In this document: in pieces, positions 1-64,000 of the stretch | How positions within the stretch are numbered: the first letter of the stretch is position 1 | Layout of the letters: the number at the start of each line of letters is the position of its first letter | The notes under the pieces: model-generated | The model's input: only the letters and a program-made list of their open reading frames with translations | Database searches by the model: none | What the model was told of the DNA's origin: nothing | Position numbers and translations under genes: made by a program | Source: Arthrobacter russicus | GTDB lineage: Bacteria > Actinomycetota > Actinomycetes > Actinomycetales > Micrococcaceae | Assembly (NCBI RefSeq): GCF_031454135.1 | Contig: NZ_JAVDQF010000001.1 | Location: 1,860,001 to 1,924,000, forward strand | Reading direction: 5' to 3' | DNA: 64,000 bases

Positions 1-710
1 TCGACCTTGGCCGCTTCATAGACCTCGGCCGGGATCATCTGCAGACCGGCCAGGATCAACAAGGCCATGAAGGGCGTGGTCTTCCAGGTGTCCGCGATGA
101 TGATCGCGAATTTCGCAGGCCATTCGGAACCGGTCCAGAGGATCGCGGTGCCGAAGGTCTTGTTGATCACACCGTCGAACGCGAACATGAAGAAGAACAG
201 CTTGGCGGTGACCGCGGTCGGAATCGCCCAGGGCACCAGGACTGCGGCCCGGAGCAGCCCGCGGCCGCGAAAGCTGCGCGCCATGATGACCGCCATCCAG
301 AAGCCGATCACGGTTTCCAAGGTCACGGTCACGATGGTGAAGAAGAAAGTGTTCCCCATGGCTTCCCAGAACTGCGCGCCCAAGGTTCCCGCGGGGCAGG
401 CCTGGGTGCCTCCGGAGGCCGCCGGGCATTGCTGGAAGAACCAAGCGATGTAATTCTGGAACCCGGCGAAGCCGCCGTCCGTGAAGAATCCGTCGGCACC
501 GATCACCGGATCGCGCTGGAAGGACATCACGACCGCACTGACCACCGGGTAACCGATGACGACGGCGATCAGCACCAGGGTCGGCACCAACAACCAGAAG
601 GCCCAGCGTCCTTGCTGTTTCTCCGGGTGCTGGCCGTCGCCCGGGCCGTTCTTGCCCCGGTTCTTCCGGCCGGCCCTCGTCTCGGGACTATCATGCAATG
701 CGGTGGACAT
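1..710 (-). CDS. Carbohydrate ABC transporter permease, MalF type (3' end beyond the window)
   Basis: This is an inner-membrane permease subunit of a sugar importer. I read 236 codons from ATG at 710, preceded by AGGAGGGG; the frame stays open to the left edge, so the C-terminus is missing. A polar, Lys/Arg-rich N-terminus is followed by a first membrane segment around WAFWLLVPTLVLIAVVIGYP, a periplasmic loop, and the start of the binding-protein-dependent transport domain (FWEAMGNTFFFTIVTVTLE, then AAVLVPWAIPTAV). The last visible stretch, LQMIPAEVYEAAKVD, is the EAA motif that contacts the ATPase. The binding protein lies 69 bp upstream on the same strand, so the two form an operon; a second permease probably follows outside the window. 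The substrate is inferred from the divergent alpha-glucosidase. Confidence 0.9.
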   Translation of the reverse strand, partial: MSTALHDSPETRAGRKNRGKNGPGDGQHPEKQQGRWAFWLLVPTLVLIAVVIGYPVVSAVVMSFQRDPVIGADGFFTDGGFAGFQNYIAWFFQQCPAASGGTQACPAGTLGAQFWEAMGNTFFFTIVTVTLETVIGFWMAVIMARSFRGRGLLRAAVLVPWAIPTAVTAKLFFFMFAFDGVINKTFGTAILWTGSEWPAKFAIIIADTWKTTPFMALLILAGLQMIPAEVYEAAKV

Positions 711-779
711 GACCCCTCCTTCTGTGCCCGTGCGTCAGCGGACAGGCGTTGATGCGCAAATTCTTCGGTTCCGAGCAGG

Positions 780-2045
780 TCATTTGACGCCCGCGGCTTC
801 CATCGACTTCTGCATGTCGATGATCGCCTGGTCGACGCTCTTCTGCCCGCGGATCGCGGCATAGGCATTCGACTGGATCGCTTTGGTCACCGCCGGGTAG
901 AACGGCGTGACCGGACGCGGGACCGCATTTTCGATCGACGTTTTCAGCACCGGCAGGTAAGGCAGCTTGGCCACCAACTCTGGGTCGTCGTACAGTTTCG
1001 CCAAAACCGGCGCATTGCTGGCCTGGGTGACATAGAACCGTTGGATTTCTTCGCTCGTGAGGAACTGCACGAAGTCCCGCGCGGTCGCCTTGTTCTTCGA
1101 GAAAACGCTGATTCCGGCGCTCGCACCGCCCAGCGACGAGGCGCCCGCTCCGCTCTGGCCCGGGAGTGCGGTCACCGCGAACTTGCCGGCGACTTTGGAG
1201 GTGGCGTCCGTGCTCGCGAGCGAATAGACATAAGGCCAGTTCCGCAGGAACAGCAGATTCCCGTCTTGGAAGGCCTGCCGCGACTGCTCTTCCTGATAGG
1301 TCACCGCCTGGACCGGGATATTGCCGTTGCGATAGGCCTCAACCAGATTGGACAGGCCGGCTTTGGCTTCCGGGGTGTTGATCGAGAGTTTGCTCTGTTC
1401 GTCCAGGATCTGCCCGCCGGCGGAGTTGATCGCCTCCGCCGCATTGACCGTCAAGCCCTCGTATTGGGCGTATTGGCCGGCGAAGCAACTCATGTTGTTG
1501 GCTTTCGCGATGGAGCACATCGACATCATCTCGGCCCAGGTTTTCGGTGGGTTGGGCACCAGGTCCGAGCGGTAGTAGAGCATTCCGCCGTCCGAGGTCA
1601 CCGGCGAGGCGAACAGCGTGTTCTGGTAGGTCGCTGCTGCCACGGTGGCCGGCAGCATCCCCGAGGTGTCGACCGCCATCGACCCGGTCAACGGCTGCAA
1701 CCAGCGCTTCGCTGCGAACTCGGCGGTCCAGACCACGTCCACCCGGACCACGTCATAGCCGGAGTTCCGGGCCTGGAAGTTGCGGACCAGATCGTCCCGT
1801 TGCTGGTCGGCTTGGTCGGTCTGCTCTTTGAGCGTGACCTTCTGCTCCGGGTACTTCGCATTCCACCGGTCGATGATCGGCTGGATCACGCCGTTGTTGT
1901 CCTTGCCCTGGACGAAAGTGATCGGCCCGCGGCCCTCCAGGTTCTGTTCCGCATAATCACTCGCCGAGGCGGATCCGCAAGCGCTCAGGCCAGCCGCGAG
2001 GACCCCGGCAACCACTAGTGGGACGACTGTCCTGGCGAACTTCAT
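780..2045 (-). CDS. Sugar ABC transporter substrate-binding lipoprotein
   Basis: Extracellular lipoprotein that captures an oligosaccharide for the permease downstream. From ATG at 2045 it has 421 residues: signal peptide MKFARTVVPLVVAGVLAAGL, lipobox LSAC with the lipidated Cys, then a family 1 solute-binding fold (ITFVQGKDNN, later SDGGMLYYRSDLVPNPPKTW, typical of trehalose/maltose binders). GAGGAG eight bases upstream supports this start over in-frame codons further 5'. It is divergent from a GH13 alpha-glucosidase, which suggests maltose, trehalose or a related alpha-glucoside as ligand; the exact sugar cannot be read from sequence. The intergenic operator at 2177-2189 is placed to control both directions. 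Confidence 0.92.
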   Translation of the reverse strand: MKFARTVVPLVVAGVLAAGLSACGSASASDYAEQNLEGRGPITFVQGKDNNGVIQPIIDRWNAKYPEQKVTLKEQTDQADQQRDDLVRNFQARNSGYDVVRVDVVWTAEFAAKRWLQPLTGSMAVDTSGMLPATVAAATYQNTLFASPVTSDGGMLYYRSDLVPNPPKTWAEMMSMCSIAKANNMSCFAGQYAQYEGLTVNAAEAINSAGGQILDEQSKLSINTPEAKAGLSNLVEAYRNGNIPVQAVTYQEEQSRQAFQDGNLLFLRNWPYVYSLASTDATSKVAGKFAVTALPGQSGAGASSLGGASAGISVFSKNKATARDFVQFLTSEEIQRFYVTQASNAPVLAKLYDDPELVAKLPYLPVLKTSIENAVPRPVTPFYPAVTKAIQSNAYAAIRGQKSVDQAIIDMQKSMEAAGVK

Positions 2046-2176
2046 GCTGATGCTCCTCATTGAGATCGTTCGAACCGGAAGCGCCGGGAACCTGTTCAAA
2101 TCCTGATCGGAACCTGACACCTGCACAGTTGAGTGGTGCCGATCATACTAGTAAGCTGCTGCAAGATAGTGCAAGC

Positions 2177-2189
2177 GTTTACGCAAATC
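2177..2189. promoter_or_regulatory. Putative LacI-family operator between SBP and alpha-glucosidase
   Basis: On the minus strand this reads GATTTGCGTAAAC, the same 13 bases found at 51497-51509 directly upstream of the LacI-family gene. It continues as GCTTGC, giving the imperfect palindrome TTGCGTAAACGCTTGC, with the central CG expected of LacI/GalR sites. It sits in the 172-bp divergent region and could repress both the uptake genes and the glucosidase. Confidence 0.65.
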
Positions 2190-2217
2190 TTCTGAAATTC
2201 TACTGAAAGGCTTTTTC

Positions 2218-3933
2218 GTGAGCCAGATCACATCCGACTCCGCTCTTGCAACCCGCAGTCGCGAATTCGATGACGACAGCGCCCCGGACCAAGCCTGGTG
2301 GCGGGATGCCGTCATCTATCAGATCTATCCGCGCTCTTTCGCGGATGCCAACGGCGACGGGATGGGCGATCTGGCCGGCGTCACCTCCCGGCTGGATTAT
2401 CTGCAGCAGCTGGGCGTGGACGCCATCTGGCTCTCCCCGTTCTACCGGTCGCCGCAGGCCGATGCCGGCTACGACGTCGCCGATTACCGGGACGTCGATC
2501 CGTTGTTCGGCAATCTCGCGGATTTCGACGAAATGCTCGCCGCAGCGCACGCCAGAGGCTTGCGCGTGATCGTCGATCTGGTACCCAACCACACCTCCGA
2601 CGAACATGAGTGGTTCGTCGAGGCGCTTGCCGCGCCGGAAGGCTCCGCGGCCCGGGAACGCTACATCTTCCGCGACGGCAAAGGCGAACACGGCGAACTC
2701 CCGCCGAACAACTGGCAATCCATTTTCGGCGGCGACGCCTGGACCCGGTTGACCCGGCCGGATGGCACTGCAGGCCAGTGGTATCTGCACCTTTTCGACA
2801 GCAAGCAACCCGACCTGAACTGGGAGAACCCCGAGGTCCACGCGGAGATGGAAGCGGTGCTGCGTTTCTGGCTGGACCGCGGGGTGGACGGTTTCCGGGT
2901 CGACGTGGCGCACGGCCTGGTCAAGGCCGAGGGCTTGCCCGACTGGTCCGGCGCAGCGGCCATGGTGGAAGGGCAGACCGAGGGCGGCGAAAAAGCGATC
3001 GCACCGTTCTTCGACCAAGAAGGCGTGCACGAGATCTACCGCGCCTGGAACAAAGTGCTCAAAGAGTACGACGGCGACCGGATGCTGGTTGCCGAGGCCT
3101 GGGTCGAACCGATCGAACGGATCGTGCGTTACATCCGCGCGGACGAGATGCAGCAGGCGTTCAATTTCGAGTTCCTGTTGGCCGGCTGGGATGCCGAACG
3201 AGTGAGCAGTGCGATCCGCAACTCGCTGGCCGCAGTCGAGGCGGTCGGTGCGCCGAGCACCTGGGTGCTCTCCAACCACGACACCGTGCGGCACACCACC
3301 CGCTTCGGGCTGAGCGACCCGACCGGCTTCCCGAAAGGCATCTCGGCCGAAGAGGAACAACCCGACGAAGCCTTGGGCTTGGCCCGGGCCTCGGCTTTGA
3401 TCAAGATGGCGCTCCCCGGCTCCAGCTACATCTACCAAGGCGATGAGCTCGGCTTGCCGGAACACACCACGTTGCCAGCCGAGGTGCGCCAGGATCCGGC
3501 ATTCGCGCGCACCGCGGGCAAGGAGACCGGCCGGGATGGCTGCCGGGTCCCGTTGCCCTGGTCCAGCCAAGGAGCCGCACTCGGTTTCATCGGCAGTTCA
3601 GCAGCCCCGGCACAGCCTTGGCTGCCGCAACCGGAGTCCTTCGCCCGCTATGCCGCCGATCTGCAGGACGGCACTCCGGGCTCGACCTTGGAGCTCTACC
3701 GGCGGATGCTCGCCCTGCGCTCGGCAGAGAAACTCGGTGCCGGCACCTTGGTATGGAACGGGCTGCACCAGCCAACCGACGGCGTGCTCAGCTTCGACAA
3801 CGGCCCGGTGACCGTCGTCGCCAACTTCGGCTCCGCCGCAGTGGAACTCCCCGCGGGGAAAACCGTGCTGCTGCGCAGCTCGGACGACGCATCGCGCACT
3901 CTGGCCCCGAACGACGCGGTCTGGCTCCGCTGA
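2218..3933 (+). CDS. GH13 alpha-glucosidase (oligo-1,6-glucosidase type)
   Basis: Cytoplasmic retaining glycosidase that frees glucose from imported alpha-glucosides. It has 571 residues, starts at GTG (AAAGG seven bases upstream) and has no signal peptide. The GH13 blocks are all present: DAVIYQIYPRSFADANGDGMGD near 30, DLVPNHTS near 120, GFRVD with nucleophile Asp about 229, AEAWVE with acid/base Glu about 293, and SNHD with the third carboxylate Asp about 355. The compact C-terminal beta domain follows. Divergent transcription from the sugar importer and the shared operator suggest substrate-induced expression. Alpha-1,4 versus alpha-1,6 versus trehalose specificity is not determined here. 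Confidence 0.95.
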   Translation: MSQITSDSALATRSREFDDDSAPDQAWWRDAVIYQIYPRSFADANGDGMGDLAGVTSRLDYLQQLGVDAIWLSPFYRSPQADAGYDVADYRDVDPLFGNLADFDEMLAAAHARGLRVIVDLVPNHTSDEHEWFVEALAAPEGSAARERYIFRDGKGEHGELPPNNWQSIFGGDAWTRLTRPDGTAGQWYLHLFDSKQPDLNWENPEVHAEMEAVLRFWLDRGVDGFRVDVAHGLVKAEGLPDWSGAAAMVEGQTEGGEKAIAPFFDQEGVHEIYRAWNKVLKEYDGDRMLVAEAWVEPIERIVRYIRADEMQQAFNFEFLLAGWDAERVSSAIRNSLAAVEAVGAPSTWVLSNHDTVRHTTRFGLSDPTGFPKGISAEEEQPDEALGLARASALIKMALPGSSYIYQGDELGLPEHTTLPAEVRQDPAFARTAGKETGRDGCRVPLPWSSQGAALGFIGSSAAPAQPWLPQPESFARYAADLQDGTPGSTLELYRRMLALRSAEKLGAGTLVWNGLHQPTDGVLSFDNGPVTVVANFGSAAVELPAGKTVLLRSSDDASRTLAPNDAVWLR

Positions 3934-3944
3934 GCCCAGACCGC
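3916..3944. terminator. Stem-loop between convergent genes
   Basis: Perfect 9-bp arms GCGGTCTGG / CCAGACCGC surround an 11-base loop that spans the glucosidase stop codon. No clear T-run follows. An alternative stem GACCGC/GCGGTC lies just downstream. Its position between convergent genes supports a terminator role. Confidence 0.5.
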
Positions 3945-3955
3945 GACCCGTGCGG

Positions 3956-4567
3956 TCAGCGGACGCGTTCGGCTTTGGTGAACCGGGTCCGGGCACCGCT
4001 GCCGATGCTCAACAGCACCGGTGTACGCTGCCCCAGAAGCTCGTCGAGCGCGGCCACCAGTCCGGAGACCTCGGCCGCCACCTTGTGCGGAGCCACGCCC
4101 TGCCGGGGCAGCACCCGCACCTTGAGGCCGGGCTGCCCCTTGACCTCGTAGGTCGTCACCGTGGCGCCGAGCAGATCGCCCCGCTCGCCGAGCGCTTGCC
4201 GCAGCAATTGCTCGGCGACGCTGCCGTTGATCGACACCAGGCCCTCGGCCTCACCGCTTTCCTCGTCGGCCGCGAGCACCGTGGTCCGGCCTTTGCCCTG
4301 ATTCGCCACCCAGGCGATCATCCCGATGATCAGCAGGACCAAGGCCACGGCTACGCCGATCCAGATCAGGCTGCTGTTCTGACCGGGCAACGAGGTATTC
4401 GCCGCAATATCGCGGAGCTGACGCACCAACGGTCCGGCCCAACCCTGCCACCAGGCAGCGAAACCGGGGATCGCGGCGAGCGCAATCGCCAGGGCTCCGG
4501 CGGCCAAAAGCACGAGCCCGAAAATGGTCAACAGGATCCGGTTGGCGACCCGGGGGGTTTCGTTCAT
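3956..4567 (-). CDS. AmaP-like alkaline shock membrane-anchor protein
   Basis: Last gene of a five-gene operon. The 203-residue product has two membrane helices (residues about 9-35 and 67-88, a VAVALVLLIIGMIAWV core) and a cytoplasmic C-terminal domain carrying GLVSINGSVAEQLLRQAL and VRVLPRQGV, which resembles the Asp23-like fold of AmaP proteins that tether Asp23 to the membrane. Its start overlaps the stop of the preceding gene (ATGA), so translation is coupled. The role in envelope or alkaline stress is inferred from family and operon. Confidence 0.75.
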   Translation of the reverse strand: MNETPRVANRILLTIFGLVLLAAGALAIALAAIPGFAAWWQGWAGPLVRQLRDIAANTSLPGQNSSLIWIGVAVALVLLIIGMIAWVANQGKGRTTVLAADEESGEAEGLVSINGSVAEQLLRQALGERGDLLGATVTTYEVKGQPGLKVRVLPRQGVAPHKVAAEVSGLVAALDELLGQRTPVLLSIGSGARTRFTKAERVR

Positions 4568-5196
4568 ACTCCGATCACCCCCGCAACGGCAATGTTGACC
4601 CGAACTTGTGGCAGCGGGTTGGGGGCCATGGCTTGGAGTTCCTGCTCGATCGCGGTCTTGATTGCGTCGTGGTCCAGCGGCACCCCCGACGTCGGCCGGA
4701 GGTTGACCACTACCGCGCGCTTGGACACGACGACCACGACCTGCTCCTGGGTCACCCCGGCGGCCAGCCGGGCGCGGCGCGCCAGTGCCGAAGCGATCAC
4801 CTCGTCGTCCACCACGACTGCGATCCGGGGATCGGCCAAAGTGTGCCTGGCGCGCCGGCTTTTGAAGACGCCATTGCAGAAGAAAATCAACCCCAGCAGC
4901 AGCAGGACCGCACCGATGACGCCGAGCAAGAGCGGATTAAGGCCTTGCGGCAGCTGCGCGAGCCGGTCGAGCGCCGTTTGCGGATCGATCAGCCAGGCGG
5001 GCTGATTGGCAATCCGCAAGCCGGTTTCGAGCAAGGCGTAAATGGCCAATACGGTCACGATGAAGGCGGCTATGCCGGAGAGGATCGCCCGCGAGGAAGA
5101 CAACTCCCGGCGCACTACCCGGTCCATATCCAGGCCCGATGCCGGCTGGGCCGGCGGCTCCGCGCGGAACGGCTCCAGAACGTCCGTGGAACTCAT
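4564..5196 (-). CDS. DUF6286-type membrane protein of the Asp23 operon
   Basis: A 210-residue protein with two transmembrane segments (about 36-58 and 92-112) separated by an extracytoplasmic loop, then a cytoplasmic tail containing DDEVIASALARRARLAAGV. Proteins of this build accompany Asp23 and AmaP genes in actinobacteria; no biochemical function is established that I know of. It overlaps both neighbours by four bases (ATGA junctions), so it is one translationally coupled unit. Assignment to DUF6286 is by resemblance and could be refined by a profile search. Confidence 0.65.
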   Translation of the reverse strand: MSSTDVLEPFRAEPPAQPASGLDMDRVVRRELSSSRAILSGIAAFIVTVLAIYALLETGLRIANQPAWLIDPQTALDRLAQLPQGLNPLLLGVIGAVLLLLGLIFFCNGVFKSRRARHTLADPRIAVVVDDEVIASALARRARLAAGVTQEQVVVVVSKRAVVVNLRPTSGVPLDHDAIKTAIEQELQAMAPNPLPQVRVNIAVAGVIGV

Positions 5197-5612
5197 CCGA
5201 GCCCTCCCTTGTGCTGTTGCCGCACTCCGGTGATCCGGATGTCCACTTTGCTGATCTGCGATCCGGTCAGATACCCGACCTGGTCCAGAACCCCTTTTTT
5301 CGCCGCGATGGTCCGCTGCCAGATCGAACCGCCGAAGCGGCCCACCCGGCCCGCATCGCCGAGCACCGAGGACAAACCGGGGACCCGGATCGGCGTGGCC
5401 AGGGCGATCGCCAGCTGGCCGGCGTCATCGGAGAAACTGACCCGCACCTCGGATGGCTGAACGCCGAAAGTCTCCGCTGCTGCCGCTTGCGCGACGCTGG
5501 TCAACGCCTGGGTGCTGATCCGGTTGTGCCCGGCGAGTTCCGGACTTTCCGACGTCGGGCTCTGCCCTGCCGGATCGGCGGCGGAACCGGCCCGCTCACG
5601 GGTGCCGCTCAT
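5193..5612 (-). CDS. Uncharacterised soluble protein of the Asp23 operon
   Basis: A 139-residue protein without signal or membrane segment. After a polar, disordered N-terminus (residues 1-30) comes ISTQALTSVAQAAAAETFGV and a beta-rich part (VRVSFSDDAGQLAIALATPI), compatible with an Asp23-like alpha/beta fold. It sits between the DUF2273-type gene and the DUF6286-type gene with four-base overlaps at both ends. I do not recognise a defined function; location suggests it joins the same envelope-associated assembly. Confidence 0.6.
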   Translation of the reverse strand: MSGTRERAGSAADPAGQSPTSESPELAGHNRISTQALTSVAQAAAAETFGVQPSEVRVSFSDDAGQLAIALATPIRVPGLSSVLGDAGRVGRFGGSIWQRTIAAKKGVLDQVGYLTGSQISKVDIRITGVRQQHKGGLG

Positions 5613-5800
5613 GACGAGGAGCGCCGTCCGGTCAGCGCGTCCAGGACCCCGCGCAGATCAAGTTTGCCTTCGGCGGCCCGGCCCAGGACTGCGCCGACCG
5701 CCATGAACAGGATCGCGACCAAAAACCCCCAGAACCCGAAGGCGAACGCCATGAAGGCCAAGAAAGCCCCTGCGCCAATGCCGATCACGGTGTAATTCAT
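5609..5800 (-). CDS. Small DUF2273-like membrane protein
   Basis: A 63-residue protein starting MNYTVIGIGAGAFLAFMAFA, with two closely spaced helices covering residues 4-42 and a short basic tail. GGGGAG just upstream and an ATGA overlap with the asp23-like gene fix the start at 5800; longer in-frame reading upstream runs through the coding frame of that gene and is not credible. DUF2273 proteins are small companions of Asp23 in Firmicutes and Actinobacteria, perhaps part of its membrane anchor. Confidence 0.7.
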   Translation of the reverse strand: MNYTVIGIGAGAFLAFMAFAFGFWGFLVAILFMAVGAVLGRAAEGKLDLRGVLDALTGRRSSS

Positions 5801-6291
5801 GCTGACTCCCCACTGGGTTGGTGCTGCTCGGGACTCGAAGCTTTGCTGCCACGGTTGGCTAGCTCGGGCGTTTTGGCTTTGACCGGAGCCTTTGCGGCCT
5901 CGGCCCATCCGATATGCACGTCATTGACCTCGACGTTCACTTCGATGACATGCAGCCCGACCAGCTCCTGGACCGAGCGGTACACCTCGGCCCGGACCCG
6001 GTTGGCCACATCCTGCAACGGGCTTCCGTACTCGGCCACCAGATCGACGTCGACGGCGACCTGGGTCTCGCCGACCTCGACGCGGATCCCCTGCGACAAA
6101 TCGGCCGCGCCGACTACTTCACGGATCGCGCCGATCGCCCTGGTCGAACCGGACCCCAGCGCATAGACCCCGGGCACACCACGTGCTGCGATGCCGGCGA
6201 CTTTTGCCACCGCGGAATCCGAGATCACGGTCCGTCCGGCGGCCGCGGGCGGCATCCCGGTGCCGGGCCGTTCCGTTACTGGGTCACTCAC
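5797..6291 (-). CDS. Asp23/Gls24 family envelope stress protein
   Basis: First gene of the operon; 164 residues. The Asp23/Gls24 domain (about 20-125) shows ISDSAVAKVAGIAARGVPGV, then VEVGETQVAVDVDLVAEYG and the closing VIEVNVEVNDVHI. The C-terminal 35 residues are Lys/Pro/Ser-rich and probably flexible. In Staphylococcus, Asp23 is a membrane-associated cell-envelope homeostasis protein held by AmaP; that pairing is reproduced here with three small partners. The function in this organism is inferred. Confidence 0.88.
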   Translation of the reverse strand: MSDPVTERPGTGMPPAAAGRTVISDSAVAKVAGIAARGVPGVYALGSGSTRAIGAIREVVGAADLSQGIRVEVGETQVAVDVDLVAEYGSPLQDVANRVRAEVYRSVQELVGLHVIEVNVEVNDVHIGWAEAAKAPVKAKTPELANRGSKASSPEQHQPSGESA

Positions 6292-6388
6292 CGGGCCTCC
6301 TCAAGCAGCTGGACTCATTACTCGACTTTACCTCCAACCCTACTGCGCGGGCGGGTCCGGATCGGCGAGTTCAGCGGCGAGGCTCAGA

Positions 6389-6895
6389 TCATTTCGGCAG
6401 AGTGCACTTTTCCGAGATCCAACTGCCGATGGCCTGCATCTCGTTGCGCCAAGCACCGGCATCGAAATTGGACGGATCGGCCGCGAAGTTGGCGCTGACC
6501 TGCTGCAATGCCGCCAGATGCGACTTGAGCTCATCCGGGACCTTCGCCAACAGGCCTTCGAGCGTTTCATCGGCCTTGCCCAAATCCCCGCCGCCAAGTG
6601 CGGAGAATGGCACCAGGGTCAGCGTCGCAGTGGCAGATTCCACCGCGATGCAGGCGTCGCCGCCGGGCCCCAGGAATCCGCCGGCACCGGCCAGGCCGGA
6701 GCTGCCCGGCGGGGATTCCACTCCGGATTCCCTGGGCTCCTGATCCGGGGACCGAACCGATCCGGCGTCCGGACCCGACGCAGCAGAAGGGCCCGCCCCC
6801 GGCACGAAATTCTGCAGGCAACCGGTCAAGCCGAGGCTGCTGACCGCAAGGAGGACGAGCAGTGCCTGCTTGGCCTTGGGAGCAATCGAGTTCAT
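6389..6895 (-). CDS. Small secreted lipoprotein (paralogue of 8625-9179)
   Basis: A 168-residue lipoprotein: signal MNSIAPKAKQALLVLLAVSS, lipobox LTGC with Cys at about 26, a Pro/Gly/Ser-rich linker (30-75), and a helical C-terminal half containing DACIAVESATATLTLVPFSA and ending near ISEKC. The C-terminal half matches the lipoprotein at 8625-9179 in layout (ATxxM/TLxLVPF, helical spacer, IxxWxSxxC end), so the two are paralogues. I do not recognise a named family. Confidence 0.7.
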   Translation of the reverse strand: MNSIAPKAKQALLVLLAVSSLGLTGCLQNFVPGAGPSAASGPDAGSVRSPDQEPRESGVESPPGSSGLAGAGGFLGPGGDACIAVESATATLTLVPFSALGGGDLGKADETLEGLLAKVPDELKSHLAALQQVSANFAADPSNFDAGAWRNEMQAIGSWISEKCTLPK

Positions 6896-7045
6896 GGTGG
6901 CTCAGTCCTTCAAAATCGCGGATTCGGCATAACCGTGCGGAAATCAGCCTAGAAACCGCGGCGCCCTGCGGAACAGGGCAGCCCGGGCTGTCAACCGGGC
7001 AAGGTCCGGGGGACAATAGGGCAACTGGATCTTTGAGGGGGCATC

Positions 7046-7276
7046 ATGAGCAGCGGACCATTCGGCAGCAGTTTCAATGCATTGGATTCGATCTTCAACC
7101 CCGGCCGGGCGCATCAGATGGCGGAGGAAGTCCGGCAGCAGGTCTTGCCGGTCACGGTCGACTCGCCGGACCACGGGAACCGGCAGCGGGTCTCGATCGA
7201 CCTGGACACTGGGATCGCCGTCGTGCGTCCCGCACCGTGGCGACCGGTCAAGCTACCCGAGGACGCGGACGAATAG
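7046..7276 (+). CDS. Small conserved protein (DUF6191-like)
   Basis: A 76-residue soluble protein with a good ribosome binding site (GAGGGGG). It contains NALDSIFNPGRAHQMAEEVR and ends with an acidic VKLPEDADE after DLDTGIAVVRP. The [FL]xxIFNPGR and GxxVVRP pattern resembles the short DUF6191 proteins of actinobacteria. Function unknown. It converges with the fabF-like gene only 16 bp away. Confidence 0.6.
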   Translation: MSSGPFGSSFNALDSIFNPGRAHQMAEEVRQQVLPVTVDSPDHGNRQRVSIDLDTGIAVVRPAPWRPVKLPEDADE

Positions 7277-7292
7277 CGGCGCCCGGCCCGGC

Positions 7293-8507
7293 TCAGTCGC
7301 GGCGGAACACCAAGGTCGCGTTGTGCCCGCCGAAGCCGAAGGCGTTGACTACCGCCACCCGGCTCTGCACCTGCCGGAGCGAGGTCACCACATCGGCGTC
7401 GATCTCCGGATCCAAACGGTCGAGGTTGGTCGTCGGCGGAATCACGCCGTCCCGCATCGCGCACAGCACAGCCACCGAGCTGAGCGCGCCTGAAGCGCCC
7501 AACAAGTGCCCGGTCATCGATTTCGTCGAGGTCACCGGGACCGCCTTGCCGATCGATTCGGCAAGCGCGATGATTTCGTTCTGATCGCCGAGCGGCGTCG
7601 AAGTGGCATGCGCATGGATGAAGCCGACGTCCTGCGCGTCGACCCCGGCGGAGCGCAGCGCCGCCGAAATCGTCCGCGCCTGATTCTGCGGATCTGCAGC
7701 AACGATGTCCAGCGCATCTGAGGTGACCATGGCGCCATCGACGAAGCCATGGACCGTCGCCCCGCGGGCTTTGGCGAAGGCCTCGCGCTCCAAGACCAGC
7801 ATCGCCGCGCCTTCGCCGAGTACGAAGCCGTCGCGATCCGCGTCGAACGGCCGTGAGGCGGCGGCGGGATCGTCATTGCGTTTGGACATCGCCCGCATCT
7901 GGGCGAAGGCGGCGACGGTGAGCGGTGCGATGCAGGCTTCCGCGCCGCCGACCAGGACGACGTCGGCTGAGCCGGCCAGAATCATCTCCCGGCCCAGCGC
8001 GATCGCTTCGGAACCGGAGGCGCAGGCACTCACCGTGGTCCGTGCCCCCGCCTTGGCCCCGATGTCCATGGACAACCAGGCCGCAGAGCCATTGGACATC
8101 AGCATGGTCACGGTGTGCGGCGAGACCCGTCGGGGGCCGGACTCCAGGCGGACGTGTTCCTGTTCGAGCGTCGTGGTCAAGCCGCCGATCCCGGTGCCGA
8201 CCACGACGGCCAGCCGGAAGGGGTCGACCTCCGGCTCGCCCGCATCGGCCCAGGCCTCACGCCCGGCCAACAACGCGAACTGTTCCACCCGGTCCAACCG
8301 GCGCTGTTCCCGTACCGAGAGCCGGTCCTCGAAACCTGCCGGCACCGTACCGCCGATCTGCACCGGAAGGCCGGCCGCCCAAGCTTCGGGCAGCCGGCTC
8401 ACTCCGGGCAGCCCCGCCGCCATGCCTTGCCACATCTGCGCCACCGACCCGCCTTGCGGGGTGATCGCGCCGAGTCCAGTGATTGCCACCCGCTCTTGAG
8501 CTGCCAT
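7293..8507 (-). CDS. fabF: Beta-ketoacyl-ACP synthase II
   Basis: Condensing enzyme of type II fatty acid synthesis: it joins malonyl-ACP to acyl-ACP with decarboxylation. It has 404 residues from ATG at 8507, chosen because AAAGG lies eight bases upstream, whereas a GTG two codons earlier is too close. Catalytic residues are intact: Cys about 162 in VSACASGSEA, His in HAHATSTPLGD, His in STKSMTGHLLGASG, and the Gly-rich end NAFGFGGHNA. It stands alone, without fabD, fabH or acpP next to it, so it may be a second or dedicated KAS II. It is not obviously part of the cluster at 13 kb. Confidence 0.92.
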   Translation of the reverse strand: MAAQERVAITGLGAITPQGGSVAQMWQGMAAGLPGVSRLPEAWAAGLPVQIGGTVPAGFEDRLSVREQRRLDRVEQFALLAGREAWADAGEPEVDPFRLAVVVGTGIGGLTTTLEQEHVRLESGPRRVSPHTVTMLMSNGSAAWLSMDIGAKAGARTTVSACASGSEAIALGREMILAGSADVVLVGGAEACIAPLTVAAFAQMRAMSKRNDDPAAASRPFDADRDGFVLGEGAAMLVLEREAFAKARGATVHGFVDGAMVTSDALDIVAADPQNQARTISAALRSAGVDAQDVGFIHAHATSTPLGDQNEIIALAESIGKAVPVTSTKSMTGHLLGASGALSSVAVLCAMRDGVIPPTTNLDRLDPEIDADVVTSLRQVQSRVAVVNAFGFGGHNATLVFRRD

Positions 8508-8624
8508 TTCCACAGCCTTTCACGCGCAGCCCACGATGGCGGGCAGCCAGGGCGACAAGATTTCACCCGGTAATTTTGTCTGGACCACCCAATCGGCCCC
8601 GGGAACTCGGCCCGGGAACCCGGC

Positions 8625-9179
8625 TCAGGACTGCGCGGAGAATCCGTTGCAGTTCTTGCTCAGCCAATCGCTGATCGGCGTGAACGCGGTTTCGAATCCG
8701 GCCTGATCGAAGTTGGCCGTGGGCTGATCGACCATGGCCTCGAGCTTGCTGAACGTCGGTTCGAGTTCCGGCGGAGTGGTGCCCTGGACTTCCGCAATCG
8801 CGTCTTTGGCCTTTTGCACATTGCCCGGTTTGATCTCTTCCATGGCCGAGGCCAGCGGCGCGGCGAGGCCCACCATCATCCGGGTGGCCGTGGCCTTGCA
8901 GGAATCAGGCAGTCCGGCGAATTCCGGCTTGGCCTCGAGGCGCTCCTTCAAACCGATCAGGATTTCCGACTTCGGGTTGGCGATCGGGCCCGACCCGTTG
9001 CCGGCGGGCGTCTGCGCCGCTGCCCCCGGGTTCGTTGCGGCGTCGGTGCCGGTCGATTGCGAGCCGGCGGACTGGGTTGCGGCTGCGGAATTTTCCGCGG
9101 TCGGGCCGGAGCAGGCGGCCAGGGCCAGCGGAGCGGTGAGCACCGCCACGAAGGCAGCCTTCACGATGAGGTTTTTCAT
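8625..9179 (-). CDS. Small secreted lipoprotein (paralogue of 6389-6895)
   Basis: A 184-residue lipoprotein. Signal MKNLIVKAAFVAVLTAPLAL, lipobox LAAC with Cys near 22, a low-complexity Ser/Thr/Ala/Gln linker (25-65), then a helical domain: LKERLEAKPEFAGLPDSCKA, MMVGLAAPLASAMEEI and the terminal WLSKNCNGF. AAGGA precedes the start. It shares architecture with the lipoprotein at 6389-6895, with fabF between them. Function unknown; an extracytoplasmic sensor or scaffold is only a guess. Confidence 0.7.
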   Translation of the reverse strand: MKNLIVKAAFVAVLTAPLALAACSGPTAENSAAATQSAGSQSTGTDAATNPGAAAQTPAGNGSGPIANPKSEILIGLKERLEAKPEFAGLPDSCKATATRMMVGLAAPLASAMEEIKPGNVQKAKDAIAEVQGTTPPELEPTFSKLEAMVDQPTANFDQAGFETAFTPISDWLSKNCNGFSAQS

Positions 9180-9263
9180 GTCGTCCTTCAAGCAGGTGAG
9201 CATCCAGGGCAATAAAGTAAATACTCTGGAATTATAGCAAAGCTGTGTAGCTCCTGTGCCCCT

Positions 9264-10385
9264 TCAATCGGTCTGCGGTTTGACCGGCTCCCCCGCCCGT
9301 CCCTGCGATTCAGCCTTCGGGAGCACGTGGAATCCGGCCGCGCCGCCCAAGCTCACCCGATCCCCGATCCGATGGCCGGGCAGACCTGGCACCCGGGCCA
9401 GCACCGTGCTACCGGTAGGCGCCACAACCACCCGGTACAACGTGGAGTGCCCCCGGTATTCCACGTCCTGGACGATCCCGGCGGCGCCGGGATTTTCCGG
9501 GTCCAGGATCCGGATTTGCTCGGGACGGACCACGATTCGCACCGGACCCGGGGCCGCAGCAAACGGGAACACACCGAGCACCGAGCTGACCCGCTTCCCA
9601 TCGCTGTCGCCGTCGAGCACCGTGCACTCGCCCAGGAAGCCGGCCACCCATTCGTCGCGCGGCCGAGAATACATCTCTTGGGGCGCGCCGACCTGGACGA
9701 TCCCGCCATCGCGCATCAAGGCAAGCCGTTGCGCCATGGAGAGCGCTTCGTCCTGGTCGTGGGTCACCAGGACCGCGGTGGCTCCGGACGCCCGCAGGAT
9801 CTGGCCCACCTCGGCTTTCAACCCGACCCGCAGCGCAGCATCGAGGGCGCCGAATGGTTCATCCAGCAGGACCAGCGACGGCTCCGGCGCGAGCGCCCTG
9901 GCCAGGGCTACCCGCTGCCGCTGCCCACCGGAAAGTTCGTGCGGGTAGCGGACGGCGAAATCGGCGAGCCCGACCAAGTCCAGCATCTCCGCGATCCGAC
10001 CGTGCCGCGCTTGCCGGCTCCGGTCCGGCTGGTCCCGGCGACGCAGGCCGAACCCGACATTCGCCGCGACCGTCCGATGCGGGAACAAGGCCGCATCCTG
10101 GGGAACCAGCCCGATCCGACGGTGCTCCGGAGCCACCGCACGCGGTCCATCGACGACCAGGCGGCCGTCGATTTCCACCTGGCCGGCCCGCGCTGCCAAG
10201 AGCCCGGCCAGCGTGCGGAGGAACGTGGTCTTGCCACAGCCGCTCGGCCCCAGAACCGCGAGCAACTCGCCCTGGTCGACGGCCAGATCGATGCCGTCCA
10301 GAACCGGTGCCGCCCCTGGATGCCCGACCACGAGCCCGCGCACCGCCAATGCGATCGGCCCCGGGCCGACGGGAGGCCGGATCAT
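9264..10385 (-). CDS. fbpC: Ferric iron ABC transporter ATP-binding protein
   Basis: ATPase that powers iron import by the preceding permease. It has 373 residues: Walker A GPSGCGKTT near 47, Q-loop VPQDAALFPHR, signature LSGGQRQR, Walker B LVLLDEPFGALD, H-loop VLVTHDQDEA, then a C-terminal regulatory TOBE-type domain (about 245-360) typical of FbpC/PotA ATPases. Its ATG overlaps the stop of the permease gene (ATGA). Last gene of an IdeR-box-controlled operon. Confidence 0.93.
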   Translation of the reverse strand: MIRPPVGPGPIALAVRGLVVGHPGAAPVLDGIDLAVDQGELLAVLGPSGCGKTTFLRTLAGLLAARAGQVEIDGRLVVDGPRAVAPEHRRIGLVPQDAALFPHRTVAANVGFGLRRRDQPDRSRQARHGRIAEMLDLVGLADFAVRYPHELSGGQRQRVALARALAPEPSLVLLDEPFGALDAALRVGLKAEVGQILRASGATAVLVTHDQDEALSMAQRLALMRDGGIVQVGAPQEMYSRPRDEWVAGFLGECTVLDGDSDGKRVSSVLGVFPFAAAPGPVRIVVRPEQIRILDPENPGAAGIVQDVEYRGHSTLYRVVVAPTGSTVLARVPGLPGHRIGDRVSLGGAAGFHVLPKAESQGRAGEPVKPQTD

Positions 10386-11986
10386 GCCGCACCCGCAGCC
10401 GTCGGCCGGCGATTGCCCGGAACCCAGGCCAACAACAGCACCGGCCCGCTGCCCACGAGGATCAACAAGATCGCATAGGGTGCTGCCGCGCCATAGGCAG
10501 AAATGTCGGTCAACTGCCACAGCCGGGTGGCCAGGGTGTCGGTGCCGATCGGCCGCAGCATCAGAGTGGCCGGCAGTTCCTTCATCACGGTCAAGGCCAC
10601 CAGCATCGCGCCGGCCGCAATCCCCGGCCAAGCGAGGGGCAGCGTCACGGTCAGCGCGGTACGCCAGGCCGAGTATCCGGAGGTCCGCGCGGCGTCTTCG
10701 AGGTTGCGCGGCACTTGCATGATCGCCGAGCGGACCGATCCGGAGGCCTTGGGTACGAACAAGATCCCGTAGGCAAGGATCAGGACTCCGATGCTCTGGT
10801 AGAAAGCCGGGGCCAACGTCAGCACCAGATACACCATCGACAGACCCAAGACGATCCCGGGCAGGCCATGGCCCAGATAGGTTCCGGTTTCCAGCACGGA
10901 GACCGATCGGGCCCGGTGCCGCGCGGCGAGGATGCTCACCGGCAACGCCACCAGCGTGGCCAAGAATGCGCCCGCGAGTCCGAAAGCGACGGTCGCCCCG
11001 GCTGCCTGGGCCAACCGGCCGACTTCGAGGTCCCAGTCCGCGACGCTGCGCAGGATCCGATCCACGAGCACCACGACCGGCACCCCCACGGCAGCCGAAA
11101 AGACCACGGCCAATCCGGTTCCGGCAGCGATTTGGCCCGGAAGGGCGAGCCGCCACCTGCCGCCGTCGTCGATCGCGCGCACCTTGTCGTACACCACCGC
11201 GCGGCGACGCACCGCGCGTTCGGCCAGCACGATCAAGAGGGCGAGCGCGACGATGAGCAAGGAAAACACGATGGCAAGTGCCCGGTTGAAGGTTCCAGAG
11301 AAAGCAGTTTGGACGGCCCAGGTGAGCGCCGGGTAGCGCATGATCGCGACCACGCCGAAGTCGGAGAGCGTGTAGAGCGCCACGAGCAGGGCGCCGGCAC
11401 CGGCGGCCGGTGCGATTTGCGGGAGCGTGGTGCTGCAAAAGGCCCGCAGCGGTCCGGCGCCGAGCGTCCTGGCCACGGATTCGGCGTCCCGGTCCACCCG
11501 TCGGAGTGCCGCGGTGACCGGCATCGTCACATACGGCACCGAGACCAGGAACAAGACCAGGAACGATCCCCAAAAACCACGCAACGGAGTGAAGGACACC
11601 CAGGCGAAACCGGCCACATATGAAGGGATCGCCAACGGCAAGGTCGTCGCCACCATCCAGAAGGACCGGATCGCCAACGTGGTCCGGGCCAGCAGGAATG
11701 CGGTGGGGATCCCCACCGCAAGGGTCCCCGCAGTCACCGCGGCCACCAACACCAAGGTGCTGCGGACCAGCTCCCAGGTGCGGGGGCGCTGCAGCGCATT
11801 CCAAGCAGCGCCATCCGGCTGGCCCAGGAGCTCCACGATCAGGAAGACCACCGGAAAGGCCACGAAGAGCATTCCGGTGGCGGCGAGGAACAGCAAGACC
11901 TTCGACGGGCCGGTCCGACGCCGTCGCAGCGGTGGGCGGGCCGGGCGGAAATCAGCTCCGGCCCGGCCCGCCCGGGCGGAAATCAC
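10382..11986 (-). CDS. fbpB: Ferric iron ABC transporter permease (two fused domains)
   Basis: A 534-residue integral membrane protein with about twelve helices and two copies of the transport domain, as in FbpB. Each half has an EAA-type loop: near residues 167-187 (DRDAESVARTLGAGPLRAF) and near 432-450 (NLEDAARTSGYSAWRTAL). The N-terminal 25 residues are Arg/Pro-rich and cytoplasmic. The gene follows the binding protein by two bases and overlaps the ATPase gene. It moves Fe3+ across the membrane. Confidence 0.93.
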   Translation of the reverse strand: MISARAGRAGADFRPARPPLRRRRTGPSKVLLFLAATGMLFVAFPVVFLIVELLGQPDGAAWNALQRPRTWELVRSTLVLVAAVTAGTLAVGIPTAFLLARTTLAIRSFWMVATTLPLAIPSYVAGFAWVSFTPLRGFWGSFLVLFLVSVPYVTMPVTAALRRVDRDAESVARTLGAGPLRAFCSTTLPQIAPAAGAGALLVALYTLSDFGVVAIMRYPALTWAVQTAFSGTFNRALAIVFSLLIVALALLIVLAERAVRRRAVVYDKVRAIDDGGRWRLALPGQIAAGTGLAVVFSAAVGVPVVVLVDRILRSVADWDLEVGRLAQAAGATVAFGLAGAFLATLVALPVSILAARHRARSVSVLETGTYLGHGLPGIVLGLSMVYLVLTLAPAFYQSIGVLILAYGILFVPKASGSVRSAIMQVPRNLEDAARTSGYSAWRTALTVTLPLAWPGIAAGAMLVALTVMKELPATLMLRPIGTDTLATRLWQLTDISAYGAAAPYAILLILVGSGPVLLLAWVPGNRRPTAAGAA

Positions 11987-11988
11987 GG

Positions 11989-13047
11989 TCAGCCGACTGA
12001 AATTCCGGCTTCGTCGATGAGCTTGGCGCTTTGCTCGACGGAGTCCAGATCAGACAGGTCGATCTTCGGACCCTGCAACGACGCCAGTTCCGGCACGCCC
12101 TGCGGACCAGCCACGCCCGGGACCAAAGGGTACTCGAATTGCTTCTCGACGAAGTATTTCTGCCCGGCCTCGGAAAGCAAGTAGTCGACAAAAGCTTGTG
12201 CGTTGGGGTTCTGCGCAGCTTTCTTCAGCAGGCCGACGCCGGTGACGTTGACCAGGGCAGCTACGTCGCCGGGCGCACCGTACTTGATCTTGGCCCGCAT
12301 ATTGTCCGCACCCTGTTCTGCTGCCGCCGAGAACCAGTAGTAATGATTGGTCAGCCCCAGTTTGATCTCGCCGCTTTCGACCGCTTGGAGGATCCCGCTG
12401 TTCTTTTCGTAGCTTTTGACGCCATTGTCGGCCAGCGCCTTCAACCACTGCGCGGTCTTCGCTTCACCGTCGGTCAGGCGCATGGCAGTGACGAACGCGA
12501 TGAAGGAGGCGTTTCCGGGAGTGACCCCGATCTGGCCTTTCCACTTCGGGTCGATCATCGCGGCTGCCGTGTCCGGCACCTCCCCGACGGAGACCTGGCT
12601 GGAATCGTAGGCCACCACCCGGGCGCGCCCGGTCAGGCCGACCCAGGTCTTGTCCGCTGCCCGGTACGCCTCCGGGACCTTGGCGAGGGCAGTTTCCGAC
12701 AATCCGCCCAACAAGCCCGCCTGAGCCAGCAGGCCCAGGGCACCCGATTCCTGGGAAAGGAACACTTGGGCCGGCGAGTTGTCCCGTTCGGTCAGCAACA
12801 GCTGCGCTTGAGCGGCGCTTCCGGCGTAACGCACCTCGGTTTTGATCCCGGTGTCCTTTTCGAATTGGGCAATCAACGGACCGACCAGCTTTTCGTCACG
12901 ACCCGAATATACGACCAACGGGCCGTTGTCGGATTCAGTAGATCCTGAGGGGCTGGCCGCGGGGGTCGCATTGGACCCGCAAGCGGCGAGGCTCAAGGCC
13001 AGCACCGCGGCCGCCAGCACCGGGGCCGGACGAAAAGCAATTCGCAT
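11989..13047 (-). CDS. fbpA: Ferric iron ABC transporter substrate-binding lipoprotein
   Basis: Captures Fe3+ outside the cell. It has 352 residues from ATG at 13047; GGAGG lies nine bases upstream. Signal peptide, lipobox SLAAC and the Fbp/Fut fold follow: LVVYSGRDEKLVGPLIAQFE, AQLLLTERDNSPAQVFLSQE, and the Tyr-rich iron site in TNHYYWFS. First gene of the fbpABC operon. The IdeR-like box at 13162-13180 lies 115 bp upstream, so repression by iron is the likely control. Confidence 0.93.
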   Translation of the reverse strand: MRIAFRPAPVLAAAVLALSLAACGSNATPAASPSGSTESDNGPLVVYSGRDEKLVGPLIAQFEKDTGIKTEVRYAGSAAQAQLLLTERDNSPAQVFLSQESGALGLLAQAGLLGGLSETALAKVPEAYRAADKTWVGLTGRARVVAYDSSQVSVGEVPDTAAAMIDPKWKGQIGVTPGNASFIAFVTAMRLTDGEAKTAQWLKALADNGVKSYEKNSGILQAVESGEIKLGLTNHYYWFSAAAEQGADNMRAKIKYGAPGDVAALVNVTGVGLLKKAAQNPNAQAFVDYLLSEAGQKYFVEKQFEYPLVPGVAGPQGVPELASLQGPKIDLSDLDSVEQSAKLIDEAGISVG

Positions 13048-13161
13048 AGGAGGTTCCTCCACCTGGTTCAAGTTCGACAACGACGTCGGCCATGGTGGAG
13101 CGCAATCTGCCTCGCTTCCGGAAAAGCAACGCCAGATCCAAGGACGCCCCCCACCGCCTTG

Positions 13162-13180
13162 TTAGATAAGGCTATCCTTA
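13162..13180. promoter_or_regulatory. DtxR/IdeR iron box
   Basis: TTAGATAAGGCTATCCTTA matches the 19-base DtxR/IdeR consensus TTAGGTTAGSCTAACCTAA at 15 positions and keeps the dyad. It lies upstream of the iron-uptake operon, where an iron-bound DtxR-family repressor is expected to act. The same box lies 67 bp beyond the end of the carbamoyltransferase gene. Confidence 0.85.
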
Positions 13181-13247
13181 GAATTGGCTGAAAACAAGCC
13201 ATGCTACAAATATGGACTCCGAGCCGGCGCGGATCAGGGCCCCGAAA

Positions 13248-14897
13248 TCAACCCTCCTTGGTGTACAGCGTGCCTTCGCACCAGATGTATTTCGTGCCGC
13301 CCCATTTGGCCGCCGACTCGACGTCGGGGAAGAAGCCGCGCCCCTCCAAGTTCGCACTGGTATTGCACAGTACCGGCACCCCGCTGAGCTCCGCGTAGTG
13401 CATCAGGATCCGGACGGTAGCGGTGTCCTGGGTGGACTTGATGGTCTGCAGCCGCGCAGTGCCGTCAAGATGCACGATCGCCGGGACGCGCTCGGCCCAG
13501 CCCGGTCGCATGCGGTGCTCGAAGATCATGTACGGGTCGGGCGTACCGGGTTCGAAGACCTCAGGGGCGCGATCCTCCAGGCAGATCGGCGCTACCGGGC
13601 GATACGAGGCACGGTTTTTGATGTCGTTGAGGCGGTCTTTCATCTGCGTGCTGGTCGCGGGCGCAATGATGCTGCGGTTGCCCAAGGCCCGGGGGCCAAG
13701 TTCCGCGCGGCCAGACAGCACGACGACCGGTTCGTCCTCGGCATGCAGCAGTTCCGCCAGCTCCCGCTCGTCGCACGACCGAGCACGCCAACCACCCGGG
13801 AGCGTACCGACGGCGATTTTCGGACCACGGTAGACGTCCCAATCCAGTGCCGTGTGGCCGTTCCGAAACATCTCACAGGCCGCAGTGCCGATCGCCGCAC
13901 CGGCATCATTGGGGAAGGGCGGGATGAAGACGTCCCGGAAGACCCCGCTAGCCCGAATCGCGGTGTTCCATTTGATGTTGAGCGCGCAGCCGCCGCCCAT
14001 CACCAGGTTGTGGCCGCCACCCGGGAACCGGCGCTGCACCGCCGAGGTGAGGCGGTCGAGCAGCTTCTGGCCGAGGTAGGCCTGGTAGCTAGCGATGAGA
14101 TCCGCGTTGGAAAGGCCCGGAAACAACTGCTCACGCTCGGCGGCGACCCGGTCCCCCAACTCGCCTACCCGGTCGACAGTGATATCACTGAGCTCTGCCA
14201 TCAGCCCGTCGAAGACGCCGAACGTAGTGGTATCGACGACGCCTTTGGCCGCATAGGCCATGGCTTTCCCCGCGACTGACAGGTGGTGTCGGATGGCCGG
14301 CTCCGAGGTCATGTCCTCGAACGGGCGCAGGAACGGCTCGAACCGCGCGCAGAAGGCCGCGAAACTGCCGCCGAAGACCGGCATGAGCACCTCGAGGAAC
14401 AACACCTCGCGGGTTTCCGCACGGACCAGGTATAGCCGCGGCGGGATGATGCCGTCCCAGACCAGGACGAATGCGTCCTGGCCCTTGGCCGCGGACGGGC
14501 TGGAGACATAGGCGCCGATGAGGTGGTTGGCCACGTGGTGGTAGCTCGCGTACTCGCCCAGGCCGGGGCTGCCGAATGCGTACCGGTCCAGTGCGTCGCC
14601 GCCGGTCTCGACGTACGGCGCGACCCGGAGCTGGATCGGATCACCGCCGGCGGAGAGCGCCACCGCGACCTCGCCGCCGGCATCGGTCGAGTACCAGCCG
14701 TCGACCACGAACTGGTCGATGTCGGAAGGCTCAAGACCCTCCGCAGCGAGGATCTCGGTCACGCGGTCGAGGTCCCCGAGCGCGGAGTACCGTTCGCCGT
14801 TGCCCAACTTCTCGATCTCGTAGCTGAAAAGAAGCCTCCCGTCCTCGATGACCGCGATGCCGCCGTCGTGTGATGCCTTGATTCCGCATATCCGCAT
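13248..14897 (-). CDS. O-carbamoyltransferase (NodU/CmcH/TobZ family)
   Basis: Transfers a carbamoyl group from carbamoyl phosphate, through a carbamoyl-adenylate, to a hydroxyl of a small molecule. Its 549 residues show both family domains: an N-terminal Kae1-like part with SHDGGIAVIEDGRLLFSYE, the paired His of SYHHVANHLIGAY and GGGCALNIKWN, and a C-terminal YrdC-like part with RAELGPRALGNRSIIAP, ASYRPVAP and VPVLCNTSANLEGRG. The usual EEERF-type segment reads EIEKL here. It is the last gene of the minus-strand arm of the cluster, 37 bp after a P450, and so may act on an alcohol made by that P450. In benzastatin-type molecules as I know them no carbamate is needed, so this enzyme predicts an extra tailoring step. 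Confidence 0.9.
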   Translation of the reverse strand: MRICGIKASHDGGIAVIEDGRLLFSYEIEKLGNGERYSALGDLDRVTEILAAEGLEPSDIDQFVVDGWYSTDAGGEVAVALSAGGDPIQLRVAPYVETGGDALDRYAFGSPGLGEYASYHHVANHLIGAYVSSPSAAKGQDAFVLVWDGIIPPRLYLVRAETREVLFLEVLMPVFGGSFAAFCARFEPFLRPFEDMTSEPAIRHHLSVAGKAMAYAAKGVVDTTTFGVFDGLMAELSDITVDRVGELGDRVAAEREQLFPGLSNADLIASYQAYLGQKLLDRLTSAVQRRFPGGGHNLVMGGGCALNIKWNTAIRASGVFRDVFIPPFPNDAGAAIGTAACEMFRNGHTALDWDVYRGPKIAVGTLPGGWRARSCDERELAELLHAEDEPVVVLSGRAELGPRALGNRSIIAPATSTQMKDRLNDIKNRASYRPVAPICLEDRAPEVFEPGTPDPYMIFEHRMRPGWAERVPAIVHLDGTARLQTIKSTQDTATVRILMHYAELSGVPVLCNTSANLEGRGFFPDVESAAKWGGTKYIWCEGTLYTKEG

Positions 14898-14934
14898 TGC
14901 TTCTTCACACCCCTTCTATTGCGATGAAAAATGG

Positions 14935-16239
14935 CTACCGGTTCAGTCGTACCGGAAGTGATTCGAGCCCTCGGATGATCGTGCTGTTGCGCCACCGCAA
15001 GTCGACAGGGTCGACGGCGAGGGTCATGTCGGGGAAAGCGTCGAGCAGCGAATGAAACGCCATCTGGACTTCGATCCGCGCGAGTGGCGCCCCGAGACAG
15101 TGATGGATGCCGTGACCGAAGGCCAAATGGCCGGCGGCAGACCGGCGGACGTCGAGCGCTTGCGGGTCGCTGAACCGCAGCGGGTCGTGATTGGCGGACG
15201 CGATCGCGAGGAGCACGAAGTCGCCGGCCAGGATGTGCGCGTTGCCGACGCGCAGGTTCTCCTTGGCGCAGCGGAATGTCGCGTGTTTGAGCGGACTCTC
15301 CAGCCGGAGGAGCTCCTCGACGGCGCCAGGCAGCAAGCTGCGGTGGTCGCGCAGCGCGTCCCACTGGTCGCGGTGGCTCATCAGGTGCAGCGTGCCGTTG
15401 CCCAGCGCGTTGAGGGTGGTTTCAAAACCTGCGATGAACATCAGGTAGGCAGTCGAGATCAGTTCCGCCGTGGTGAGCCGGTCGTCGACGTCATGCGCCG
15501 CCACCAGCGCCGTGAGGAGGTCGTCGTCGGAGGTGGCGTGGCGTTTGCGTTCGATCAGACCGGCAAGATAGCCGGCGACTGCCTCAGCTGCAGCATTGGC
15601 TTGTTCCGGAGAGTGTCCCGAGACGAGCGCGCTTGACCAGTCCTTGAAATCGCCCTGCTCCTCGACCGGCACGCCCAGCAGCAGGCAGATCACCCGGATT
15701 GGCAAGGGGAACGCGAAGGCATCCAGGAAATCGACCTCGTCGTGGTCATTGAGCGCCTCGACCAATTCGTCGACGACCGTTTGGATCTGCGGCCGCAGCG
15801 CTTGGACCGCACGGCCGGTGAAGGCCTTGCCGACGAGCTTGCGAAGTCTGGTGTGGTCCGGCTGGTCGGTGTGCAACATATGGCTCGCGATGTCCTTGGA
15901 GAAGCCTCCGCGCTTGCTGCTGTCCGGTTCCTTCTGTGCGAGCAGCCCATCGATGCGATCCAGGTCGGTGCTCAGCCTGGGGTCCGCGAACGCCGCGCGC
16001 ACGGCGTCGTACCCGGTGATCACCCAAACCGGCAGCCCGCCGATCAACGGCACCCCGGGCGGCATTCGTACTCGATGCGCAGAGCCCTTGGCACTGAGCT
16101 TCGCGTAGACCGCGTACGGGTCCTGTACGAACGCCGCATCGAGTTCCAATAGCGCGGATTCGGGATTGCGCAACGCGCGCTGGCCGAACACTGCTTCTCG
16201 AGGCGCAGGAAACCCGGCTTCAGGCCGTTGGTCCTTCAT
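14935..16239 (-). CDS. Cytochrome P450 (canonical), cluster
   Basis: Haem monooxygenase of 434 residues. The I-helix has the normal acid-alcohol pair (AGFETT, Glu about 273 and Thr about 274), ExxR is Glu309-Arg312, and the haem loop FGHGIHHCLG carries Cys about 381. The long N-terminus (PEAGFPAPREAVFGQRALRN) is soluble. Its ATG overlaps the TGA of a 39-residue upstream frame. Standing between the methyltransferase and carbamoyltransferase genes, it plausibly hydroxylates the prenyl part to give the site for carbamoylation; this role is inferred. Confidence 0.92.
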   Translation of the reverse strand: MKDQRPEAGFPAPREAVFGQRALRNPESALLELDAAFVQDPYAVYAKLSAKGSAHRVRMPPGVPLIGGLPVWVITGYDAVRAAFADPRLSTDLDRIDGLLAQKEPDSSKRGGFSKDIASHMLHTDQPDHTRLRKLVGKAFTGRAVQALRPQIQTVVDELVEALNDHDEVDFLDAFAFPLPIRVICLLLGVPVEEQGDFKDWSSALVSGHSPEQANAAAEAVAGYLAGLIERKRHATSDDDLLTALVAAHDVDDRLTTAELISTAYLMFIAGFETTLNALGNGTLHLMSHRDQWDALRDHRSLLPGAVEELLRLESPLKHATFRCAKENLRVGNAHILAGDFVLLAIASANHDPLRFSDPQALDVRRSAAGHLAFGHGIHHCLGAPLARIEVQMAFHSLLDAFPDMTLAVDPVDLRWRNSTIIRGLESLPVRLNR

Positions 16240-16355
16240 ACCGCGCCCAGCGCCCGGTCCGCGAGTGGCGGAATCCGCGTCGGCCGGCGCTCGGCCGAAG
16301 ACCCAGGGTACTCGTGCTCCAGCCCGGTCAGTGTTGAGTGTGAATCAATTGCCAT
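16236..16355 (-). CDS. Short 39-residue frame translationally coupled to a P450 gene
   Basis: ATG at 16355 follows GGAAAGG with five bases between. The frame runs 39 codons (MAIDSHSTLTGLEHEYPG at the N-terminus, ADRALGAV at the end) and its TGA overlaps the ATG of the P450 at 16239. The strong ribosome binding site and exact stop/start overlap suggest it is translated and passes ribosomes to the P450, whose own start has only a weak site. No leader/core organisation or Cys-rich part makes it a convincing RiPP precursor. It may be a coupling leader, a small partner protein, or an N-terminal piece separated from the P450. Confidence 0.5.
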   Translation of the reverse strand: MAIDSHSTLTGLEHEYPGSSAERRPTRIPPLADRALGAV

Positions 16356-16533
16356 GGCTGCCTTTCCAAAAATCGGTTCGCGCTTGCCGATCCGCAGCGA
16401 ACGTGTCCGGCACCTGCGCGAGTGCCTGATCGCGCTCGACCCAAATTCCCCGAATACTCGTGTGTTCCATGCCGCACGCCCGGTTCGCCTAGCGCTGGCA
16501 TGCGGAACTCCGGTTTGGGGCTTTCGTCGCGCA

Positions 16534-17418
16534 TCAGGCGCGAGTCGCGGTCAGGAACACGTAACCCTGCTCTGGTGTGACCGCCGAGAGACGCATAAAG
16601 TCGAGCAACGACTGGGCGCGCTCCTCGCCGACCAGCGCGCTCAGCTCATCGCGGCGGGTCTCTACGGCGTCGGCCATCAACGCGAGTGTGCGGTTGCAGT
16701 TGGCCGTGACGTCGCGGATGTCCAGGTCAACGAACCCGTGGGCGAGTAGCGCCCCCCGGTACTCTTCGATCGTGCCGAGCGACTTCACCGCGTAGTTCGT
16801 GCAAACGTGGTCGAGGACCTTGCGGCCCTGGGGGCTCACCGGGCCGCGCTCGATCAGGTCGGCGATCGCGAGCCGGCCGCCCGGGCGCATCACGCGGGAG
16901 ATCTCCGAGAGCACTTGGGCACGATCAGGCATGTGCCACATCGACTCGAACGCCCAGGCCGAGTCGAACGAGCCATCCGGAAACGGCATGTCCATCGCGT
17001 CGGCGAACTGGAACGTCGCCTTGTCCGCGAGCCCAGCGCCGGCCGCGAGCTCGTTGGCCTGCGCCACCTGTAGGCGGCTGACCGTGATGCCGATGACGTC
17101 GACGCCGGACTTCTGCACGAGACGCAGCGCGGGGTGCCCGATGCCGCAGCCGACGTCGAGCACGCGCTGGCCCGCTTGCCCGCGCAGGCCCTCGATCATC
17201 ATGTCAGTGAGCCGATCCGTGGCCGTCTCGATCGAGGCTCGATCGGCGTCGTCATCCCAATATCCGTAGTGGAGGTTGGGCCCCCAAGCCGCGCCGTAGA
17301 TCCGGCCGAACCCGTCGTACACGTCCGTGACGTCGCCGAGCGAGGGAGCTTGGCCGACGGCTCGGGCCCTGACCCGTGAATTCAGGTCCGCCGGTGTTGA
17401 GTTGGAGATATTTGACAT
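16534..17418 (-). CDS. SAM-dependent C/O-methyltransferase, cluster
   Basis: Class I methyltransferase of 294 residues. An N-terminal cap (VTDVYDGFGRIYGAAWGPNL then HYGYW) resembles small-molecule and isoprenoid methyltransferases; the SAM site is VLDVGCGIGHPA near 86-97, followed by ADAMDMPFPDGSFDSAWAF and MRPGGRLAIADL. GGAAAGG precedes the ATG. In benzastatin biosynthesis a methyltransferase of this general type methylates geranyl diphosphate; that is the attractive role here, but O-methylation of a tailored intermediate cannot be excluded from sequence. Confidence 0.85.
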   Translation of the reverse strand: MSNISNSTPADLNSRVRARAVGQAPSLGDVTDVYDGFGRIYGAAWGPNLHYGYWDDDADRASIETATDRLTDMMIEGLRGQAGQRVLDVGCGIGHPALRLVQKSGVDVIGITVSRLQVAQANELAAGAGLADKATFQFADAMDMPFPDGSFDSAWAFESMWHMPDRAQVLSEISRVMRPGGRLAIADLIERGPVSPQGRKVLDHVCTNYAVKSLGTIEEYRGALLAHGFVDLDIRDVTANCNRTLALMADAVETRRDELSALVGEERAQSLLDFMRLSAVTPEQGYVFLTATRA

Positions 17419-17728
17419 GATTACCTTTCCAAGATTCGGAACTCTGCTTAAAAGACTCGAACCTCCGCATAAAAATTTGGGATCGCCCGAGTTGGATCGA
17501 CTCCGCCCCGCTCACGCTTTCATGTCGCATTCAAACTTGAATTCCATCCGTTGCCGAGTATCACGAAGGAGCAATTCGGGTATTGGCAAATCATGGTGAC
17601 CGGATAGGCTTTCGCTCGAAACGCCGGCAGGAACAATTAGACCGACTCAAAGAACCCGTCACATAATTTCCCGCCACCTGCACAACTACGTAATATCCCC
17701 CTTGATTTGAATTTCGCGCAACCCGTAA
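17419..17728. other. 310-bp intergenic gap inside the cluster's minus arm
   Basis: AT-richer than the flanking genes. It contains the methyltransferase ribosome binding site (GGAAAGG) at its left end. I see no credible coding frame and no strong stem-loop. It is long enough to hold a separate promoter for the methyltransferase, P450 and carbamoyltransferase genes. Confidence 0.5.
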
Positions 17729-18976
17729 TCAGTGCCGCACGTGCAGCTCGCGCAGCGCGCGTAGTGGAAATACCGGGCGGTACTTCGGTGCCTGGCCCGG
17801 CACGAGCGTCAGCCCGGGCATCCGCGCGGCGATCGCCTGCACCGCGACTCTCAGCTCAGCTCTGGCAAACCCCGCACCGAGACAGAAATGGATGCCGTAG
17901 CCGAACGCGAGGTGCCCCGAAGACTTGCCGTTCGGGGCAAAGGCCGCGGGACACGCATGCGCCCGGCCGTCGCGGCCCGCGGCACCGAAGAGCATCAGCA
18001 ACCGGCTGCCCTCCATCAAGTGGACGTCGCCGACGACCACATCGCGGGTGGCCGTCCGGTACATGCCGGCGAGCGGACTGTCGAATCGCAGCCCCTCCTC
18101 GACGAGCCCATGCGCGGTGACCGTGCCTTCGACGACCGGTCGCCAGCCCTCAGGCGAGAGCAACTGCTGGTAGAGGATCGTGCCCAACGCCTCGGCGCAC
18201 GTCATGTGGCCCGCGAAGATCAGGGTCGGAATCTGCACGGCGACTTCGGCAACACTAAGCGTGTTTCCCGACTTTCCGCTGTGCAGCAACTCGCTGATCA
18301 GATCGTCTTGGGGGTTGGCCAACCGGTCCTCGGCAATCGCCCGGGCAAACGCGCCGAACTCAACCAGGCCCTGGGCGTATTCGCGCAGCAGGGCCGGGTC
18401 GGTATCTTGCTGCAGCATCATCAGTTCGATGCGCTGTTCGGACCACCGGCGGCAGTTTCCATATTGCTCCTCGGGGATGCCGAGCAGACGGCAAATCACC
18501 TCGAGCGCATACGGCACTGCGAACGTCGAGATGAATTCGAAATCGTCTTCCATGGCAGCTTGTTCCACGAGGCCGGCGGCGATCTGCTGCATCGTCGGCT
18601 CGAACGCACTGACCCGGGCCGGGGTGAACCCGATATTGAGCACCTCACGGATGCGGGAGTGCTCGGGCGGGTCGAGCGAACCAACCCCCACTGCACCCGA
18701 GCCGCGCCAGGTCTTGAACATCTTGGCCACGTCGTCCGGCAGTGCGACCTTGGGCCGAGGGTTGTGGTCGCGCGTGGAGAAACCGCCGTCGTCCTTGAGC
18801 ACGGCGAGTATGTCCTCCCGCCGGCTGACGCACCACGCATCGAGCAACGGGGCGTAGAAAACTGGCTCGTCGTCCCAGACGCCCGATAGGAATGCGTACG
18901 GGTCGTCGCGGTGTTCACCGTACGGGTCGAAATGCCTACCTTCGAGCAGCCTGCCAGAACCGTTCGACACAATCAT
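17729..18976 (-). CDS. Cytochrome P450 with altered I-helix, candidate cyclase
   Basis: A 415-residue P450 with intact ExxR (Glu294-Arg297 in EEGLRF) and haem loop FGYGIHFCLGA (Cys about 365). The I-helix reads FAGHMTC: the Glu/Asp normally before the conserved Thr is Met258. That acid delivers protons for dioxygen activation, so its loss hints at chemistry that does not need the normal cycle. Benzastatin pathways use a P450 that cyclises an N-acetoxy prenylated PABA through a nitrene-like step, and this is the best candidate here. First gene of the minus arm, divergent from the other arm. ATG at 18976 has GGGGGTGA close by; GTG two codons later is an alternative start. Confidence 0.9.
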   Translation of the reverse strand: MIVSNGSGRLLEGRHFDPYGEHRDDPYAFLSGVWDDEPVFYAPLLDAWCVSRREDILAVLKDDGGFSTRDHNPRPKVALPDDVAKMFKTWRGSGAVGVGSLDPPEHSRIREVLNIGFTPARVSAFEPTMQQIAAGLVEQAAMEDDFEFISTFAVPYALEVICRLLGIPEEQYGNCRRWSEQRIELMMLQQDTDPALLREYAQGLVEFGAFARAIAEDRLANPQDDLISELLHSGKSGNTLSVAEVAVQIPTLIFAGHMTCAEALGTILYQQLLSPEGWRPVVEGTVTAHGLVEEGLRFDSPLAGMYRTATRDVVVGDVHLMEGSRLLMLFGAAGRDGRAHACPAAFAPNGKSSGHLAFGYGIHFCLGAGFARAELRVAVQAIAARMPGLTLVPGQAPKYRPVFPLRALRELHVRH

Positions 18977-19377
18977 TCACCCCCAAATATTGTTGTGTTT
19001 GCCGTCTTTTTGCCTCGATCGGTGCTGTCGGCGCTATATGAGATAGCCGATCCAATTCCCCGACCCTTCGCCCTTTTTTTGACACACCATTTTCGAGTCG
19101 GTCAATCAATTTGGAAATCGGCCTGAAAACCGTCCTGTATCTAATACAGTCGCAGATTCCTATGAAAATGCCATGGTGAACCCATGAAAGTTTCATGAAA
19201 AGCACATCGTTCTGCACAATCTTTGCACTTTGAGAGAAACTCCAATGCAGTCGATTAATTTAACGGTTCGTGATCTTGTTTAAAACACGACCTTGTGTAT
19301 AGTCGGAAATAGTTGCGCAGTCAGCAATAACCTGCCCATTTCGGTTTCAATTCGCGAACCCCAGATATGGAGTTTTC
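18977..19377. promoter_or_regulatory. Divergent AT-rich promoter region of the cluster
   Basis: This 401-bp non-coding region separates the two arms of the cluster and is clearly AT-richer than the genes. It contains the palindromes ATGAAAGTTTCAT (19184-19196) and TTTCATGAAA (19191-19200), a short inverted repeat GCTAT/ATAGC near 19032, and a likely plus-strand promoter at 19276-19303. No regulator gene lies nearby, so the controlling factor would be encoded elsewhere. Confidence 0.6.
19276..19303 (+). promoter_or_regulatory. Putative sigma-70 promoter of the cluster's plus arm
   Basis: TTGTTT (-35, 19276-19281) and TATAGT (-10, 19298-19303) are separated by 16 bases. TGTG directly before TATAGT gives an extended -10. 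The distance to the first start codon at 19378 is about 70 bp. Confidence 0.5.
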
Positions 19378-19485
19378 ATGAGCACATTCGAAACGTCGAT
19401 GATCGGGCTCGCAGCGCCAAGCACCACCCAGCGCCGGAAGCTGTTGGTGCTGCTGCACGGCGCGACCTCCGGAAGGCGTCAGTGA
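19378..19485 (+). CDS. Short 35-residue frame translationally coupled to a P450 gene
   Basis: ATG at 19378 is preceded by GGAG with five bases spacing. The frame has 35 codons (MSTFETSMIGLAAPSTTQRR at the N-terminus, basic end GATSGRRQ) and its TGA overlaps the GTG start of the P450 at 19482. It is the first frame of the plus arm. Like the frame at 16236-16355 it precedes a P450 in exactly overlapping register. It may serve as a leader for coupled translation. There is no clear sequence similarity between the two beyond a Ser/Thr-rich N-terminus followed by Gly-Leu and Arg-Arg. Confidence 0.45.
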   Translation: MSTFETSMIGLAAPSTTQRRKLLVLLHGATSGRRQ

Positions 19486-20648
19486 GCACGCCGGTCCAGC
19501 TGCCCCTCGAGCAGGAAAATGTGTTGGAGCTCGCGCCCGGCTTGCGTGCGCTCCAGTCCGGAGGCCCGGTCCACCGGGTGCGCATGCCCCAGGGCGGCGA
19601 AGCGTGGCTGGTCACCGACCATGCCCACGTGCGCAACCTGCTCGACGACAGCAGGCTGAGCCGCAACAATCCCGGATCGGCCGCGGCGGACGGCGGTGCA
19701 GCACTGCTCGCGAGCCTGCTCGGCGGATTCGCCACGGACCATGCGCGGCTGCGCGAGTTGCTGGAACCGCATTTCGCCCCGGAACGGATAGCGGAACTGC
19801 GTCCGTACGTGGAGAAGCAGACTGGTCAGTTGCTGGACTCCCTTGCCGTGCAAGAACCTCCGGTCGACCTCCGCGAGGCCTTAGCGCTCCGCTTGCCGCT
19901 CCAAGTGATGTGCGAGTGGCTCGGCGTACCGCAGGAGGACAAGGACCGTTTCGGCGTCTGGACGCAGGATGCCGCGAATGTCAGCAACCCGGTCTGGTCC
20001 AAGCAGGGCTTCGACGGTCTGTCCGGCTACTGCAGACAGCTCGTTGCGGAAAAGCGCCGCAACCCCGGCAACGACGCGATCTCTCGGATCTGCGCCACGG
20101 ACGGGATCACCGACGACGAGGTCCTCGGGCTGACCGTATTGCTGCTGTTCGGCGGCTACGAAACGACGGTTGCCCGGATCGGCACCTGTGTTTTGCTGCT
20201 GCTCGCCGAACCCGGGCAATGGGCGGCGTTGGCGGACGACTTGGACTTGATTCCCAATGCGGTGGAAGAGACGCTGCGACGGTCGATGCCAAACCCGCAC
20301 AACGGCGGCATGCCCAGATGGGCACTGGCGGACTTCGAGATCGACGGCGTGCAGATCCGCGCCGGGGATTTCATCCTGCTGAACGTCATTGCGGCCAACC
20401 ACGATGAGAAAGCGTTCGCCGAGGCCGGCCGGATTGACATCACCCGCGACGCGGCCGGCAGCCTCACGTTCGGCTACGGCGCCCACTACTGCGTGGGTGC
20501 GCCACTCGCCAGGATGCAGCTGCAGACTGTGCTGACCCAGCTCGTCAAGCGGTTCCCGGATTTGCATCTGGCCGTTGGCGTGGACCAGCTGGGCTTGCGC
20601 CACGAAACGCTCATCGGCGGCTTGGTCGATCTTCCCGTGGCCTGGTGA
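19482..20648 (+). CDS. Cytochrome P450 (canonical, short), cluster
   Basis: A 388-residue P450. The GTG start at 19482 has GGAAGG six bases upstream; an earlier in-frame ATG at 19293 would lack a ribosome site and lies in the promoter. I-helix GGYETT (Glu227-Thr228) is normal, ExxR is Glu263-Arg266, and the haem loop FGYGAHYCVG carries Cys337. It is compact for a bacterial P450. It is followed by the prenyltransferase gene after ten bases. A role in oxidising the prenylated aminobenzoate is inferred from the neighbourhood. Confidence 0.9.
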   Translation: MSTPVQLPLEQENVLELAPGLRALQSGGPVHRVRMPQGGEAWLVTDHAHVRNLLDDSRLSRNNPGSAAADGGAALLASLLGGFATDHARLRELLEPHFAPERIAELRPYVEKQTGQLLDSLAVQEPPVDLREALALRLPLQVMCEWLGVPQEDKDRFGVWTQDAANVSNPVWSKQGFDGLSGYCRQLVAEKRRNPGNDAISRICATDGITDDEVLGLTVLLLFGGYETTVARIGTCVLLLLAEPGQWAALADDLDLIPNAVEETLRRSMPNPHNGGMPRWALADFEIDGVQIRAGDFILLNVIAANHDEKAFAEAGRIDITRDAAGSLTFGYGAHYCVGAPLARMQLQTVLTQLVKRFPDLHLAVGVDQLGLRHETLIGGLVDLPVAW

Positions 20649-20658
20649 TCGGGAACTG

Positions 20659-21555
20659 ATGCTGCATAAGATCTCGGCGGATGTCGTCACGAAGAGTCCG
20701 GAACCGATTCGCTCGTATCTCGTACTGATGCGGCTGGACCGCCCTACTGGGTATGTCCTCTACCTGCTGCCGGGGTTGTGGTCCGTGGCCTTCGCCTTCG
20801 AGGGCCCCTCCGATCTGCTTGCTGTGCTGGCCCTGATCGTCGCCGCCGTGCTGATCCGCGGCTTCGCCTGCGCCAGCAACGACGTGACTGACAAGGAAAT
20901 CGACCGGCGCGTCGCCCGCACGGTGGGACGGCCGATTGCCGCGGGGACGATCAGCGTCCGCAACGGGATCCTCTGGGCTGCCGCCCAGGCCCTGGCCGCG
21001 CTGCTGGTCCTCGCGGCGGTGAACGTCCAGACTGCCCTGGTGGCGCTGGCCACGTACCCTTTGATCGTCGCCTACCCGTTCATGAAGCGCTTCTTTGTCT
21101 GGCCTTCTGCATTCCTCGGACTCGTCATGAGCACCTATGTGTTCGTCGGCTGGACCGCGGCGACGGGCGACGCCGGCTACCCGCCGCAGGTGTACGGCCT
21201 GTTCGTCGCGGGCACATTCTGGACGATGATCCATGATGCGATCTACTCCCATCAAGACAAGGAATACGACCGGAAGATCGGAGTCAAGTCCTCTGCGCTC
21301 TTGTTTGGCAACGCCACCAAGGCCTGGTTGTCGATCTTCATCCTGCTCAGTGTCGCCAGCTTGCTGTGGGCCGGCTCGCTCACCCCGATCGGCTGGGCGT
21401 TCTACCTGATCGTCCTGTTGGCAGCGATGTACCTGTGCTACCTGGTCGTCCGGGTGGACCTGGACAACCCGAAGACATGCTGGGACACCTTCGTCGCCAA
21501 CACCTACTACGGTTGGATCGTCCTCGCTGCGGTGATCGCCGGGCGGTTCACATGA
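20659..21555 (+). CDS. UbiA-family aromatic prenyltransferase
   Basis: Integral membrane enzyme that attaches an isoprenyl chain to an aromatic acid. It has 298 residues and about eight to nine helices. Both Asp-rich motifs are present: NDVTDKEIDRRVARTVGRP (about 74-92) and DAIYSHQDKEYDRKIGVKS (about 193-211). These resemble 4-hydroxybenzoate polyprenyltransferases. Together with the PABA genes that follow, the acceptor is probably p-aminobenzoate or its N-oxidised form and the donor a short allylic diphosphate such as GPP. Its stop overlaps the next start (ATGA). The start at 20659 was chosen because it lies just after the P450 stop. Confidence 0.92.
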   Translation: MLHKISADVVTKSPEPIRSYLVLMRLDRPTGYVLYLLPGLWSVAFAFEGPSDLLAVLALIVAAVLIRGFACASNDVTDKEIDRRVARTVGRPIAAGTISVRNGILWAAAQALAALLVLAAVNVQTALVALATYPLIVAYPFMKRFFVWPSAFLGLVMSTYVFVGWTAATGDAGYPPQVYGLFVAGTFWTMIHDAIYSHQDKEYDRKIGVKSSALLFGNATKAWLSIFILLSVASLLWAGSLTPIGWAFYLIVLLAAMYLCYLVVRVDLDNPKTCWDTFVANTYYGWIVLAAVIAGRFT

Positions 21556-22382
21556 GCGACTCGATGTGGCAAGGAAGCGGCGTCGATCTGGACGCGTATC
21601 TGACCCGGGTGGGCTACGAAGGCGACGTGGCGGCGAACCTCGCGACCTTGCAGCGCCTGCACGCCGCGCATGTGGAGGCGATCCCGTTCGACAACCTCGA
21701 CCCGCTGCTGGGCAGGACCGAGGTTCCGCTCGACATCGCTCACGTCCAGGAGAAGATCGTTCGGCAGGGCCGCGGCGGCTGGTGCCTGGAGCAGGTCGCC
21801 TTGATGGCGGCGGTGCTCGAGCGCATCGGGTTCACCTTCACGGCGTTCGCCGGACGGACGCGAATCCGTACCGGCAGCCCGTTCGGACCCGCGTTGCACG
21901 TCGCGCTCGCGGTGCACGCCGAGGACGGACTCTGGCTGCACGACGTGAGTTTCGGTGCGTACGGGCTGCACGAACCGATGCGGCTCATGGATGGTGCGCG
22001 GTTGGACGGCGACTTCTCGTTCGACCTAGTGCGCGAAATGTCCGGCGAGCGTGTGCTGCGGTTCCTGCGGCCCGAAGGCCCGGCAGAGCTGTACGGCTTC
22101 ACCATGGACATGCGCTACCCCTCAGATTTCGAGTTGTTGAATCACTTCTGCCTCACGCACCCGCGATCGCCGTTCAACCACCGGGTGGTTCTCCAACGCA
22201 CGCAGGCACGGGTGAGGCACTTGCTCGTCGGAAACCAGCTCACCGAGCTCCGACCGGGGGAGCCGGCTGCGGTTCGCGAGCTCGACGAAGCCGAAGTGCT
22301 CGCTGCGCTACAGGAGATTTTCGGGATCAGCTTGCGATCCGCCGACATCATGGCTCTCGGGAAAGTCTTGGCCTGCCGATGA
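21552..22382 (+). CDS. Arylamine N-acetyltransferase (NAT family)
   Basis: Acetyl-CoA-dependent transferase of 276 residues. The NAT catalytic triad is complete: Cys78 in RGGWCLEQ, His116 in GPALHVALAV, Asp131 in WLHDVSFGAYG. It overlaps the prenyltransferase stop and the PabAB start with ATGA junctions, so it is an integral operon member. NAT enzymes also O-acetylate N-hydroxyarylamines. In benzastatin biosynthesis a NAT homologue makes the N-acetoxy leaving group used by the cyclising P450, and the same task is likely here. Confidence 0.92.
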   Translation: MSDSMWQGSGVDLDAYLTRVGYEGDVAANLATLQRLHAAHVEAIPFDNLDPLLGRTEVPLDIAHVQEKIVRQGRGGWCLEQVALMAAVLERIGFTFTAFAGRTRIRTGSPFGPALHVALAVHAEDGLWLHDVSFGAYGLHEPMRLMDGARLDGDFSFDLVREMSGERVLRFLRPEGPAELYGFTMDMRYPSDFELLNHFCLTHPRSPFNHRVVLQRTQARVRHLLVGNQLTELRPGEPAAVRELDEAEVLAALQEIFGISLRSADIMALGKVLACR

Positions 22383-24484
22383 CCCGGACATTGCTGGTTG
22401 ACAACTACGATTCGTACACCTTCAACCTGTTCCAGCTGATCGCCGAGATCAACGGCCAGGAGCCGCTCGTGGTGGTCAATGACGATCCGATGTTGTCCGG
22501 ACCGCTGCCGGAGGAGATCGCCAACATCATCGTCTCCCCCGGCCCCGGCCGGCCACAGAACCCGCGCGACATCGGCCTGGCCGGCGATCTGTTGCGGCGC
22601 ACCAGGCTGCCGGTGCTGGGTGTCTGCCTCGGACATCAGGCGATCGCTCATCTGGCCGGCGCGTCCGTGACCGCCGCGCCTGAACCGAGGCACGGGCACC
22701 TGGCCAAGGTTTCCCACAACGGTGATCCGCTATTCGCCGGGGTCCCCCGCAAGTTCGTCGCGGTTCGCTATCATTCGCTGTGCGTCGAGGAACCGCTGCC
22801 GGAAGAGCTCATCGCCACCGCCTGGGCGGAAGACGGGGTGCTGATGGCGTTGCGGCACCAGGACCGGCCGCAGTGGGGCGTGCAATTCCACCCCGAGTCG
22901 GTCGCGTCCCAGCACGGCAGGGAAATCCTGCGGAACTTCGCCGAACTGAGCCGCCGGACGCAGCGCGGGCAACGGCCGTCCGGCACGGTCACCGCGGCTG
23001 TGAACCCCGCCCGTGACGCCGCTGCCGAACCGAGCGCGGAACTGAGCATCGTGAGTCGGATCGTGCTAACCGACGCTGACACCGAGAGCGTCTTCCTCGG
23101 GCTGTTCGCCGATCAACCGACCTGCTTCTGGCTGGACAGCAGCCGAGTGGAAGCAGGCCTGTCTCGGTTCTCCTTCCTCGGAGACACCACGGGGCCGCTC
23201 AGCGAACTGCTGACCTACCGCACTGGCAGCGGGGTGGTTACGGTGCAGACCGCGGGCGGCGTCCGGGTCGAACCCGGCAGCATCTTCGACGTCCTCGAGC
23301 AACGGCTGGGCGACCGGCGCATCGCCTCCACAGAACTGCCGTTCGACCTGACCGGCGGCTACGTCGGCTACTTCGGCTACGAGCTCAAGGCCGAGTGCGG
23401 GGCTACCGCCCGCCACACCGCCGAAACTCCTGATGCGGTCTGGATGTTCGCAGACCGGGTCATCGCGGTCGACCACCTCCAGGGAGTGACCTATTTGGTG
23501 GCGGTGCACGACGAAAAGACCGCCGACGATGCGCACGAATGGCTGGACCAGACGGCCGCGAAGCTCGTCGGCCTGCCCCCGGCCGACGACGATCCGTACC
23601 TCGCTCCAGCCCTCAGCCAGCCCGCAGAGTTAGCAGACCATCTGGTCCGCGACCGCGCCCAGTACCTCGCGGACATCGAGGAGTGTCAACGGCAGCTGAA
23701 CCTGGGCGAGAGCTACGAGATCTGCTTGACCGACAAGTTGCACCTGCCATTCGAAGACGACGATGTTGCCTTTTACCGGCGGCTGCGTCGGCTGAATCCG
23801 GCACCATACGGCGCCCTGCTGCGCCTCGGCGACCTCACTGTCTTCAGTTCCTCGCCGGAGCGGTTCCTGCGCATCGAGCGGGACCGCACAGTGACCAGCA
23901 AGCCGATCAAAGGCACCGCCGCTCGCGACGCAGATCCAGTGCGCGACGCCGAGATCGCCGCCACCCTCGCTTCGAGCGCCAAAACTCAGGCCGAGAACCT
24001 GATGATCGTCGACCTGCTGCGCAACGATCTCGGCCAGGTGTGCGAGGTGGGCAGCATCAAGGTCGACCCGTACCTGGCAGTCGAGAGTTATCAGACCGTG
24101 CACCAGCTGGTCTCGACCGTCCACGGGCGGCTCCAGGACGGGATCAGCGCGATGGATTGCGTCCGGCAGTGTTTCCCCGGCGGTTCGATGACCGGGGCGC
24201 CGAAACGTCGCACGCTGGAGATCATCGACCGCCTGGAGACCGAGGCCAGGGGCGTGTACTCCGGCACTCTCGGTTTCTTCGGCCTCTCCGGCGGCACGGA
24301 CCTGAACATCGTCATCCGCACCGCGGTTCGCGTCGGTGACCGGTTGAGCATCGGTGCCGGCGGAGCGATCGTGCTCGACTCCGACCCCCAGGAAGAATAC
24401 GAAGAGATGCTGCTCAAGGCGGCGGCGTCGCTGCGCGCCTGGCGTGCACCGACAGCAACGAGCACGGGCGGCTCCCCGCGATGA
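22379..24484 (+). CDS. pabAB: Aminodeoxychorismate synthase, fused PabA-PabB
   Basis: Converts chorismate and glutamine to 4-amino-4-deoxychorismate, the first step to PABA. The 701-residue protein joins an N-terminal glutaminase (residues 1-200; Cys83 in GVCLGHQAIA and the FHPES His/Glu pair), a linker (about 200-225), and a chorismate-binding domain. PIKGT near 510, with the Lys that marks aminodeoxychorismate rather than anthranilate synthases, plus NLMIVDLLRNDLG and GGSMTGAPK, identify the PabB part. A fused dedicated copy inside an operon with AurF and NAT genes marks PABA as the cluster's building block rather than for folate. Confidence 0.95.
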   Translation: MTRTLLVDNYDSYTFNLFQLIAEINGQEPLVVVNDDPMLSGPLPEEIANIIVSPGPGRPQNPRDIGLAGDLLRRTRLPVLGVCLGHQAIAHLAGASVTAAPEPRHGHLAKVSHNGDPLFAGVPRKFVAVRYHSLCVEEPLPEELIATAWAEDGVLMALRHQDRPQWGVQFHPESVASQHGREILRNFAELSRRTQRGQRPSGTVTAAVNPARDAAAEPSAELSIVSRIVLTDADTESVFLGLFADQPTCFWLDSSRVEAGLSRFSFLGDTTGPLSELLTYRTGSGVVTVQTAGGVRVEPGSIFDVLEQRLGDRRIASTELPFDLTGGYVGYFGYELKAECGATARHTAETPDAVWMFADRVIAVDHLQGVTYLVAVHDEKTADDAHEWLDQTAAKLVGLPPADDDPYLAPALSQPAELADHLVRDRAQYLADIEECQRQLNLGESYEICLTDKLHLPFEDDDVAFYRRLRRLNPAPYGALLRLGDLTVFSSSPERFLRIERDRTVTSKPIKGTAARDADPVRDAEIAATLASSAKTQAENLMIVDLLRNDLGQVCEVGSIKVDPYLAVESYQTVHQLVSTVHGRLQDGISAMDCVRQCFPGGSMTGAPKRRTLEIIDRLETEARGVYSGTLGFFGLSGGTDLNIVIRTAVRVGDRLSIGAGGAIVLDSDPQEEYEEMLLKAAASLRAWRAPTATSTGGSPR

Positions 24485-25266
24485 GCGACAACGGGATTCG
24501 CCGGTGGTGGGACGACGGGTGGTCGCAGTCCGATGCCATCGGGACGGTGCGGATCGTCGATTCGTGGCTCGTGGACGAAGGACGGGTGCGGGGGTTCAGC
24601 CGACACGCCGAACGCTTTGCCAAGGCATGCTCCCGGTTCGCCGGACCGGGAACCGACCGCTTCCTGCGCGCAGTCGCCGAGTCACTGCCGGCACGGGGCC
24701 GGTGGTTTCCCCGCGTCGAACTCGTGGAGACCGGCTCGCGGACGCGACTGCGGCTGTGGCTGCGTCCCGCGCCTCCGCCCACCACCACCGTCCGGTTGTG
24801 GGATTCGGGACCCGATCGCCGGAGCCTGCCCATGGTCAAGGGCTTCGACCTCGACCACCTGGCTGCCCTGCGCGCTGCTGCGATCGCGGCCGGAGCGGAC
24901 GAGGCGCTGCTGCTCTCGGCTGAAGGGCACGTGCTCGAAGGCTCCGCGACGAGCATCCTCTGGTGGCGCGGCGACACGCTGTGCGGTCCGCCCCCCGGTG
25001 CCGGCCTGCTGCCCGGAATCACCCGGGCGTTGCTCGGCGAGCTGACCGGACGCCCGGTCCTCTCCGAGTCTGCCAATCCAGCGGAACTGGCTGGTGTTCC
25101 GGTGTGGGCGGTCAACGCCCTGCACGGCATCCGGCCGGTCGCCGGAGGGCTGGGCCGCTTCCGCGACGAGGATGCCGAGCTGGCCGCGCAGTGGCAGTCG
25201 CGTCTGGAGGCACTCGCCTCCGTCCCGTACCGATCACGTGAAGGAGATTCATCAGATGCAAGCTAA
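24481..25266 (+). CDS. pabC: Aminodeoxychorismate lyase (class IV PLP enzyme)
   Basis: Removes pyruvate from aminodeoxychorismate to give p-aminobenzoate. It has 261 residues; PLP-binding Lys120 lies in MVKGFDLDHLAAL, and the fold IV signature LSAEGHVLEGSATSILWW follows, then PPPGAGLLPGITRALL. Its ATG overlaps the PabAB stop and its last bases overlap the N-oxygenase gene. Fold IV also includes D-amino acid and branched-chain aminotransferases, but the pairing with PabAB decides the call. Confidence 0.9.
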   Translation: MSDNGIRRWWDDGWSQSDAIGTVRIVDSWLVDEGRVRGFSRHAERFAKACSRFAGPGTDRFLRAVAESLPARGRWFPRVELVETGSRTRLRLWLRPAPPPTTTVRLWDSGPDRRSLPMVKGFDLDHLAALRAAAIAAGADEALLLSAEGHVLEGSATSILWWRGDTLCGPPPGAGLLPGITRALLGELTGRPVLSESANPAELAGVPVWAVNALHGIRPVAGGLGRFRDEDAELAAQWQSRLEALASVPYRSREGDSSDAS

Positions 25267-26161
25267 TTTCGAGCGCGACCTGTTGGCTCAGCTGACACAG
25301 CGTTGGAGCAAGCGGGTCGCAGTGAAGAAGGACGAGCTGGACCTGGACGGGCACTTCGACGCCTCGTTACCGGACTTCCCAGAACACCTCGTGCCGGTGC
25401 TCGCGCTGCCCGGCGCCGAAAAACTCGACCGAGACGCACGCGAGCGTATCTTGTCCGCCGCGTGGATCGCGTACAACGCCAAGACCAAAGCCATCGAGGA
25501 TGAGATCATTCTGCCCGCGTGCCGGTTGATGCTGCAGGACCGGATTCCGGTGCGCCGCGACGATGTGGCCGTAGATGCCTTGCACCAGACGATCATCGAC
25601 GAGCACTACCACATCCTCATGTGCCATAACGCGGTTGCCGTGACCCGCAGGCGCCGTGACATGGCGGACGTGCGGTTCGCACCGAGCATCTGGTCGGTCG
25701 TGCAGGGCAGGGAGACAGCCAGGGCCGGGCTCTCCGGGTTCGACCGAGACATCGTGGACATCGCGTTCTCGCTGGCAGCCGAGACGACGATCAGCGGGTT
25801 TCTCTCCACGTTGTCGACGGCACAGGACATCCAGCCGATGAACCGGATAACCACGGACATGCACCGGCGCGATGAGAGTGGGCACGCCGTGGTGTTCCGT
25901 GAGCTGTGCGGTTCGCTTTACCGAAACCTGGACAGCGGGCAGCAGCAAATGTTCCGCGAGGCGCTCATGGAGGGGTTGACCGCGTTCCGGTTGCCGGACC
26001 CGGAGTCGTGGGCGGCGGTCGCGGCGCAGGGCGGATTCGAGATCGGCACGGAACAGCTGCTCGAGCAGGCAGAAACCGGACCTGCGCCGAAGCGGGACAA
26101 CGGCCCGCTGAACCTTTTGTTGGATGACTTGGGCATCAGCCGCGATCTGGTCATGGAGTGA
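25256..26161 (+). CDS. Diiron arylamine N-oxygenase (AurF/CmlI type)
   Basis: Non-haem diiron oxygenase that oxidises an arylamine to hydroxylamine or further to nitroso/nitro. It has 301 residues; AAGGAG nine bases before ATG 25256 fixes the start. Candidate ligands are Glu81, Glu116, His119, Glu176, His203, Glu207 and His210. All sit exactly 20 below the AurF ligand numbers as I remember them, so the whole iron site seems present. In this operon it would make N-hydroxy-PABA for the acetyltransferase. It is the last gene of the tightly packed plus arm. Confidence 0.93.
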   Translation: MQANFERDLLAQLTQRWSKRVAVKKDELDLDGHFDASLPDFPEHLVPVLALPGAEKLDRDARERILSAAWIAYNAKTKAIEDEIILPACRLMLQDRIPVRRDDVAVDALHQTIIDEHYHILMCHNAVAVTRRRRDMADVRFAPSIWSVVQGRETARAGLSGFDRDIVDIAFSLAAETTISGFLSTLSTAQDIQPMNRITTDMHRRDESGHAVVFRELCGSLYRNLDSGQQQMFREALMEGLTAFRLPDPESWAAVAAQGGFEIGTEQLLEQAETGPAPKRDNGPLNLLLDDLGISRDLVME

Positions 26162-26201
26162 GGGCAGAAGCCGTCCGGATCACCGGCCGACTAGGCTCGG
26201 G

Positions 26202-26237
26202 CCGATCCACCACCCCGTTTCCAGGCCGGGTGATGGA
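26202..26237 (+). terminator. Possible imperfect stem-loop after the N-oxygenase gene
   Basis: CCACCACCCCG and CCGGGTGATGG pair imperfectly around a short loop, about 40 bp after the stop at 26161. There is no T-run, so an intrinsic terminator is only possible. It would separate the N-oxygenase gene from the IPP isomerase gene. Confidence 0.3.
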
Positions 26238-26276
26238 CCAATGGCAACACCCGGCACGCATTCCAACGCGATCTTC

Positions 26277-26289
26277 ATGAAACCTTCAT
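26277..26289. promoter_or_regulatory. Palindrome ATGAAACCTTCAT upstream of idi
   Basis: This near-palindrome lies 48 bp before the idi start and matches 11 of 13 bases of ATGAAAGTTTCAT at 19184-19196 in the divergent promoter region. It may be a shared operator that ties idi to the cluster; the motif is short and could be chance. Confidence 0.35.
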
Positions 26290-26336
26290 GGATCCGTCAT
26301 AGCTAGACAACAACTCGACTGAGAAAGGATGGCTTC

Positions 26337-26942
26337 ATGCCAAATTCCACCCGGGTAGTGCTTGCCGATGAATCGGGCCATGCCGTCGGGAGCGCGTTGA
26401 AGTCGGAGGTGCACCATCTGGATACGCCTCTTCACTTTGCGTTCTCCTGCTATGTGTTCGACTCACAAGGCCGTTTTTTGGCCACGCGCCGTAGCCTTTC
26501 GAAGCTGACCTGGCCCGGTGTCTGGACCAACTCGTGCTGTGGACACCCCGCTCCGGGGGAGCGAATCGGAGACGCTGCCCACCGACGCCTGCAACAGGAG
26601 TTGGGACTGACCCCTACGAAGATGGGCATGGTGCTTCCCGACTTCCGTTATCGCACCACGATGGACAACGGGATTGTGGAAAATGAAATCTGTCCGGTAT
26701 TCGCTGCTTTTGTAACCGACGGTGAGCCGAGTCCGGACCCCTCCGAGGTTGCGGACTACCGCTGGTTTGCCTGGCCGTCGTTTCGCGATCGGGCCCGGTC
26801 AGGCGAGCTTCAAGTTTCGCCTTGGGCCACGCTGCAAATCGACCTGTTGGTCAACTTTTTGGACGACCCAAAGACTTGGCCGATGCGAGATTTGTCGAAC
26901 CTGCCGACTCCCTGGGATCGGCCGTTGATTGTCGGCGGTTGA
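26337..26942 (+). CDS. idi: Isopentenyl-diphosphate delta-isomerase, type 1
   Basis: Interconverts IPP and DMAPP, setting the allylic pool for prenyl chains. The 201-residue Nudix-fold protein has the catalytic Cys in TNSCCGHP, the metal site HHLDTPLHFAFS, and the catalytic Glu in DNGIVENEICPVF. AAAGGA precedes ATG. It lies 175 bp after the N-oxygenase gene on the same strand and is the right edge of the recognisable cluster, probably to boost precursor for the UbiA enzyme. No prenyl diphosphate synthase is visible in the window. Confidence 0.93.
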   Translation: MPNSTRVVLADESGHAVGSALKSEVHHLDTPLHFAFSCYVFDSQGRFLATRRSLSKLTWPGVWTNSCCGHPAPGERIGDAAHRRLQQELGLTPTKMGMVLPDFRYRTTMDNGIVENEICPVFAAFVTDGEPSPDPSEVADYRWFAWPSFRDRARSGELQVSPWATLQIDLLVNFLDDPKTWPMRDLSNLPTPWDRPLIVGG

Positions 26943-27182
26943 CGAAAAGCGGCCGTCCATACCCTTGGTCGCCGAGAAATCTTTGTCAAGCGTGGACCGG
27001 ACAACGGTGGATCCGATTTGCTCCGCACCAGCAGGCAATCGCTATCACGGATATGGTCGAGATGATTGGTCTCATAAGAAACGAACTCACCAATCAGCAA
27101 AAACTAGCCAAGTAGTTTTTCCGGCAGCCTTAGGTTCAATGCACCGCACTCCATTGGCCTAGACGATCAGGAGGTAGGCGCG

Positions 27183-28229
27183 ATGCATCCGGCAAACAGC
27201 TCTAACAACGGAACGGGTGGCGAGGAATACCTTGGCCGTCCAGCCCTTGAGCTGGCTCCGGACCCAGCACTGATTGCCGATCGGCGGATTCTGATCACCG
27301 GGGCAGGTGGCTCGGTCGGGCGGGCGCTTCTGGCGCAGATCTCGTCCTTTAGCCCAGGCCGGGTAGCGCTTTTGGAGCACAACGACTCCACGCTCTACGA
27401 GGCGCATCGTAGCTATCCGGAGGCTGATGCCTTCCTCGGCAGCATCACGGATCAAGCATTTGTTGCGTCCGTGCTGGACCGCTTCACGCCCGACGTCGTA
27501 CTGCACTGTGCGGCCTATAAAATCGTCCCACTGGTCCAGACCCAAGTGGTCGAATCCTGCAAAACCAATGTTTCAGCCGCCGCCTCGCTGGCCGAAGCAG
27601 CCGCAGTACGCGGAGTCCGCGATTTCGTCTTCGTCTCAAGCTATGAAGCCCACGAACCGAAGAACGTCTTCGGGCACACCAAACGAGTCGCCGAGCTCAT
27701 GCTCGCAAAAGTCGCCGGACAATTCCCGGCAACTCGCTTCGCCTCGGTTCGATTCAGCCTGGTGCTGAACTCCACCGGAAGTGTTTCGCTGCGCTTCGAG
27801 CAGTTGGCCAAAGCGGGTGAACCACTGCCCGTGACGGATCCGATGGCCGAACGGTACATGTGCAGCTTGGCCGAGGCCGCCGGTTCCATTCTTTGCTCCA
27901 TCGGCCTGGCTGAAAGCGGGGCGGTCATCACCCTGGACGCCGGTCTTCCCCTCAAGGTCGTGGAACTGGCAGGGCGAATCAACCAGCGGTTCAACAATCC
28001 TGCCGGAACGGTCTGGGTTGAAAAACGACCCGGTGAAAAACTTCTGGAGTCTCCGCTGGCTAGCGGCAACCTTGTGCCAAGTCGGATTCCGGGGTTGTTA
28101 CTGACCTCGGTTGCTCCGTGGGACCAGCGGGTTCATGCCGTTCCTACTGCAGAACTCTTTACCGCACTGGCGGAGTATCGGCAGGAAGATGCGGCCGGGG
28201 CGCTGCGGCGATTGTCCGAGCTGGCCTGA
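27183..28229 (+). CDS. Extended SDR, CapD/FlaA1-like sugar-nucleotide dehydratase or epimerase
   Basis: A 348-residue Rossmann protein preceded by AGGAGG. The NAD site is ITGAGGSVGRALL near 38-50, with HCAAYKIVPLV and NVFGHTKRVAEL further on, placing it with polysaccharide-biosynthesis SDRs that act on UDP-GlcNAc. The usual catalytic STDKA block reads SSYEA, and the Tyr/Met before GATK is Phe, so normal dehydratase activity is uncertain. It lies between the cluster and the tRNA genes and has no sugar or glycosyltransferase neighbours. It could be a cluster tailoring enzyme or unrelated. Confidence 0.7.
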   Translation: MHPANSSNNGTGGEEYLGRPALELAPDPALIADRRILITGAGGSVGRALLAQISSFSPGRVALLEHNDSTLYEAHRSYPEADAFLGSITDQAFVASVLDRFTPDVVLHCAAYKIVPLVQTQVVESCKTNVSAAASLAEAAAVRGVRDFVFVSSYEAHEPKNVFGHTKRVAELMLAKVAGQFPATRFASVRFSLVLNSTGSVSLRFEQLAKAGEPLPVTDPMAERYMCSLAEAAGSILCSIGLAESGAVITLDAGLPLKVVELAGRINQRFNNPAGTVWVEKRPGEKLLESPLASGNLVPSRIPGLLLTSVAPWDQRVHAVPTAELFTALAEYRQEDAAGALRRLSELA

Positions 28230-28290
28230 TCGAAGCCTTGAATCTTGACCTCGGCGAGGTAACCCCTGCGAGTTTGTCCCCCGGCCTGTT

Positions 28291-28343
28291 CAGTGGGATA
28301 TACCCATTCCGCACCACTGAATTGGCAGTTTCAGTGGGATATA
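28291..28343. repeat. Two direct copies of CAGTGGGATATA
   Basis: Identical 12-mers at 28291-28302 and 28332-28343, 41 bp apart, follow the SDR gene. A related form, CAGTGGGACATA, builds the palindrome at 55915-55954. The element is non-coding in both places. Confidence 0.6.
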
Positions 28344-28385
28344 GTCGTCGCTGAATCGGGGCCGCCAACCGGGCCGAGAACAAAA

Positions 28386-28425
28386 CACAAAAAATCCCCG
28401 CACTCGTCAGAGAACGCGGGGATTT
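28386..28425 (-). terminator. Intrinsic terminator of the tRNA operon
   Basis: Read on the minus strand, arms AAATCCCCGC and GCGGGGATTT (10 bp, 14-base loop) are followed by a run of T. It lies directly after tRNA-Phe and ends the Glu-Asp-Phe tRNA transcript. Confidence 0.85.
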
Positions 28426-28433
28426 ACTGCTGG

Positions 28434-28506
28434 TGGCTCCGACCGGCGTCGATCCGGTGACCTTTCGATTTTCAGTCGAACGCTCTACCAACTGAGCTAC
28501 AGAGCC
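28434..28506 (-). tRNA. tRNA-Phe (GAA)
   Basis: 73 bases forming a full cloverleaf: acceptor GGCTCTG / CGGAGCC, D-arm GCTCAGTTGGTAGAGC, anticodon loop CTGAAAA with GAA, and the T-arm GGATCGACGCC. CCA is encoded directly after it (28431-28433). Last tRNA of the trio. Confidence 0.95.
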
Positions 28507-28545
28507 TTGGTGAACTTGCCACCGGATTCCCCTAGAGGAACCTAG

Positions 28546-28619
28546 CGACCCTGACGGGACTTGAACCCGCGACCTCCGCCGTGACAGGGCGGCGCGCTAA
28601 CCAACTGCGCTACAGGGCC
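28546..28619 (-). tRNA. tRNA-Asp (GTC)
   Basis: 74 bases: acceptor GGCCCTG / CAGGGTC with discriminator G, D-arm GCGCAGTTGGTTAGCGC, anticodon loop CTGTCAC with GTC, T-loop GTTCAAGTC. CCA is not encoded. Confidence 0.95.
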
Positions 28620-28675
28620 TTGCTTTTTACAAGGCTTCCAGCTTACCAGCTAAAACTGGCTGCTTTTGCCTCGCG

Positions 28676-28748
28676 TACCCCCAACGGGATTCGAACCCGT
28701 GCCGCCGCCGTGAAAGGGCGGTGTCCTAGGCCGCTAGACGATGGGGGC
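28676..28748 (-). tRNA. tRNA-Glu (TTC)
   Basis: 73 bases: acceptor GCCCCCA / TGGGGGT with discriminator A, anticodon loop CTTTCAC with TTC, T-loop GTTCGAATC. CCA is not encoded. First of the three tRNAs on this strand. Confidence 0.95.
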
Positions 28749-28870
28749 CTTGCCAGCTTCGACCCGATCAGTTGCCTGACCGCTTCTCGAAGTGGACCTC
28801 TAAAACTATAGGGCCTAGAAGCGCAATCCGCCAAACCGGGGCGCACAGGGAGACTGAATAGGCTGGAACC

Positions 28871-29275
28871 ATGACCGACCCGCTCGCCTCAATGCCCCGC
28901 TTCGGCCGCTACGAGATGTCCCTGGCAGATTTCGAATCCGCAGTCGACGACGCGGTGGCGCAGATTCCGCCGGATCTCGCCGCCTCGATCGAGAACGTCG
29001 CGATCGTGGTCGAAGAACGTTATCTGCCGGAACCCGGCGAAGATCCCGACACAGTCCTGCTTGGCCTCTACCAAGGCGTCCCGCTCACGGAGCGCACGGA
29101 ATGGTCCGACGCCGGCTCACTACCGGACAAAATCAGCATCTACCGGCAGGCCATTCTCGATATCTGCAACAACCGGGAAGAAGTGGTCGAGGAGGTCCTG
29201 GTGACCGTGGTGCACGAAATCGCGCACTTCTTCGGCATCGACGATGCGAAGCTGCACGATCTCGGCTGGGGCTGA
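28871..29275 (+). CDS. Zincin-like metallopeptidase family protein
   Basis: A 134-residue soluble protein with the zinc motif HEIAHFFGI near 117 and a downstream Asp in GIDDAKLHDLGW, as in the short MtfA/DUF1025-like metallopeptidases common in actinobacteria. The gene is leaderless by layout: TAGGCT at 28859-28864 lies six bases before ATG and there is no ribosome binding site. Substrate unknown. Confidence 0.85.
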   Translation: MTDPLASMPRFGRYEMSLADFESAVDDAVAQIPPDLAASIENVAIVVEERYLPEPGEDPDTVLLGLYQGVPLTERTEWSDAGSLPDKISIYRQAILDICNNREEVVEEVLVTVVHEIAHFFGIDDAKLHDLGWG

Positions 29276-29313
29276 AAGCCCGCGACACGCCGAGTCAAAT
29301 GGTGAAGAATGAC

Positions 29314-29365
29314 ACCAGTGTTGTTTATGTTAATGATGTGACCAGTGTTGCCAAAGTGACACTGG
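29314..29365. promoter_or_regulatory. Triple ACCAGTGTTG-type repeat upstream of the NlpC/P60 gene
   Basis: ACCAGTGTTG occurs at 29314-29323 and again at 29341-29350, with an inverted CCAGTGTCAC at 29356-29365. The regular spacing (27 and about 15 bases) just upstream of a cell-wall hydrolase gene suggests a response-regulator binding array, for example of the MtrA kind that controls such genes in other actinobacteria. The identity of the factor is a guess. Confidence 0.45.
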
Positions 29366-29441
29366 CCCGCGTAGCCTCTTGATTGCTGTGTGGACGCTAT
29401 TTGCCTGCGTTCATTCAAGAATCCGGTAGTGAGGTTATGTG

Positions 29442-30854
29442 ATGAGATCGAGTTCCGCGACAAAACGGGTCCTCACCAATACGTTGGCGATATCTGCCGC
29501 GGCAGCATTGGCCTTGGGTTCCGCCGTGCTTCCGGCGAACGCCCAGCCGTCCGTTCTGCCGCAGGCGGTCCTGCCTTCCGCACCGGACATCCCCTCGGAT
29601 CAAGACATCGCCAACGCCAAACAAAGCGAATCGGCCACCTCCAACGAGGTGAGCAAAATCGAAACGATCATCGAAGCGGCAAGCCAAAATCTGCAGTCGG
29701 CAGTCTCAACCGCCACCCGCGCCAATGACAACTACTCGGACGCATTGGTGGCGTTGCAGGAATACCAGGCCAAATCGGATGCCGCACAGGCCAAAGCCGA
29801 GCTGGCCTCGAAAGCTTCGGAAAAGGCACGCACCCAGGTCGGCCAGCTTGCCGGCGAGATCTACAAGAGCGGCGGAGTCGGCACCTCGCTGCCGAGCCTG
29901 CTGACCGGTTCGAACACCACCGATGCGCTCTACCAAGCCACTACCTTGAAGGCCATCGGAGACAACCGGGCCAAGATTTTCGATGCCGCTCAGTCGACCG
30001 CGGCAACTGCCAGCTCGCTCAACGATGCGGCAGCAGCTTCCAAAAAAGCGGCCGACGACGCGGCGAAAGCGGCCGCTGAGGCCAAGACGACCGCCGAATC
30101 CGCTTACAACGCGCAAAACGCGATTCTGATCCAGAACCAGCATGAGCGCGGAGTCCTGGTCGGACAGCTCGCCACACTCAAAAACACCACGGCGGCCTTG
30201 GAAGACCAGCGGCTCACCGGCCTGGAACAGCAACGGCGGCAAGCCCAGTACGACGCCGCCGTCGCCGCATCGAAGAACCAACCAGTGCCGCAGCAGCCAG
30301 GCAATGGAGGTGGCGGAAACACCGGCCCAGGCACCACGACGCCGGTTAATCCACCCGTGAATCCGCCAGTAGTGCCCCCGGTGGTTCCCCCGGTCACGCC
30401 ACCGGTGACACCCCCGGTGGTCCCGCCAGTCGTGCCGCCGGTGACGCCTCCGGTCACCCCACCGGTGACCCCGCCGACTTCCGGGGTCAACATTGCCGGG
30501 ATGGTCGCTTTCATGATGAGCAAAGTGGGCGGCGCCTACGTTTGGGGTGGCACCGGCCCCGGCTACGACTGCTCCGGTCTCATCTGGGCTGCCTTCCGTT
30601 CGGTGGGCGTGAACATCCCACGGGTTTCCACTGCCCAGTTCTGGGGCGCCCCGACCAGGGTCCCGCTCGCCCAGGCGCAGTACGGCGATATTCTGGCCTT
30701 CAACAATGACGGTGCCGGCAACTTTTCACACGTCGGCGTGTACATCGGCAACGGAATGATCGTCAATGCGCTCAACCCGTCCCAGGGCATCATGGTCAAC
30801 CGGATCAGCGACCTGATCGGCTTGCCGGTCTACGGTTACGCGGCCCGTTACTGA
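29442..30854 (+). CDS. Secreted NlpC/P60 peptidoglycan endopeptidase (RipA-like)
   Basis: Cleaves stem peptides of peptidoglycan outside the cell. It has 470 residues from ATG 29442 (GAGG seven bases upstream). Signal peptide to about residue 35 (VLPANAQ), a long coiled-coil helical region (55-270), a linker of VTPPVVPP-type Pro-rich repeats (about 290-350), and the C-terminal NlpC/P60 domain. The catalytic Cys377 is in GYDCSGLIW and His430 in FSHVGVYIG, with Asn442 as the likely third residue. The coiled coil is typical of autoinhibited RipA/CwlO-type hydrolases controlled by FtsEX. Confidence 0.93.
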   Translation: MRSSSATKRVLTNTLAISAAAALALGSAVLPANAQPSVLPQAVLPSAPDIPSDQDIANAKQSESATSNEVSKIETIIEAASQNLQSAVSTATRANDNYSDALVALQEYQAKSDAAQAKAELASKASEKARTQVGQLAGEIYKSGGVGTSLPSLLTGSNTTDALYQATTLKAIGDNRAKIFDAAQSTAATASSLNDAAAASKKAADDAAKAAAEAKTTAESAYNAQNAILIQNQHERGVLVGQLATLKNTTAALEDQRLTGLEQQRRQAQYDAAVAASKNQPVPQQPGNGGGGNTGPGTTTPVNPPVNPPVVPPVVPPVTPPVTPPVVPPVVPPVTPPVTPPVTPPTSGVNIAGMVAFMMSKVGGAYVWGGTGPGYDCSGLIWAAFRSVGVNIPRVSTAQFWGAPTRVPLAQAQYGDILAFNNDGAGNFSHVGVYIGNGMIVNALNPSQGIMVNRISDLIGLPVYGYAARY

Positions 30855-30905
30855 ACGGCCGTCGACTCAATCGGCTGGCCTCCGAATGAGCCCGCCGCCC
30901 AGGGG

Positions 30906-31898
30906 CTAAACGTTCCCGAGCATCGGTCCGAAGCTGCTCCGGTCGGCCAACCGGGGGTCCTCATGATCCCGGACCACCATGACCGGACCCTTTGCGTGGT
31001 GCAAGGTGCCGTCCGTGGTGGAACCGAGGATCATCCCGGCGAAACCGCCGTGCCCCCGGGTACCCAAAACCACCAGTTCGGACACCTTGCTGGCCCCGAC
31101 CAGCACCTCCACCGGCGGACCGTCCAGGACGTCGGCGGTGATCGGCAAGCTCGGGAAGTGGCTCGTCAACCAGGCGACGCCGGCACTCAGCTGGACCTTG
31201 ATGTCTTCGAAAAGCGCCTGCCGGTCCAAGGGTGCCGGCAGCCAGGCCATGGCTCCGGTATACGGCGGCACCGCGCAAATCACGCGTAGCGCCAGACCGG
31301 ACCGTTGCGCCTGCTCTGCGGCCACGAGCACGGCGTATCTGGCCTGCTCGGAGCCGTCCACGCCAACCGTGACCACGGCTTCCACCTGCGGGGCCGCATC
31401 CGGCTGCGCCGCTTCACCCAATCGAGGGGCGCAATTCAATGGCACTGTGACAGTGGGGCATTTCGCGTGGCCCGGCAAGGCCGAAGACACCGAGCCCAGC
31501 AACCTGCCCACGAATCCGCCACGGCCACGCGAGCCGAAGACCAGCAGCTCGGCGGTTTGCGATGCTTCCATCAAAACGCTGGACGCATCGCCCCGCTCCA
31601 CCCGGGTGTCGAATTCGACGTCGTAGCCGGCGAGCCTGGCGGTGGCTTGCTCGAGGACTTCGACGGCGCCTTGCCGGATCACCTCGTCGTCGATGGTGGC
31701 GAAGCCGCCGTCCAGACCGGAGGCCGCGAAAATCGGCACCGAATAAGCCGTGATCAGATGGAGCGGCCGCTTACGTGACTGAGCCTCCCGGGCGGCCCAG
31801 ACGAGGGCGCAATATCCGTGGTCGGAGCCATCCACCCCCACGACAATTCCGGTTGGTTCCGGGGCTTCCACTGCCTGCGCTGGCGTTGGGTCCGTCAT
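30906..31898 (-). CDS. Universal stress protein with two UspA domains
   Basis: Cytoplasmic stress protein of 330 residues in tandem Usp architecture. Domain 1 (about 15-150) begins GIVVGVDGSDHGYCALVWAA and ends GSRGRGGFVGRLLGSVSSAL; domain 2 (about 170-310) begins VVTVGVDGSEQARYAVLVAA and ends GTRGHGGFAGMILGSTTDGT. Both end motifs are the ATP-binding GxxG-x9-GS/T type, so ATP binding is likely. A ribosome binding site (GGGAGGCAAG) precedes the start. Exact role unknown. Confidence 0.93.
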   Translation of the reverse strand: MTDPTPAQAVEAPEPTGIVVGVDGSDHGYCALVWAAREAQSRKRPLHLITAYSVPIFAASGLDGGFATIDDEVIRQGAVEVLEQATARLAGYDVEFDTRVERGDASSVLMEASQTAELLVFGSRGRGGFVGRLLGSVSSALPGHAKCPTVTVPLNCAPRLGEAAQPDAAPQVEAVVTVGVDGSEQARYAVLVAAEQAQRSGLALRVICAVPPYTGAMAWLPAPLDRQALFEDIKVQLSAGVAWLTSHFPSLPITADVLDGPPVEVLVGASKVSELVVLGTRGHGGFAGMILGSTTDGTLHHAKGPVMVVRDHEDPRLADRSSFGPMLGNV

Positions 31899-32228
31899 GG
31901 TGCTTGCCTCCCTGAGAAAAAGCAGGTTGCTTGGTTTTGACTATTCACGCTCGGTCGCGGCACGTCAAGGAGCCAAGCCGGGCAACCGCCCAGAATCGGC
32001 GGGAATCCCGCCTGGGCTCCCGGCTCGGATTTTCTACAGTCGACAGTCTTCGAAAAGCCCTATCCAGGTCCCGGGAATTTCTGTAGGCTTCGAAACAGCG
32101 CAGGCCCGGGGGGGCGTCTTCGCTAACTGCAGAGCTGACTGGGGTTCCGGTCCGGATGCAGCATCGTACACTCGAACAGTGCCCGGTGACGCAGTCGTCG
32201 CCGGACGCTCCCAAGGAGGCTCCATCTC
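31899..32228. other. 330-bp divergent intergenic region
   Basis: Upstream region of the universal stress gene (minus) and the FAD-binding protein gene (plus). It contains a GC-rich inverted stretch near 31970-32030 (GAGCC and GGCTC arms around CGGGA/TCCCG) and AAGGAGG before the start at 32229. I see no coding frame and no riboswitch I recognise. Confidence 0.4.
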
Positions 32229-32834
32229 ATGACGCTTGCGCCCGCAGCCGGCGGTACCGAACGAACCACGACCGTCGTCATCGGTTCCGGATTGTCCGGT
32301 TTGGCAGTGGCCAGCGAACTGAGCCGGCAAGGCGTCGATTCGATCGTCGTGGACAGTTTGGAACTCTTCGGGGCAGCTCCAGCCGCCGGGGCCAGCCGAT
32401 TGACCGAACCGGGGACCTTGATCGAGCGCAGCGAAATCCTACGGGTACTACGCCACTACGCCTCCAACCACTCCCTCGACATCCGAGCGAGCTCCAAAGC
32501 CACCGGGCTGCGGATCACCGCAGGCGCTGCTTCCGCCGGGGATCCGCAGCCCCAGCAATGGCTGGTCAGCACCTCTGACGGTGTGCTGCTCGCCGACAAT
32601 ATCGTGCTGACCCGTTGCGCCCAAGGCCAGTTGCGCCGGTTCTTCGCTTCGCTCGGCATTGCGATCGGCCGTGATCTGACCAGCGCGATGCGGGCTCTGG
32701 GCATTTACCTGGTCGGCATCGGAGACGCCGTGGCACCGAGCACGCGGGAAATACTCCGCCAGGCGAAAACCGTGAGCGAAGCGATTTGCGTCAGCCGGCA
32801 GCCGCGCAGCGCGGGCTTGACCGCGATCGGTTAG
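32229..32834 (+). CDS. Short FAD/NAD-binding Rossmann protein
   Basis: A 201-residue protein with an N-terminal dinucleotide-binding motif VIGSGLSGLAVASELSRQG followed by the acid end of strand two (VVDS). ERSEILRVLRHYASNHSLDI resembles the flavin monooxygenase segment (LxxYA), and IYLVGIGDAVAPSTREI near the end fits the second FAD contact. It is about half the usual monooxygenase length, so it is either a minimal flavoprotein or a shortened relative. AAGGAGG precedes the start. Substrate unknown. Confidence 0.6.
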   Translation: MTLAPAAGGTERTTTVVIGSGLSGLAVASELSRQGVDSIVVDSLELFGAAPAAGASRLTEPGTLIERSEILRVLRHYASNHSLDIRASSKATGLRITAGAASAGDPQPQQWLVSTSDGVLLADNIVLTRCAQGQLRRFFASLGIAIGRDLTSAMRALGIYLVGIGDAVAPSTREILRQAKTVSEAICVSRQPRSAGLTAIG

Positions 32835-32839
32835 TCCCG

Positions 32840-32861
32840 GACCAGGGCTTCAGCCCTGGTC
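32840..32861. terminator. Short hairpin between convergent genes
   Basis: Arms GACCAGGGC and GCCCTGGTC (9 bp) with TTCA loop. It spans the stop codon of the CopC-like gene and follows the FAD-binding protein gene by six bases. It may end transcription in both directions. Confidence 0.55.
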
Positions 32862-33461
32862 ATTCGCCAGGTTGCGGCGCACCACGACGACCAACCCGGC
32901 GATGATCAGCAATGCCACCACGGCGATCACCACGATCAGCCACGGGAACCCGCCCGCCGGCGCCGGGGCCGGATTGGCACTGTTCACCGTGCCGGGGCTG
33001 TTCGGCGCGGTGGAGGTTCCGGGATCCGGCGCAGCCGAAGCCCCGCCGGAGCCGATCGCGGTGAAACTGAACGTCCCCTCGATCGGGTGCCCGTCCGAGG
33101 AAACCAGACGCCAGTTCACCGTGTAACCGCCCGCTGGCGCCCCCGCCCTGAGCTTCTGCGTGACCACCTTGTCCAGCACGGTCACCGAGTCCTGCACCCA
33201 ATCTGTGCCCGAAGCGTCCTTGACCTCCACCTTGGATCCGATCGCCGCCGGAACATTGTCCATGGTCAGCGTTACCTCGGACGGCATGCTCGCCACGGTT
33301 GCCCCAGCCGAGGGCGAAGTGTTCTCCACGACGTCGTGCGCATTGGCCGCACCGGCCGGGAGCAAAAGCGCCGCCAGCAATCCGAGCAGCACCAGGACTC
33401 CGGAAAAGCGCCGGGACAGGCGGAATGCGGAGGCAGTGCGGGCAATCTGGCGGATCATCAC
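32850..33461 (-). CDS. CopC-domain copper-binding membrane-anchored protein
   Basis: A 203-residue exported protein. The signal peptide ends at NAHDV, leaving a His near the new N-terminus as in CopC copper sites. The CopC beta-sandwich (about 42-135) contains SPSAGATVASMPSEVTLTMD, YTVNWRLVSSDGHPIEGTFS with the second His, then a Pro/Ser/Ala linker and a C-terminal membrane helix (about 170-193) with a basic tail. It probably handles copper at the outer face of the membrane. CopD is not adjacent. Confidence 0.88.
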   Translation of the reverse strand: MMIRQIARTASAFRLSRRFSGVLVLLGLLAALLLPAGAANAHDVVENTSPSAGATVASMPSEVTLTMDNVPAAIGSKVEVKDASGTDWVQDSVTVLDKVVTQKLRAGAPAGGYTVNWRLVSSDGHPIEGTFSFTAIGSGGASAAPDPGTSTAPNSPGTVNSANPAPAPAGGFPWLIVVIAVVALLIIAGLVVVVRRNLANDQG

Positions 33462-33622
33462 GGTTCCCTTTGCTACAGCCGGCTATGGCCTCTGGCTCAA
33501 CGGAGAGGCCGGAATCGTCATCAACGCTACGTCATCGGGGCGCCCAGGGCCGCATCTGCAACGCCCTGGCACTAGGATCGTGCTAGTTCCTTTGCATCGC
33601 ATCCACTGGAGAGGCTCCCGCC

Positions 33623-35065
33623 ATGGCCACGTTGCCCGCCGCCCTTGACCGCTATTTCAAAGTCACCGAACGTGGCTCTTCGCTCTCCCGCGAAATCCGA
33701 GGCGGCTTGGCCACCTTCTTCGCCATGAGCTACATCGTGGTGCTCAATCCGTTGATCCTGGGCGGCGCCGATTCCACCGGGGAAATCCTGGGCCGGGACC
33801 GGGTTGCGGCGGTGACCGCACTGGTCGCGGGGATTCTGACCATCGCGATGGGTGCCTGGGCGAAGCACCCCTTCGCACTGGCAACCGGCTTGGGCGTGAA
33901 CGCCTTCGTGGCGGTCACCGTGGCTTCGCACCCGGGATTGACCTGGCCGGACATGATGGGCCTGATCATGATCTCCGGCATCACCATGCTGGTCCTGGTG
34001 CTCACCGGATTCCGAACCGCCGTTTTCAAGGCGGTGCCGGAAGGGCTCAAGACGGCGATCGTCGTGGGCATCGGTTTGTTCATCGCACTGATCGGTCTGG
34101 TGAACGCCGGATTCGTCCGCCGGATCCCGGACGTTGCCGGAACCACCGTGCCGGTGGGCCTGGGCTTCGACGGCAAGCTGATCGGCTGGCCCACCCTGGT
34201 TTTCGTGGTCGGTTTGATCCTGACCATCGCATTGGTGATCCGCAAGGTCAAAGGGGCCATCCTGATCGGGGTGATCGGCTCGACGATCCTGGCCAATGTC
34301 TTGGAGCTGGTGTTCAAGATCGGGCCGAGTTTCGATGGCAAGACCAGCAATCCGATGGGCTGGTCACTCGTGGTACCGACCCTAGAACAGTTCAAGCTCC
34401 CGGACCTGTCCTTGATCGGCCAGGTCAACTTGTTCGGCTCCTTCGTGCACCTCGGCGGCGTGGCCGCGACCCTGTTGGCCTTTTCGATCCTGTTGAGCAT
34501 CTTCTTCGATGCCATGGGCACCATGGTCGGTCTGGCCAGCGAGGCAGGCAGCATCGACGAAAAAGGCAATATTCCGAATGTGGACCGGGTGCTGTTCGTC
34601 GACGCGATCGGCGCGATCGCCGGCGGCGGCGCTTCGGTGTCCTCGAACCAGATCTATGTGGAGTCCGGTGCGGGAATCGGCGAAGGCGCCCGGACCGGCA
34701 TCGCGTCGGTGGTCACCGGCGTGCTGTTCCTGGTGGCGATGTTCTTCACGCCCTTGATCTCCCTGGTGCCATTCGAAGCGGTCGCCCCGGCGCTCGTCGT
34801 CGTCGGCTTCATGATGGTCTCGCAGGTGGGCAAGATCGACTGGTCCGACTGGGGCGTGGCCATTCCCGCGTTCCTGACCTTCACCCTGATGCCGTTCACC
34901 TATTCGATCGCGAACGGCCTGGGCGCCGGATTCATCGCTTATGTGGTGATCCGCACCGTGCAGGGCCGAGCCAAAGAAATCCACCCGTTGCTCTGGGTCG
35001 TCGCAGCGGCGTTCGTGGTGTTCTTCGGCATCGGACCGATCCAGCAGTTGCTCGGCCTGGGCTGA
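33623..35065 (+). CDS. NCS2 purine permease (AzgA/PbuG type)
   Basis: Proton-coupled importer for hypoxanthine, guanine or adenine. It has 480 residues and 12-14 helices. The opening block GLATFFAMSYIVVLNPLILG, the ATALVAG-like stretch, GLGVNAFVAVTV and the FDAMGTMVGLASEAG signature assign it to the AzgA subfamily rather than the uracil/xanthine group. It is monocistronic. Which purine is used cannot be decided here. Confidence 0.92.
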   Translation: MATLPAALDRYFKVTERGSSLSREIRGGLATFFAMSYIVVLNPLILGGADSTGEILGRDRVAAVTALVAGILTIAMGAWAKHPFALATGLGVNAFVAVTVASHPGLTWPDMMGLIMISGITMLVLVLTGFRTAVFKAVPEGLKTAIVVGIGLFIALIGLVNAGFVRRIPDVAGTTVPVGLGFDGKLIGWPTLVFVVGLILTIALVIRKVKGAILIGVIGSTILANVLELVFKIGPSFDGKTSNPMGWSLVVPTLEQFKLPDLSLIGQVNLFGSFVHLGGVAATLLAFSILLSIFFDAMGTMVGLASEAGSIDEKGNIPNVDRVLFVDAIGAIAGGGASVSSNQIYVESGAGIGEGARTGIASVVTGVLFLVAMFFTPLISLVPFEAVAPALVVVGFMMVSQVGKIDWSDWGVAIPAFLTFTLMPFTYSIANGLGAGFIAYVVIRTVQGRAKEIHPLLWVVAAAFVVFFGIGPIQQLLGLG

Positions 35066-35212
35066 TCCGCAGCGTCCACTCCGGCGGGGAACCCGTACGG
35101 GCAGACCTTTGCACCCCAAAGGCTCTGGCCAGACTTTTTGTCCCAAAGCGAGGATTGATGCGTACTCGGTATGCTCCGAGACCGTCAAAAATCCGACCTT
35201 AGGACGAAACTG

Positions 35213-36160
35213 ATGAAAATCGCACTCTCGCTCGCCCTCATTGCGGGCAGCCTTTTCGGGGTGGTGCAAGCCCCGTACCCGATCGCCCCGGGAGCGGCGA
35301 CCGGACTCGATTCGGCGAACGCCGCCGTGGACAAATACCCGGCCTCCGAGGTGGAATCCCCGGAAGACACCCTGGCCTACTGGACCAAAGAACGCATGGC
35401 CCAAGCCGTAGCGAACAGCGGGGCCGCAACTGCTGATGGCCGCTCAGCGGCTGGCTCCGCCGGAGCGTCGGCGATCGACTACGCGAACAGCAATCCCGCC
35501 GTCGGCGTGGTGTTCTACCGGAACTCCGACGGCGACGATCAAGTCTGTACCGGAACCGTGATCAACGACAATGCCAAGAACGTGGTGCTGACCGCTGGCA
35601 GTTGCCTGCACGGTGGAGCCGGAAAGGATTGGTCCAAAAAGGTCGCCTTCGCTCCGGAGTACTCCAATGGAACCGCTTGGCGAGGCCTCTGGGCTGGCAG
35701 CTGGATGCGGGCCTACCAAGATTGGACGGACTACAGCCGGGCCCGGCTCAACCAGGCCGTGTTTCGGGTTTGGCCTAATTCCCAGGGCCAGGAGATCGAA
35801 GACCAGGTCCGTGGGCATAAGTTGCTGACCGTGTCTTCCCCCGAGCAAGGCAACGTGCAGGCGTACTCGTACCGGCGAGATCCCGGCTCTGCCGTGGCTA
35901 ACCAGTGGTACTGCGAGAACGCGCCGAGCTGGGGCAAAAAAGGCGAGCTGGGAACTCTCGGCTGCCGGTTCCCCAACCCGACCGCGGGCAGTCCTTGGGT
36001 CAAATACATCGACGCCGAAGGTTATGGCAGCATCTTCGCGGTGTCCTCCAGCTTCCGTTACGACGGAGACATCAGCTACCTTCCGGAGGCTTACAGCAAC
36101 CCGACGAATCTGCAGACCGAAATCGTCAACAAGCTGAAGAAAGTTGATGACCCCGCCTAG
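35213..36160 (+). CDS. Secreted trypsin-fold protein lacking catalytic residues
   Basis: A 315-residue exported protein related to S1 serine peptidases. Start ATG 35213 has AGGA upstream; signal peptide MKIALSLALIAGSLFGVVQA. The chymotrypsin core is visible: VGVVFYRNSDGD, VCTGTVINDNAKNVVLTAGS and YGSIFAVSSSFRYDGDISYL. The His of TAAHC is Ser (TAGSC, residue 130) and the nucleophile of GxSGGPW is Ala (PTAGSPW, residue 258), while the Cys112-Cys131 pair remains. It is therefore unlikely to be a protease. A binding, matrix or immunity-like role is possible, or decay of a former enzyme, though the frame is intact. Confidence 0.8.
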   Translation: MKIALSLALIAGSLFGVVQAPYPIAPGAATGLDSANAAVDKYPASEVESPEDTLAYWTKERMAQAVANSGAATADGRSAAGSAGASAIDYANSNPAVGVVFYRNSDGDDQVCTGTVINDNAKNVVLTAGSCLHGGAGKDWSKKVAFAPEYSNGTAWRGLWAGSWMRAYQDWTDYSRARLNQAVFRVWPNSQGQEIEDQVRGHKLLTVSSPEQGNVQAYSYRRDPGSAVANQWYCENAPSWGKKGELGTLGCRFPNPTAGSPWVKYIDAEGYGSIFAVSSSFRYDGDISYLPEAYSNPTNLQTEIVNKLKKVDDPA

Positions 36161-36180
36161 GAACCCCACGGGCAAAGTGC

Positions 36181-36216
36181 GCTGCGGCCCCGGTGTCACC
36201 GCATCGGGGCCGCAGC
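36181..36216. terminator. Strong hairpin between convergent genes
   Basis: Perfect 12-bp arms GCTGCGGCCCCG and CGGGGCCGCAGC with a 12-base loop, between the pseudo-protease gene (plus) and the DinB gene (minus). It is followed by CTTGCC rather than a T-run. Confidence 0.7.
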
Positions 36217-36243
36217 CTTGCCTCTGGACCTGACCGCCCGGGC

Positions 36244-36828
36244 TCAGTTGAACTGCTGCGCCACCTGTTCCAAGCGGTCCTGGTAGTCCTGCCACCATTC
36301 CTGGCTGCCCCGGGGCATATTGTCGTTTTCCCTGCGCAAGCCGACCGAGCCGTCAATCAATTCGCGGATCACATCCGCGTGCCCGGCGTGCCGGGTGAGG
36401 TCCGCGATCACATGGATCAAGATCTGGTGCAGGGTCACCTCACTGCGCTCCTCGGGCCACCACGGCACTCGTCCGGTCGCGGCCAGATCCAGGGCATCGA
36501 TGGTCTCGTCCGCTTGCACCCAGACCCGGCGGTAAAGCGTCACGATGTCCTCGCGGCTTTCCGTCTCGGTAGCCCACATGTCCGCGTTCGGCTCGGCATC
36601 TTCATCGAGCCAGGGGTAGCGCTCGTTGAACGGCCGGTCGAACGTATCGCCGAAGTATCCGAGTTCGACGCCGGCCGCGTGCTTGACCAGCCCGAGCAGA
36701 TTCGTGCCGGTCGGCGTGAGCGGTTGCCGGATCTGGTACTCGGAGAGTCCCTCGAGCTTCCAGAGCAGGGCTTCCCTGGCGGATTGCAAGTAGCGGTGAA
36801 GGTCCGATTTCGGCGCTGATCCGGTCAT
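36244..36828 (-). CDS. DinB/DUF664 family four-helix protein
   Basis: A 194-residue soluble protein of the DinB-like four-helix bundle superfamily. It contains LHRYLQSAREALLWKLEGLS, the first metal-ligand His in GLVKHAAGVELGYFG, and the pair of His in HQILIHVIADLTRHAGHADV. Members include thiol transferases using mycothiol or bacillithiol, but specificity is unknown. The start at 36828 is set by a leaderless layout: TAGGCT at 36836-36841 on this strand lies seven bases before ATG. Confidence 0.85.
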   Translation of the reverse strand: MTGSAPKSDLHRYLQSAREALLWKLEGLSEYQIRQPLTPTGTNLLGLVKHAAGVELGYFGDTFDRPFNERYPWLDEDAEPNADMWATETESREDIVTLYRRVWVQADETIDALDLAATGRVPWWPEERSEVTLHQILIHVIADLTRHAGHADVIRELIDGSVGLRRENDNMPRGSQEWWQDYQDRLEQVAQQFN

Positions 36829-37176
36829 GGCGGTCAGCCTAACACCGGGTACCGACGGATCCCTGGAGTTCGCGGCACAACTCTGCCCCGGTGATCTGCC
36901 CCTAGGTGCCTGGCCTCGGAGGCAAAGCCCCAGGGTCGAAAATCGGGCGAATCGCCGAACACCGGAAGCCGCTTGAATCAACACTGCTATCTCGACCGCG
37001 AGCATGTACTAATATTCCGAATATTCGATTCAACCGTAAATGATTCGAAATGAATCCAATCCACCATAATTTCTCTTTCCGAAAATCGACGGGTTGGCCC
37101 GCAACAAATCTCTATAACCCGGCAGAGTTCGACAACGCAGCGGCTTTGCCGATGAAACGTTCAGCCAATATCCAGC

Positions 37177-37214
37177 AATGTCTAGCCAATCGGCTAGCCG
37201 ACTGGCTAGACATT
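37177..37214. promoter_or_regulatory. Inverted repeat upstream of secreted repeat-protein gene
   Basis: Perfect 12-bp arms AATGTCTAGCCA and TGGCTAGACATT flank 14 bases that themselves contain the palindrome GGCTAGCC. It lies 86 bp before the start codon in a 471-bp AT-rich non-coding region (36829-37299). It could be an operator for a dimeric or tetrameric regulator or a structured 5' leader. I see no coding frame in the region. Confidence 0.6.
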
Positions 37215-37299
37215 TCCATTTCCTCTAGACCTGCCTGGGCGCCGGCCATACTCTTATCCCGTATCGACGCACGCCCAAAGAGAGGGGGTGAATCGCATC

Positions 37300-38673
37300 A
37301 TGGAGACCACAAGAGGGGAATCGAGCGCGGGGAGCGGCCTCGAATCCACAGTTCCAGCACGCAGCCGTGCTGGCATTTCGGCGTTCCGCAAGACTTTGCG
37401 CATCGCCGCTCTCACTGGAGTCACCGGCTCCGCGATTTTCCTCTTCGGCGTACTCGGCGCACAGAGCGCGAACGCCGCTCCGGCGAACCCCAACGGCCCC
37501 TCCTCGGCGACGAGCAGCGCCACGTCCGACGGTGGCAAGCAGTCGGACGGCGGCGGCCTTCTCGGGCTCCTCGGCGGCACGCTCCAAGGCACACTCCGAA
37601 CCGTCGATGCGACCGTAGGAGCCTTGCTGGCGCCGTCCCAACCGGCTCCGCCGACAGCTCCTACCGCACCGATAGCGCCGTCGAATCCGGCCCGGCCCGC
37701 CCCGCCGTTGCCGGTCAACTCGGCAGCACCGGCGCCCAGCGGACCCGTCACGACCGCGGTGAAATCAGCCACCAACATTGCCGGCGCAGCGGTGAAAACC
37801 CTCGAACCGGCCTTCCAACCAGCGGAGCAGGGCCAACCGGCAGCACCGGATCCGAAACCGCTTTTGACCGCCGCCCAGCCAGTATTGGGTACGGTGAATT
37901 CGACCCTCAGTCCGGTCCTCGCTCCCGCCGCCGATCTCTTGCGACCGGCCACCTCGGGGCTTCAACCACTGCTCGGCGGCCTGGTAAAAACGCTGACCGG
38001 CACGTTGCAAGCCGCAACCGGGACTTTGCTTCCGGTGGTTGAAAAGCTTCCGGTAGTAGGCGAAATCGTCAGTCCGCTGCTTCGGGCTTTGACCCCCACG
38101 GTCAACAATCTCCTCCCGGACCTGACCTCGAACGTACCCATAGTCAAAGATCTGGTTGGTCCGCTGACCGACCAGAACGCGGCTATCCTGCCGGCCAACA
38201 AACCACTGGTGCAGCCTCCGACCACGCCACCAGTGAGTCCGCAGCCGGGGAATACTGTGCCCGGCGTCCGCGAAGCGCCACGGCCGGCTCCGGTTCCGGA
38301 CGCCGTTGCTGCAGCCCCCACCGCGGCGGCGCATCCGGATCCGCTCAAAGTTTCTTCACTCCCGCTCATCAGCAGCAGTTCATCGCTGGCAGCGATCGCA
38401 GGCAATGCGGCCAGCTCGGCGATCAGCGATGACTCCGGCTCAGGTTCCGGGCAGCATGTCACGCTGCCCCCTACTGGGCCCATCACAGCTCCCGCCGGAG
38501 GTTCCTCCTCGGCGGGTAATGGCAGCGGCTCCGCCGGTTCCGGCGGAAGCGCTGCAGCTACAACCGCAGATATCTTCGCGATGCCTTTCAGTGTGCTTTC
38601 CGGAAAGGTGGGCGTGCCCGCGCTCATCCTCCCCGAGCCCTTGGCATACGACCCCGGATCGTCTCCCGACTAA
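37300..38673 (+). CDS. Secreted Pro/Ala-rich repeat protein
   Basis: A 457-residue exported protein. ATG 37300 has GAGGGGG eleven bases upstream; a GTG four codons earlier overlaps that site. The signal peptide is long, with a hydrophobic core LTGVTGSAIFLFGVLGAQSA and cleavage near SANAAP. The mature part alternates Pro/Ala linkers with short amphipathic pieces such as LLGLLGGTLQGTLRTVDATV and VEKLPVVGEIVSPLL. The LPVVG core recurs as LPIVGG in the giant neighbour downstream. There is no sortase motif or membrane anchor. Family unknown to me; it is probably an envelope or aerial-surface component acting with the next gene. Confidence 0.7.
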   Translation: METTRGESSAGSGLESTVPARSRAGISAFRKTLRIAALTGVTGSAIFLFGVLGAQSANAAPANPNGPSSATSSATSDGGKQSDGGGLLGLLGGTLQGTLRTVDATVGALLAPSQPAPPTAPTAPIAPSNPARPAPPLPVNSAAPAPSGPVTTAVKSATNIAGAAVKTLEPAFQPAEQGQPAAPDPKPLLTAAQPVLGTVNSTLSPVLAPAADLLRPATSGLQPLLGGLVKTLTGTLQAATGTLLPVVEKLPVVGEIVSPLLRALTPTVNNLLPDLTSNVPIVKDLVGPLTDQNAAILPANKPLVQPPTTPPVSPQPGNTVPGVREAPRPAPVPDAVAAAPTAAAHPDPLKVSSLPLISSSSSLAAIAGNAASSAISDDSGSGSGQHVTLPPTGPITAPAGGSSSAGNGSGSAGSGGSAAATTADIFAMPFSVLSGKVGVPALILPEPLAYDPGSSPD

Positions 38674-38771
38674 TTGACGAGAAAAGCCGAGTTTATCTTC
38701 GGCAAAAGCAGCAAACTCTAAAAATGGTTTGATTTCGCTTTTTCTCATCAATTCAGTCAGGAGACTTTTTC

Positions 38772-41700
38772 ATGCGACCGTGCTTACGCAGGACCCTTTG
38801 GGGATCCCTGTTTGCCGGAGGCATTATTGTCCTCGGCGCTGCCGCAGCGAATGCTGCAGAGCAGCCACCTACTGATGGAGCTAACAACCTGGCAAGTGCC
38901 ACTTCGGCGGCCCCTGCTACACCGGCACCAGCATCGGGATTGAAAATCAATATCCCGATCAACCTTTCGGGTAACGCGATCAGCGTTATCGGCAATTCGA
39001 AAGCCAATGGTCCGACAGCTCCGAGCGCACCCGCGAACGATGGATCGATCAACCTTCCGATCAATCTCAGCGGGCACGCAATCAGTCTCCTCGGGACCGG
39101 AACCCAGGCAAAACCTGGGACTCCCCCCGCGGCGAATGCCACGCCACAAGTGGGCACGACGGTACTTGGTACCTCGACCCTCGGCGGGCTTCTTCCTGGT
39201 TTGGAACAGATCGTCAGTATCAACATTCCGATCACGCTCAGCGGCAACGCTCTGAGCGTCATCGGCGACTCCGATGCAACGTCGGCCGCTCCGGCAGCCG
39301 GCCCTGCGCCGTCGTCGCCCACCACCGGCTCCAAGGTGGACGGCGACACCATCGGCCAGGCGACCTCGGGCGGCCTCGGCGTGTTCAACGGTTGGCAAGC
39401 AGTTGCCAACGCGAACGCCCCGGTCACCGTCTCGGGCAACGCGGTATCGCTGATCGGCAACTCCAAGTCGAGCGGATCCCAGGTCGGCGCCACTGGTGCC
39501 CCTGGAACCGGCGGCGGGGCGCTGACTGGCGGCGACACCGTGGGGCAAGTGACCTCGGGCGGCGTCGGCGCGTTCAACGGCAACCAGGCACATGCAGGCG
39601 CCAAAGCACCGATCACGGTATCCGGCAACGCCGTATCCTTGATCGGCGATTCGGAATCGACTGACTCCAAGGTTTCCGGGGGCGCGGGCAGCTCCCTGGT
39701 TGCCGGGAGCAAAGTCGGCCAGGCCACGTCCGGCGGCATTGGCGCGTTCAACGGCAATACCGCGAATGCGGATGCCGCTGCACCGATCACCGTATCCGGA
39801 AACGCCATCTCGGCCATCGGCAACTCGAAGACCAAGAACTCCCAGGTCGGTGGTGGACCCGCCAACGGCAACGGTTCTCTGACCGGCGGAGACACCGTCG
39901 GCCAAGCGACCGCGGGTGGCGTCGGGGCCTACAACGGCAACGTGGCGAACGCCAATGCCAAAGCACCGGTAACGGTCTCCGGCAATGGGGTATCGCTGCT
40001 CGGCAACTCGAGCTCGGAAAACTCCAAAGTGGGTGTTCCGAACCCGGCGGCGACCGGTAACGGCGCACTCGCAGGCGGAGACGTTGTGCATCAGGCAACG
40101 GGCGGCGGAATCGGTGCGTTCAACGGCAACCAGGCTCAGGCCAACGCCGATGCGCCGATCACCGTTTCGGGCAACGCCATTGGCCTGACCGGCAATGCCG
40201 CGTCGAAGAACTCCACTGTCGGTGGCGCTCAAACGACCCCTGGCACCGGAAACGGCTCATTGGCCGGAGGCAACAGCAACGACATGGTGACTGCGGGCGG
40301 CATCGGCCGTTTCGTGGGCAACCAGGCCGATGCGAACGCCAAGGCGCCGTTGACCATCTCGGGCAACGCGATCGGCGCTTGCGACGCGGAGTCGAATGAC
40401 TCCACCGTCGGTGGCGGCAACCCTGGAATCGGAGCACTCACTGGTGGCGACCGCGTCGGGCAGGCAACTGCGGGCGGCATCGGCGAGTACAACGGCAACC
40501 AGTCAGTGGCCAATGCCAAAGCACCGATCACGATTTCCGGCAACGCCATCTCGGGCCTGTCGACCGCCCGTTCCAACCACTCGGTGGTGGGCGGCAACGG
40601 CATCGGCAACGGCACGGTAGGCAACGGATCGCTCGCCGGTGGCAACAGCACCGGACAAGCAACCCAAGGCGGCATCGGCGAATACAACGGCAACACCGCC
40701 GATGCCAATGCCAAAGCCCCCGTGACGGTGTCGGGCAACGCCATCTCGGTGCTCAACCAGGCACAGACCGACAACTCGCTGGTCGGCGGCTCGAACAACT
40801 CGAGCAGCAACGGCGCGTTGGCTGGTGGCGATTCCGTCGGGCAGGCAACTGCTGGCGGCATCGGTGCTTACAACGGCAACACCGCCACTGCGAATGCCAA
40901 GGCTCCGGTCGTCGTTTCCGGCAACTCGATTTCCGGTTTCGGCAAGGCGCACTCGGCTGATTCAGTGGTTGGCGGCGCTGGCGCGAACGCTGCCGGCAAC
41001 AACGGGTCGCTGACCGGTGGTGACACCGTCAAGCAGGCAACTGCCGGCGGCGTCGGCGCTTGGAATGGCAATCAGGCAGTGGCGGATGCCAAGGCCCCGT
41101 TGGTCATCTCCGGCAACTCGATCTCCGGCCTGAACGATTCCGAGTCCAAAGGCTCGGTCGTCGGTGGCGCCAACGGTGGAAACACCGGATCCCTGGTCGG
41201 CAGTGACAGCACCAGCCAAGCAAGCGGTGGCGGCGTGGGGGCCTTCAACGGCAACCAAGCGGTCGCCAACGCCAAAGCTCCGATCATCATCTCCGGCAAC
41301 GCCATTTCTGCAGTACGGGCAGCCCAATCCACGAACTCCGTGGTCGGGACTTCTGCAGTGAACGGTTCATTGGCTGGCGGTGACACCACCGGGCAGACCA
41401 CTGCGGGTGGCGTCGGTGCTTGGAATGGCAATCAGGCTGTGGCAAACGCCAAGGCTCCGATCGTGGTCGCGAACAACGCCGTTTCCGGCTTGGGCGAGGC
41501 GACCTCGAAGGATTCTTCGGTAGGCGCCAACACCGGCCTGGCAACCAGCAACAACGTCCAGCAGGCCAGCACCGGCGGAGTCGGCGCGTTTGCCGGCAAC
41601 AACGCTGCAGCCAGCGTCAAGGTCGTTCCGGTCTGGTGCGACAACCCGTTGAATCCGATTGCGGGTTCGATTGCGGGTGCTTGCAAGGTCGGCTCGGCGC

Positions 41701-44700
41701 AGAATCCTGCGACTCCGGTTCTACCGGGCGTGCCAGGCTTCGGCGGCGATCCGCTCAAGATCGCTACTCCGGACCCGATCGGCAGCATCTTGCCGATCAA
41801 GGGCGGTTCTTTGGATTCGGTGATCCGGTCCATGCTCCCCGAAATTCCGGCTGTCCCGGCAATCAACGGCTCCGGCCCGGTTCCTTCGACCGACGGCACT
41901 CCCGTCGTTCCAGGAGCTCCGGTGGTTCCTGCTGATCCTCGGGCAATCGATCTGGGCAAGGTTGTCAACGGTCTGCTCTTGGGCACACCGGGCGTGGTCG
42001 GCCAGATCACTCGTCCGATCCTGCCGAGCATCCCACCGGTACCGGCAGTTCCGACTGCCCCCACCGGCACTGCTCCTTCGGTTCCCACCGTTCCGGCTGC
42101 GCCGGGGCTCGGGGTCGTCGGGCAGCTTCTGGGCGGCCTTCTCGGCCAGCGCCCGGTTCCGGCACTGCCGGTCGGCGGTTCACCGGTTGGCGTCGGCTTG
42201 CCGACTCTGCCCGGCGTTCCGGTTCTTTTGCCGGTCGGCCCGGTCGGACCGTTGGTAAGCAACATCGGACAGACCCTTCCGGGTTTGGACGACGTCGCCA
42301 ACTTGATTCCCAGCCTCGGTAATGTCGGGGGCCTGGGGAACTTGGGAGGCACCATCAAGGGCCTCATCCCGACGCTGCCGAGTGTTTGCAGCTTGACCTG
42401 CAACGGCGGTCTGGGAGACCTGGGCAAGGTCATCGGCGGTCTGCTGCCGAACATCCCCGGCACGCCTGGCACCCCCGGCACCGGACTCCCGGGTCTGCCC
42501 GACCTGGGTGGTCTGATCAAGAACCTGCCCATCGTGGGCGGTCTCCTCGGTGGCGGAACCCCCGGCACCGGACTCCCGGGTCTTCCCGACCTGGGTGGTC
42601 TGATCAAGAACCTGCCCATCGTGGGCGGACTCCTCGGTGGCGGAACCGGAACCCCGGGTCTGCCCGGCCTGCCGGGTCTGCCTGACCTGGGTGGTTTGAT
42701 CAAGAACCTGCCGATCGTGGGCGGACTCCTCGGTGGCGGAACCCCCGGCACCGGAACCCCGGGTCTGCCCGGCCTGCCGGGTCTGCCTGACCTGGGTGGT
42801 TTGATCAAGAACCTGCCCATCGTGGGCGGACTCCTCGGTGGCGGAACCGGAACCCCGGGTCTGCCCGGCCTCCCGGGTCTGCCTGACCTGGGCGGTTTGA
42901 TCAAGAACCTGCCCATCGTGGGCGGACTCCTCGGTGGCGGAACCGGAACCCCGGGTCTGCCCGGCCTCCCGGGTCTGCCTGACCTGGGCGGTTTGATCAA
43001 GAACCTGCCCATCGTGGGCGGCTTGCTCGGTGGCGGAACCGGAACCCCGGGTCTGCCCGGTCTCCCGGGTCTGCCTGACCTGGGTGGTTTGATCAAGAAC
43101 CTGCCCATCGTGGGCGGCTTGCTCGGTGGCGGCACCGGAACCCCGGGTCTGCCCGGTCTCCCGGGTCTGCCTGACCTGGGTGGTTTGATCAAGAACCTGC
43201 CCATCGTGGGCGGACTCCTCGGTGGCGGAACCCCCGGCACCGGACTCCCGGGTCTGCCTGACCTGGGTGGTTTGATCAAGAACCTGCCCATCGTGGGCGG
43301 CCTCCTCGGTGGCGGCACTCCCGGCACCGGACTCCCGGGTCTGCCTGACCTGGGTGGTCTGATCAAGAACCTCCCGATCGTGGGCGGACTCCTCGGTGGC
43401 GGAACCCCCGGCACCGGAACCCCGGGTCTGCCCGGCCTGCCGGGTCTGCCTGACCTGGGTGGTTTGATCAAGAACCTCCCGATCGTGGGCGGACTCCTCG
43501 GCGGCGGAACCGGAACCCCGGGTCTGCCCGGCCTGCCGGGTCTGCCTGACCTGGGTGGTTTGATCAAGAACCTGCCCATCGTGGGCGGACTCCTCGGTGG
43601 CGGAACCGGAACCCCGGGTCTGCCCGGACTCCCGGGTCTGCCTGACCTGGGTGGTTTGATCAAGAACCTGCCCATCGTGGGCGGACTCCTCGGCGGCGGA
43701 ACCGGAACCCCGGGTCTGCCCGGACTCCCGGGTCTGCCTGACCTGGGCGGTTTGATCAAGAACCTGCCCATCGTGGGCGGACTCCTCGGTGGCGGAACCG
43801 GAACCCCGGGTCTGCCCGGCCTCCCGGGTCTGCCTGACCTGGGCGGTTTGATCAAGAACCTGCCCATCGTGGGCGGACTCCTCGGCGGCGGAACCGGAAC
43901 CCCGGGTCTGCCCGGCCTCCCGGGTCTTCCCGACCTGGGCGGTTTGATCAAGAACCTGCCCATCGTGGGCGGACTCCTCGGTGGCGGTACTCCCGGCACC
44001 GGACTCCCGGGTCTGCCCGGCCTCCCGGGTCTGCCTGACCTGGGTGGTTTGATCAAGAACCTCCCGATCGTGGGCGGACTCCTCGGTGGCGGAACCCCCG
44101 GCACCGGAACCCCGGGTCTGCCCGGCCTGGGCGGTTTGATCAAGAACCTGCCCATCGTGGGCGGCTTGCTCGGCAACGGCACCACCGTTCCGGGCTTGCC
44201 CGGCCTCGGCGGACTGCTCGGTGGTCTGCCGATCATCGGCGGGCTCTTCGGCACCGGAACCCCCGGCACCACCGTTCCGGGCCTGCCCGGTCTGGGTGGC
44301 TTCCTTACCGGCTTGCCGATCATCGGTGGGCTCTTCGGCACCGGAACCCCCGGCACCACCGTTCCGGGCTTGCCCGGCCTCGGCGGACTGCTTGGTGGTC
44401 TGCCGATCATCGGCGGGCTCTTCGGTTCTGGGACCCCCGGCACCACCGTTCCCGGTTTGGCCGGCCTCGGCGGGCTGCTCGGCGGTCTTCTCGGTGGAGT
44501 GTTGCCGGGAAAACCTGCAGGACCTCTTGATCCAGGCAAAACTGTCGGCGGCCTGCCCGTCGTCGGCGACTTGCTGAAGACCATTGGGTCCTTGCCCGTA
44601 GTTGGAAACATTGCGCAAGGCCTGCCGCTCGTCGGCGAGGCGTTCAAAGGCGGCACCGGTGTTCCAGGACTTCCTGGGACACCGGCGCTGCCGGTCCTCG

Positions 44701-45248
44701 GCGACCTGGGGAAAGCGATCAAAGGACTGCCCGTCCTCGGATCGCTTCCTGCAGCGCTGAGCAGCCTGCCCCTGGTAGGCACGGTGCTGGATTCCCTGTT
44801 GGGCCGCGGCTCGCAGAATCCGGGCACCGATCCTGGTACCAACCCCGGCACCGATCCTGGCAAACAGCCGGGACAACAGCCGGGTCAGAACCCTGGTGGC
44901 AATCCAGGTACCAACCCGGGCCAGCTCCCGGGCAATGGGAATGGTAACAACCCGATCCCCGGGGTCGGCGTTGGGACCACCGGCAATACCCGGCCGAACG
45001 GCTGGGCTACCGGAGTGAACGGTTCGGGGGAGCCGTTAGTCCTGGTCAGCTCGGTCGCAACGCGCTACAACACATTCGGCGGAATCAGCCAATACGGTTC
45101 ACAGGCAAAGGTGAATCCATTGGCCTCCACCGGTGTTGCGGATGCGCCTTTGGCCGGGGTCGGAATCGGCGTGCTGGCACTCGGAATGCTGCTCCTGGCA
45201 CTTTCGGGGGCCCGCAAGCCAAAGAATGCGGTAAGGGTGCAGGCCTGA
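38772..45248 (+). CDS. Giant LAXTG-anchored surface protein with chaplin-like and LPG-rich repeats
   Basis: A 2158-residue exported protein; AGGAG precedes ATG. After the signal peptide (to about residue 29) come about 15 chaplin-like units (residues about 55-950). The first three read INIPINLSGNAISVIGNS, INLPINLSGHAISLLG and ITLSGNALSVIGDS, the chaplin strand pattern without its Cys. Later units add GDTVGQATAGGVGAYNGN and NANAKAPVTVSGNA. A Pro-rich part follows, then 18 copies of a unit of about 32 residues around GLIKNLPIVGGLLGGG (about 1235-1800) and four looser GLPIIGGLFG copies. The C-terminus has LASTG (2117-2121), a membrane helix and a basic tail: a class E sortase signal. It is probably an amyloid-like, hydrophobic wall layer. 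Confidence 0.85.
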   Translation: MRPCLRRTLWGSLFAGGIIVLGAAAANAAEQPPTDGANNLASATSAAPATPAPASGLKINIPINLSGNAISVIGNSKANGPTAPSAPANDGSINLPINLSGHAISLLGTGTQAKPGTPPAANATPQVGTTVLGTSTLGGLLPGLEQIVSINIPITLSGNALSVIGDSDATSAAPAAGPAPSSPTTGSKVDGDTIGQATSGGLGVFNGWQAVANANAPVTVSGNAVSLIGNSKSSGSQVGATGAPGTGGGALTGGDTVGQVTSGGVGAFNGNQAHAGAKAPITVSGNAVSLIGDSESTDSKVSGGAGSSLVAGSKVGQATSGGIGAFNGNTANADAAAPITVSGNAISAIGNSKTKNSQVGGGPANGNGSLTGGDTVGQATAGGVGAYNGNVANANAKAPVTVSGNGVSLLGNSSSENSKVGVPNPAATGNGALAGGDVVHQATGGGIGAFNGNQAQANADAPITVSGNAIGLTGNAASKNSTVGGAQTTPGTGNGSLAGGNSNDMVTAGGIGRFVGNQADANAKAPLTISGNAIGACDAESNDSTVGGGNPGIGALTGGDRVGQATAGGIGEYNGNQSVANAKAPITISGNAISGLSTARSNHSVVGGNGIGNGTVGNGSLAGGNSTGQATQGGIGEYNGNTADANAKAPVTVSGNAISVLNQAQTDNSLVGGSNNSSSNGALAGGDSVGQATAGGIGAYNGNTATANAKAPVVVSGNSISGFGKAHSADSVVGGAGANAAGNNGSLTGGDTVKQATAGGVGAWNGNQAVADAKAPLVISGNSISGLNDSESKGSVVGGANGGNTGSLVGSDSTSQASGGGVGAFNGNQAVANAKAPIIISGNAISAVRAAQSTNSVVGTSAVNGSLAGGDTTGQTTAGGVGAWNGNQAVANAKAPIVVANNAVSGLGEATSKDSSVGANTGLATSNNVQQASTGGVGAFAGNNAAASVKVVPVWCDNPLNPIAGSIAGACKVGSAQNPATPVLPGVPGFGGDPLKIATPDPIGSILPIKGGSLDSVIRSMLPEIPAVPAINGSGPVPSTDGTPVVPGAPVVPADPRAIDLGKVVNGLLLGTPGVVGQITRPILPSIPPVPAVPTAPTGTAPSVPTVPAAPGLGVVGQLLGGLLGQRPVPALPVGGSPVGVGLPTLPGVPVLLPVGPVGPLVSNIGQTLPGLDDVANLIPSLGNVGGLGNLGGTIKGLIPTLPSVCSLTCNGGLGDLGKVIGGLLPNIPGTPGTPGTGLPGLPDLGGLIKNLPIVGGLLGGGTPGTGLPGLPDLGGLIKNLPIVGGLLGGGTGTPGLPGLPGLPDLGGLIKNLPIVGGLLGGGTPGTGTPGLPGLPGLPDLGGLIKNLPIVGGLLGGGTGTPGLPGLPGLPDLGGLIKNLPIVGGLLGGGTGTPGLPGLPGLPDLGGLIKNLPIVGGLLGGGTGTPGLPGLPGLPDLGGLIKNLPIVGGLLGGGTGTPGLPGLPGLPDLGGLIKNLPIVGGLLGGGTPGTGLPGLPDLGGLIKNLPIVGGLLGGGTPGTGLPGLPDLGGLIKNLPIVGGLLGGGTPGTGTPGLPGLPGLPDLGGLIKNLPIVGGLLGGGTGTPGLPGLPGLPDLGGLIKNLPIVGGLLGGGTGTPGLPGLPGLPDLGGLIKNLPIVGGLLGGGTGTPGLPGLPGLPDLGGLIKNLPIVGGLLGGGTGTPGLPGLPGLPDLGGLIKNLPIVGGLLGGGTGTPGLPGLPGLPDLGGLIKNLPIVGGLLGGGTPGTGLPGLPGLPGLPDLGGLIKNLPIVGGLLGGGTPGTGTPGLPGLGGLIKNLPIVGGLLGNGTTVPGLPGLGGLLGGLPIIGGLFGTGTPGTTVPGLPGLGGFLTGLPIIGGLFGTGTPGTTVPGLPGLGGLLGGLPIIGGLFGSGTPGTTVPGLAGLGGLLGGLLGGVLPGKPAGPLDPGKTVGGLPVVGDLLKTIGSLPVVGNIAQGLPLVGEAFKGGTGVPGLPGTPALPVLGDLGKAIKGLPVLGSLPAALSSLPLVGTVLDSLLGRGSQNPGTDPGTNPGTDPGKQPGQQPGQNPGGNPGTNPGQLPGNGNGNNPIPGVGVGTTGNTRPNGWATGVNGSGEPLVLVSSVATRYNTFGGISQYGSQAKVNPLASTGVADAPLAGVGIGVLALGMLLLALSGARKPKNAVRVQA
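42478..44172 (+). repeat. Tandem DNA repeat inside the giant surface protein gene
   Basis: Eighteen units of about 84-108 bases share the core GGTTTGATCAAGAACCTGCC and GGGCGGACTCCTCGG with few base changes. Length differs by whole TPGTG or PGLPGL insertions, always keeping the frame. Near-identity at DNA level suggests recent expansion or continuing recombination, so copy number may differ between strains and be misassembled. Confidence 0.9.
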
Positions 45249-45261
45249 ATCGCAGGTAGGA

Positions 45262-45302
45262 AGGCGGGGCTGCTTCTCACTGGGCAGCCCCGCCTTTCGT
45301 TT
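45262..45302 (+). terminator. Intrinsic terminator of the giant surface protein gene
   Basis: Perfect 12-bp arms AGGCGGGGCTGC / GCAGCCCCGCCT with a 10-base loop, followed by TTCGTTT. It starts 14 bp after the stop codon. Confidence 0.9.
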
Positions 45303-45305
45303 GCG

Positions 45306-46055
45306 CTATTTGGCCGACCAGCCGCCGTCGACCGGGTAGCTGGCTCCGGTGACCATCCCCGCATGGGGACCCGCCAACCAACCGACCAGGGAAGCCACCT
45401 CTTCCGGTTCAACCAACCGCTTGATCGCGCTCTCGGTCAACATCACTTTGGCCAGCACTTCGGACTCCGGGATCCCGTGCGCTTTCGCCTGGTCGGCAAT
45501 CTGCGCCTCGACCAACGGCGTCCGGACATAACCGGGGTTGACGCAGTTGCTGGTCACCCCGTGTTCTCCGCCCTCCAAAGCCGTGACTTTGGACAGCCCC
45601 TCGAGCGCGTGTTTGGCGGTGACGTAAGCACTCTTGAACGCAGAGGCGCGCAGGCCGTGCACCGAGGACATGTTGATGATCCGGCCCCAGTTCCGTTGGT
45701 ACATCCCGGGCAACACCGCTCTGATCAAAAGGAACGGCGCCTCGACCATAATCCTCTGGATCTTCCGGAACATCGCCGGTTCGTAGTCGATGATCGGCGC
45801 CACCCGTTGGATCCCGGCGTTATTGACCAGGATGTCGAAATCCAAGCGGAGCGACTCGAACTGGGCGGTCTCCGACAAGTCCACCCGCCAAACTTTCCCC
45901 TCGACTTCTTCAGCCAGTCCGGTGGCTTCGGCGAGGTCGGCGATGGTCACCGTCGCGCCCAGCCGGGCCAATTCGCGTACGACGGCGGCCCCGATCCCGC
46001 TCGCTCCGCCCGTCACCAATGCTTTGCGTCCAGAAAGCGGTAGTGCGGTGTCCAT
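45306..46055 (-). CDS. Short-chain dehydrogenase, 3-hydroxybutyrate dehydrogenase type
   Basis: NAD-dependent SDR of 249 residues, probably oxidising 3-hydroxybutyrate to acetoacetate. It shows TGGASGIG, NNAG, catalytic Ser in INMSSVHGLRASAFKSAY with YVTAK, and the CVNPGYVRTPLVEAQIADQA segment with LTESAIKRLVEPEEVA that is typical of BdhA. GGGAGG precedes the start. The next gene of the unit begins elsewhere on the same strand 21 bp upstream. Confidence 0.85.
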   Translation of the reverse strand: MDTALPLSGRKALVTGGASGIGAAVVRELARLGATVTIADLAEATGLAEEVEGKVWRVDLSETAQFESLRLDFDILVNNAGIQRVAPIIDYEPAMFRKIQRIMVEAPFLLIRAVLPGMYQRNWGRIINMSSVHGLRASAFKSAYVTAKHALEGLSKVTALEGGEHGVTSNCVNPGYVRTPLVEAQIADQAKAHGIPESEVLAKVMLTESAIKRLVEPEEVASLVGWLAGPHAGMVTGASYPVDGGWSAK

Positions 46056-46076
46056 GATTGCCTCCCGGGATTGCGG

Positions 46077-46883
46077 CTAGTCTTTGAAAACTTGTTGGTT
46101 TCTGGCGAATCTGCGGACTTGCTCGTCATCCCACAGCGTGGCCGGCATCGCCCCGGCCAGGAGTTTCCGCGGCAGTCCACCCCCGGTCGCCAACGGGGCA
46201 TCCGAGCCGGCAAGCACCAGATTGCCGAATCGCCGACCCTTGAGCATCGGCGGGTCGGCGACGATTGAGGTGTACCGGAAGGCTGCGGCAACGGTGGCAG
46301 CCTCGCGTCTGGCGTTCACCAGTGCCGGGGTATCTCCGCAGTTGAGCAAATAGATCCCATCCGGAGAAAGCACTCGCTTGGCTTCCGCGGTGAATTCCTC
46401 GGTCAGCAACGGCGACGGCGTGAATCGCCCGGAGAAAACGTCCCGGATGATGACGTCGCGGCTGTCTTCGGTCAACGACGTGGTCACCGCACGGGCCTCC
46501 CCCACCCGGATTTTCAGCAAAGGCGCCTTGGGCAAGCCGAACCACTCCCGGACGTTCACCGCGAGCTGCCCGTCGATTTCGACGACGGTGTTCCGGGAAT
46601 TCGGAAATTTCGCCACCAGATAGCGCGCCAGGGAACACGCGCCGCCACCGAGGTGCAATACCCGCAGCCGATCGTCGGCGCTCCAACGATCCTCGATCAG
46701 GGCAGCCATCCAGCGCATGTATTCGAAATCCAGTCGCAATGGATCGTTCAAATCCACATGCGATGATTGCATGCCGTTGATCCGGAGCAACCAACTGCCC
46801 GGGTTGCCCGGTTCCTCTTCCAACTCCGCCAGACCGGTGTCGATCCGGTGCTCGCCGGCCACCGGGTTCGCCGTCGTTTTCAC
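46077..46883 (-). CDS. Spermidine-synthase-like methyltransferase-fold protein
   Basis: A 268-residue protein from GTG 46883, the first plausible start after the GNAT stop (GGTGGG upstream). The Rossmann core VLHLGGGACSLARYLVAKFP, EIDGQLAVNVREWFGLP and IRDVFSGRFTP follows polyamine synthases. The DxY/TDGVQ block of true aminopropyltransferases is not obvious (the N-terminus reads LRINGMQSSHVDLNDPLRLD, which keeps only part of it). It belongs to the spermidine-synthase-like group of actinobacteria with unknown substrate. Confidence 0.75.
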   Translation of the reverse strand: MKTTANPVAGEHRIDTGLAELEEEPGNPGSWLLRINGMQSSHVDLNDPLRLDFEYMRWMAALIEDRWSADDRLRVLHLGGGACSLARYLVAKFPNSRNTVVEIDGQLAVNVREWFGLPKAPLLKIRVGEARAVTTSLTEDSRDVIIRDVFSGRFTPSPLLTEEFTAEAKRVLSPDGIYLLNCGDTPALVNARREAATVAAAFRYTSIVADPPMLKGRRFGNLVLAGSDAPLATGGGLPRKLLAGAMPATLWDDEQVRRFARNQQVFKD

Positions 46884-46896
46884 TTGCCCACCATTT

Positions 46897-47400
46897 TCAT
46901 CGCCGCACCATTTGGACTTCCGACAAGCCGTACCACTCTGCCGGCAGCTCCCTTTTCGCCTGGTTTCGCACAAAGCCCGACTTCCGGTAGAAAGCCTGCG
47001 CCTTCGGGTTGTCGTCGAGCACCCACAAATAGGCCGGACGGTCACCGATCGCCCGGCCCACCAGCTCCTGGGCCACCCCGAGACCATGCCCCCGGGCCAA
47101 CACATACAACCCGTAGAGTTCGTAGTCTTCGGGCGGCGGCCATCCGCCGTCCGCATCGTCCCGCGGCGGTCCGGCGTGCGCGAAGCCGAGCACGCCGTCG
47201 TCGTCGACGGCAATCCAATGGCTGTGTGCGTCCCGGATGATTCCGCGCTGCCGCTCGACCCGTTCCGGAATCCTAGCTTCACGAGCGGCAAAAGCTGCTT
47301 CCGGGAGGAGCCGCGCGTACGCTTCGCGGTGCGCGGCCAAATGCATGGTCACCAATGGTTCGGCGTCGTCCAAGCTGGTTTGCCGAACCAAAAAACTCAT
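46897..47400 (-). CDS. GNAT family N-acetyltransferase
   Basis: A 167-residue acetyltransferase. The acetyl-CoA site is the ARGHGLGVAQELVGRAI segment (Q/RxxGxG/A in degenerate form), after the core strand YELYGLYVL, with LWVLDDNPKAQAFYRKSGF as the closing motif B. Its start overlaps the stop of the O-methyltransferase gene (ATGA). Substrate unknown. Confidence 0.88.
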   Translation of the reverse strand: MSFLVRQTSLDDAEPLVTMHLAAHREAYARLLPEAAFAAREARIPERVERQRGIIRDAHSHWIAVDDDGVLGFAHAGPPRDDADGGWPPPEDYELYGLYVLARGHGLGVAQELVGRAIGDRPAYLWVLDDNPKAQAFYRKSGFVRNQAKRELPAEWYGLSEVQMVRR

Positions 47401-48077
47401 TGCACCACCGCAACGGCGAAGCCGTCCCAGCCTTTGGAATTGGCGGTGGCGATTGCGGTCGCATCGAAGGATTCGGACGATCCGAGGAACTCCAAGGTTT
47501 CCCGGATCGCCAAAGCATCACCGCTGGCCTCCGGTGCCAGGAAGGCGCCCTCCCAGACCACGTTGTCCACCACGACAACGGTCCCGGGGCGGCTCAGTTC
47601 CAAGGCCCGCCGCAAGTAGTTGACGTTGTTGCCTTTGTCCGCGTCGATGAAGATCAGGTCGAAGGGACCGGCCGATTCAGTCAATTCGGCCAGCTCGGCC
47701 AAGGTTTCCAACGCCGCGCCGACTCTGATCTCGACTTTGCCGCCGATTCCGGCCCGGTCGACGTTTTGCCGAGCCACGGCCGCATGCTCGGGCAGGAATT
47801 CGCAGCTGATGACGGTTCCGTCCGCCGGGATTCCGCGCGCGAGCCAAATCGTCGAGTAGCCGGCCAGCGTACCGATTTCCAGAACCCGTTTGGCCCCCGA
47901 GATCCGGGCCAGAAGCATCAGGAATTTTCCGGCGGTGGGCGCAACTTCGATCGGCGGCATCCCGGCCCGGGCAGCCGATTCAACGGCCTCGGCCAAGGCG
48001 GAATCGGCTTTGACCACGGTCTTGCTGAGGAAATTTTCCACGTCCAGCCAGGCGGGCTGGGAAATGTGATCGACCAT
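47397..48077 (-). CDS. SAM-dependent O-methyltransferase (CCoAOMT family)
   Basis: A 226-residue catechol/caffeoyl-CoA-type O-methyltransferase: GKFLMLLARISGAKRVLEIG then TLAGYSTIWLARG for SAM, EFLPEHAAVARQNVDRAG, and the metal site FDLIFIDADKGNNVNYLRRA with VVDNVVWEG. The start at 48077 is leaderless by layout: TATGCT at 48084-48089 (this strand) lies six bases before ATG. It heads a short operon with the GNAT and spermidine-synthase-like genes. Confidence 0.9.
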   Translation of the reverse strand: MVDHISQPAWLDVENFLSKTVVKADSALAEAVESAARAGMPPIEVAPTAGKFLMLLARISGAKRVLEIGTLAGYSTIWLARGIPADGTVISCEFLPEHAAVARQNVDRAGIGGKVEIRVGAALETLAELAELTESAGPFDLIFIDADKGNNVNYLRRALELSRPGTVVVVDNVVWEGAFLAPEASGDALAIRETLEFLGSSESFDATAIATANSKGWDGFAVAVVQ

Positions 48078-48184
48078 GGGTTCAGCATAATCCCGATGCC
48101 GGGCAACAGCGGCGGACTCGAGCGCCGGAACCGGCCGCAAACCGCCAAATTGGCCATCGATTCCGCCAGCTGGGCCCGCCGGAC

Positions 48185-48487
48185 TCAGCTCTCCTCGATC
48201 GCCTTTTCCAGCCGGGCCACTTTGCCGGTCAACTCACCCGTGTAGCCCGGCCGGATATCGGCTTTGAGCACCAAGGAAACCCGGGCGCCGAATGCGCCCA
48301 CCGCCTCGGTGGCGCGTTTGATCACGTCGAAGACCTCATCCCATTCGCCCTCCAAAGTGGTGAACATGGCATCGGTCTGATTCGGCAAACCGGATTCCCG
48401 AACGATTTTGACCGCAGCGGCCACCGCATCGTGCACGGAACCGTCGGCATGGGCTGAGCTCGGGGACACTGAGAAGGCAACAAGCAT
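48185..48487 (-). CDS. Thiamine-binding YkoF/MTH1187-type protein
   Basis: A 100-residue single-domain protein, MLVAFSVSPSS then GSVHDAVAAAVKIVRESGLP, TLEGEWDEVFDVIKRATEA and LVLKADIRPG, matching the thiamine-binding (DUF77) family of ferredoxin-like folds that assemble as tetramers. GTG at 48502 is an alternative start. The function in thiamine or cofactor handling is inferred from family only. It is divergent from a TetR gene. Confidence 0.85.
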   Translation of the reverse strand: MLVAFSVSPSSAHADGSVHDAVAAAVKIVRESGLPNQTDAMFTTLEGEWDEVFDVIKRATEAVGAFGARVSLVLKADIRPGYTGELTGKVARLEKAIEES

Positions 48488-48547
48488 GCTCCATGCTGAC
48501 ACGACGGCCAGGCTGACGCCACCGTCGGCCTACTCTATGCTGAGTCC

Positions 48548-49171
48548 ATGTCAGAGGCAGAAAGCATGCGTCCCCGGCGGGCCGACGCAGCCCGGAACAA
48601 CGATCGGCTGATCAATGCGGCGCGATTGTGCTTTCGGGTCGAAGGGCCGGACGTGTCATTGCAGACCATCGCCAAGCAGGCCGGCGTCGGCGTGGCGACT
48701 TTGTTCCGGAACTTCGCGGACAAGGACGAGATGATTCTGGCGGTGCTCGCCGAAGAGATCACGGTCCGGGTGGATCCACTGATGGAGCGCGCCCTGGCCG
48801 ACCCGAATCCGGTCCGGGGCATGATGTACATCATCAATGGCATGATGGGCATTGCCAGCCGTGAAGCGAACATGATTTCCGCGGTCGGGGTGCGCCGGGA
48901 GATCCTGATCGGCATCGCCACACCGATAGTCGGCACGCTCTACGAGTTGCTGAAACAGTCGCAGGCGGAAGAACTGATCCGGGCCGAGCTCGACGTCGGT
49001 GATCTCGTAGTGCTCCTGGCGATGATCCTCAGCTCCGTGGAAAGCACACCGCCGAACTCGAGGTCTTGGAAACGGTTCGCCATGCTGCTCGCCGATTCGG
49101 TGCTGGTCCCTGGCCGGCACCGCGAGCTCCCGCCGGCGAAGGCCTTCTTCTGGACGCCGGAATTCCCCTGA
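48548..49171 (+). CDS. TetR family transcriptional regulator
   Basis: A 207-residue repressor-type protein. The N-terminal HTH (about 15-62) reads LINAARLCFRVEGPDVSLQT then KQAGVGVATLFRNFADKDEM; the C-terminal ligand domain is helical and rich in Met (MMYIINGMMGI). Leaderless by layout: TATGCT at 48536-48541 lies six bases before ATG. The divergent thiamine-binding gene is a possible target; ligand unknown. Confidence 0.9.
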   Translation: MSEAESMRPRRADAARNNDRLINAARLCFRVEGPDVSLQTIAKQAGVGVATLFRNFADKDEMILAVLAEEITVRVDPLMERALADPNPVRGMMYIINGMMGIASREANMISAVGVRREILIGIATPIVGTLYELLKQSQAEELIRAELDVGDLVVLLAMILSSVESTPPNSRSWKRFAMLLADSVLVPGRHRELPPAKAFFWTPEFP

Positions 49172-49186
49172 ACCCAGGCCGTGGAA

Positions 49187-49582
49187 TCAGCCGCGGCGCG
49201 CCCGCCAGGCGAGCCAGACCAAAGGAATCTGCAAGGGCAACCGAACCACTCCGGCGAGCTTTTCGGCGTCGTTGCCCTCAGGCCCGAAGGCTTGCTTCAG
49301 GTGCGAGACGTGGCCCGCCGTGAACGCCGCAAACATCGCCGCGGTGCCGGTGGCTGCGGCTTTCCGCGTGGCTGGAATGAGCAGTCCGGCCGCAGCAACC
49401 GCCTCGATGACACCGCTCAAGGCGACCCAGTCACGGCGGCTGAGCACCGCGAAGTCGCCATTGGTATCGGTGGAAATGCTGCGCGGTACCACGCGATAGA
49501 AGAATTTCGGGTTGCGGAAGTGCTGCACCGAACTGGCAGTCAGCAACGCCGCCAAAGACCAGGCTGCCCAGGGCTTGCTCAT
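49187..49582 (-). CDS. DoxX-like small membrane protein
   Basis: A 131-residue protein with four predicted helices: WAAWSLAALLTASSVQHF, DWVALSGVIEAVAAAGLLIP, AAATGTAAMFAAFTAGHVSH and VRLPLQIPLVWLAW. The layout and sizes match DoxX family proteins, which are of varied or unknown function. GAGGAAG precedes ATG 49582. Located 43 bp from the glucoamylase gene on the same strand. Confidence 0.75.
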   Translation of the reverse strand: MSKPWAAWSLAALLTASSVQHFRNPKFFYRVVPRSISTDTNGDFAVLSRRDWVALSGVIEAVAAAGLLIPATRKAAATGTAAMFAAFTAGHVSHLKQAFGPEGNDAEKLAGVVRLPLQIPLVWLAWRARRG

Positions 49583-49625
49583 CGTGCTTCCTCTCAATCG
49601 CCGCGCTGCCGCGGTTGACGAAGTC

Positions 49626-51416
49626 TCATCCCACCGGTGGTTTCTGCAAAGCGTCAGCGGCCCGGACCAGAGCCAGATGCGAAAACGCCTGCGGGAAGTT
49701 CCCGGCCATCCTACGCTCCCCGGTTGCATACTCCTCGCTGAGCAGACCAAGTTCATTGCAGAATCCCACGAGCTTTTCCATCAGCAGCTTCGCCTCGGCA
49801 GCTCGGCCACTGTGCGCATACTGTTCCACCAGCCAGAAGGAGCAGGCCAGGAACGGATGCTCACCCGGTTCCAACCCGTCCAAACCGGAGTCGGTCCGGT
49901 AGCGCAAGAGCAATCCGTCGGCATCCAGGAGCTCCTTTTCCATCCGGGCCACGGTGCCGAGCATCTTCGGATCTTCATAGTCGATGAAGCCGACGTGCGG
50001 CAGCACCAGGAGCGAGGCATCCGTCGTGGTGCCGCCGTAAGTCTGCGTGAAACTGTTCAACTCCTGATTGAACCCCTGGGCGAGGACCTCGGCTTTGAGT
50101 CGATCGCGCAACTCCGCCCACCGCTCCACCGGCCCGGGCAGGCCGGAAGTCTGCACGGCTTGGACGCCCCGGTCGAAAGCCGCCCACATCATGACCCGGG
50201 AATGCGTGAAATAGTGCGGATCGCCGCGCATCTCCCACAGCCCCTGGTCTTTGTCCTCGAAGTGCCGCTCCGCGAAACCGAGCAGCGAGCGCTGCAGCGG
50301 CCAGGAGAAATGGTCCTCGGTGCTGCCGGTCTCCCGCAGCCGGTGCAGGGCCACCATCACCTCGCCCACTACATCCGCCTGGTATTGGTCCACCGCGCCA
50401 TTGCCGATCCGCACCGGAACGGAATTTTCGTAACCCGGCAGGTGCCGCAATTCCTTTTCCGGAAGTTCGCGTTCGCCGCCCAGACCGTACATGATCTGCA
50501 GGTCCTCGGGGTCTCCGGCAACCGCCCGGAGCAGCCAATTACGCCAAGTCAGGGCTTCTTGCGCATAGCCGTGCGTGAGCATCGCTTCGAGGGTCAACGC
50601 CGCGTCGCGCAACCAGCAGAACCGGTAGTCCCAATTGCGCGCTCCGCCGAAATCTTCCGGCAGTGAGGTAGTCGGCGCCGCGACGATGCCGCCGGTGTCT
50701 TCATGGGTCAACGCGCGCAAGACCAGCAGCGAGCGCTGCACCTCGGCTGCGAATGGGCCGTCCTGGTCGCAGTCGGCCGCCCAGTCCTGCCAACGCGCAG
50801 TGGTACTGTGCAAGGCCTCATCGATGTCGATCGCGGCCGGGATCGGTCGATGCGAGGGGTACCAGACCAGTTCGAAGTCCAGCGTCTCGCCCTGCCCGAC
50901 GTCGAATCCGCCGCGGTGCCGATGGTCGACCGCGACCGGCAGGTGCGGACCCCGCAAACTCACCGCATCGGGGCCGGCGATGGCGACCAGGACTCCTTCG
51001 CCGTCGCCGTCCAGCGTGCGCGATACCCAGGGGAGCACTTGGGCGTACTCGAACCGCAGGACCAGTTCGTGGCTCATCCGGACGGTTCCGCTGAGCCCTT
51101 CGACCCGACGGACGATCGAAGCGCGCCGATCGCCGAGCGGCATGAAGTCGGTCACCCGAACCACTCCGGTCTCGGTCTCCCACTCGGTGCAGAGCACGAA
51201 ACTGCGATCCAGATAACGCCAACTCCGCACTTTCGCGGCTGCGGATTCCGGGGCCAGAAGCCAACGGCCGTGCTCTTCGGTGCCGAGCAACGCGGCGAAA
51301 ATCGACGCCGAATCAAACCGTGGAAAGCACAGCCAATCGATGCTGCCGGTCTTCGCCACAAGCGGCCCGGTATGCATATCGGAAAGCAAGGCATAGTCTT
51401 CGATGCGCGACGCCAT
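49626..51416 (-). CDS. GH15 glucoamylase/trehalase-like glycoside hydrolase
   Basis: Inverting alpha-glucan or trehalose hydrolase of 596 residues, cytoplasmic (no signal peptide). The N-terminal trehalase-like domain starts MASRIEDYALLSDMHTGPLV, with GSIDWLCFPRFDSASIFAAL. The (alpha/alpha)6 barrel has GGARNWDYRFCWLRDAALTL and the C-terminal GERRMAGNFPQAFSHLALV with the catalytic carboxylate region. Actinobacterial GH15 enzymes of this build include trehalases, so trehalose is a serious alternative substrate. Divergent from the LacI gene, whose operator lies in the 101-bp gap; a link to the glucoside genes at 2 kb follows from the shared operator. Confidence 0.9.
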   Translation of the reverse strand: MASRIEDYALLSDMHTGPLVAKTGSIDWLCFPRFDSASIFAALLGTEEHGRWLLAPESAAAKVRSWRYLDRSFVLCTEWETETGVVRVTDFMPLGDRRASIVRRVEGLSGTVRMSHELVLRFEYAQVLPWVSRTLDGDGEGVLVAIAGPDAVSLRGPHLPVAVDHRHRGGFDVGQGETLDFELVWYPSHRPIPAAIDIDEALHSTTARWQDWAADCDQDGPFAAEVQRSLLVLRALTHEDTGGIVAAPTTSLPEDFGGARNWDYRFCWLRDAALTLEAMLTHGYAQEALTWRNWLLRAVAGDPEDLQIMYGLGGERELPEKELRHLPGYENSVPVRIGNGAVDQYQADVVGEVMVALHRLRETGSTEDHFSWPLQRSLLGFAERHFEDKDQGLWEMRGDPHYFTHSRVMMWAAFDRGVQAVQTSGLPGPVERWAELRDRLKAEVLAQGFNQELNSFTQTYGGTTTDASLLVLPHVGFIDYEDPKMLGTVARMEKELLDADGLLLRYRTDSGLDGLEPGEHPFLACSFWLVEQYAHSGRAAEAKLLMEKLVGFCNELGLLSEEYATGERRMAGNFPQAFSHLALVRAADALQKPPVG

Positions 51417-51496
51417 AACCCCACTCAACCACATTTCCAGCTGTGCCCGGACTGTGTGCCTGCGCCGCGCCTCGGGTGCTGTCTGCTTTTTGCGTT

Positions 51497-51509
51497 GATT
51501 TGCGTAAAC
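51497..51509. promoter_or_regulatory. LacI operator overlapping a leaderless promoter
   Basis: GATTTGCGTAAAC, identical to the minus-strand reading at 2177-2189. It covers most of the -10 box TAAACT (51505-51510), which lies seven bases before the ATG of the LacI gene. Binding here would block the regulator's own transcription and could affect the divergent GH15 gene. Confidence 0.65.
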
Positions 51510-51517
51510 TTGACGCC

Positions 51518-52525
51518 ATGTCACAGCGCCTTGCCGAAGTTGCGCAAAAAGTCGGGGTCTCCGAAGCCACGGTCAGCCGTGTCCTGAACAACAAACCGGG
51601 CGTCTCGGCCAGCACCCGCGAAGCAGTGCTCACCGCCTTGGACGTCTTGGGATATGAGCGGCCCACCAAATTACGCGGCGAACGCGCCCGTTTGGTGGGC
51701 TTGGTTCTGCCTGAATTGCAGAATCCGATCTTCCCGGCGTTCGCCGAGGTAGTCAGCGGGGCCCTGGCGCAGAACGGCTACACCCCGGTGCTCTGCATCC
51801 AGACCGTGGGCGGAATTTCCGAGGCCGACTATGTCGAGTTGCTGCTCCAGCAACAGGTTTCCGGGGTGGTTTTCCTCGGCGGCATGTACTCCCAGAACGA
51901 GGCGTCGCACGACCATTACAAAAGGCTGCACGAACTCAAACTGCCCACCGTGTTGGTGAATGCCCCGGTCGCCGAGCTGGGCTTCCCCGCGGTCTCCTGC
52001 GACGACGCAGTCGCGATAGAACAGGCCTTCGGCCATTTGCGCCAATTGGGACACGAAAAAATCGGCGTCCTATTGGGCCCGGCCGACCATGTTCCGTCGC
52101 TGCGCAAACTCGGCAGCGCACGGGCATTCGCGGCCAAGTCCGGCATCGGACTGCCCGAGGAGCAGATCGTCTACGGGCACTATTCGCTCGAAGCGGGCCA
52201 GGCCGGTGCCAACCGGCTCCTGCAGGCCGGAGTGACCGCGATCATCTGCGCTTCGGATCCGATGGCCTTGGGTGCGATCCGGGCTGCCCGCCGCCTGGAG
52301 CTGAGCGTGCCGCACGACGTCTCGGTAGTCGGTTTCGACGATTCCGCACTGATGAACAGTACGGATCCGCCGCTGACCACGGTGCGCCAGCCCATCGAGC
52401 CGATGGGCAAGATGGTGGTCCGCTATTTGATCGACCAGATCGAGGGCAATGCCCGGCCGGTCGACGAGCTGCTTTTCGAACCGGAACTGGTTTTGCGGGC
52501 CTCGACCGCTCCGGTCAGGAAATAG
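51518..52525 (+). CDS. LacI/GalR family sugar-responsive repressor
   Basis: A 335-residue regulator: HTH at 1-25 (SQRLAEVAQKVGVSEATVSR then VLNNKPGVSASTREAV hinge), periplasmic-binding-protein-like effector domain with LVGLVLPELQNPIFPAFAEV, and the closing GFDDSALMNSTDPPLTTVRQ. The start at 51518 is chosen because the HTH begins there and TAAACT lies seven bases upstream without a ribosome site. It is likely autoregulated through 51497-51509 and likely controls the GH15 gene and the glucoside locus at 2 kb. Confidence 0.92.
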   Translation: MSQRLAEVAQKVGVSEATVSRVLNNKPGVSASTREAVLTALDVLGYERPTKLRGERARLVGLVLPELQNPIFPAFAEVVSGALAQNGYTPVLCIQTVGGISEADYVELLLQQQVSGVVFLGGMYSQNEASHDHYKRLHELKLPTVLVNAPVAELGFPAVSCDDAVAIEQAFGHLRQLGHEKIGVLLGPADHVPSLRKLGSARAFAAKSGIGLPEEQIVYGHYSLEAGQAGANRLLQAGVTAIICASDPMALGAIRAARRLELSVPHDVSVVGFDDSALMNSTDPPLTTVRQPIEPMGKMVVRYLIDQIEGNARPVDELLFEPELVLRASTAPVRK

Positions 52526-52619
52526 GCCTGCCGAGTGCCGGGCCCGCAAATTCTCAAACGAGTGAGCGCTCGCCGGACGAGGCCATAATGTTTCTGGACT
52601 CATCGACGAAGGAATTGCC

Positions 52620-53660
52620 ATGCCCTTGGAACTGCCCACGACCATGACCGCCAGCGTGCTGACTCCCGGGTTGGAGTTGGTCCTGGAACAGCGCCAGGTA
52701 CCGGTGCCAGACGCCGACCAGGTCCTGGTGCAGGTCAGTTCAGTTGGCGTTTGCGGCTCCGACGTGCACTACTTCCGGGAGGGCCGGATCGGCGACTTCG
52801 TCGTCGATGCGCCGATCGTCCTGGGCCATGAAGCTGCCGGAACCATAGTCGCCGTCGGCAGCGCAGTAACGCCGGCCAGGATCGGCGAACGGGTCTCCAT
52901 CGAACCGCAGCGGCCGAGCTTCGATTCGGCGCAGACGCTGGCCGGGCACTACAACCTGGACCCGCAGATGGAGTTTTACGCAACCCCGCCGGTCGACGGA
53001 GCCTTTGCCGAATTCGTCCTCATCCAGTCGGTTTTCGCGCACCGGGTGCCGGAATCGGTCAGCGACGACGCCGCAGCACTGGTGGAACCGCTCTCGGTGG
53101 GTATCGCAGCCGCCCGGAAAGCCGCACTCGATCCGGCAGACCGGGTGCTGATCTCCGGCGCCGGGCCGATCGGCCTGATCATGGCGCAGGTTGCCCGGGC
53201 CTACGGCGCCCGGGAAGTGGTGGTCACTGATTTGGACCCGGCCCGCCTGGCACTGGCCCGCCAGCTGGGCGCCGATGCGGCCTTCGACCCGCGGGAAACC
53301 GATCTGAGCGCCGAGCCGCGCTTCTCAGTGTTCTTCGATGCCTCCGGAGCGCCCGCAGCGGTGAGGTCAGGCTTGCGTTCGCTGGCCCCGGCCGGGCGCG
53401 CAGTCCTGATCGGAATGGGCTCAGACGACTACGCATTGCCGATATCGGTGATCCAGAACCGCGAGCTGTCGGTCACCGGGGTCTTCCGTTATGCGAATAC
53501 CTGGCCGACGGCGATCAGCTTGGTCGAGCGCGGCGCGATCGACCTCGACGCTTTGGTTTCCGGGCACTTCGGTTTGGACCAGGTGCGCCAAGCCCTGGAA
53601 ACCGCCGGTTCCTCCGGCGTGCTGAAGAACATCGTGGTCCCGGGACGTGGCACCCCCTGA
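52620..53660 (+). CDS. Zinc-dependent polyol (sorbitol/xylitol) dehydrogenase-like
   Basis: Medium-chain dehydrogenase of 346 residues; AAGGA precedes ATG. The catalytic zinc site is intact: Cys45 in GVCGSDVHYFREG, His70-Glu71 in GHEAAGT and Glu in ALVEPLSVG. NAD binding is by GAGPIGLIMAQVA with an acidic strand end (VTDLDPARL). The family lobe that normally carries four Cys for a structural zinc (EPGxPCxxCxxC...NLCP) reads EPQRPSFDSAQTLAGHYNLD, with no Cys. Polyol dehydrogenases without structural zinc are known, so activity is still likely. It follows the LacI gene and may belong to the same sugar metabolism. Confidence 0.88.
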   Translation: MPLELPTTMTASVLTPGLELVLEQRQVPVPDADQVLVQVSSVGVCGSDVHYFREGRIGDFVVDAPIVLGHEAAGTIVAVGSAVTPARIGERVSIEPQRPSFDSAQTLAGHYNLDPQMEFYATPPVDGAFAEFVLIQSVFAHRVPESVSDDAAALVEPLSVGIAAARKAALDPADRVLISGAGPIGLIMAQVARAYGAREVVVTDLDPARLALARQLGADAAFDPRETDLSAEPRFSVFFDASGAPAAVRSGLRSLAPAGRAVLIGMGSDDYALPISVIQNRELSVTGVFRYANTWPTAISLVERGAIDLDALVSGHFGLDQVRQALETAGSSGVLKNIVVPGRGTP

Positions 53661-53661
53661 G

Positions 53662-53710
53662 CGTGGAGTTGTGGCGGTTAAGCACGGATCTTAACCGCCA
53701 CAACTCCACG
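53662..53710. terminator. Long perfect hairpin between convergent genes
   Basis: Twenty-one-bp perfect arms (53662-53682 and 53690-53710; core GTGGAGTTGTGGCGGTTAAG) with the loop CACGGAT. It lies right after the dehydrogenase stop and 15 bp from the GDPD stop. Its length is unusual for a simple terminator and suggests a dispersed palindromic element used as one. Confidence 0.75.
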
Positions 53711-53724
53711 TTCGGCGGAGGGGA

Positions 53725-54579
53725 CTAGCGGCCGAGCAGCGCCAGGATTGCTGCCGGCTGGTTCGTGGTGACTTCCTGCACCCCCGCGGCCACACAGAAT
53801 TCCAGGTCCTCGGGTTCGTCCACGGTCCAGACCCGGAACCGGCGTCCAGCCTCCTGCCACTGCTTGATCCGGTGCTGCTGCGTCCGCAGGTACGCCACCC
53901 CCGGACCGGCCAGGTCCACCTCGCCGTCGTCAAGCATCCGCTCGGCTTCCACCACCGCGATCCGCATAGCCGCAGCCGCACCGGCCGCCGCCAACGGGCC
54001 GAAGCCCAGCTCTTTCCGAATTTCCTCCACGTCCACCGCGGCCACCAATTGGCAGAGGTGTTTCCCGGGCACCGTGGCCAGCAAATACTTGAGCGAATCC
54101 GGGTCGAAACTCATGAAGGAAACGGTCAGATTCCCCAGGGTCGAACTCTGCGGCAGCCAACCGCGCGCCAGCAGCACCTCCAGTGCGGCTTCTTCGAGCC
54201 GGTTCCCGAACGGGTCAGGATGCTTGAACTCGATGGCCAGGCCGATCGGGCGCCCGGCGGCGAGCAGGATCTCCAGCAGCTCATCGAGGGTCAGGAATTG
54301 TTGTGAGCGGCTGCCGAACTCATCCGGGATGTCAGCGCCTTTCCAGGAGCTGACATCGAGCTCGCGCAGTTCGGCCAAGGTCTGCTCGGAGACGGCACCG
54401 GTGCCGTCGGACGTCCGGTCCAAGGTGGCATCGTGCAACAGCACCACCTGTTGGTCCGCGGTCAGATGGACATCGCACTCAACACCGTCGGCGCCGTCGG
54501 CGATGGCCCGCAAATAGGCGGCTCGAGTATGCTCGGCGAATTGCGCGCTGGCACCGCGGTGGGCATAAACCAAAGTCAT
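53725..54579 (-). CDS. Glycerophosphodiester phosphodiesterase
   Basis: Hydrolyses glycerophosphodiesters to glycerol 3-phosphate and alcohol. The 284-residue TIM barrel shows the GDPD signatures AHRGASAQFAEHTRAAYLRA, GADGVECDVHLTADQQVVLL then HDATLDRTSDGTG, and AIEFKHP. No signal peptide. Leaderless by layout: TACCCT at 54586-54591 on this strand, six bases before ATG. Divergent from the DUF445 gene. Confidence 0.92.
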   Translation of the reverse strand: MTLVYAHRGASAQFAEHTRAAYLRAIADGADGVECDVHLTADQQVVLLHDATLDRTSDGTGAVSEQTLAELRELDVSSWKGADIPDEFGSRSQQFLTLDELLEILLAAGRPIGLAIEFKHPDPFGNRLEEAALEVLLARGWLPQSSTLGNLTVSFMSFDPDSLKYLLATVPGKHLCQLVAAVDVEEIRKELGFGPLAAAGAAAAMRIAVVEAERMLDDGEVDLAGPGVAYLRTQQHRIKQWQEAGRRFRVWTVDEPEDLEFCVAAGVQEVTTNQPAAILALLGR

Positions 54580-54631
54580 GGCTCCAGGGTAACTGGACGG
54601 TGTGACCGCCGCGTTAACCTAGGCTTACGGT

Positions 54632-55888
54632 ATGGATCCGCTCACTGAAGCCGACGAAATCAAGCGCACCGGCCTGCGCCGAATGAAGACGCTGGCCCTG
54701 AGTCTGCTGATTGCCGCCGCGATCATTTTCGGCTTTTCGTTCTGGCTCCGCGATGAATACCCCTGGTTGGAGTACGTCCGGGCGGCCAGCGAAGGCGCGA
54801 TGGTCGGTGCGCTCGCCGACTGGTTCGCGGTGACCGCGCTGTTCCGCCGCCCTTTGGGGTTGCCGATTCCGCACACCGCGATCATCCAGAACCGCAAAGA
54901 CGCGATCGGTGCCAGTTTGGGCGATTTCGTGGAAAGCAACTTCCTCTCCGAATCCGTGGTCCGCGAAAAGCTCGCATCGGTCGGCGTAGCGGAACGGCTC
55001 GGCGCTTGGCTGGCCAAACCCGAATCCGCCGAGCGGATCGCCGCGGAAGGTGCGGTGGCGATCCGCGGCGCGATGGAAGTGATGCGCGACGACGATGTCC
55101 GCGAGGTGATCGAGTCAATGGTCCGGCAGTATCTGCTGGCCCCGCCCTGGGGACCGCCGATCGGCCGGCTCGCCGGGCAGATTTTCGCCGACGGCCACCA
55201 CCGCAAACTCGTCGACCTGCTGGTGGACCGGGCCTCCGATTGGGTCGAGAACAACCGGTCCACGGTGACCAGCATCGTCTCGGACCGGGCGCCCTCCTGG
55301 CTGCCCGGTTTCGTCGACGACATCGTCGGGGACCGGATCTACAACGAAGCCTTGAAGTTCGTCCACGCCGTCCAGGCCGAACCGGACCACCAGGTCCGGC
55401 AAGCCTTGGACGGCTATCTGGTCAAGCTCGCGGACGATCTGCAGCACGATCCGGCGATGATCGCCCGGGCCGAGGAAGTCAAAGCCCAGGTCTTGGATTC
55501 GCCCCGGGTCCAGGAACTCGCCGGGCGGACTTGGGACACCGTGAAGCAAGCACTGCTCAATGCGGTCGACGATCCGGAATCGGAGCTGCGGAAGAAATTC
55601 GTCTCGGTGCTGCGTGACTTCGGCAACCGGCTGTCCACCGACCCGGAACTGGCCGGCAAGATCAATGGCTGGATCACCGAGACCGTGGCCTACGCGGTCC
55701 GGAATTACCGGCACGACATCGCCTCGATCATCACCGACACCGTGGAACGCTGGGACGCCAAAGAGGCATCGGCGAAAATCGAACTCCAGGTGGGCCGGGA
55801 CCTGCAATACATCCGGATCAACGGCACCGTGGTGGGCGCGCTGGCCGGCCTGACGATCTACACCGTGGCGAATCTGGCCTTCGGCTGA
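54632..55888 (+). CDS. DUF445 family membrane protein
   Basis: A 418-residue protein with a membrane helix near 20-40 and another at the extreme C-terminus (GALAGLTIYTVANLAFG), between them a long helical domain. The block EGAMVGALADWFAVTALFRR and PLGLPIPHTAIIQNRKDAIG is diagnostic of DUF445. Function unknown. Leaderless: TAGGCT at 54620-54625 lies six bases before ATG, so both genes of this divergent pair start without leaders from a 52-bp gap. Confidence 0.88.
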   Translation: MDPLTEADEIKRTGLRRMKTLALSLLIAAAIIFGFSFWLRDEYPWLEYVRAASEGAMVGALADWFAVTALFRRPLGLPIPHTAIIQNRKDAIGASLGDFVESNFLSESVVREKLASVGVAERLGAWLAKPESAERIAAEGAVAIRGAMEVMRDDDVREVIESMVRQYLLAPPWGPPIGRLAGQIFADGHHRKLVDLLVDRASDWVENNRSTVTSIVSDRAPSWLPGFVDDIVGDRIYNEALKFVHAVQAEPDHQVRQALDGYLVKLADDLQHDPAMIARAEEVKAQVLDSPRVQELAGRTWDTVKQALLNAVDDPESELRKKFVSVLRDFGNRLSTDPELAGKINGWITETVAYAVRNYRHDIASIITDTVERWDAKEASAKIELQVGRDLQYIRINGTVVGALAGLTIYTVANLAFG

Positions 55889-55914
55889 GCGGCACGCCGG
55901 ACGATATTGCAACC

Positions 55915-55990
55915 AGTATGTCCCACTGAGTCCACGTGCTCAGTGGGACATACTCGGTTTGTCCCACCGGACTGTCGGACTCAGTGGGAC
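55915..55990. repeat. Palindromic CAGTGGGACATA element
   Basis: AGTATGTCCCACTGAG (55915-55930) and its exact complement (55939-55954) form 16-bp arms with an 8-base loop. A weaker second pair, GTCCCAC (55961-55967) and GTGGGAC (55984-55990), follows. It lies between the convergent DUF445 and PxpC genes and probably also ends transcription. Related direct copies occur at 28291-28343. Confidence 0.7.
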
Positions 55991-56035
55991 CCAGCCGCAG
56001 CAGATCGGCTGAGCGGGCGGACCTTGCCGGCCGGC

Positions 56036-56896
56036 TCAACCCAGGAAACGGATCTGCTGGCCGGGTGCCGCTTGGCCCAGCAAATCCAGGTCGGCCCGCC
56101 GGACCACGGCGATCACCGGGTATCCCCCGGTCACCGGACGATCCGCCAGGAACACCGTGGGTTGGCCCGACGGCGGCACTTGGAGCGCCCCGGTGACCAT
56201 TCCTTCACTCGGCAATTGGCCGTCCCGGACGAATCCGAGCGGCCGGCCGGAAAGCCGCACGCCGATTCGATTGCTGTCCGCGGAGACGGTCCAAACCCGC
56301 GCGCCCAGGTCATGCCAGGCACTCGGCACGAACCAGTCCAACCGCGGCCCCGGGGTCACCCGCAGGGCCAACGGCTTGCCCGGCGTCGGCGGGTCCCGGA
56401 AGAGCAGAGCGCTGGTCGCCCGGCTTTCCGTTTCTTCCGCTGGGCCGATCTCGATCAGGTCTCCGGCGGTCAGCGGGGCCGGCCCCAATTGCGCCAGCAC
56501 GTCCCGGGAGCGGGATCCCGCGACCGGCTCGGCGAGCAAGCCGCCGGACACCGCGAGGTAATACCGCAAACCGGCGGCAGCCGGCCCGATCGAAAGCTTC
56601 GAGCCGGAGCGCACCGGCTGCATGGTGTTGCCGGGGACCGGCACGCCATCGAGCATGATCTCGCCCTGCGCTCCAGTCACCGCGATGCTCCCGGATTGCC
56701 GGAACTCGGCGGCGAAACCACCGATCAGGATCTCCAGCGCAGCGGCCGATGCGCGGTTCCCGACTAGTCCGTTCGCCGCGGCCAGGGCTTGCCGGTCCAG
56801 CGCACCGCCCGGCCCGAGTCCCCAGGACGCCGCGCCGGGGCGGCCCGAGTCCTGGATCAGCGAAAGCGGGCCCGTGGAAATGATCTGCATGCTCAT
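56036..56896 (-). CDS. pxpC: 5-oxoprolinase subunit C
   Basis: Part of the ATP-dependent enzyme that reopens 5-oxoproline to glutamate. The 286-residue AHS2 (KipA-like) domain begins MSMQIISTGPLSLIQDSGRP and contains NRASAAALEILIGGFAAEF, RYYLAVSGGL and the C-terminal ADRPVTGGYPVIAVV. Its ATG overlaps the PxpB stop (ATGA). Order pxpA-pxpB-pxpC on the minus strand. Confidence 0.93.
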   Translation of the reverse strand: MSMQIISTGPLSLIQDSGRPGAASWGLGPGGALDRQALAAANGLVGNRASAAALEILIGGFAAEFRQSGSIAVTGAQGEIMLDGVPVPGNTMQPVRSGSKLSIGPAAAGLRYYLAVSGGLLAEPVAGSRSRDVLAQLGPAPLTAGDLIEIGPAEETESRATSALLFRDPPTPGKPLALRVTPGPRLDWFVPSAWHDLGARVWTVSADSNRIGVRLSGRPLGFVRDGQLPSEGMVTGALQVPPSGQPTVFLADRPVTGGYPVIAVVRRADLDLLGQAAPGQQIRFLG

Positions 56897-57519
56897 GATG
56901 CCCGGAACCGCACTTTGGCGCCGGGACGGATCAACGCCGGGCTCGCGGCATTCCCGGCATCCCACAATCGGGCCGACGTCCGGCCGATCAATTGCCAACC
57001 GGCCGGTGAGGACGTGGGGTAGATCGCACTGAATTCGCCCGCCAGCGCCACCGAGCCAGCCGGAACCGACGTCCGCGGGGTGTTCCGCCTGGGCACCCGG
57101 AGCCGCTCGTGGTCGGTGACCAGATAGGCGAACCCCGGGGCGAAACCGGTAAACGCCGCGGTCCATTCCGAACCGGTGTGCAGCTGCACCACCTCATCGA
57201 CGGTGAGCCCCGCGTACTGCGCGACTTCCGCCAGATCCGGACCGTCGTAGACCACGTCGATGAGCACCTCGGGACCGCTTTGTGCCGGCTGCTCCACCGG
57301 CTCCGCGGCATCGATCCAAGCCAGCACGGTCGGTTGCTCCAGCCGTTCCGGATCGAACGTGACCAAAATCGTCCGGGCTGCCGGGACCACATCGATCACA
57401 CCGTGCGGCGGCGCACCCAGCGCACGGAACAATGCCAGTACCGATTGCAGATCGGGAAGCTCGACCAAAACCGCGGAATCGCCGCAGGGCAAAAGCCGGG
57501 GTTCAACTGAAGCGGGCAA
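56893..57519 (-). CDS. pxpB: 5-oxoprolinase subunit B
   Basis: AHS1 (KipI-like) domain protein of 208 residues: LLPCGDSAVLVELPD at the start, the conserved FTGFAPGFAYLV, and AGSVALAGEFSAIYPTSSPAGWQLIG. It works with PxpA and PxpC on 5-oxoproline. It overlaps pxpA by 17 bases and pxpC by four. Confidence 0.93.
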   Translation of the reverse strand: MPASVEPRLLPCGDSAVLVELPDLQSVLALFRALGAPPHGVIDVVPAARTILVTFDPERLEQPTVLAWIDAAEPVEQPAQSGPEVLIDVVYDGPDLAEVAQYAGLTVDEVVQLHTGSEWTAAFTGFAPGFAYLVTDHERLRVPRRNTPRTSVPAGSVALAGEFSAIYPTSSPAGWQLIGRTSARLWDAGNAASPALIRPGAKVRFRAS

Positions 57520-58264
57520 ATTCCACCCCGGCGGCTTCCAATGCAGACCGGACCGCGAGCGCCATCTGCACCGCGCCCGGGGTATCCCCGTGCACGCACA
57601 AAGAAGCCGGCTTCAGCTCGACCAAGCTGCCGTCCACGGCTGCGACGACGCCCTCGGTCACCATCCGCACGGCACGCTCGGCGATCTGTTCGACGTCGTG
57701 CAACACCGCGCCCGGCTGCCCACGCGGCACCAGCGTGCCGTCCGGCAGATAGCCGCGGTCCACGAAGGCCTCTTCGAAAAACGGCACCCCGGCATCGGCG
57801 CAGGCCGCTTGGATCCGGGATCCCGGCAAGCCGAGGACCGGCAGATCCGCGCGGAAATCCGAAACCGCAGCAGCGACCGCCGCCGCCTGCCCGGGATTGG
57901 CGGCGATGCGGTTGTACAGCGCACCGTGCGGTTTCACATACGCCAACCCTGCGCCCCGGCTGCCAAGCATGCCGGCCAGGGCCCCGATTTGGTAGAGCAC
58001 GTCGCCGTACAGCTCATCGTGCGGAATCTCCATCGCGCGCCGCCCGAATCCGGCCAGATCCCGGTACGCCGGATGCGCCCCCACCGCCACGCCGTTGGCC
58101 AGTGCGGTCTGCGCGGTGCGCAACATCGTCACCGGGTCTCCGGCATGGAAGCCGCAGGCCACATTGGCGCTGGTCACGGTTGACAGCAAAGCCTCGTCGT
58201 CGCCCATCGACCAGGCCCCGAAGGATTCGCCCAAGTCGCTGTTGAGGTCAATCTGCAACGGCAT
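57503..58264 (-). CDS. pxpA: 5-oxoprolinase subunit A (LamB/YcsF family)
   Basis: A 253-residue LamB/YcsF protein: IDLNSDLGESFGAWSMGDDE, SANVACGFHAGDPVTM, GAHPAYRDLAGFGRRAM, YVKPHGALYN and the RGYLPDGTLVPR segment, all diagnostic. AGGAGAGATCG precedes ATG, inside the end of the upstream gene, so it is co-expressed with it. Supplies glutamate from 5-oxoproline. Confidence 0.94.
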   Translation of the reverse strand: MPLQIDLNSDLGESFGAWSMGDDEALLSTVTSANVACGFHAGDPVTMLRTAQTALANGVAVGAHPAYRDLAGFGRRAMEIPHDELYGDVLYQIGALAGMLGSRGAGLAYVKPHGALYNRIAANPGQAAAVAAAVSDFRADLPVLGLPGSRIQAACADAGVPFFEEAFVDRGYLPDGTLVPRGQPGAVLHDVEQIAERAVRMVTEGVVAAVDGSLVELKPASLCVHGDTPGAVQMALAVRSALEAAGVEFARFS

Positions 58265-59120
58265 CGATCTCTCCTGTACCCGTTCCGGTTCGGTCGGCGG
58301 CGGGCTTCTTCCGGCCTGGCAATTTCGCGGTGATCGCCTGCAGTTGGCCGCGGACCGATACCGCAGGGGCCGGTGGCAACGCCAGATCTCCCGGCAAGGC
58401 CAGCGGCGGCGGGCCGAAGGCGATTTTGGTCGCCCGGACCACGGACCGGCCCATCATCAGGTTTCCGGCTCCACCGATCACCGCGCCCACGCCGAACGGC
58501 ACCATCCGGCCGAGCATTGCGCCGCCTTGGCTGACCACCATCCGCCTGACGAACATTTTCTGGATCCGGCTGCTGACCATTTTCATGGCCCCCATCGGCA
58601 CGTTTTTGCCGAGCATGGTTCCCCAGGTGGTCAGCGGACTGCCGCCGCGGCCCAGGGCCCGGCCCGCGAAGGACTGCATCAAGGCAGTGCCTTCTTCGCC
58701 GAGCATGATCGCCATCACCATGGTCCTGGCACGCTCCGGGTCCTGCAGGTGGACCCCGTGCAATTCCGCGATCGACAAGGCGTACAATGCCGTGGTCTCC
58801 ATGAAGACGACGGTTGCCGCCGCGGAAATGCCCATCGAAGCCAGCGTGCCGATGCCGGGAATGATCGCAGTAGCACCGATCGCGGCGCCCGAGCCGGTCA
58901 CCGTGTTGATGAACTCGCGGTCCAAGCGGACCGCCAATTCGGCCGGGCTGGCTTGCGGATACTTCCGGCGCAGTCGGCGCAGATTCGCCCTGACCATCGG
59001 CCGCTGGCTCTCCACCGCCTGCAACAAGGCATTCTGCAGGGCGGGCTTGGGTTGGCCGTCCGCGGTGAACGCTGCATCCGCGGCGATCCTCATCGCCCGG
59101 TTGGGCTTCTGTTTCGCCAT
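58248..59120 (-). CDS. EcsC-like membrane-associated protein
   Basis: A 290-residue protein with a basic N-terminus, a helical part (LRRKYPQASPAELAVRLDRE) and hydrophobic Gly-rich stretches (GSGAAIGATAIIPGIGTLAS, PFGVGAVIGGAGNLMMG), then a Pro/Lys-rich tail. The pattern resembles the EcsC family but the match is by eye only. It heads the pxp operon with a 17-base overlap, and its start is leaderless by layout (TAGGCT at 59128-59133 on this strand, seven bases before ATG). Function unknown. Confidence 0.6.
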   Translation of the reverse strand: MAKQKPNRAMRIAADAAFTADGQPKPALQNALLQAVESQRPMVRANLRRLRRKYPQASPAELAVRLDREFINTVTGSGAAIGATAIIPGIGTLASMGISAAATVVFMETTALYALSIAELHGVHLQDPERARTMVMAIMLGEEGTALMQSFAGRALGRGGSPLTTWGTMLGKNVPMGAMKMVSSRIQKMFVRRMVVSQGGAMLGRMVPFGVGAVIGGAGNLMMGRSVVRATKIAFGPPPLALPGDLALPPAPAVSVRGQLQAITAKLPGRKKPAADRTGTGTGEIDAVAD

Positions 59121-59300
59121 ACCGACTAGCCTAGGCGACGAAAACCGTGCCGCTGCCCGGAAACTGGCAAAACACCGCCAATTTCCGAAATATTGTTGAA
59201 CAATCTGATTTCCGGTCGCATACTCATAGGAACGAACGTCGGCGTTCGCCGACCGGGAGGCCGCTTGCGGGCCGCTTCGACGATGCTAAGGGGAAGCACC

Positions 59301-60647
59301 ATGAAGAAATCTCTGAGGATTCCGGCCGGCCTGCTGGCCAGCGCTTTCGCCGTCGGCAGCCTGGGCTTCGCCGCGCCGGCGACCGCGGTTCCGGAGGCAC
59401 CGAAACTGACGACCACGGTTCCGGAGGAATCAGCAGTGAATCAATGCAGCAATCCACTGGCGCCGATCACGGTCGAAGAGCAACGGCTGAGCGTCGTGCT
59501 GCAAGGCCAGAGCAGGCCTACCGCGAGCATTCTGATCGAAGCCGGCGGATTCAACGCGAATGTCGACAAGCTGGTCGGCGAGCTGTGCTCGACCGCTACG
59601 CTGGCTGCGGCGAAAACTCTGGTCGCCGCAGCCGGAAACCAGCTCTGGCGCGACGCCGTCGACAGGGCCCAGGGCCGGCTCCAGCAAGGCTCCGCAGAGC
59701 AGATCGACGACCGACCGCTCTATTGGGCGCGGCTCGCGATGACCAAAGCCGTTCGGCAATGGCTGCCGCTTTTCGTGCTGGAACCCGCGCAGCGCGATCA
59801 GCTGATCAAAGACTTGGACTACGCATCGCGCGGGGTCACCTCGATCGGCTTCCCCGCCGGCGCGGAAGACCAGCGCCGAGTCCTGCTGACCGGCTTCGAT
59901 CCGTTCTTCCTGGACGGCACCGGCGCCAAACGGATCAACCCGTCCGGAATCGCCGCGCTGCAGCTGGACGGCAAGGAGATCGAGACCGAAAACGGACCGG
60001 CCGTAGTGCAGGCCGCGATGCTGCCCGTGGATTGGCGGGCCTTCGACGGCGGGATCGTGGAACAGATTTACGGAACCGCTTTGAGCGCCTCGGCCGAACA
60101 GCGCCCGGGAACCATCATCACGATCAGCCAAGGCGCGGGGGCCGGCTACAACATCGAAAAATGGGCGGCCAGCAATCGCGGCGGCACCCAGGACAACAAC
60201 AACTACAGCGCGCGCGGCGATGCGCCGCAGGCTTCGGGCTGGCCGCAGGTCGACAACCAATTCATCGAGACCACCCTGCCCGCGCAGCAAATGATCGATG
60301 CCGGCACCGGCACCCGCTCCGTCCAGTTGAACCCCAAGTTCTGCGAGTCCGCCAATGCCAGCAGGACTCCGTCCAGTTGCAAGACTTCCGGGGCCCCGGC
60401 ACCGGGCAGCTACTCGGTCTCCGGCGGCGGTGGCGACTACCTCTCCAACGAAAGCATGTATCGGGCCAACCGGGTGCGGCTCGGGCTCGGGCTGACTACG
60501 CTGGCCGGCGGCCACCTGCACACCCCGTACTACGATATTCCGCCGGTGATCAACGGCTCGGGAAACACGGCGTTCTTCGACACGCTGCGCCGGGACACCC
60601 AACAAGTGGTGAATCTGGTAGCCGCCGCGGCGGCAGCCCAGCCCTGA
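59301..60647 (+). CDS. Secreted pyroglutamyl-peptidase-like protein with Cys-to-Ser change
   Basis: A 448-residue exported protein; AAGGGGA precedes ATG 59301, signal peptide to about residue 29 (PATAVPE). The C-terminal half has the C15 peptidase frame: RVLLTGFDPFFLDGTGAKRI then NPSG, the Glu region TIITISQGAGAGYNIEKW (Glu286), and GGHLHTPYYD with His407. The nucleophile block, normally VCNHLMY, reads LSNESMY with Ser382. The N-terminal 180 residues are an additional helical domain. It may be a serine-based peptidase or inactive. Proximity to PxpABC is suggestive, since pyroglutamate is the product of such peptidases. Confidence 0.78.
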   Translation: MKKSLRIPAGLLASAFAVGSLGFAAPATAVPEAPKLTTTVPEESAVNQCSNPLAPITVEEQRLSVVLQGQSRPTASILIEAGGFNANVDKLVGELCSTATLAAAKTLVAAAGNQLWRDAVDRAQGRLQQGSAEQIDDRPLYWARLAMTKAVRQWLPLFVLEPAQRDQLIKDLDYASRGVTSIGFPAGAEDQRRVLLTGFDPFFLDGTGAKRINPSGIAALQLDGKEIETENGPAVVQAAMLPVDWRAFDGGIVEQIYGTALSASAEQRPGTIITISQGAGAGYNIEKWAASNRGGTQDNNNYSARGDAPQASGWPQVDNQFIETTLPAQQMIDAGTGTRSVQLNPKFCESANASRTPSSCKTSGAPAPGSYSVSGGGGDYLSNESMYRANRVRLGLGLTTLAGGHLHTPYYDIPPVINGSGNTAFFDTLRRDTQQVVNLVAAAAAAQP

Positions 60648-60734
60648 TCTGCCGGGTCGGGCCTTGGCCCCACAAGGCAAGCGGGTTTTGGCAGGCTGGC
60701 CAGCCGGCCAGGCAAGCGGGGGCGGTCAGACTGG

Positions 60735-61370
60735 TCAGACCGAGGGACGGAACGGCAGCGTCGCGGTCAGAAATGAGCTGGCATCGACCAGTTCGGCGGC
60801 ACCGATGCCGTGGCCCATGCCGGGGTAACGCTCAGCCTGCAGCCTGGTGTTTTCCCGGAGCCAGATTTTGCTGAATTCGACGGCGTCGGGGTTGATCACC
60901 AGATCTGCCACGTCGCGGGCCCAGAAAAACGGTGTCTTGGTCTTCAGCGGCTCCGAGGCGGCCAGAAGCGCATTGTCCAGCACGAATCCGGAGAGTCCGA
61001 CCACTGCGGCAAAAGCGTCCTGCCGCAGCCGCAGCATGGTGCTCGCCATGGCCATGCCTTGCGAGTGGCCCAGCAGGCTCACGCTGCGGAAACCGGATCG
61101 AGCCGTCTCGGCATCCAGCCACGCGAACACCTGGTTGGTCGCGGAGATGACGTCGGCGAAGTCATTGTTCAGGAAGTAATCCAGCAAGAACCAGCCGTAC
61201 TCGCCGTCCATTTCGAACGGTCCGCGCGGCGCGGCGCAGGTGAACCGTTGCGGCATCGCGGAGAAATGTTCCGCCATCCGGGCTTCGCCGGAACCGTAAC
61301 CGTGCAGCATCACCAGCAAGTCGGTTCCGGCACGTTCCGACTCAGGCTTGGACCAAAGCGCATTGAGCAT
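60735..61370 (-). CDS. Phospholipase/carboxylesterase-type alpha/beta hydrolase
   Basis: A 211-residue cytoplasmic hydrolase with LLVMLHGYGSGEA (oxyanion loop), nucleophile elbow LLGHSQGMAMA with Ser about 104, acid in DVADLVINPD, and catalytic His in YPGMGHGIGAAEL. This fits the carboxylesterase/phospholipase family (EstB/YpfH-like). Leaderless: TAGGCT at 61377-61382 on this strand lies six bases before ATG, inside a perfect inverted repeat. Divergent from the CDF gene. Confidence 0.9.
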   Translation of the reverse strand: MLNALWSKPESERAGTDLLVMLHGYGSGEARMAEHFSAMPQRFTCAAPRGPFEMDGEYGWFLLDYFLNNDFADVISATNQVFAWLDAETARSGFRSVSLLGHSQGMAMASTMLRLRQDAFAAVVGLSGFVLDNALLAASEPLKTKTPFFWARDVADLVINPDAVEFSKIWLRENTRLQAERYPGMGHGIGAAELVDASSFLTATLPFRPSV

Positions 61371-61423
61371 GCATCCAGCCTATGCGGCGATTCCGCTTCC
61401 GGGCATAGGCTGGATGCATGCTC
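61365..61423. promoter_or_regulatory. Symmetric divergent promoter built as a 21-bp inverted repeat
   Basis: Arms 61365-61385 and 61403-61423 are perfect complements with a 17-base spacer. Each arm holds, in outward direction, TAGGCT, six bases GGATGC and an ATG: the esterase start at 61370 and a mini-frame start at 61418. Both -10 boxes and both start codons are thus mirror images. Confidence 0.7.
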
Positions 61424-61456
61424 GGTTTGCAGAGGCAACAAACGGTGCCCCGATGA
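61418..61456 (+). CDS. Twelve-codon leader frame coupled to the CDF gene
   Basis: MLGLQRQQTVPR followed by TGA, starting six bases after TAGGCT (leaderless). The TGA overlaps the ATG of the CDF gene at 61453, which has only a poor ribosome site. It probably serves to load ribosomes on a leaderless message and hand them on. Confidence 0.4.
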   Translation: MLGLQRQQTVPR

Positions 61457-62460
61457 GGGCCAGCCCGCCGGCCAACGATCAGGCACGCCGCGCCATTTTG
61501 GCCGAAGCCATGACGTCTTCCGGAGCATCGGCGAGCACAAAAGAGAGCAGCTTCACGGTGGTTTTGGCCTTCACCGTGAACCTGGTGATCGCGGTGGCCA
61601 AATCGATCGCGGCCGCACTCACCGGATCCGCGTCGATGACCGCCGAAGCCGCCCACTCCTGGGCCGACGCCGGCAATGAGGTCTTCCTCTTGGTGGCAGA
61701 CCGGCGTTCGCAGCGGCCCCGGGACAACCGGCATCCCATGGGTTACGGCCGCGAAGCCTACGTCTGGTCGATGTTCGCGGCCTTCGGCTTGTTCACCGCC
61801 GGCGCGGTGGTCTCGATCATGCACGGCATCCAGGAGCTGCTGGACCCCGAGCCGGCCGGGGATTTCCTCATCGCCTACTTGGTGCTCGGCGTGGCTTTCG
61901 TGCTTGAAGGGATCTCTTTCACCCAGGCCTACCGGCAAGCGCACAAGACCGCCTCGGCCTTGCAGACCAGCACGCTGGAACACGTGGCAAATAGCTCCAA
62001 CCCCACGCTGCGCGCGGTCTTCGCCGAGGACGCAGCCGCCTTGATCGGCCTGGCCATCGCCTTTCTCGGCATTTTCCTGCACCAGGTGACTGGATCGCCC
62101 GTGCCGGACGCGATCGGCTCGATTGCGGTCGGCGTGCTGCTCGGCGTCGTCGCGGTGATTCTGATCGACCGCAACCGCAGGTTCCTGGTCGGCCAATCGG
62201 TGAGCGACGACGTCGAAATCCTGGCCGTCGGCCTTTTGCTCAAACGGCCGGAAATCGACCGGGTGACCTATATCCATCTTGAGTACGTGGGACCGAGCAA
62301 GCTGTACCTGGTGGCTGCAGTGGATCTGACCGGAAACGCGGACGAAGACGATGTCGCCGTGCGGCTGCGACGCCTCGAACGGGATCTGGAGAACCTCGAT
62401 TACGTCGAGGAGGCCGTGATCACGCTGTCCACGAAGGACGAACCCTCGCTGCCCGGGTAG
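61453..62460 (+). CDS. Cation diffusion facilitator (CDF) family transporter
   Basis: Divalent metal/proton antiporter of 335 residues, probably zinc, cobalt or manganese efflux. Six helices; the metal sites are AEAAHSWADAGNE (AHSxxD) in helix 2 and LRAVFAEDAAALIGLAIAF (AExxD type) in helix 5, with the early KSSIAAALTGSASM-like segment. The cytoplasmic C-terminal domain (about 255-335) is the beta-alpha-beta dimer domain. ATG 61453 overlaps the stop of a 12-codon frame; in-frame ATGs further 5' lie in the promoter repeat. Confidence 0.9.
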   Translation: MRASPPANDQARRAILAEAMTSSGASASTKESSFTVVLAFTVNLVIAVAKSIAAALTGSASMTAEAAHSWADAGNEVFLLVADRRSQRPRDNRHPMGYGREAYVWSMFAAFGLFTAGAVVSIMHGIQELLDPEPAGDFLIAYLVLGVAFVLEGISFTQAYRQAHKTASALQTSTLEHVANSSNPTLRAVFAEDAAALIGLAIAFLGIFLHQVTGSPVPDAIGSIAVGVLLGVVAVILIDRNRRFLVGQSVSDDVEILAVGLLLKRPEIDRVTYIHLEYVGPSKLYLVAAVDLTGNADEDDVAVRLRRLERDLENLDYVEEAVITLSTKDEPSLPG

Positions 62461-62565
62461 TCCTCGGAATCCGGCCCGCGATTCGCGCCGCAACCTGGCC
62501 CGGGCGGCCGGCGCCGGATCATCCTGCAGCCAATTCCTGACCCCGGCGTCCGGAATACTGGGGGA

Positions 62566-63534
62566 ATGGCGAACACCAGCTCCCGGTCCTTCCGTTTGCT
62601 CTCCTTGTTGCAGCACCACCGGTTCTGGCCGGGCAAAGACCTCGCGGAGAAACTGGAGGTCTCGTTGCGCACGCTCCGGCGGGATGTGGAAAGACTGCGC
62701 GAGCTGGGCTATCCGGTGCAAGCCACCCGGGGCAGCGACGGCGGCTACCAGTTGGCCCCGGGAGCGTCTTTGCCGCCTTTGGTGGTCGATGACGAAGAAG
62801 CGGTGGCACTGGCCATCGGCTTGCGAATGGCCGCCCAAGGCGCCGTCTCCGGAATCGAAGACGCTTCGATCAGCGCCTTGGCCAAAGTGATCCAAGTGAT
62901 GCCCGCCAAACTGCGCCGCCGGGTCGAGGCACTGCAGCTGGCCACCATCCAGTCCTCCGCAGCGCCAGGCCCGATGATCGACGCGAATACGCTCACCACT
63001 CTGGCCCAGGCCTGTAGGGACGAGGAACGGCTCGAGTTCCGCTACACGGCACGATCAGGCGAGCCGAGCCAGCGCCTGGTCGAACCGCACCGGCTGGTCG
63101 CCGTCGGCCGCCGCTGGTACCTGGTGGCCTACGACCTGAGCCGATACGACTGGCGCAGCTTCCGGGTTGACCGCCTTGCCGATCCGGAGCGCACCGGAGC
63201 CCGGTTCCGGACGCGGACCTTGCCGGCCCGGGATGCTTCGGAATTCGTCCAGCGGAGCCTCAGCGAAGTTGCCGGTCCGCAAACCTACCGGGTACGTTTG
63301 CACGCGCCCTTGGCCGAAGTCCGGGATCAGCTCGGCGATTGGGCGCAATTGGACGAATCCGGACCCGGGTACTGCGAATTGGCCGTGACCGGGGACACTC
63401 CGGCCTGGGCGGCCTTTGCGACGCTCAGCACGGGTGCCGACTTCGAGGTGCTCGACGGTTCCGATCTGGCCGCATTTTTGGATTCCTGGCAGGCTCGAAT
63501 CCGCAAGAATATGAAAGTTTCTGCAAAACCTTGA
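62566..63534 (+). CDS. WYL-domain transcriptional regulator
   Basis: A 322-residue YafY-type regulator: N-terminal DeoR-like HTH (SFRLLSLLQHHRFWPGKDLA, EKLEVSLRTLRRDVERLREL), then a WYL domain (about 145-240; HRLVAVGRRWYLVAYDLSR and DWRSFRVDRLADP) and a WCX extension. WYL domains sense nucleotides or other small ligands. AATACT lies six bases before ATG, so it is probably leaderless; GGGGGA is too close for a ribosome site. Targets unknown. Confidence 0.92.
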   Translation: MANTSSRSFRLLSLLQHHRFWPGKDLAEKLEVSLRTLRRDVERLRELGYPVQATRGSDGGYQLAPGASLPPLVVDDEEAVALAIGLRMAAQGAVSGIEDASISALAKVIQVMPAKLRRRVEALQLATIQSSAAPGPMIDANTLTTLAQACRDEERLEFRYTARSGEPSQRLVEPHRLVAVGRRWYLVAYDLSRYDWRSFRVDRLADPERTGARFRTRTLPARDASEFVQRSLSEVAGPQTYRVRLHAPLAEVRDQLGDWAQLDESGPGYCELAVTGDTPAWAAFATLSTGADFEVLDGSDLAAFLDSWQARIRKNMKVSAKP

Positions 63535-63661
63535 CAATAAACTGCAATATTGGTGAAACTGAGGGACATAAGCCCGCCAGCGGGGGCGCGGCGCGCAGCA
63601 CTCGTGAAGTCCAGAAGCACCGAAATGCAGAATGCACCCTTCTCGAATAGGAGCTCCCCCA

Positions 63662-64000
63662 GTGACAAATCTTCGAACCCGCAGTACCGCAGTGGCCCTC
63701 GGCGGCCTCCTGCTCGCCAGCGGCGTGGTCGGCACCGTCGCCGCCCAGGCCGATGCGGCACCAGCACCAGCCTCCGCATTCCTGGCTCCGCGGATCGCCG
63801 CCACCGGCGACCTGTCCGCGCCGGCCAAAAAGGAAATCGCCATGCAACTCGTCTGCAGTGCCGAAAACTCCTCCTTGGACTGGCGGGCACAATACGGCTA
63901 CATCGAGGACATCAATGACGACCGCGGCTACACCGGCGGCATCATCGGCTTCACCTCAGGCACCGGCGACATGCTGCAACTCGTGCAGAACTACGCCAAC
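63662..64000 (+). CDS. GH46 chitosanase (N-terminal part; cut by the window edge)
   Basis: Secreted endo-chitosanase hydrolysing beta-1,4-glucosamine chains. I read 113 codons from GTG 63662 (AGGAG upstream) to the edge. Signal peptide core ALGGLLLASGVVGTVAAQA, then KKEIAMQLVCSAENSSLDWR, where the Glu of SAENSS is the GH46 general acid, and DDRGYTGGIIGFTSGTGDML with the conserved Asp region. The Cys in LVCSAENS is Ser in the family members I recall. The upstream 127 bp contain TTGACA at 63530-63535 but no clear -10 at good spacing. Confidence 0.92.
   Translation, partial: MTNLRTRSTAVALGGLLLASGVVGTVAAQADAAPAPASAFLAPRIAATGDLSAPAKKEIAMQLVCSAENSSLDWRAQYGYIEDINDDRGYTGGIIGFTSGTGDMLQLVQNYAN

Follow-up and report, generated by a model that had tools for sequence, protein, structure and literature searches.

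The idea that a natural P450 can close a ring by a nitrene-type reaction has its reference case in the benzastatins and virantmycin. The benzastatin cluster is bez of Streptomyces sp. RI18 (MIBiG BGC0001529), and BezA, BezE and BezG have been tied to benzastatin (PMC10881772, PMC11843346, PMC11213898). We analyzed a window of 64,000 nucleotides from Arthrobacter russicus in which a benzastatin-like prenyl-p-aminobenzoate (PABA) cluster with an added carbamoyltransferase had been described. Gene content, orthology and co-occurrence with bez-type clusters support the benzastatin-like reading. Positions 13248–26942 hold 11 intact genes, 10 of which have orthologues in bez-type clusters, and such clusters were found in 16 other actinobacterial genomes (Streptomyces, Kitasatospora, Lentzea, Umezawaea, Salinispora, Actinoplanes). 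In common with RI18 bez, the window has the PABA synthesis genes, an AurF-type N-oxygenase, an arylamine N-acetyltransferase (NAT), a UbiA prenyltransferase with its adjacent P450, a second P450 and a RebM/MitM-type methyltransferase, a likeness read through orthology to BezA-bearing clusters and not RI18 gene by gene. It differs from RI18 bez in that bezA and the GPP synthase gene (bezD) are remnants, and in the presence of P450a, a NodU-type O-carbamoyltransferase (CT) and an isopentenyl-diphosphate (IPP) isomerase. The canonical bez-type cluster of Streptomyces caeruleatus (L049/L072) likewise shares the core genes, next to a BezA-type neighbour, but lacks P450a and CT and has bezA and bezD intact.

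Gene content and the CT-bearing sub-branch

All enzymes of the preliminary description were found where it had placed them, four genes in the minus arm and seven in the plus arm. The features are:

13248–14897, minus: NodU-type O-carbamoyltransferase (CT), 549 aa; Pfam Carbam_trans_N and Carbam_trans_C
14935–16239, minus: cytochrome P450a, CT partner; Pfam p450
16203–16326, minus: bezA remnant; nucleotide local alignment, initially spotted by blastx
16534–17418, minus: SAM methyltransferase, RebM/MitM type; closest solved structures 3bus and MitM 8zc8
17729–18976, minus: cytochrome P450b, bezC-like by cluster order; Pfam p450
19378–19485, plus: bezD (GPP synthase) stub, 35 codons; local alignment to bezD ends
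19482–20648, plus: cytochrome P450c, BezE position, proposed cyclase; orthologue of the UbiA-adjacent P450 in bez clusters
20659–21555, plus: UbiA-type prenyltransferase, BezF-like; Pfam UbiA 9e-55
21552–22382, plus: arylamine N-acetyltransferase (NAT), BezG-like; PDB NAT matches
22379–24484, plus: fused PabA-PabB aminodeoxychorismate synthase; Pfam GATase, Anth_synt_I_N, Chorismate_bind
24481–25266, plus: aminodeoxychorismate (ADC) lyase, PabC-like; Pfam Aminotran_4
25256–26161, plus: AurF-type diiron N-oxygenase, BezJ-like; Pfam AurF, PDB AurF 3chh 2e-27
26337–26942, plus: type-I IPP isomerase; NCBIfam PRK03759 and TIGR02150, both above cut-off
13242–27166, no strand: strain-specific tract; absent from a genome of the same species (G097)

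The ATGA overlaps reported for the plus arm join UbiA to NAT, NAT to PabAB and PabAB to ADC lyase; between ADC lyase and AurF the overlap is 11 bases. A NAT-PabAB fusion, an idea raised by a 972-codon open reading frame holding PabAB, was ruled out, as NAT is a separate gene in a different frame.

UbiA keeps both Asp-rich motifs, is 82–84% identical to its Lentzea orthologues and, together with the adjoining P450c (65–80% identical to 17 orthologues), occupies the BezF/BezE positions typical of bez-type clusters. The BezG-like NAT (61–79% identical to 17 orthologues) has the intact C78-H116-D131 triad previously ascribed to it, in columns conserved across the alignment, and the AurF-type oxygenase is 80–85% identical to 14 orthologues with its metal-ligand motifs intact. 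PabA-PabB scores above the cut-off of the pabB equivalog TIGR00553, and ADC lyase is 66–83% identical to its orthologues. Heme-cysteine motifs are intact in all three P450s. P450b (orthologues 67–77% identical) has an I-helix AGHMT without the usual acidic residue, and AGHMTC is identical in 16 of 16 sequences. The methyltransferase at 16534–17418, with orthologues of 65–80% identity in 14 clusters, matches RebM and MitM first among solved structures (2e-67, 7e-64) and BezA only at 2e-13, which rules it out as BezA; it is probably a RebM/MitM-type O-methyltransferase, bezB-like by cluster order. The IPP isomerase is the sole type-I copy in the genome and is absent from the sibling strain; the genus yields only weak NUDIX matches to it, and relatives elsewhere in the family are at most 56% identical. 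CT conserves the HxxxH motif and is ~47% identical over its full length to the rhizobial NodU nodulation carbamoyltransferase, but its 609 bits against the NCBIfam NodU equivalog fall below the cut-off of 1000 and place it outside that family; CT lies within an alkaloid cluster and not beside nod genes.

UbiA, NAT and AurF all have their closest homologues in bez-type clusters and not in an unrelated pathway, and the two arms, whose independent occurrence would have spoken against a single cluster, occur together in related genomes. Gene order is largely shared across the 16 bez-type clusters, with one-to-one orthologues, and the P450b and methyltransferase orthologues adjoin P450c-UbiA-NAT in most of them. 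Window genes compared with Lentzea and Umezawaea have dN/dS of 0.12–0.33, pairwise values that average over both lineages and are compatible with a recent loss of function; this purifying selection suggests that the genes encode working enzymes. Together with the orthologous clusters in 16 other genomes, it excludes a chance origin of the gene set.

CT had been taken for an addition particular to this cluster; it is instead an established option in the cluster family. Orthologues of CT (76–82% identical) and P450a (70–80%) are present in seven of the 17 bez-type genomes searched (Lentzea indica, Lentzea waywayandensis, Umezawaea endophytica, Salinispora pacifica, Streptomyces niveus, Streptomyces adelaidensis and G731), and both are absent from the other ten. 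P450a is found only in CT-bearing clusters and is next to CT in every case, as it is in the window. The pair lies in the same cluster as the core in Lentzea, Umezawaea, S. niveus, S. adelaidensis and G731; in Salinispora P450a and CT adjoin each other. With these clusters the window has the core and the P450a-CT pair in common (66–86% protein identity). Those with readable flanks retain bezD and DAHP synthase and most retain bezA, whereas the window has neither bezA nor bezD intact; several carry a carboxylic-acid-reductase-like gene, and no IPP isomerase was seen in them. In the open literature, we found no paper on this sub-branch and none naming a product.

Remnants of bezA and bezD

Of 14 bez-type clusters that were named or fetched and have a methyltransferase at the flank, 12 carry BezA, and the second methyltransferase directly tested in two related clusters is BezA (615 and 602 bits to PDB 7fbh). 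The window retains the last ~40 codons of this GPP C6-methyltransferase gene, in which an in-frame TGA replaces the TGG (Trp) of relatives. Nucleotide local scores against seven bezA genes were 59–104, compared with shuffled maxima of 53–61; in the best case, S. acidiscabies, the score was 104 against a shuffled maximum of 53. The first ~24 codons of P450a, including its apparent ATG, derive from this remnant, and P450a orthologues lack the N-terminal extension. We claim no 5′ bezA remnant in the stretch that separates the methyltransferase from the 3′ remnant, where alignment scores lay inside the shuffled range.

In the bezD stub, the start region of the gene is fused to the end region through an internal deletion, and the stub overlaps the start of P450c. 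In local alignments, the stub scored 53–69 against bezD starts from three Pseudonocardiaceae clusters (shuffled maxima 32–36), and the 3′ end matches bezD separately. Neither bezA nor bezD has an orthologue elsewhere in the genome, where the two polyprenyl synthases of the host match bezD only weakly (33–36%), and the window retains no dedicated prenyl-length determinant. The reductase, DAHP synthase and IspH genes of relatives are absent from the window, and a search of the intergenic gaps for their remnants gave none that was convincing. Because BezA is reduced to a 3′ remnant with a stop, we call the cluster bez-type and not a benzastatin producer; we do not expect the classical 6-methylgeranyl benzastatin skeleton from a cluster that has lost both bezA and bezD.

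Strain specificity and origin

The cluster is strain-specific. In G097, the flanks 5970–13241 and 28386–36144 are 98.5% and 97.2% identical, and between them lie 1.8 kb of other DNA and a 77%-identical stretch matching 27167–28008. The setting had been described as unusual for such a cluster, and indeed a search of 294 other genomes in the family and ~395 in the order found no AurF orthologue, apart from one 26% match. Composition was uninformative as a sign of foreign origin (third-position GC ~0.80–0.84 in the cluster, 0.79 in the flanks). Three tRNAs lie at 28431–28748, just past the right edge of the tract, but we make no claim that it integrated into a tRNA gene. In plasmid records, no NAT orthologue exceeded 60% identity, and a Streptomyces plasmid carries a CT relative that is 63% identical.

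In trees, the core genes pair with Lentzea/Umezawaea, and CT, P450a and the methyltransferase pair with Salinispora, so a mosaic origin is possible; the Lentzea, Umezawaea and Salinispora clusters that group with the window arms all carry CT. The terminal branch of the tract is long (~0.22 in core trees), and changes at otherwise invariant columns (30 in CT, 18 in P450b, 12 in AurF) outnumber those of most relatives. Some substrates may therefore have changed.

Proposed pathway and alternative readings

The locus is likely to be a horizontally acquired, remodelled bez-type pathway, whose steps and their order we infer from the enzyme families. PabAB and ADC lyase would supply p-aminobenzoate, which the AurF-type oxygenase would N-hydroxylate and UbiA would prenylate on the ring. 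O-acetylation of the N-OH by NAT would create a leaving group, and P450c could then close an indoline or tetrahydroquinoline through the nitrene-type reaction proposed for BezE. A methoxymethyl group may come from P450b together with the RebM/MitM-like methyltransferase. P450a would install a hydroxyl that the NodU-type enzyme then carbamoylates, and the expected outcome is a molecule that this pair has capped with a carbamate. The loss of bezA and bezD would leave an unmethylated prenyl tail drawn from host prenyl diphosphates, a supply to which the extra IPP isomerase perhaps contributes. The product is most likely a PABA-derived indoline or tetrahydroquinoline that bears a prenyl group, an O-methyl and an O-carbamoyl but not the C6-methyl of benzastatins. 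That the P450a-CT sub-branch makes O-carbamoylated prenyl-PABA alkaloids of an as yet unreported class, and that the donor here has also shifted from 6-methyl-GPP to a plain host prenyl diphosphate through bezA and bezD deletion and IPP isomerase gain, is a proposal to which we give an even chance.

The same losses could mean that the tail is dimethylallyl instead of geranyl, with UbiA now acting on DMAPP. The bezD stub, the gain of a type-I IPP isomerase unique in the genome and the poor resemblance of the host polyprenyl synthases to bezD all favour this; yet UbiA, from whose sequence the prenyl donor length is not readable, shows no obvious remodelling relative to the closely similar Lentzea orthologues that adjoin a GPP synthase, and we regard a dimethylallyl tail as unlikely. 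It is quite improbable that the cluster is decaying, breakdown having begun with bezA and bezD and leaving the host with no product or only shunt products. Two remnants, missing accessory genes, a long terminal branch and presence in one strain only are what decay would leave, but each of the 11 genes left has an open frame and intact catalytic motifs, and dN/dS among the Lentzea/Umezawaea relatives is at least as high as between them and the window. Moreover, four relatives (L066, L073, L074, L076) also have no detectable in-cluster GPP synthase gene, so its loss is tolerated. An ordinary benzastatin skeleton on plain geranyl, with CT acting elsewhere than on the P450a hydroxyl, for example at the carboxyl-derived end of a reduced PABA, would fit the AMP-binding/reductase gene that adjoins CT in Lentzea, Umezawaea, S. 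niveus and G731. We consider this, too, quite improbable, as CT and P450a are present in an island that lacks such a reductase, and the strict CT-P450a pairing points to P450a as the hydroxyl source.

On the preferred reading, a remodelled bez-type pathway, a route so far described from Streptomyces is now traced through several actinobacterial families, across which the P450-CT pair is gained and lost as one unit. With respect to the prenyl donor, the window also amounts to a natural experiment: deletion has removed the methyltransferase and the GPP synthase while the other genes are still constrained, so that UbiA and the cyclising P450 can be tested on an unmethylated or shorter tail. The 11-gene set, compact and in a small genome, is also convenient for expression.

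Gene content and predicted product

As in the preliminary description, the region 13248–26942 is organized into two divergent arms. Its 11 open genes, with families assigned by Pfam and NCBIfam, are:

13248–14897 (−), NodU-type carbamoyltransferase (CT)
14935–16239 (−), P450a
16534–17418 (−), RebM/MitM-type methyltransferase
17729–18976 (−), P450b
19482–20648 (+), P450c
20659–21555 (+), UbiA
21552–22382, NAT, a separate gene
from 22379, PabAB, in ATGA overlap with NAT
24481–25266 (+), ADC lyase
25256–26161 (+), AurF-type N-oxygenase
26337–26942, IPP isomerase

The NAT catalytic triad (C78-H116-D131), already read as intact in that description, is indeed complete. The AurF metal-ligand motifs, the heme-cysteine loops of all three P450s and both Asp-rich motifs of UbiA are also intact, and together these are the motifs expected of working enzymes. 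The P450b I-helix reads AGHMTC in 16 of 16 sequences (the window and 15 orthologues). In most P450s an acidic residue precedes the I-helix threonine; the conserved deviation suggests that P450b performs unusual oxygen chemistry or another reaction.

Judged by homology, PabAB and ADC lyase would convert chorismate to PABA, the AurF-type enzyme would N-hydroxylate it, UbiA would prenylate the ring and NAT would O-acetylate the N-OH. P450c, at the BezE position, could then catalyze nitrene-type cyclization to an indoline or tetrahydroquinoline; for BezE itself this route is a proposal (PMC11843346). P450b and the methyltransferase would form a methoxymethyl group, as is present in virantmycins (PMC9866866), and P450a with CT would place a carbamate on one of the possible hydroxyls. 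The tail, C5 or C10, would lack the C6-methyl. We infer the whole pathway step by step from the encoded proteins, and the product is accordingly a predicted one.

Remnants of bezD and bezA

We infer the cluster order bezA to bezJ from the published names BezA, BezE and BezG and the ten-gene order; among the Bez proteins of Streptomyces sp. RI18, the direct comparison covered BezA. Streptomyces genomes, queried with AurF, yielded three close orthologues (83, 83 and 68%), two of which sit in clusters syntenic with the window. Both syntenic clusters encode a second methyltransferase that the window lacks, BezA (615 and 602 bits to PDB 7fbh), the GPP C6-methyltransferase of benzastatin biosynthesis (PMC10881772, PMC12471008).

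A stretch between the methyltransferase and P450a, 16203–16326 (−), aligns with the final ~40 codons of bezA and reads TGA at a conserved TGG. It scores 104 at best, where shuffled sequences reach no more than 53, although S. niveus and Salinispora, the most distant relatives, leave a slight margin. P450a has its apparent ATG inside this remnant, and in relatives the gene starts ~24 codons later; P450a may therefore have acquired a new N-terminus through the deletion. A 35-codon ORF between P450b and P450c (19378–19485) starts like bezD, the polyprenyl synthase gene that occupies this gap in relatives, and finishes like its 3′ end (alignment scores 53–69 versus shuffled maxima of 32–36). Elsewhere in the genome there is no BezA orthologue, and the two other polyprenyl synthases are just 33–36% identical to bezD.

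Strain specificity and probable acquisition of the cluster

A same-species genome matches the window at 98.5% over 5970–13241 and 97.2% over 28386–36144; the space between these flanks is taken up there by 1.8 kb of unrelated DNA and a counterpart of 27167–28008 with 77% identity. No AurF orthologue turned up in 294 further genomes of the family or, apart from one 26% match, in the sampled order. Recent acquisition of the cluster is the simplest reading; its loss from every other genome would be less economical. Besides the IPP isomerase of the cluster, the genome encodes no other of type I. None is present in the same-species genome, the genus gives weak NUDIX matches only, and other family members have isomerases of up to 56% identity; the bez clusters read in relatives do not include this gene.

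The stretch 27167–28386, which holds a polysaccharide-biosynthesis-type gene, is 77% identical to the same-species genome, with 97–98% on both outer sides. It is a recombined tract that adjoins the island and ends next to three tRNA genes. Farther along, 38772–45248 encodes a Gly-rich, predicted secreted protein of 2158 aa with no Pfam match, a 96-base tandem array (16.8 copies) and many repeats of the form ANAxAPITVSGNAIS, which we take to resemble chaplin domains.

The bez-type family and its carbamoyltransferase branch

Scanning named genomes by NAT alignment gave 16 bez-type loci, like the benzastatin/virantmycin cluster, and one unrelated NAT. Their common core, with all window genes mapped, is the methyltransferase, P450b, P450c, UbiA, NAT and PabAB, joined in most loci by ADC lyase and AurF. 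Loci of Streptomyces sp. NRRL F-5630, S. celluloflavus and S. olivaceus have AurF at 33–34% and PabAB at 55–56% to the others, with NAT, UbiA and P450c still 69–75% identical; distantly related versions appear to have taken the place of their N-oxygenase and their PABA synthase. S. ipomoeae and Actinoplanes sp. RD1 have P450c, UbiA, NAT, PabAB, ADC lyase and AurF, and bezA, P450b and a close methyltransferase orthologue were not detected in the stretches fetched. One further actinobacterial locus (L050) has AurF (68%), PabAB and ADC lyase orthologues together and, in the fetched stretch, neither prenyltransferase nor NAT; it possibly represents a different N-oxygenated PABA pathway.

Core-gene trees place the window with Lentzea and Umezawaea, on a long terminal branch; the CT and P450a trees pair it with Salinispora (support 0.98–0.99), with Lentzea next. 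Both arms thus have their origin in the family's CT-bearing part and may form a mosaic. Compared pairwise with Lentzea and Umezawaea, the cluster gives dN/dS values of 0.12–0.33, not above those among these relatives themselves; this argues that function was maintained, either before arrival or since.

Genome-wide searches found P450a orthologues (70–80%) in 7 of 17 bez-bearing genomes (two Lentzea, Umezawaea, Salinispora, S. niveus, S. adelaidensis and the actinobacterial genome G731) and CT orthologues (76–82%) in the same seven, in each case next to P450a; at that level both are missing from the other ten. Several CT-bearing relatives also have a carboxylic-acid-reductase-like gene, which the window lacks. 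Among the open-access papers searched, we found none on this CT sub-branch. Although the seven co-occurrences did not arise independently of one another in evolution, they speak for P450a and CT as a two-gene unit that hydroxylates and then carbamoylates. The preliminary description had regarded CT as an addition in this cluster; since it accompanies P450a in 7 of the 17 genomes, it is instead an option of the bez-type family.
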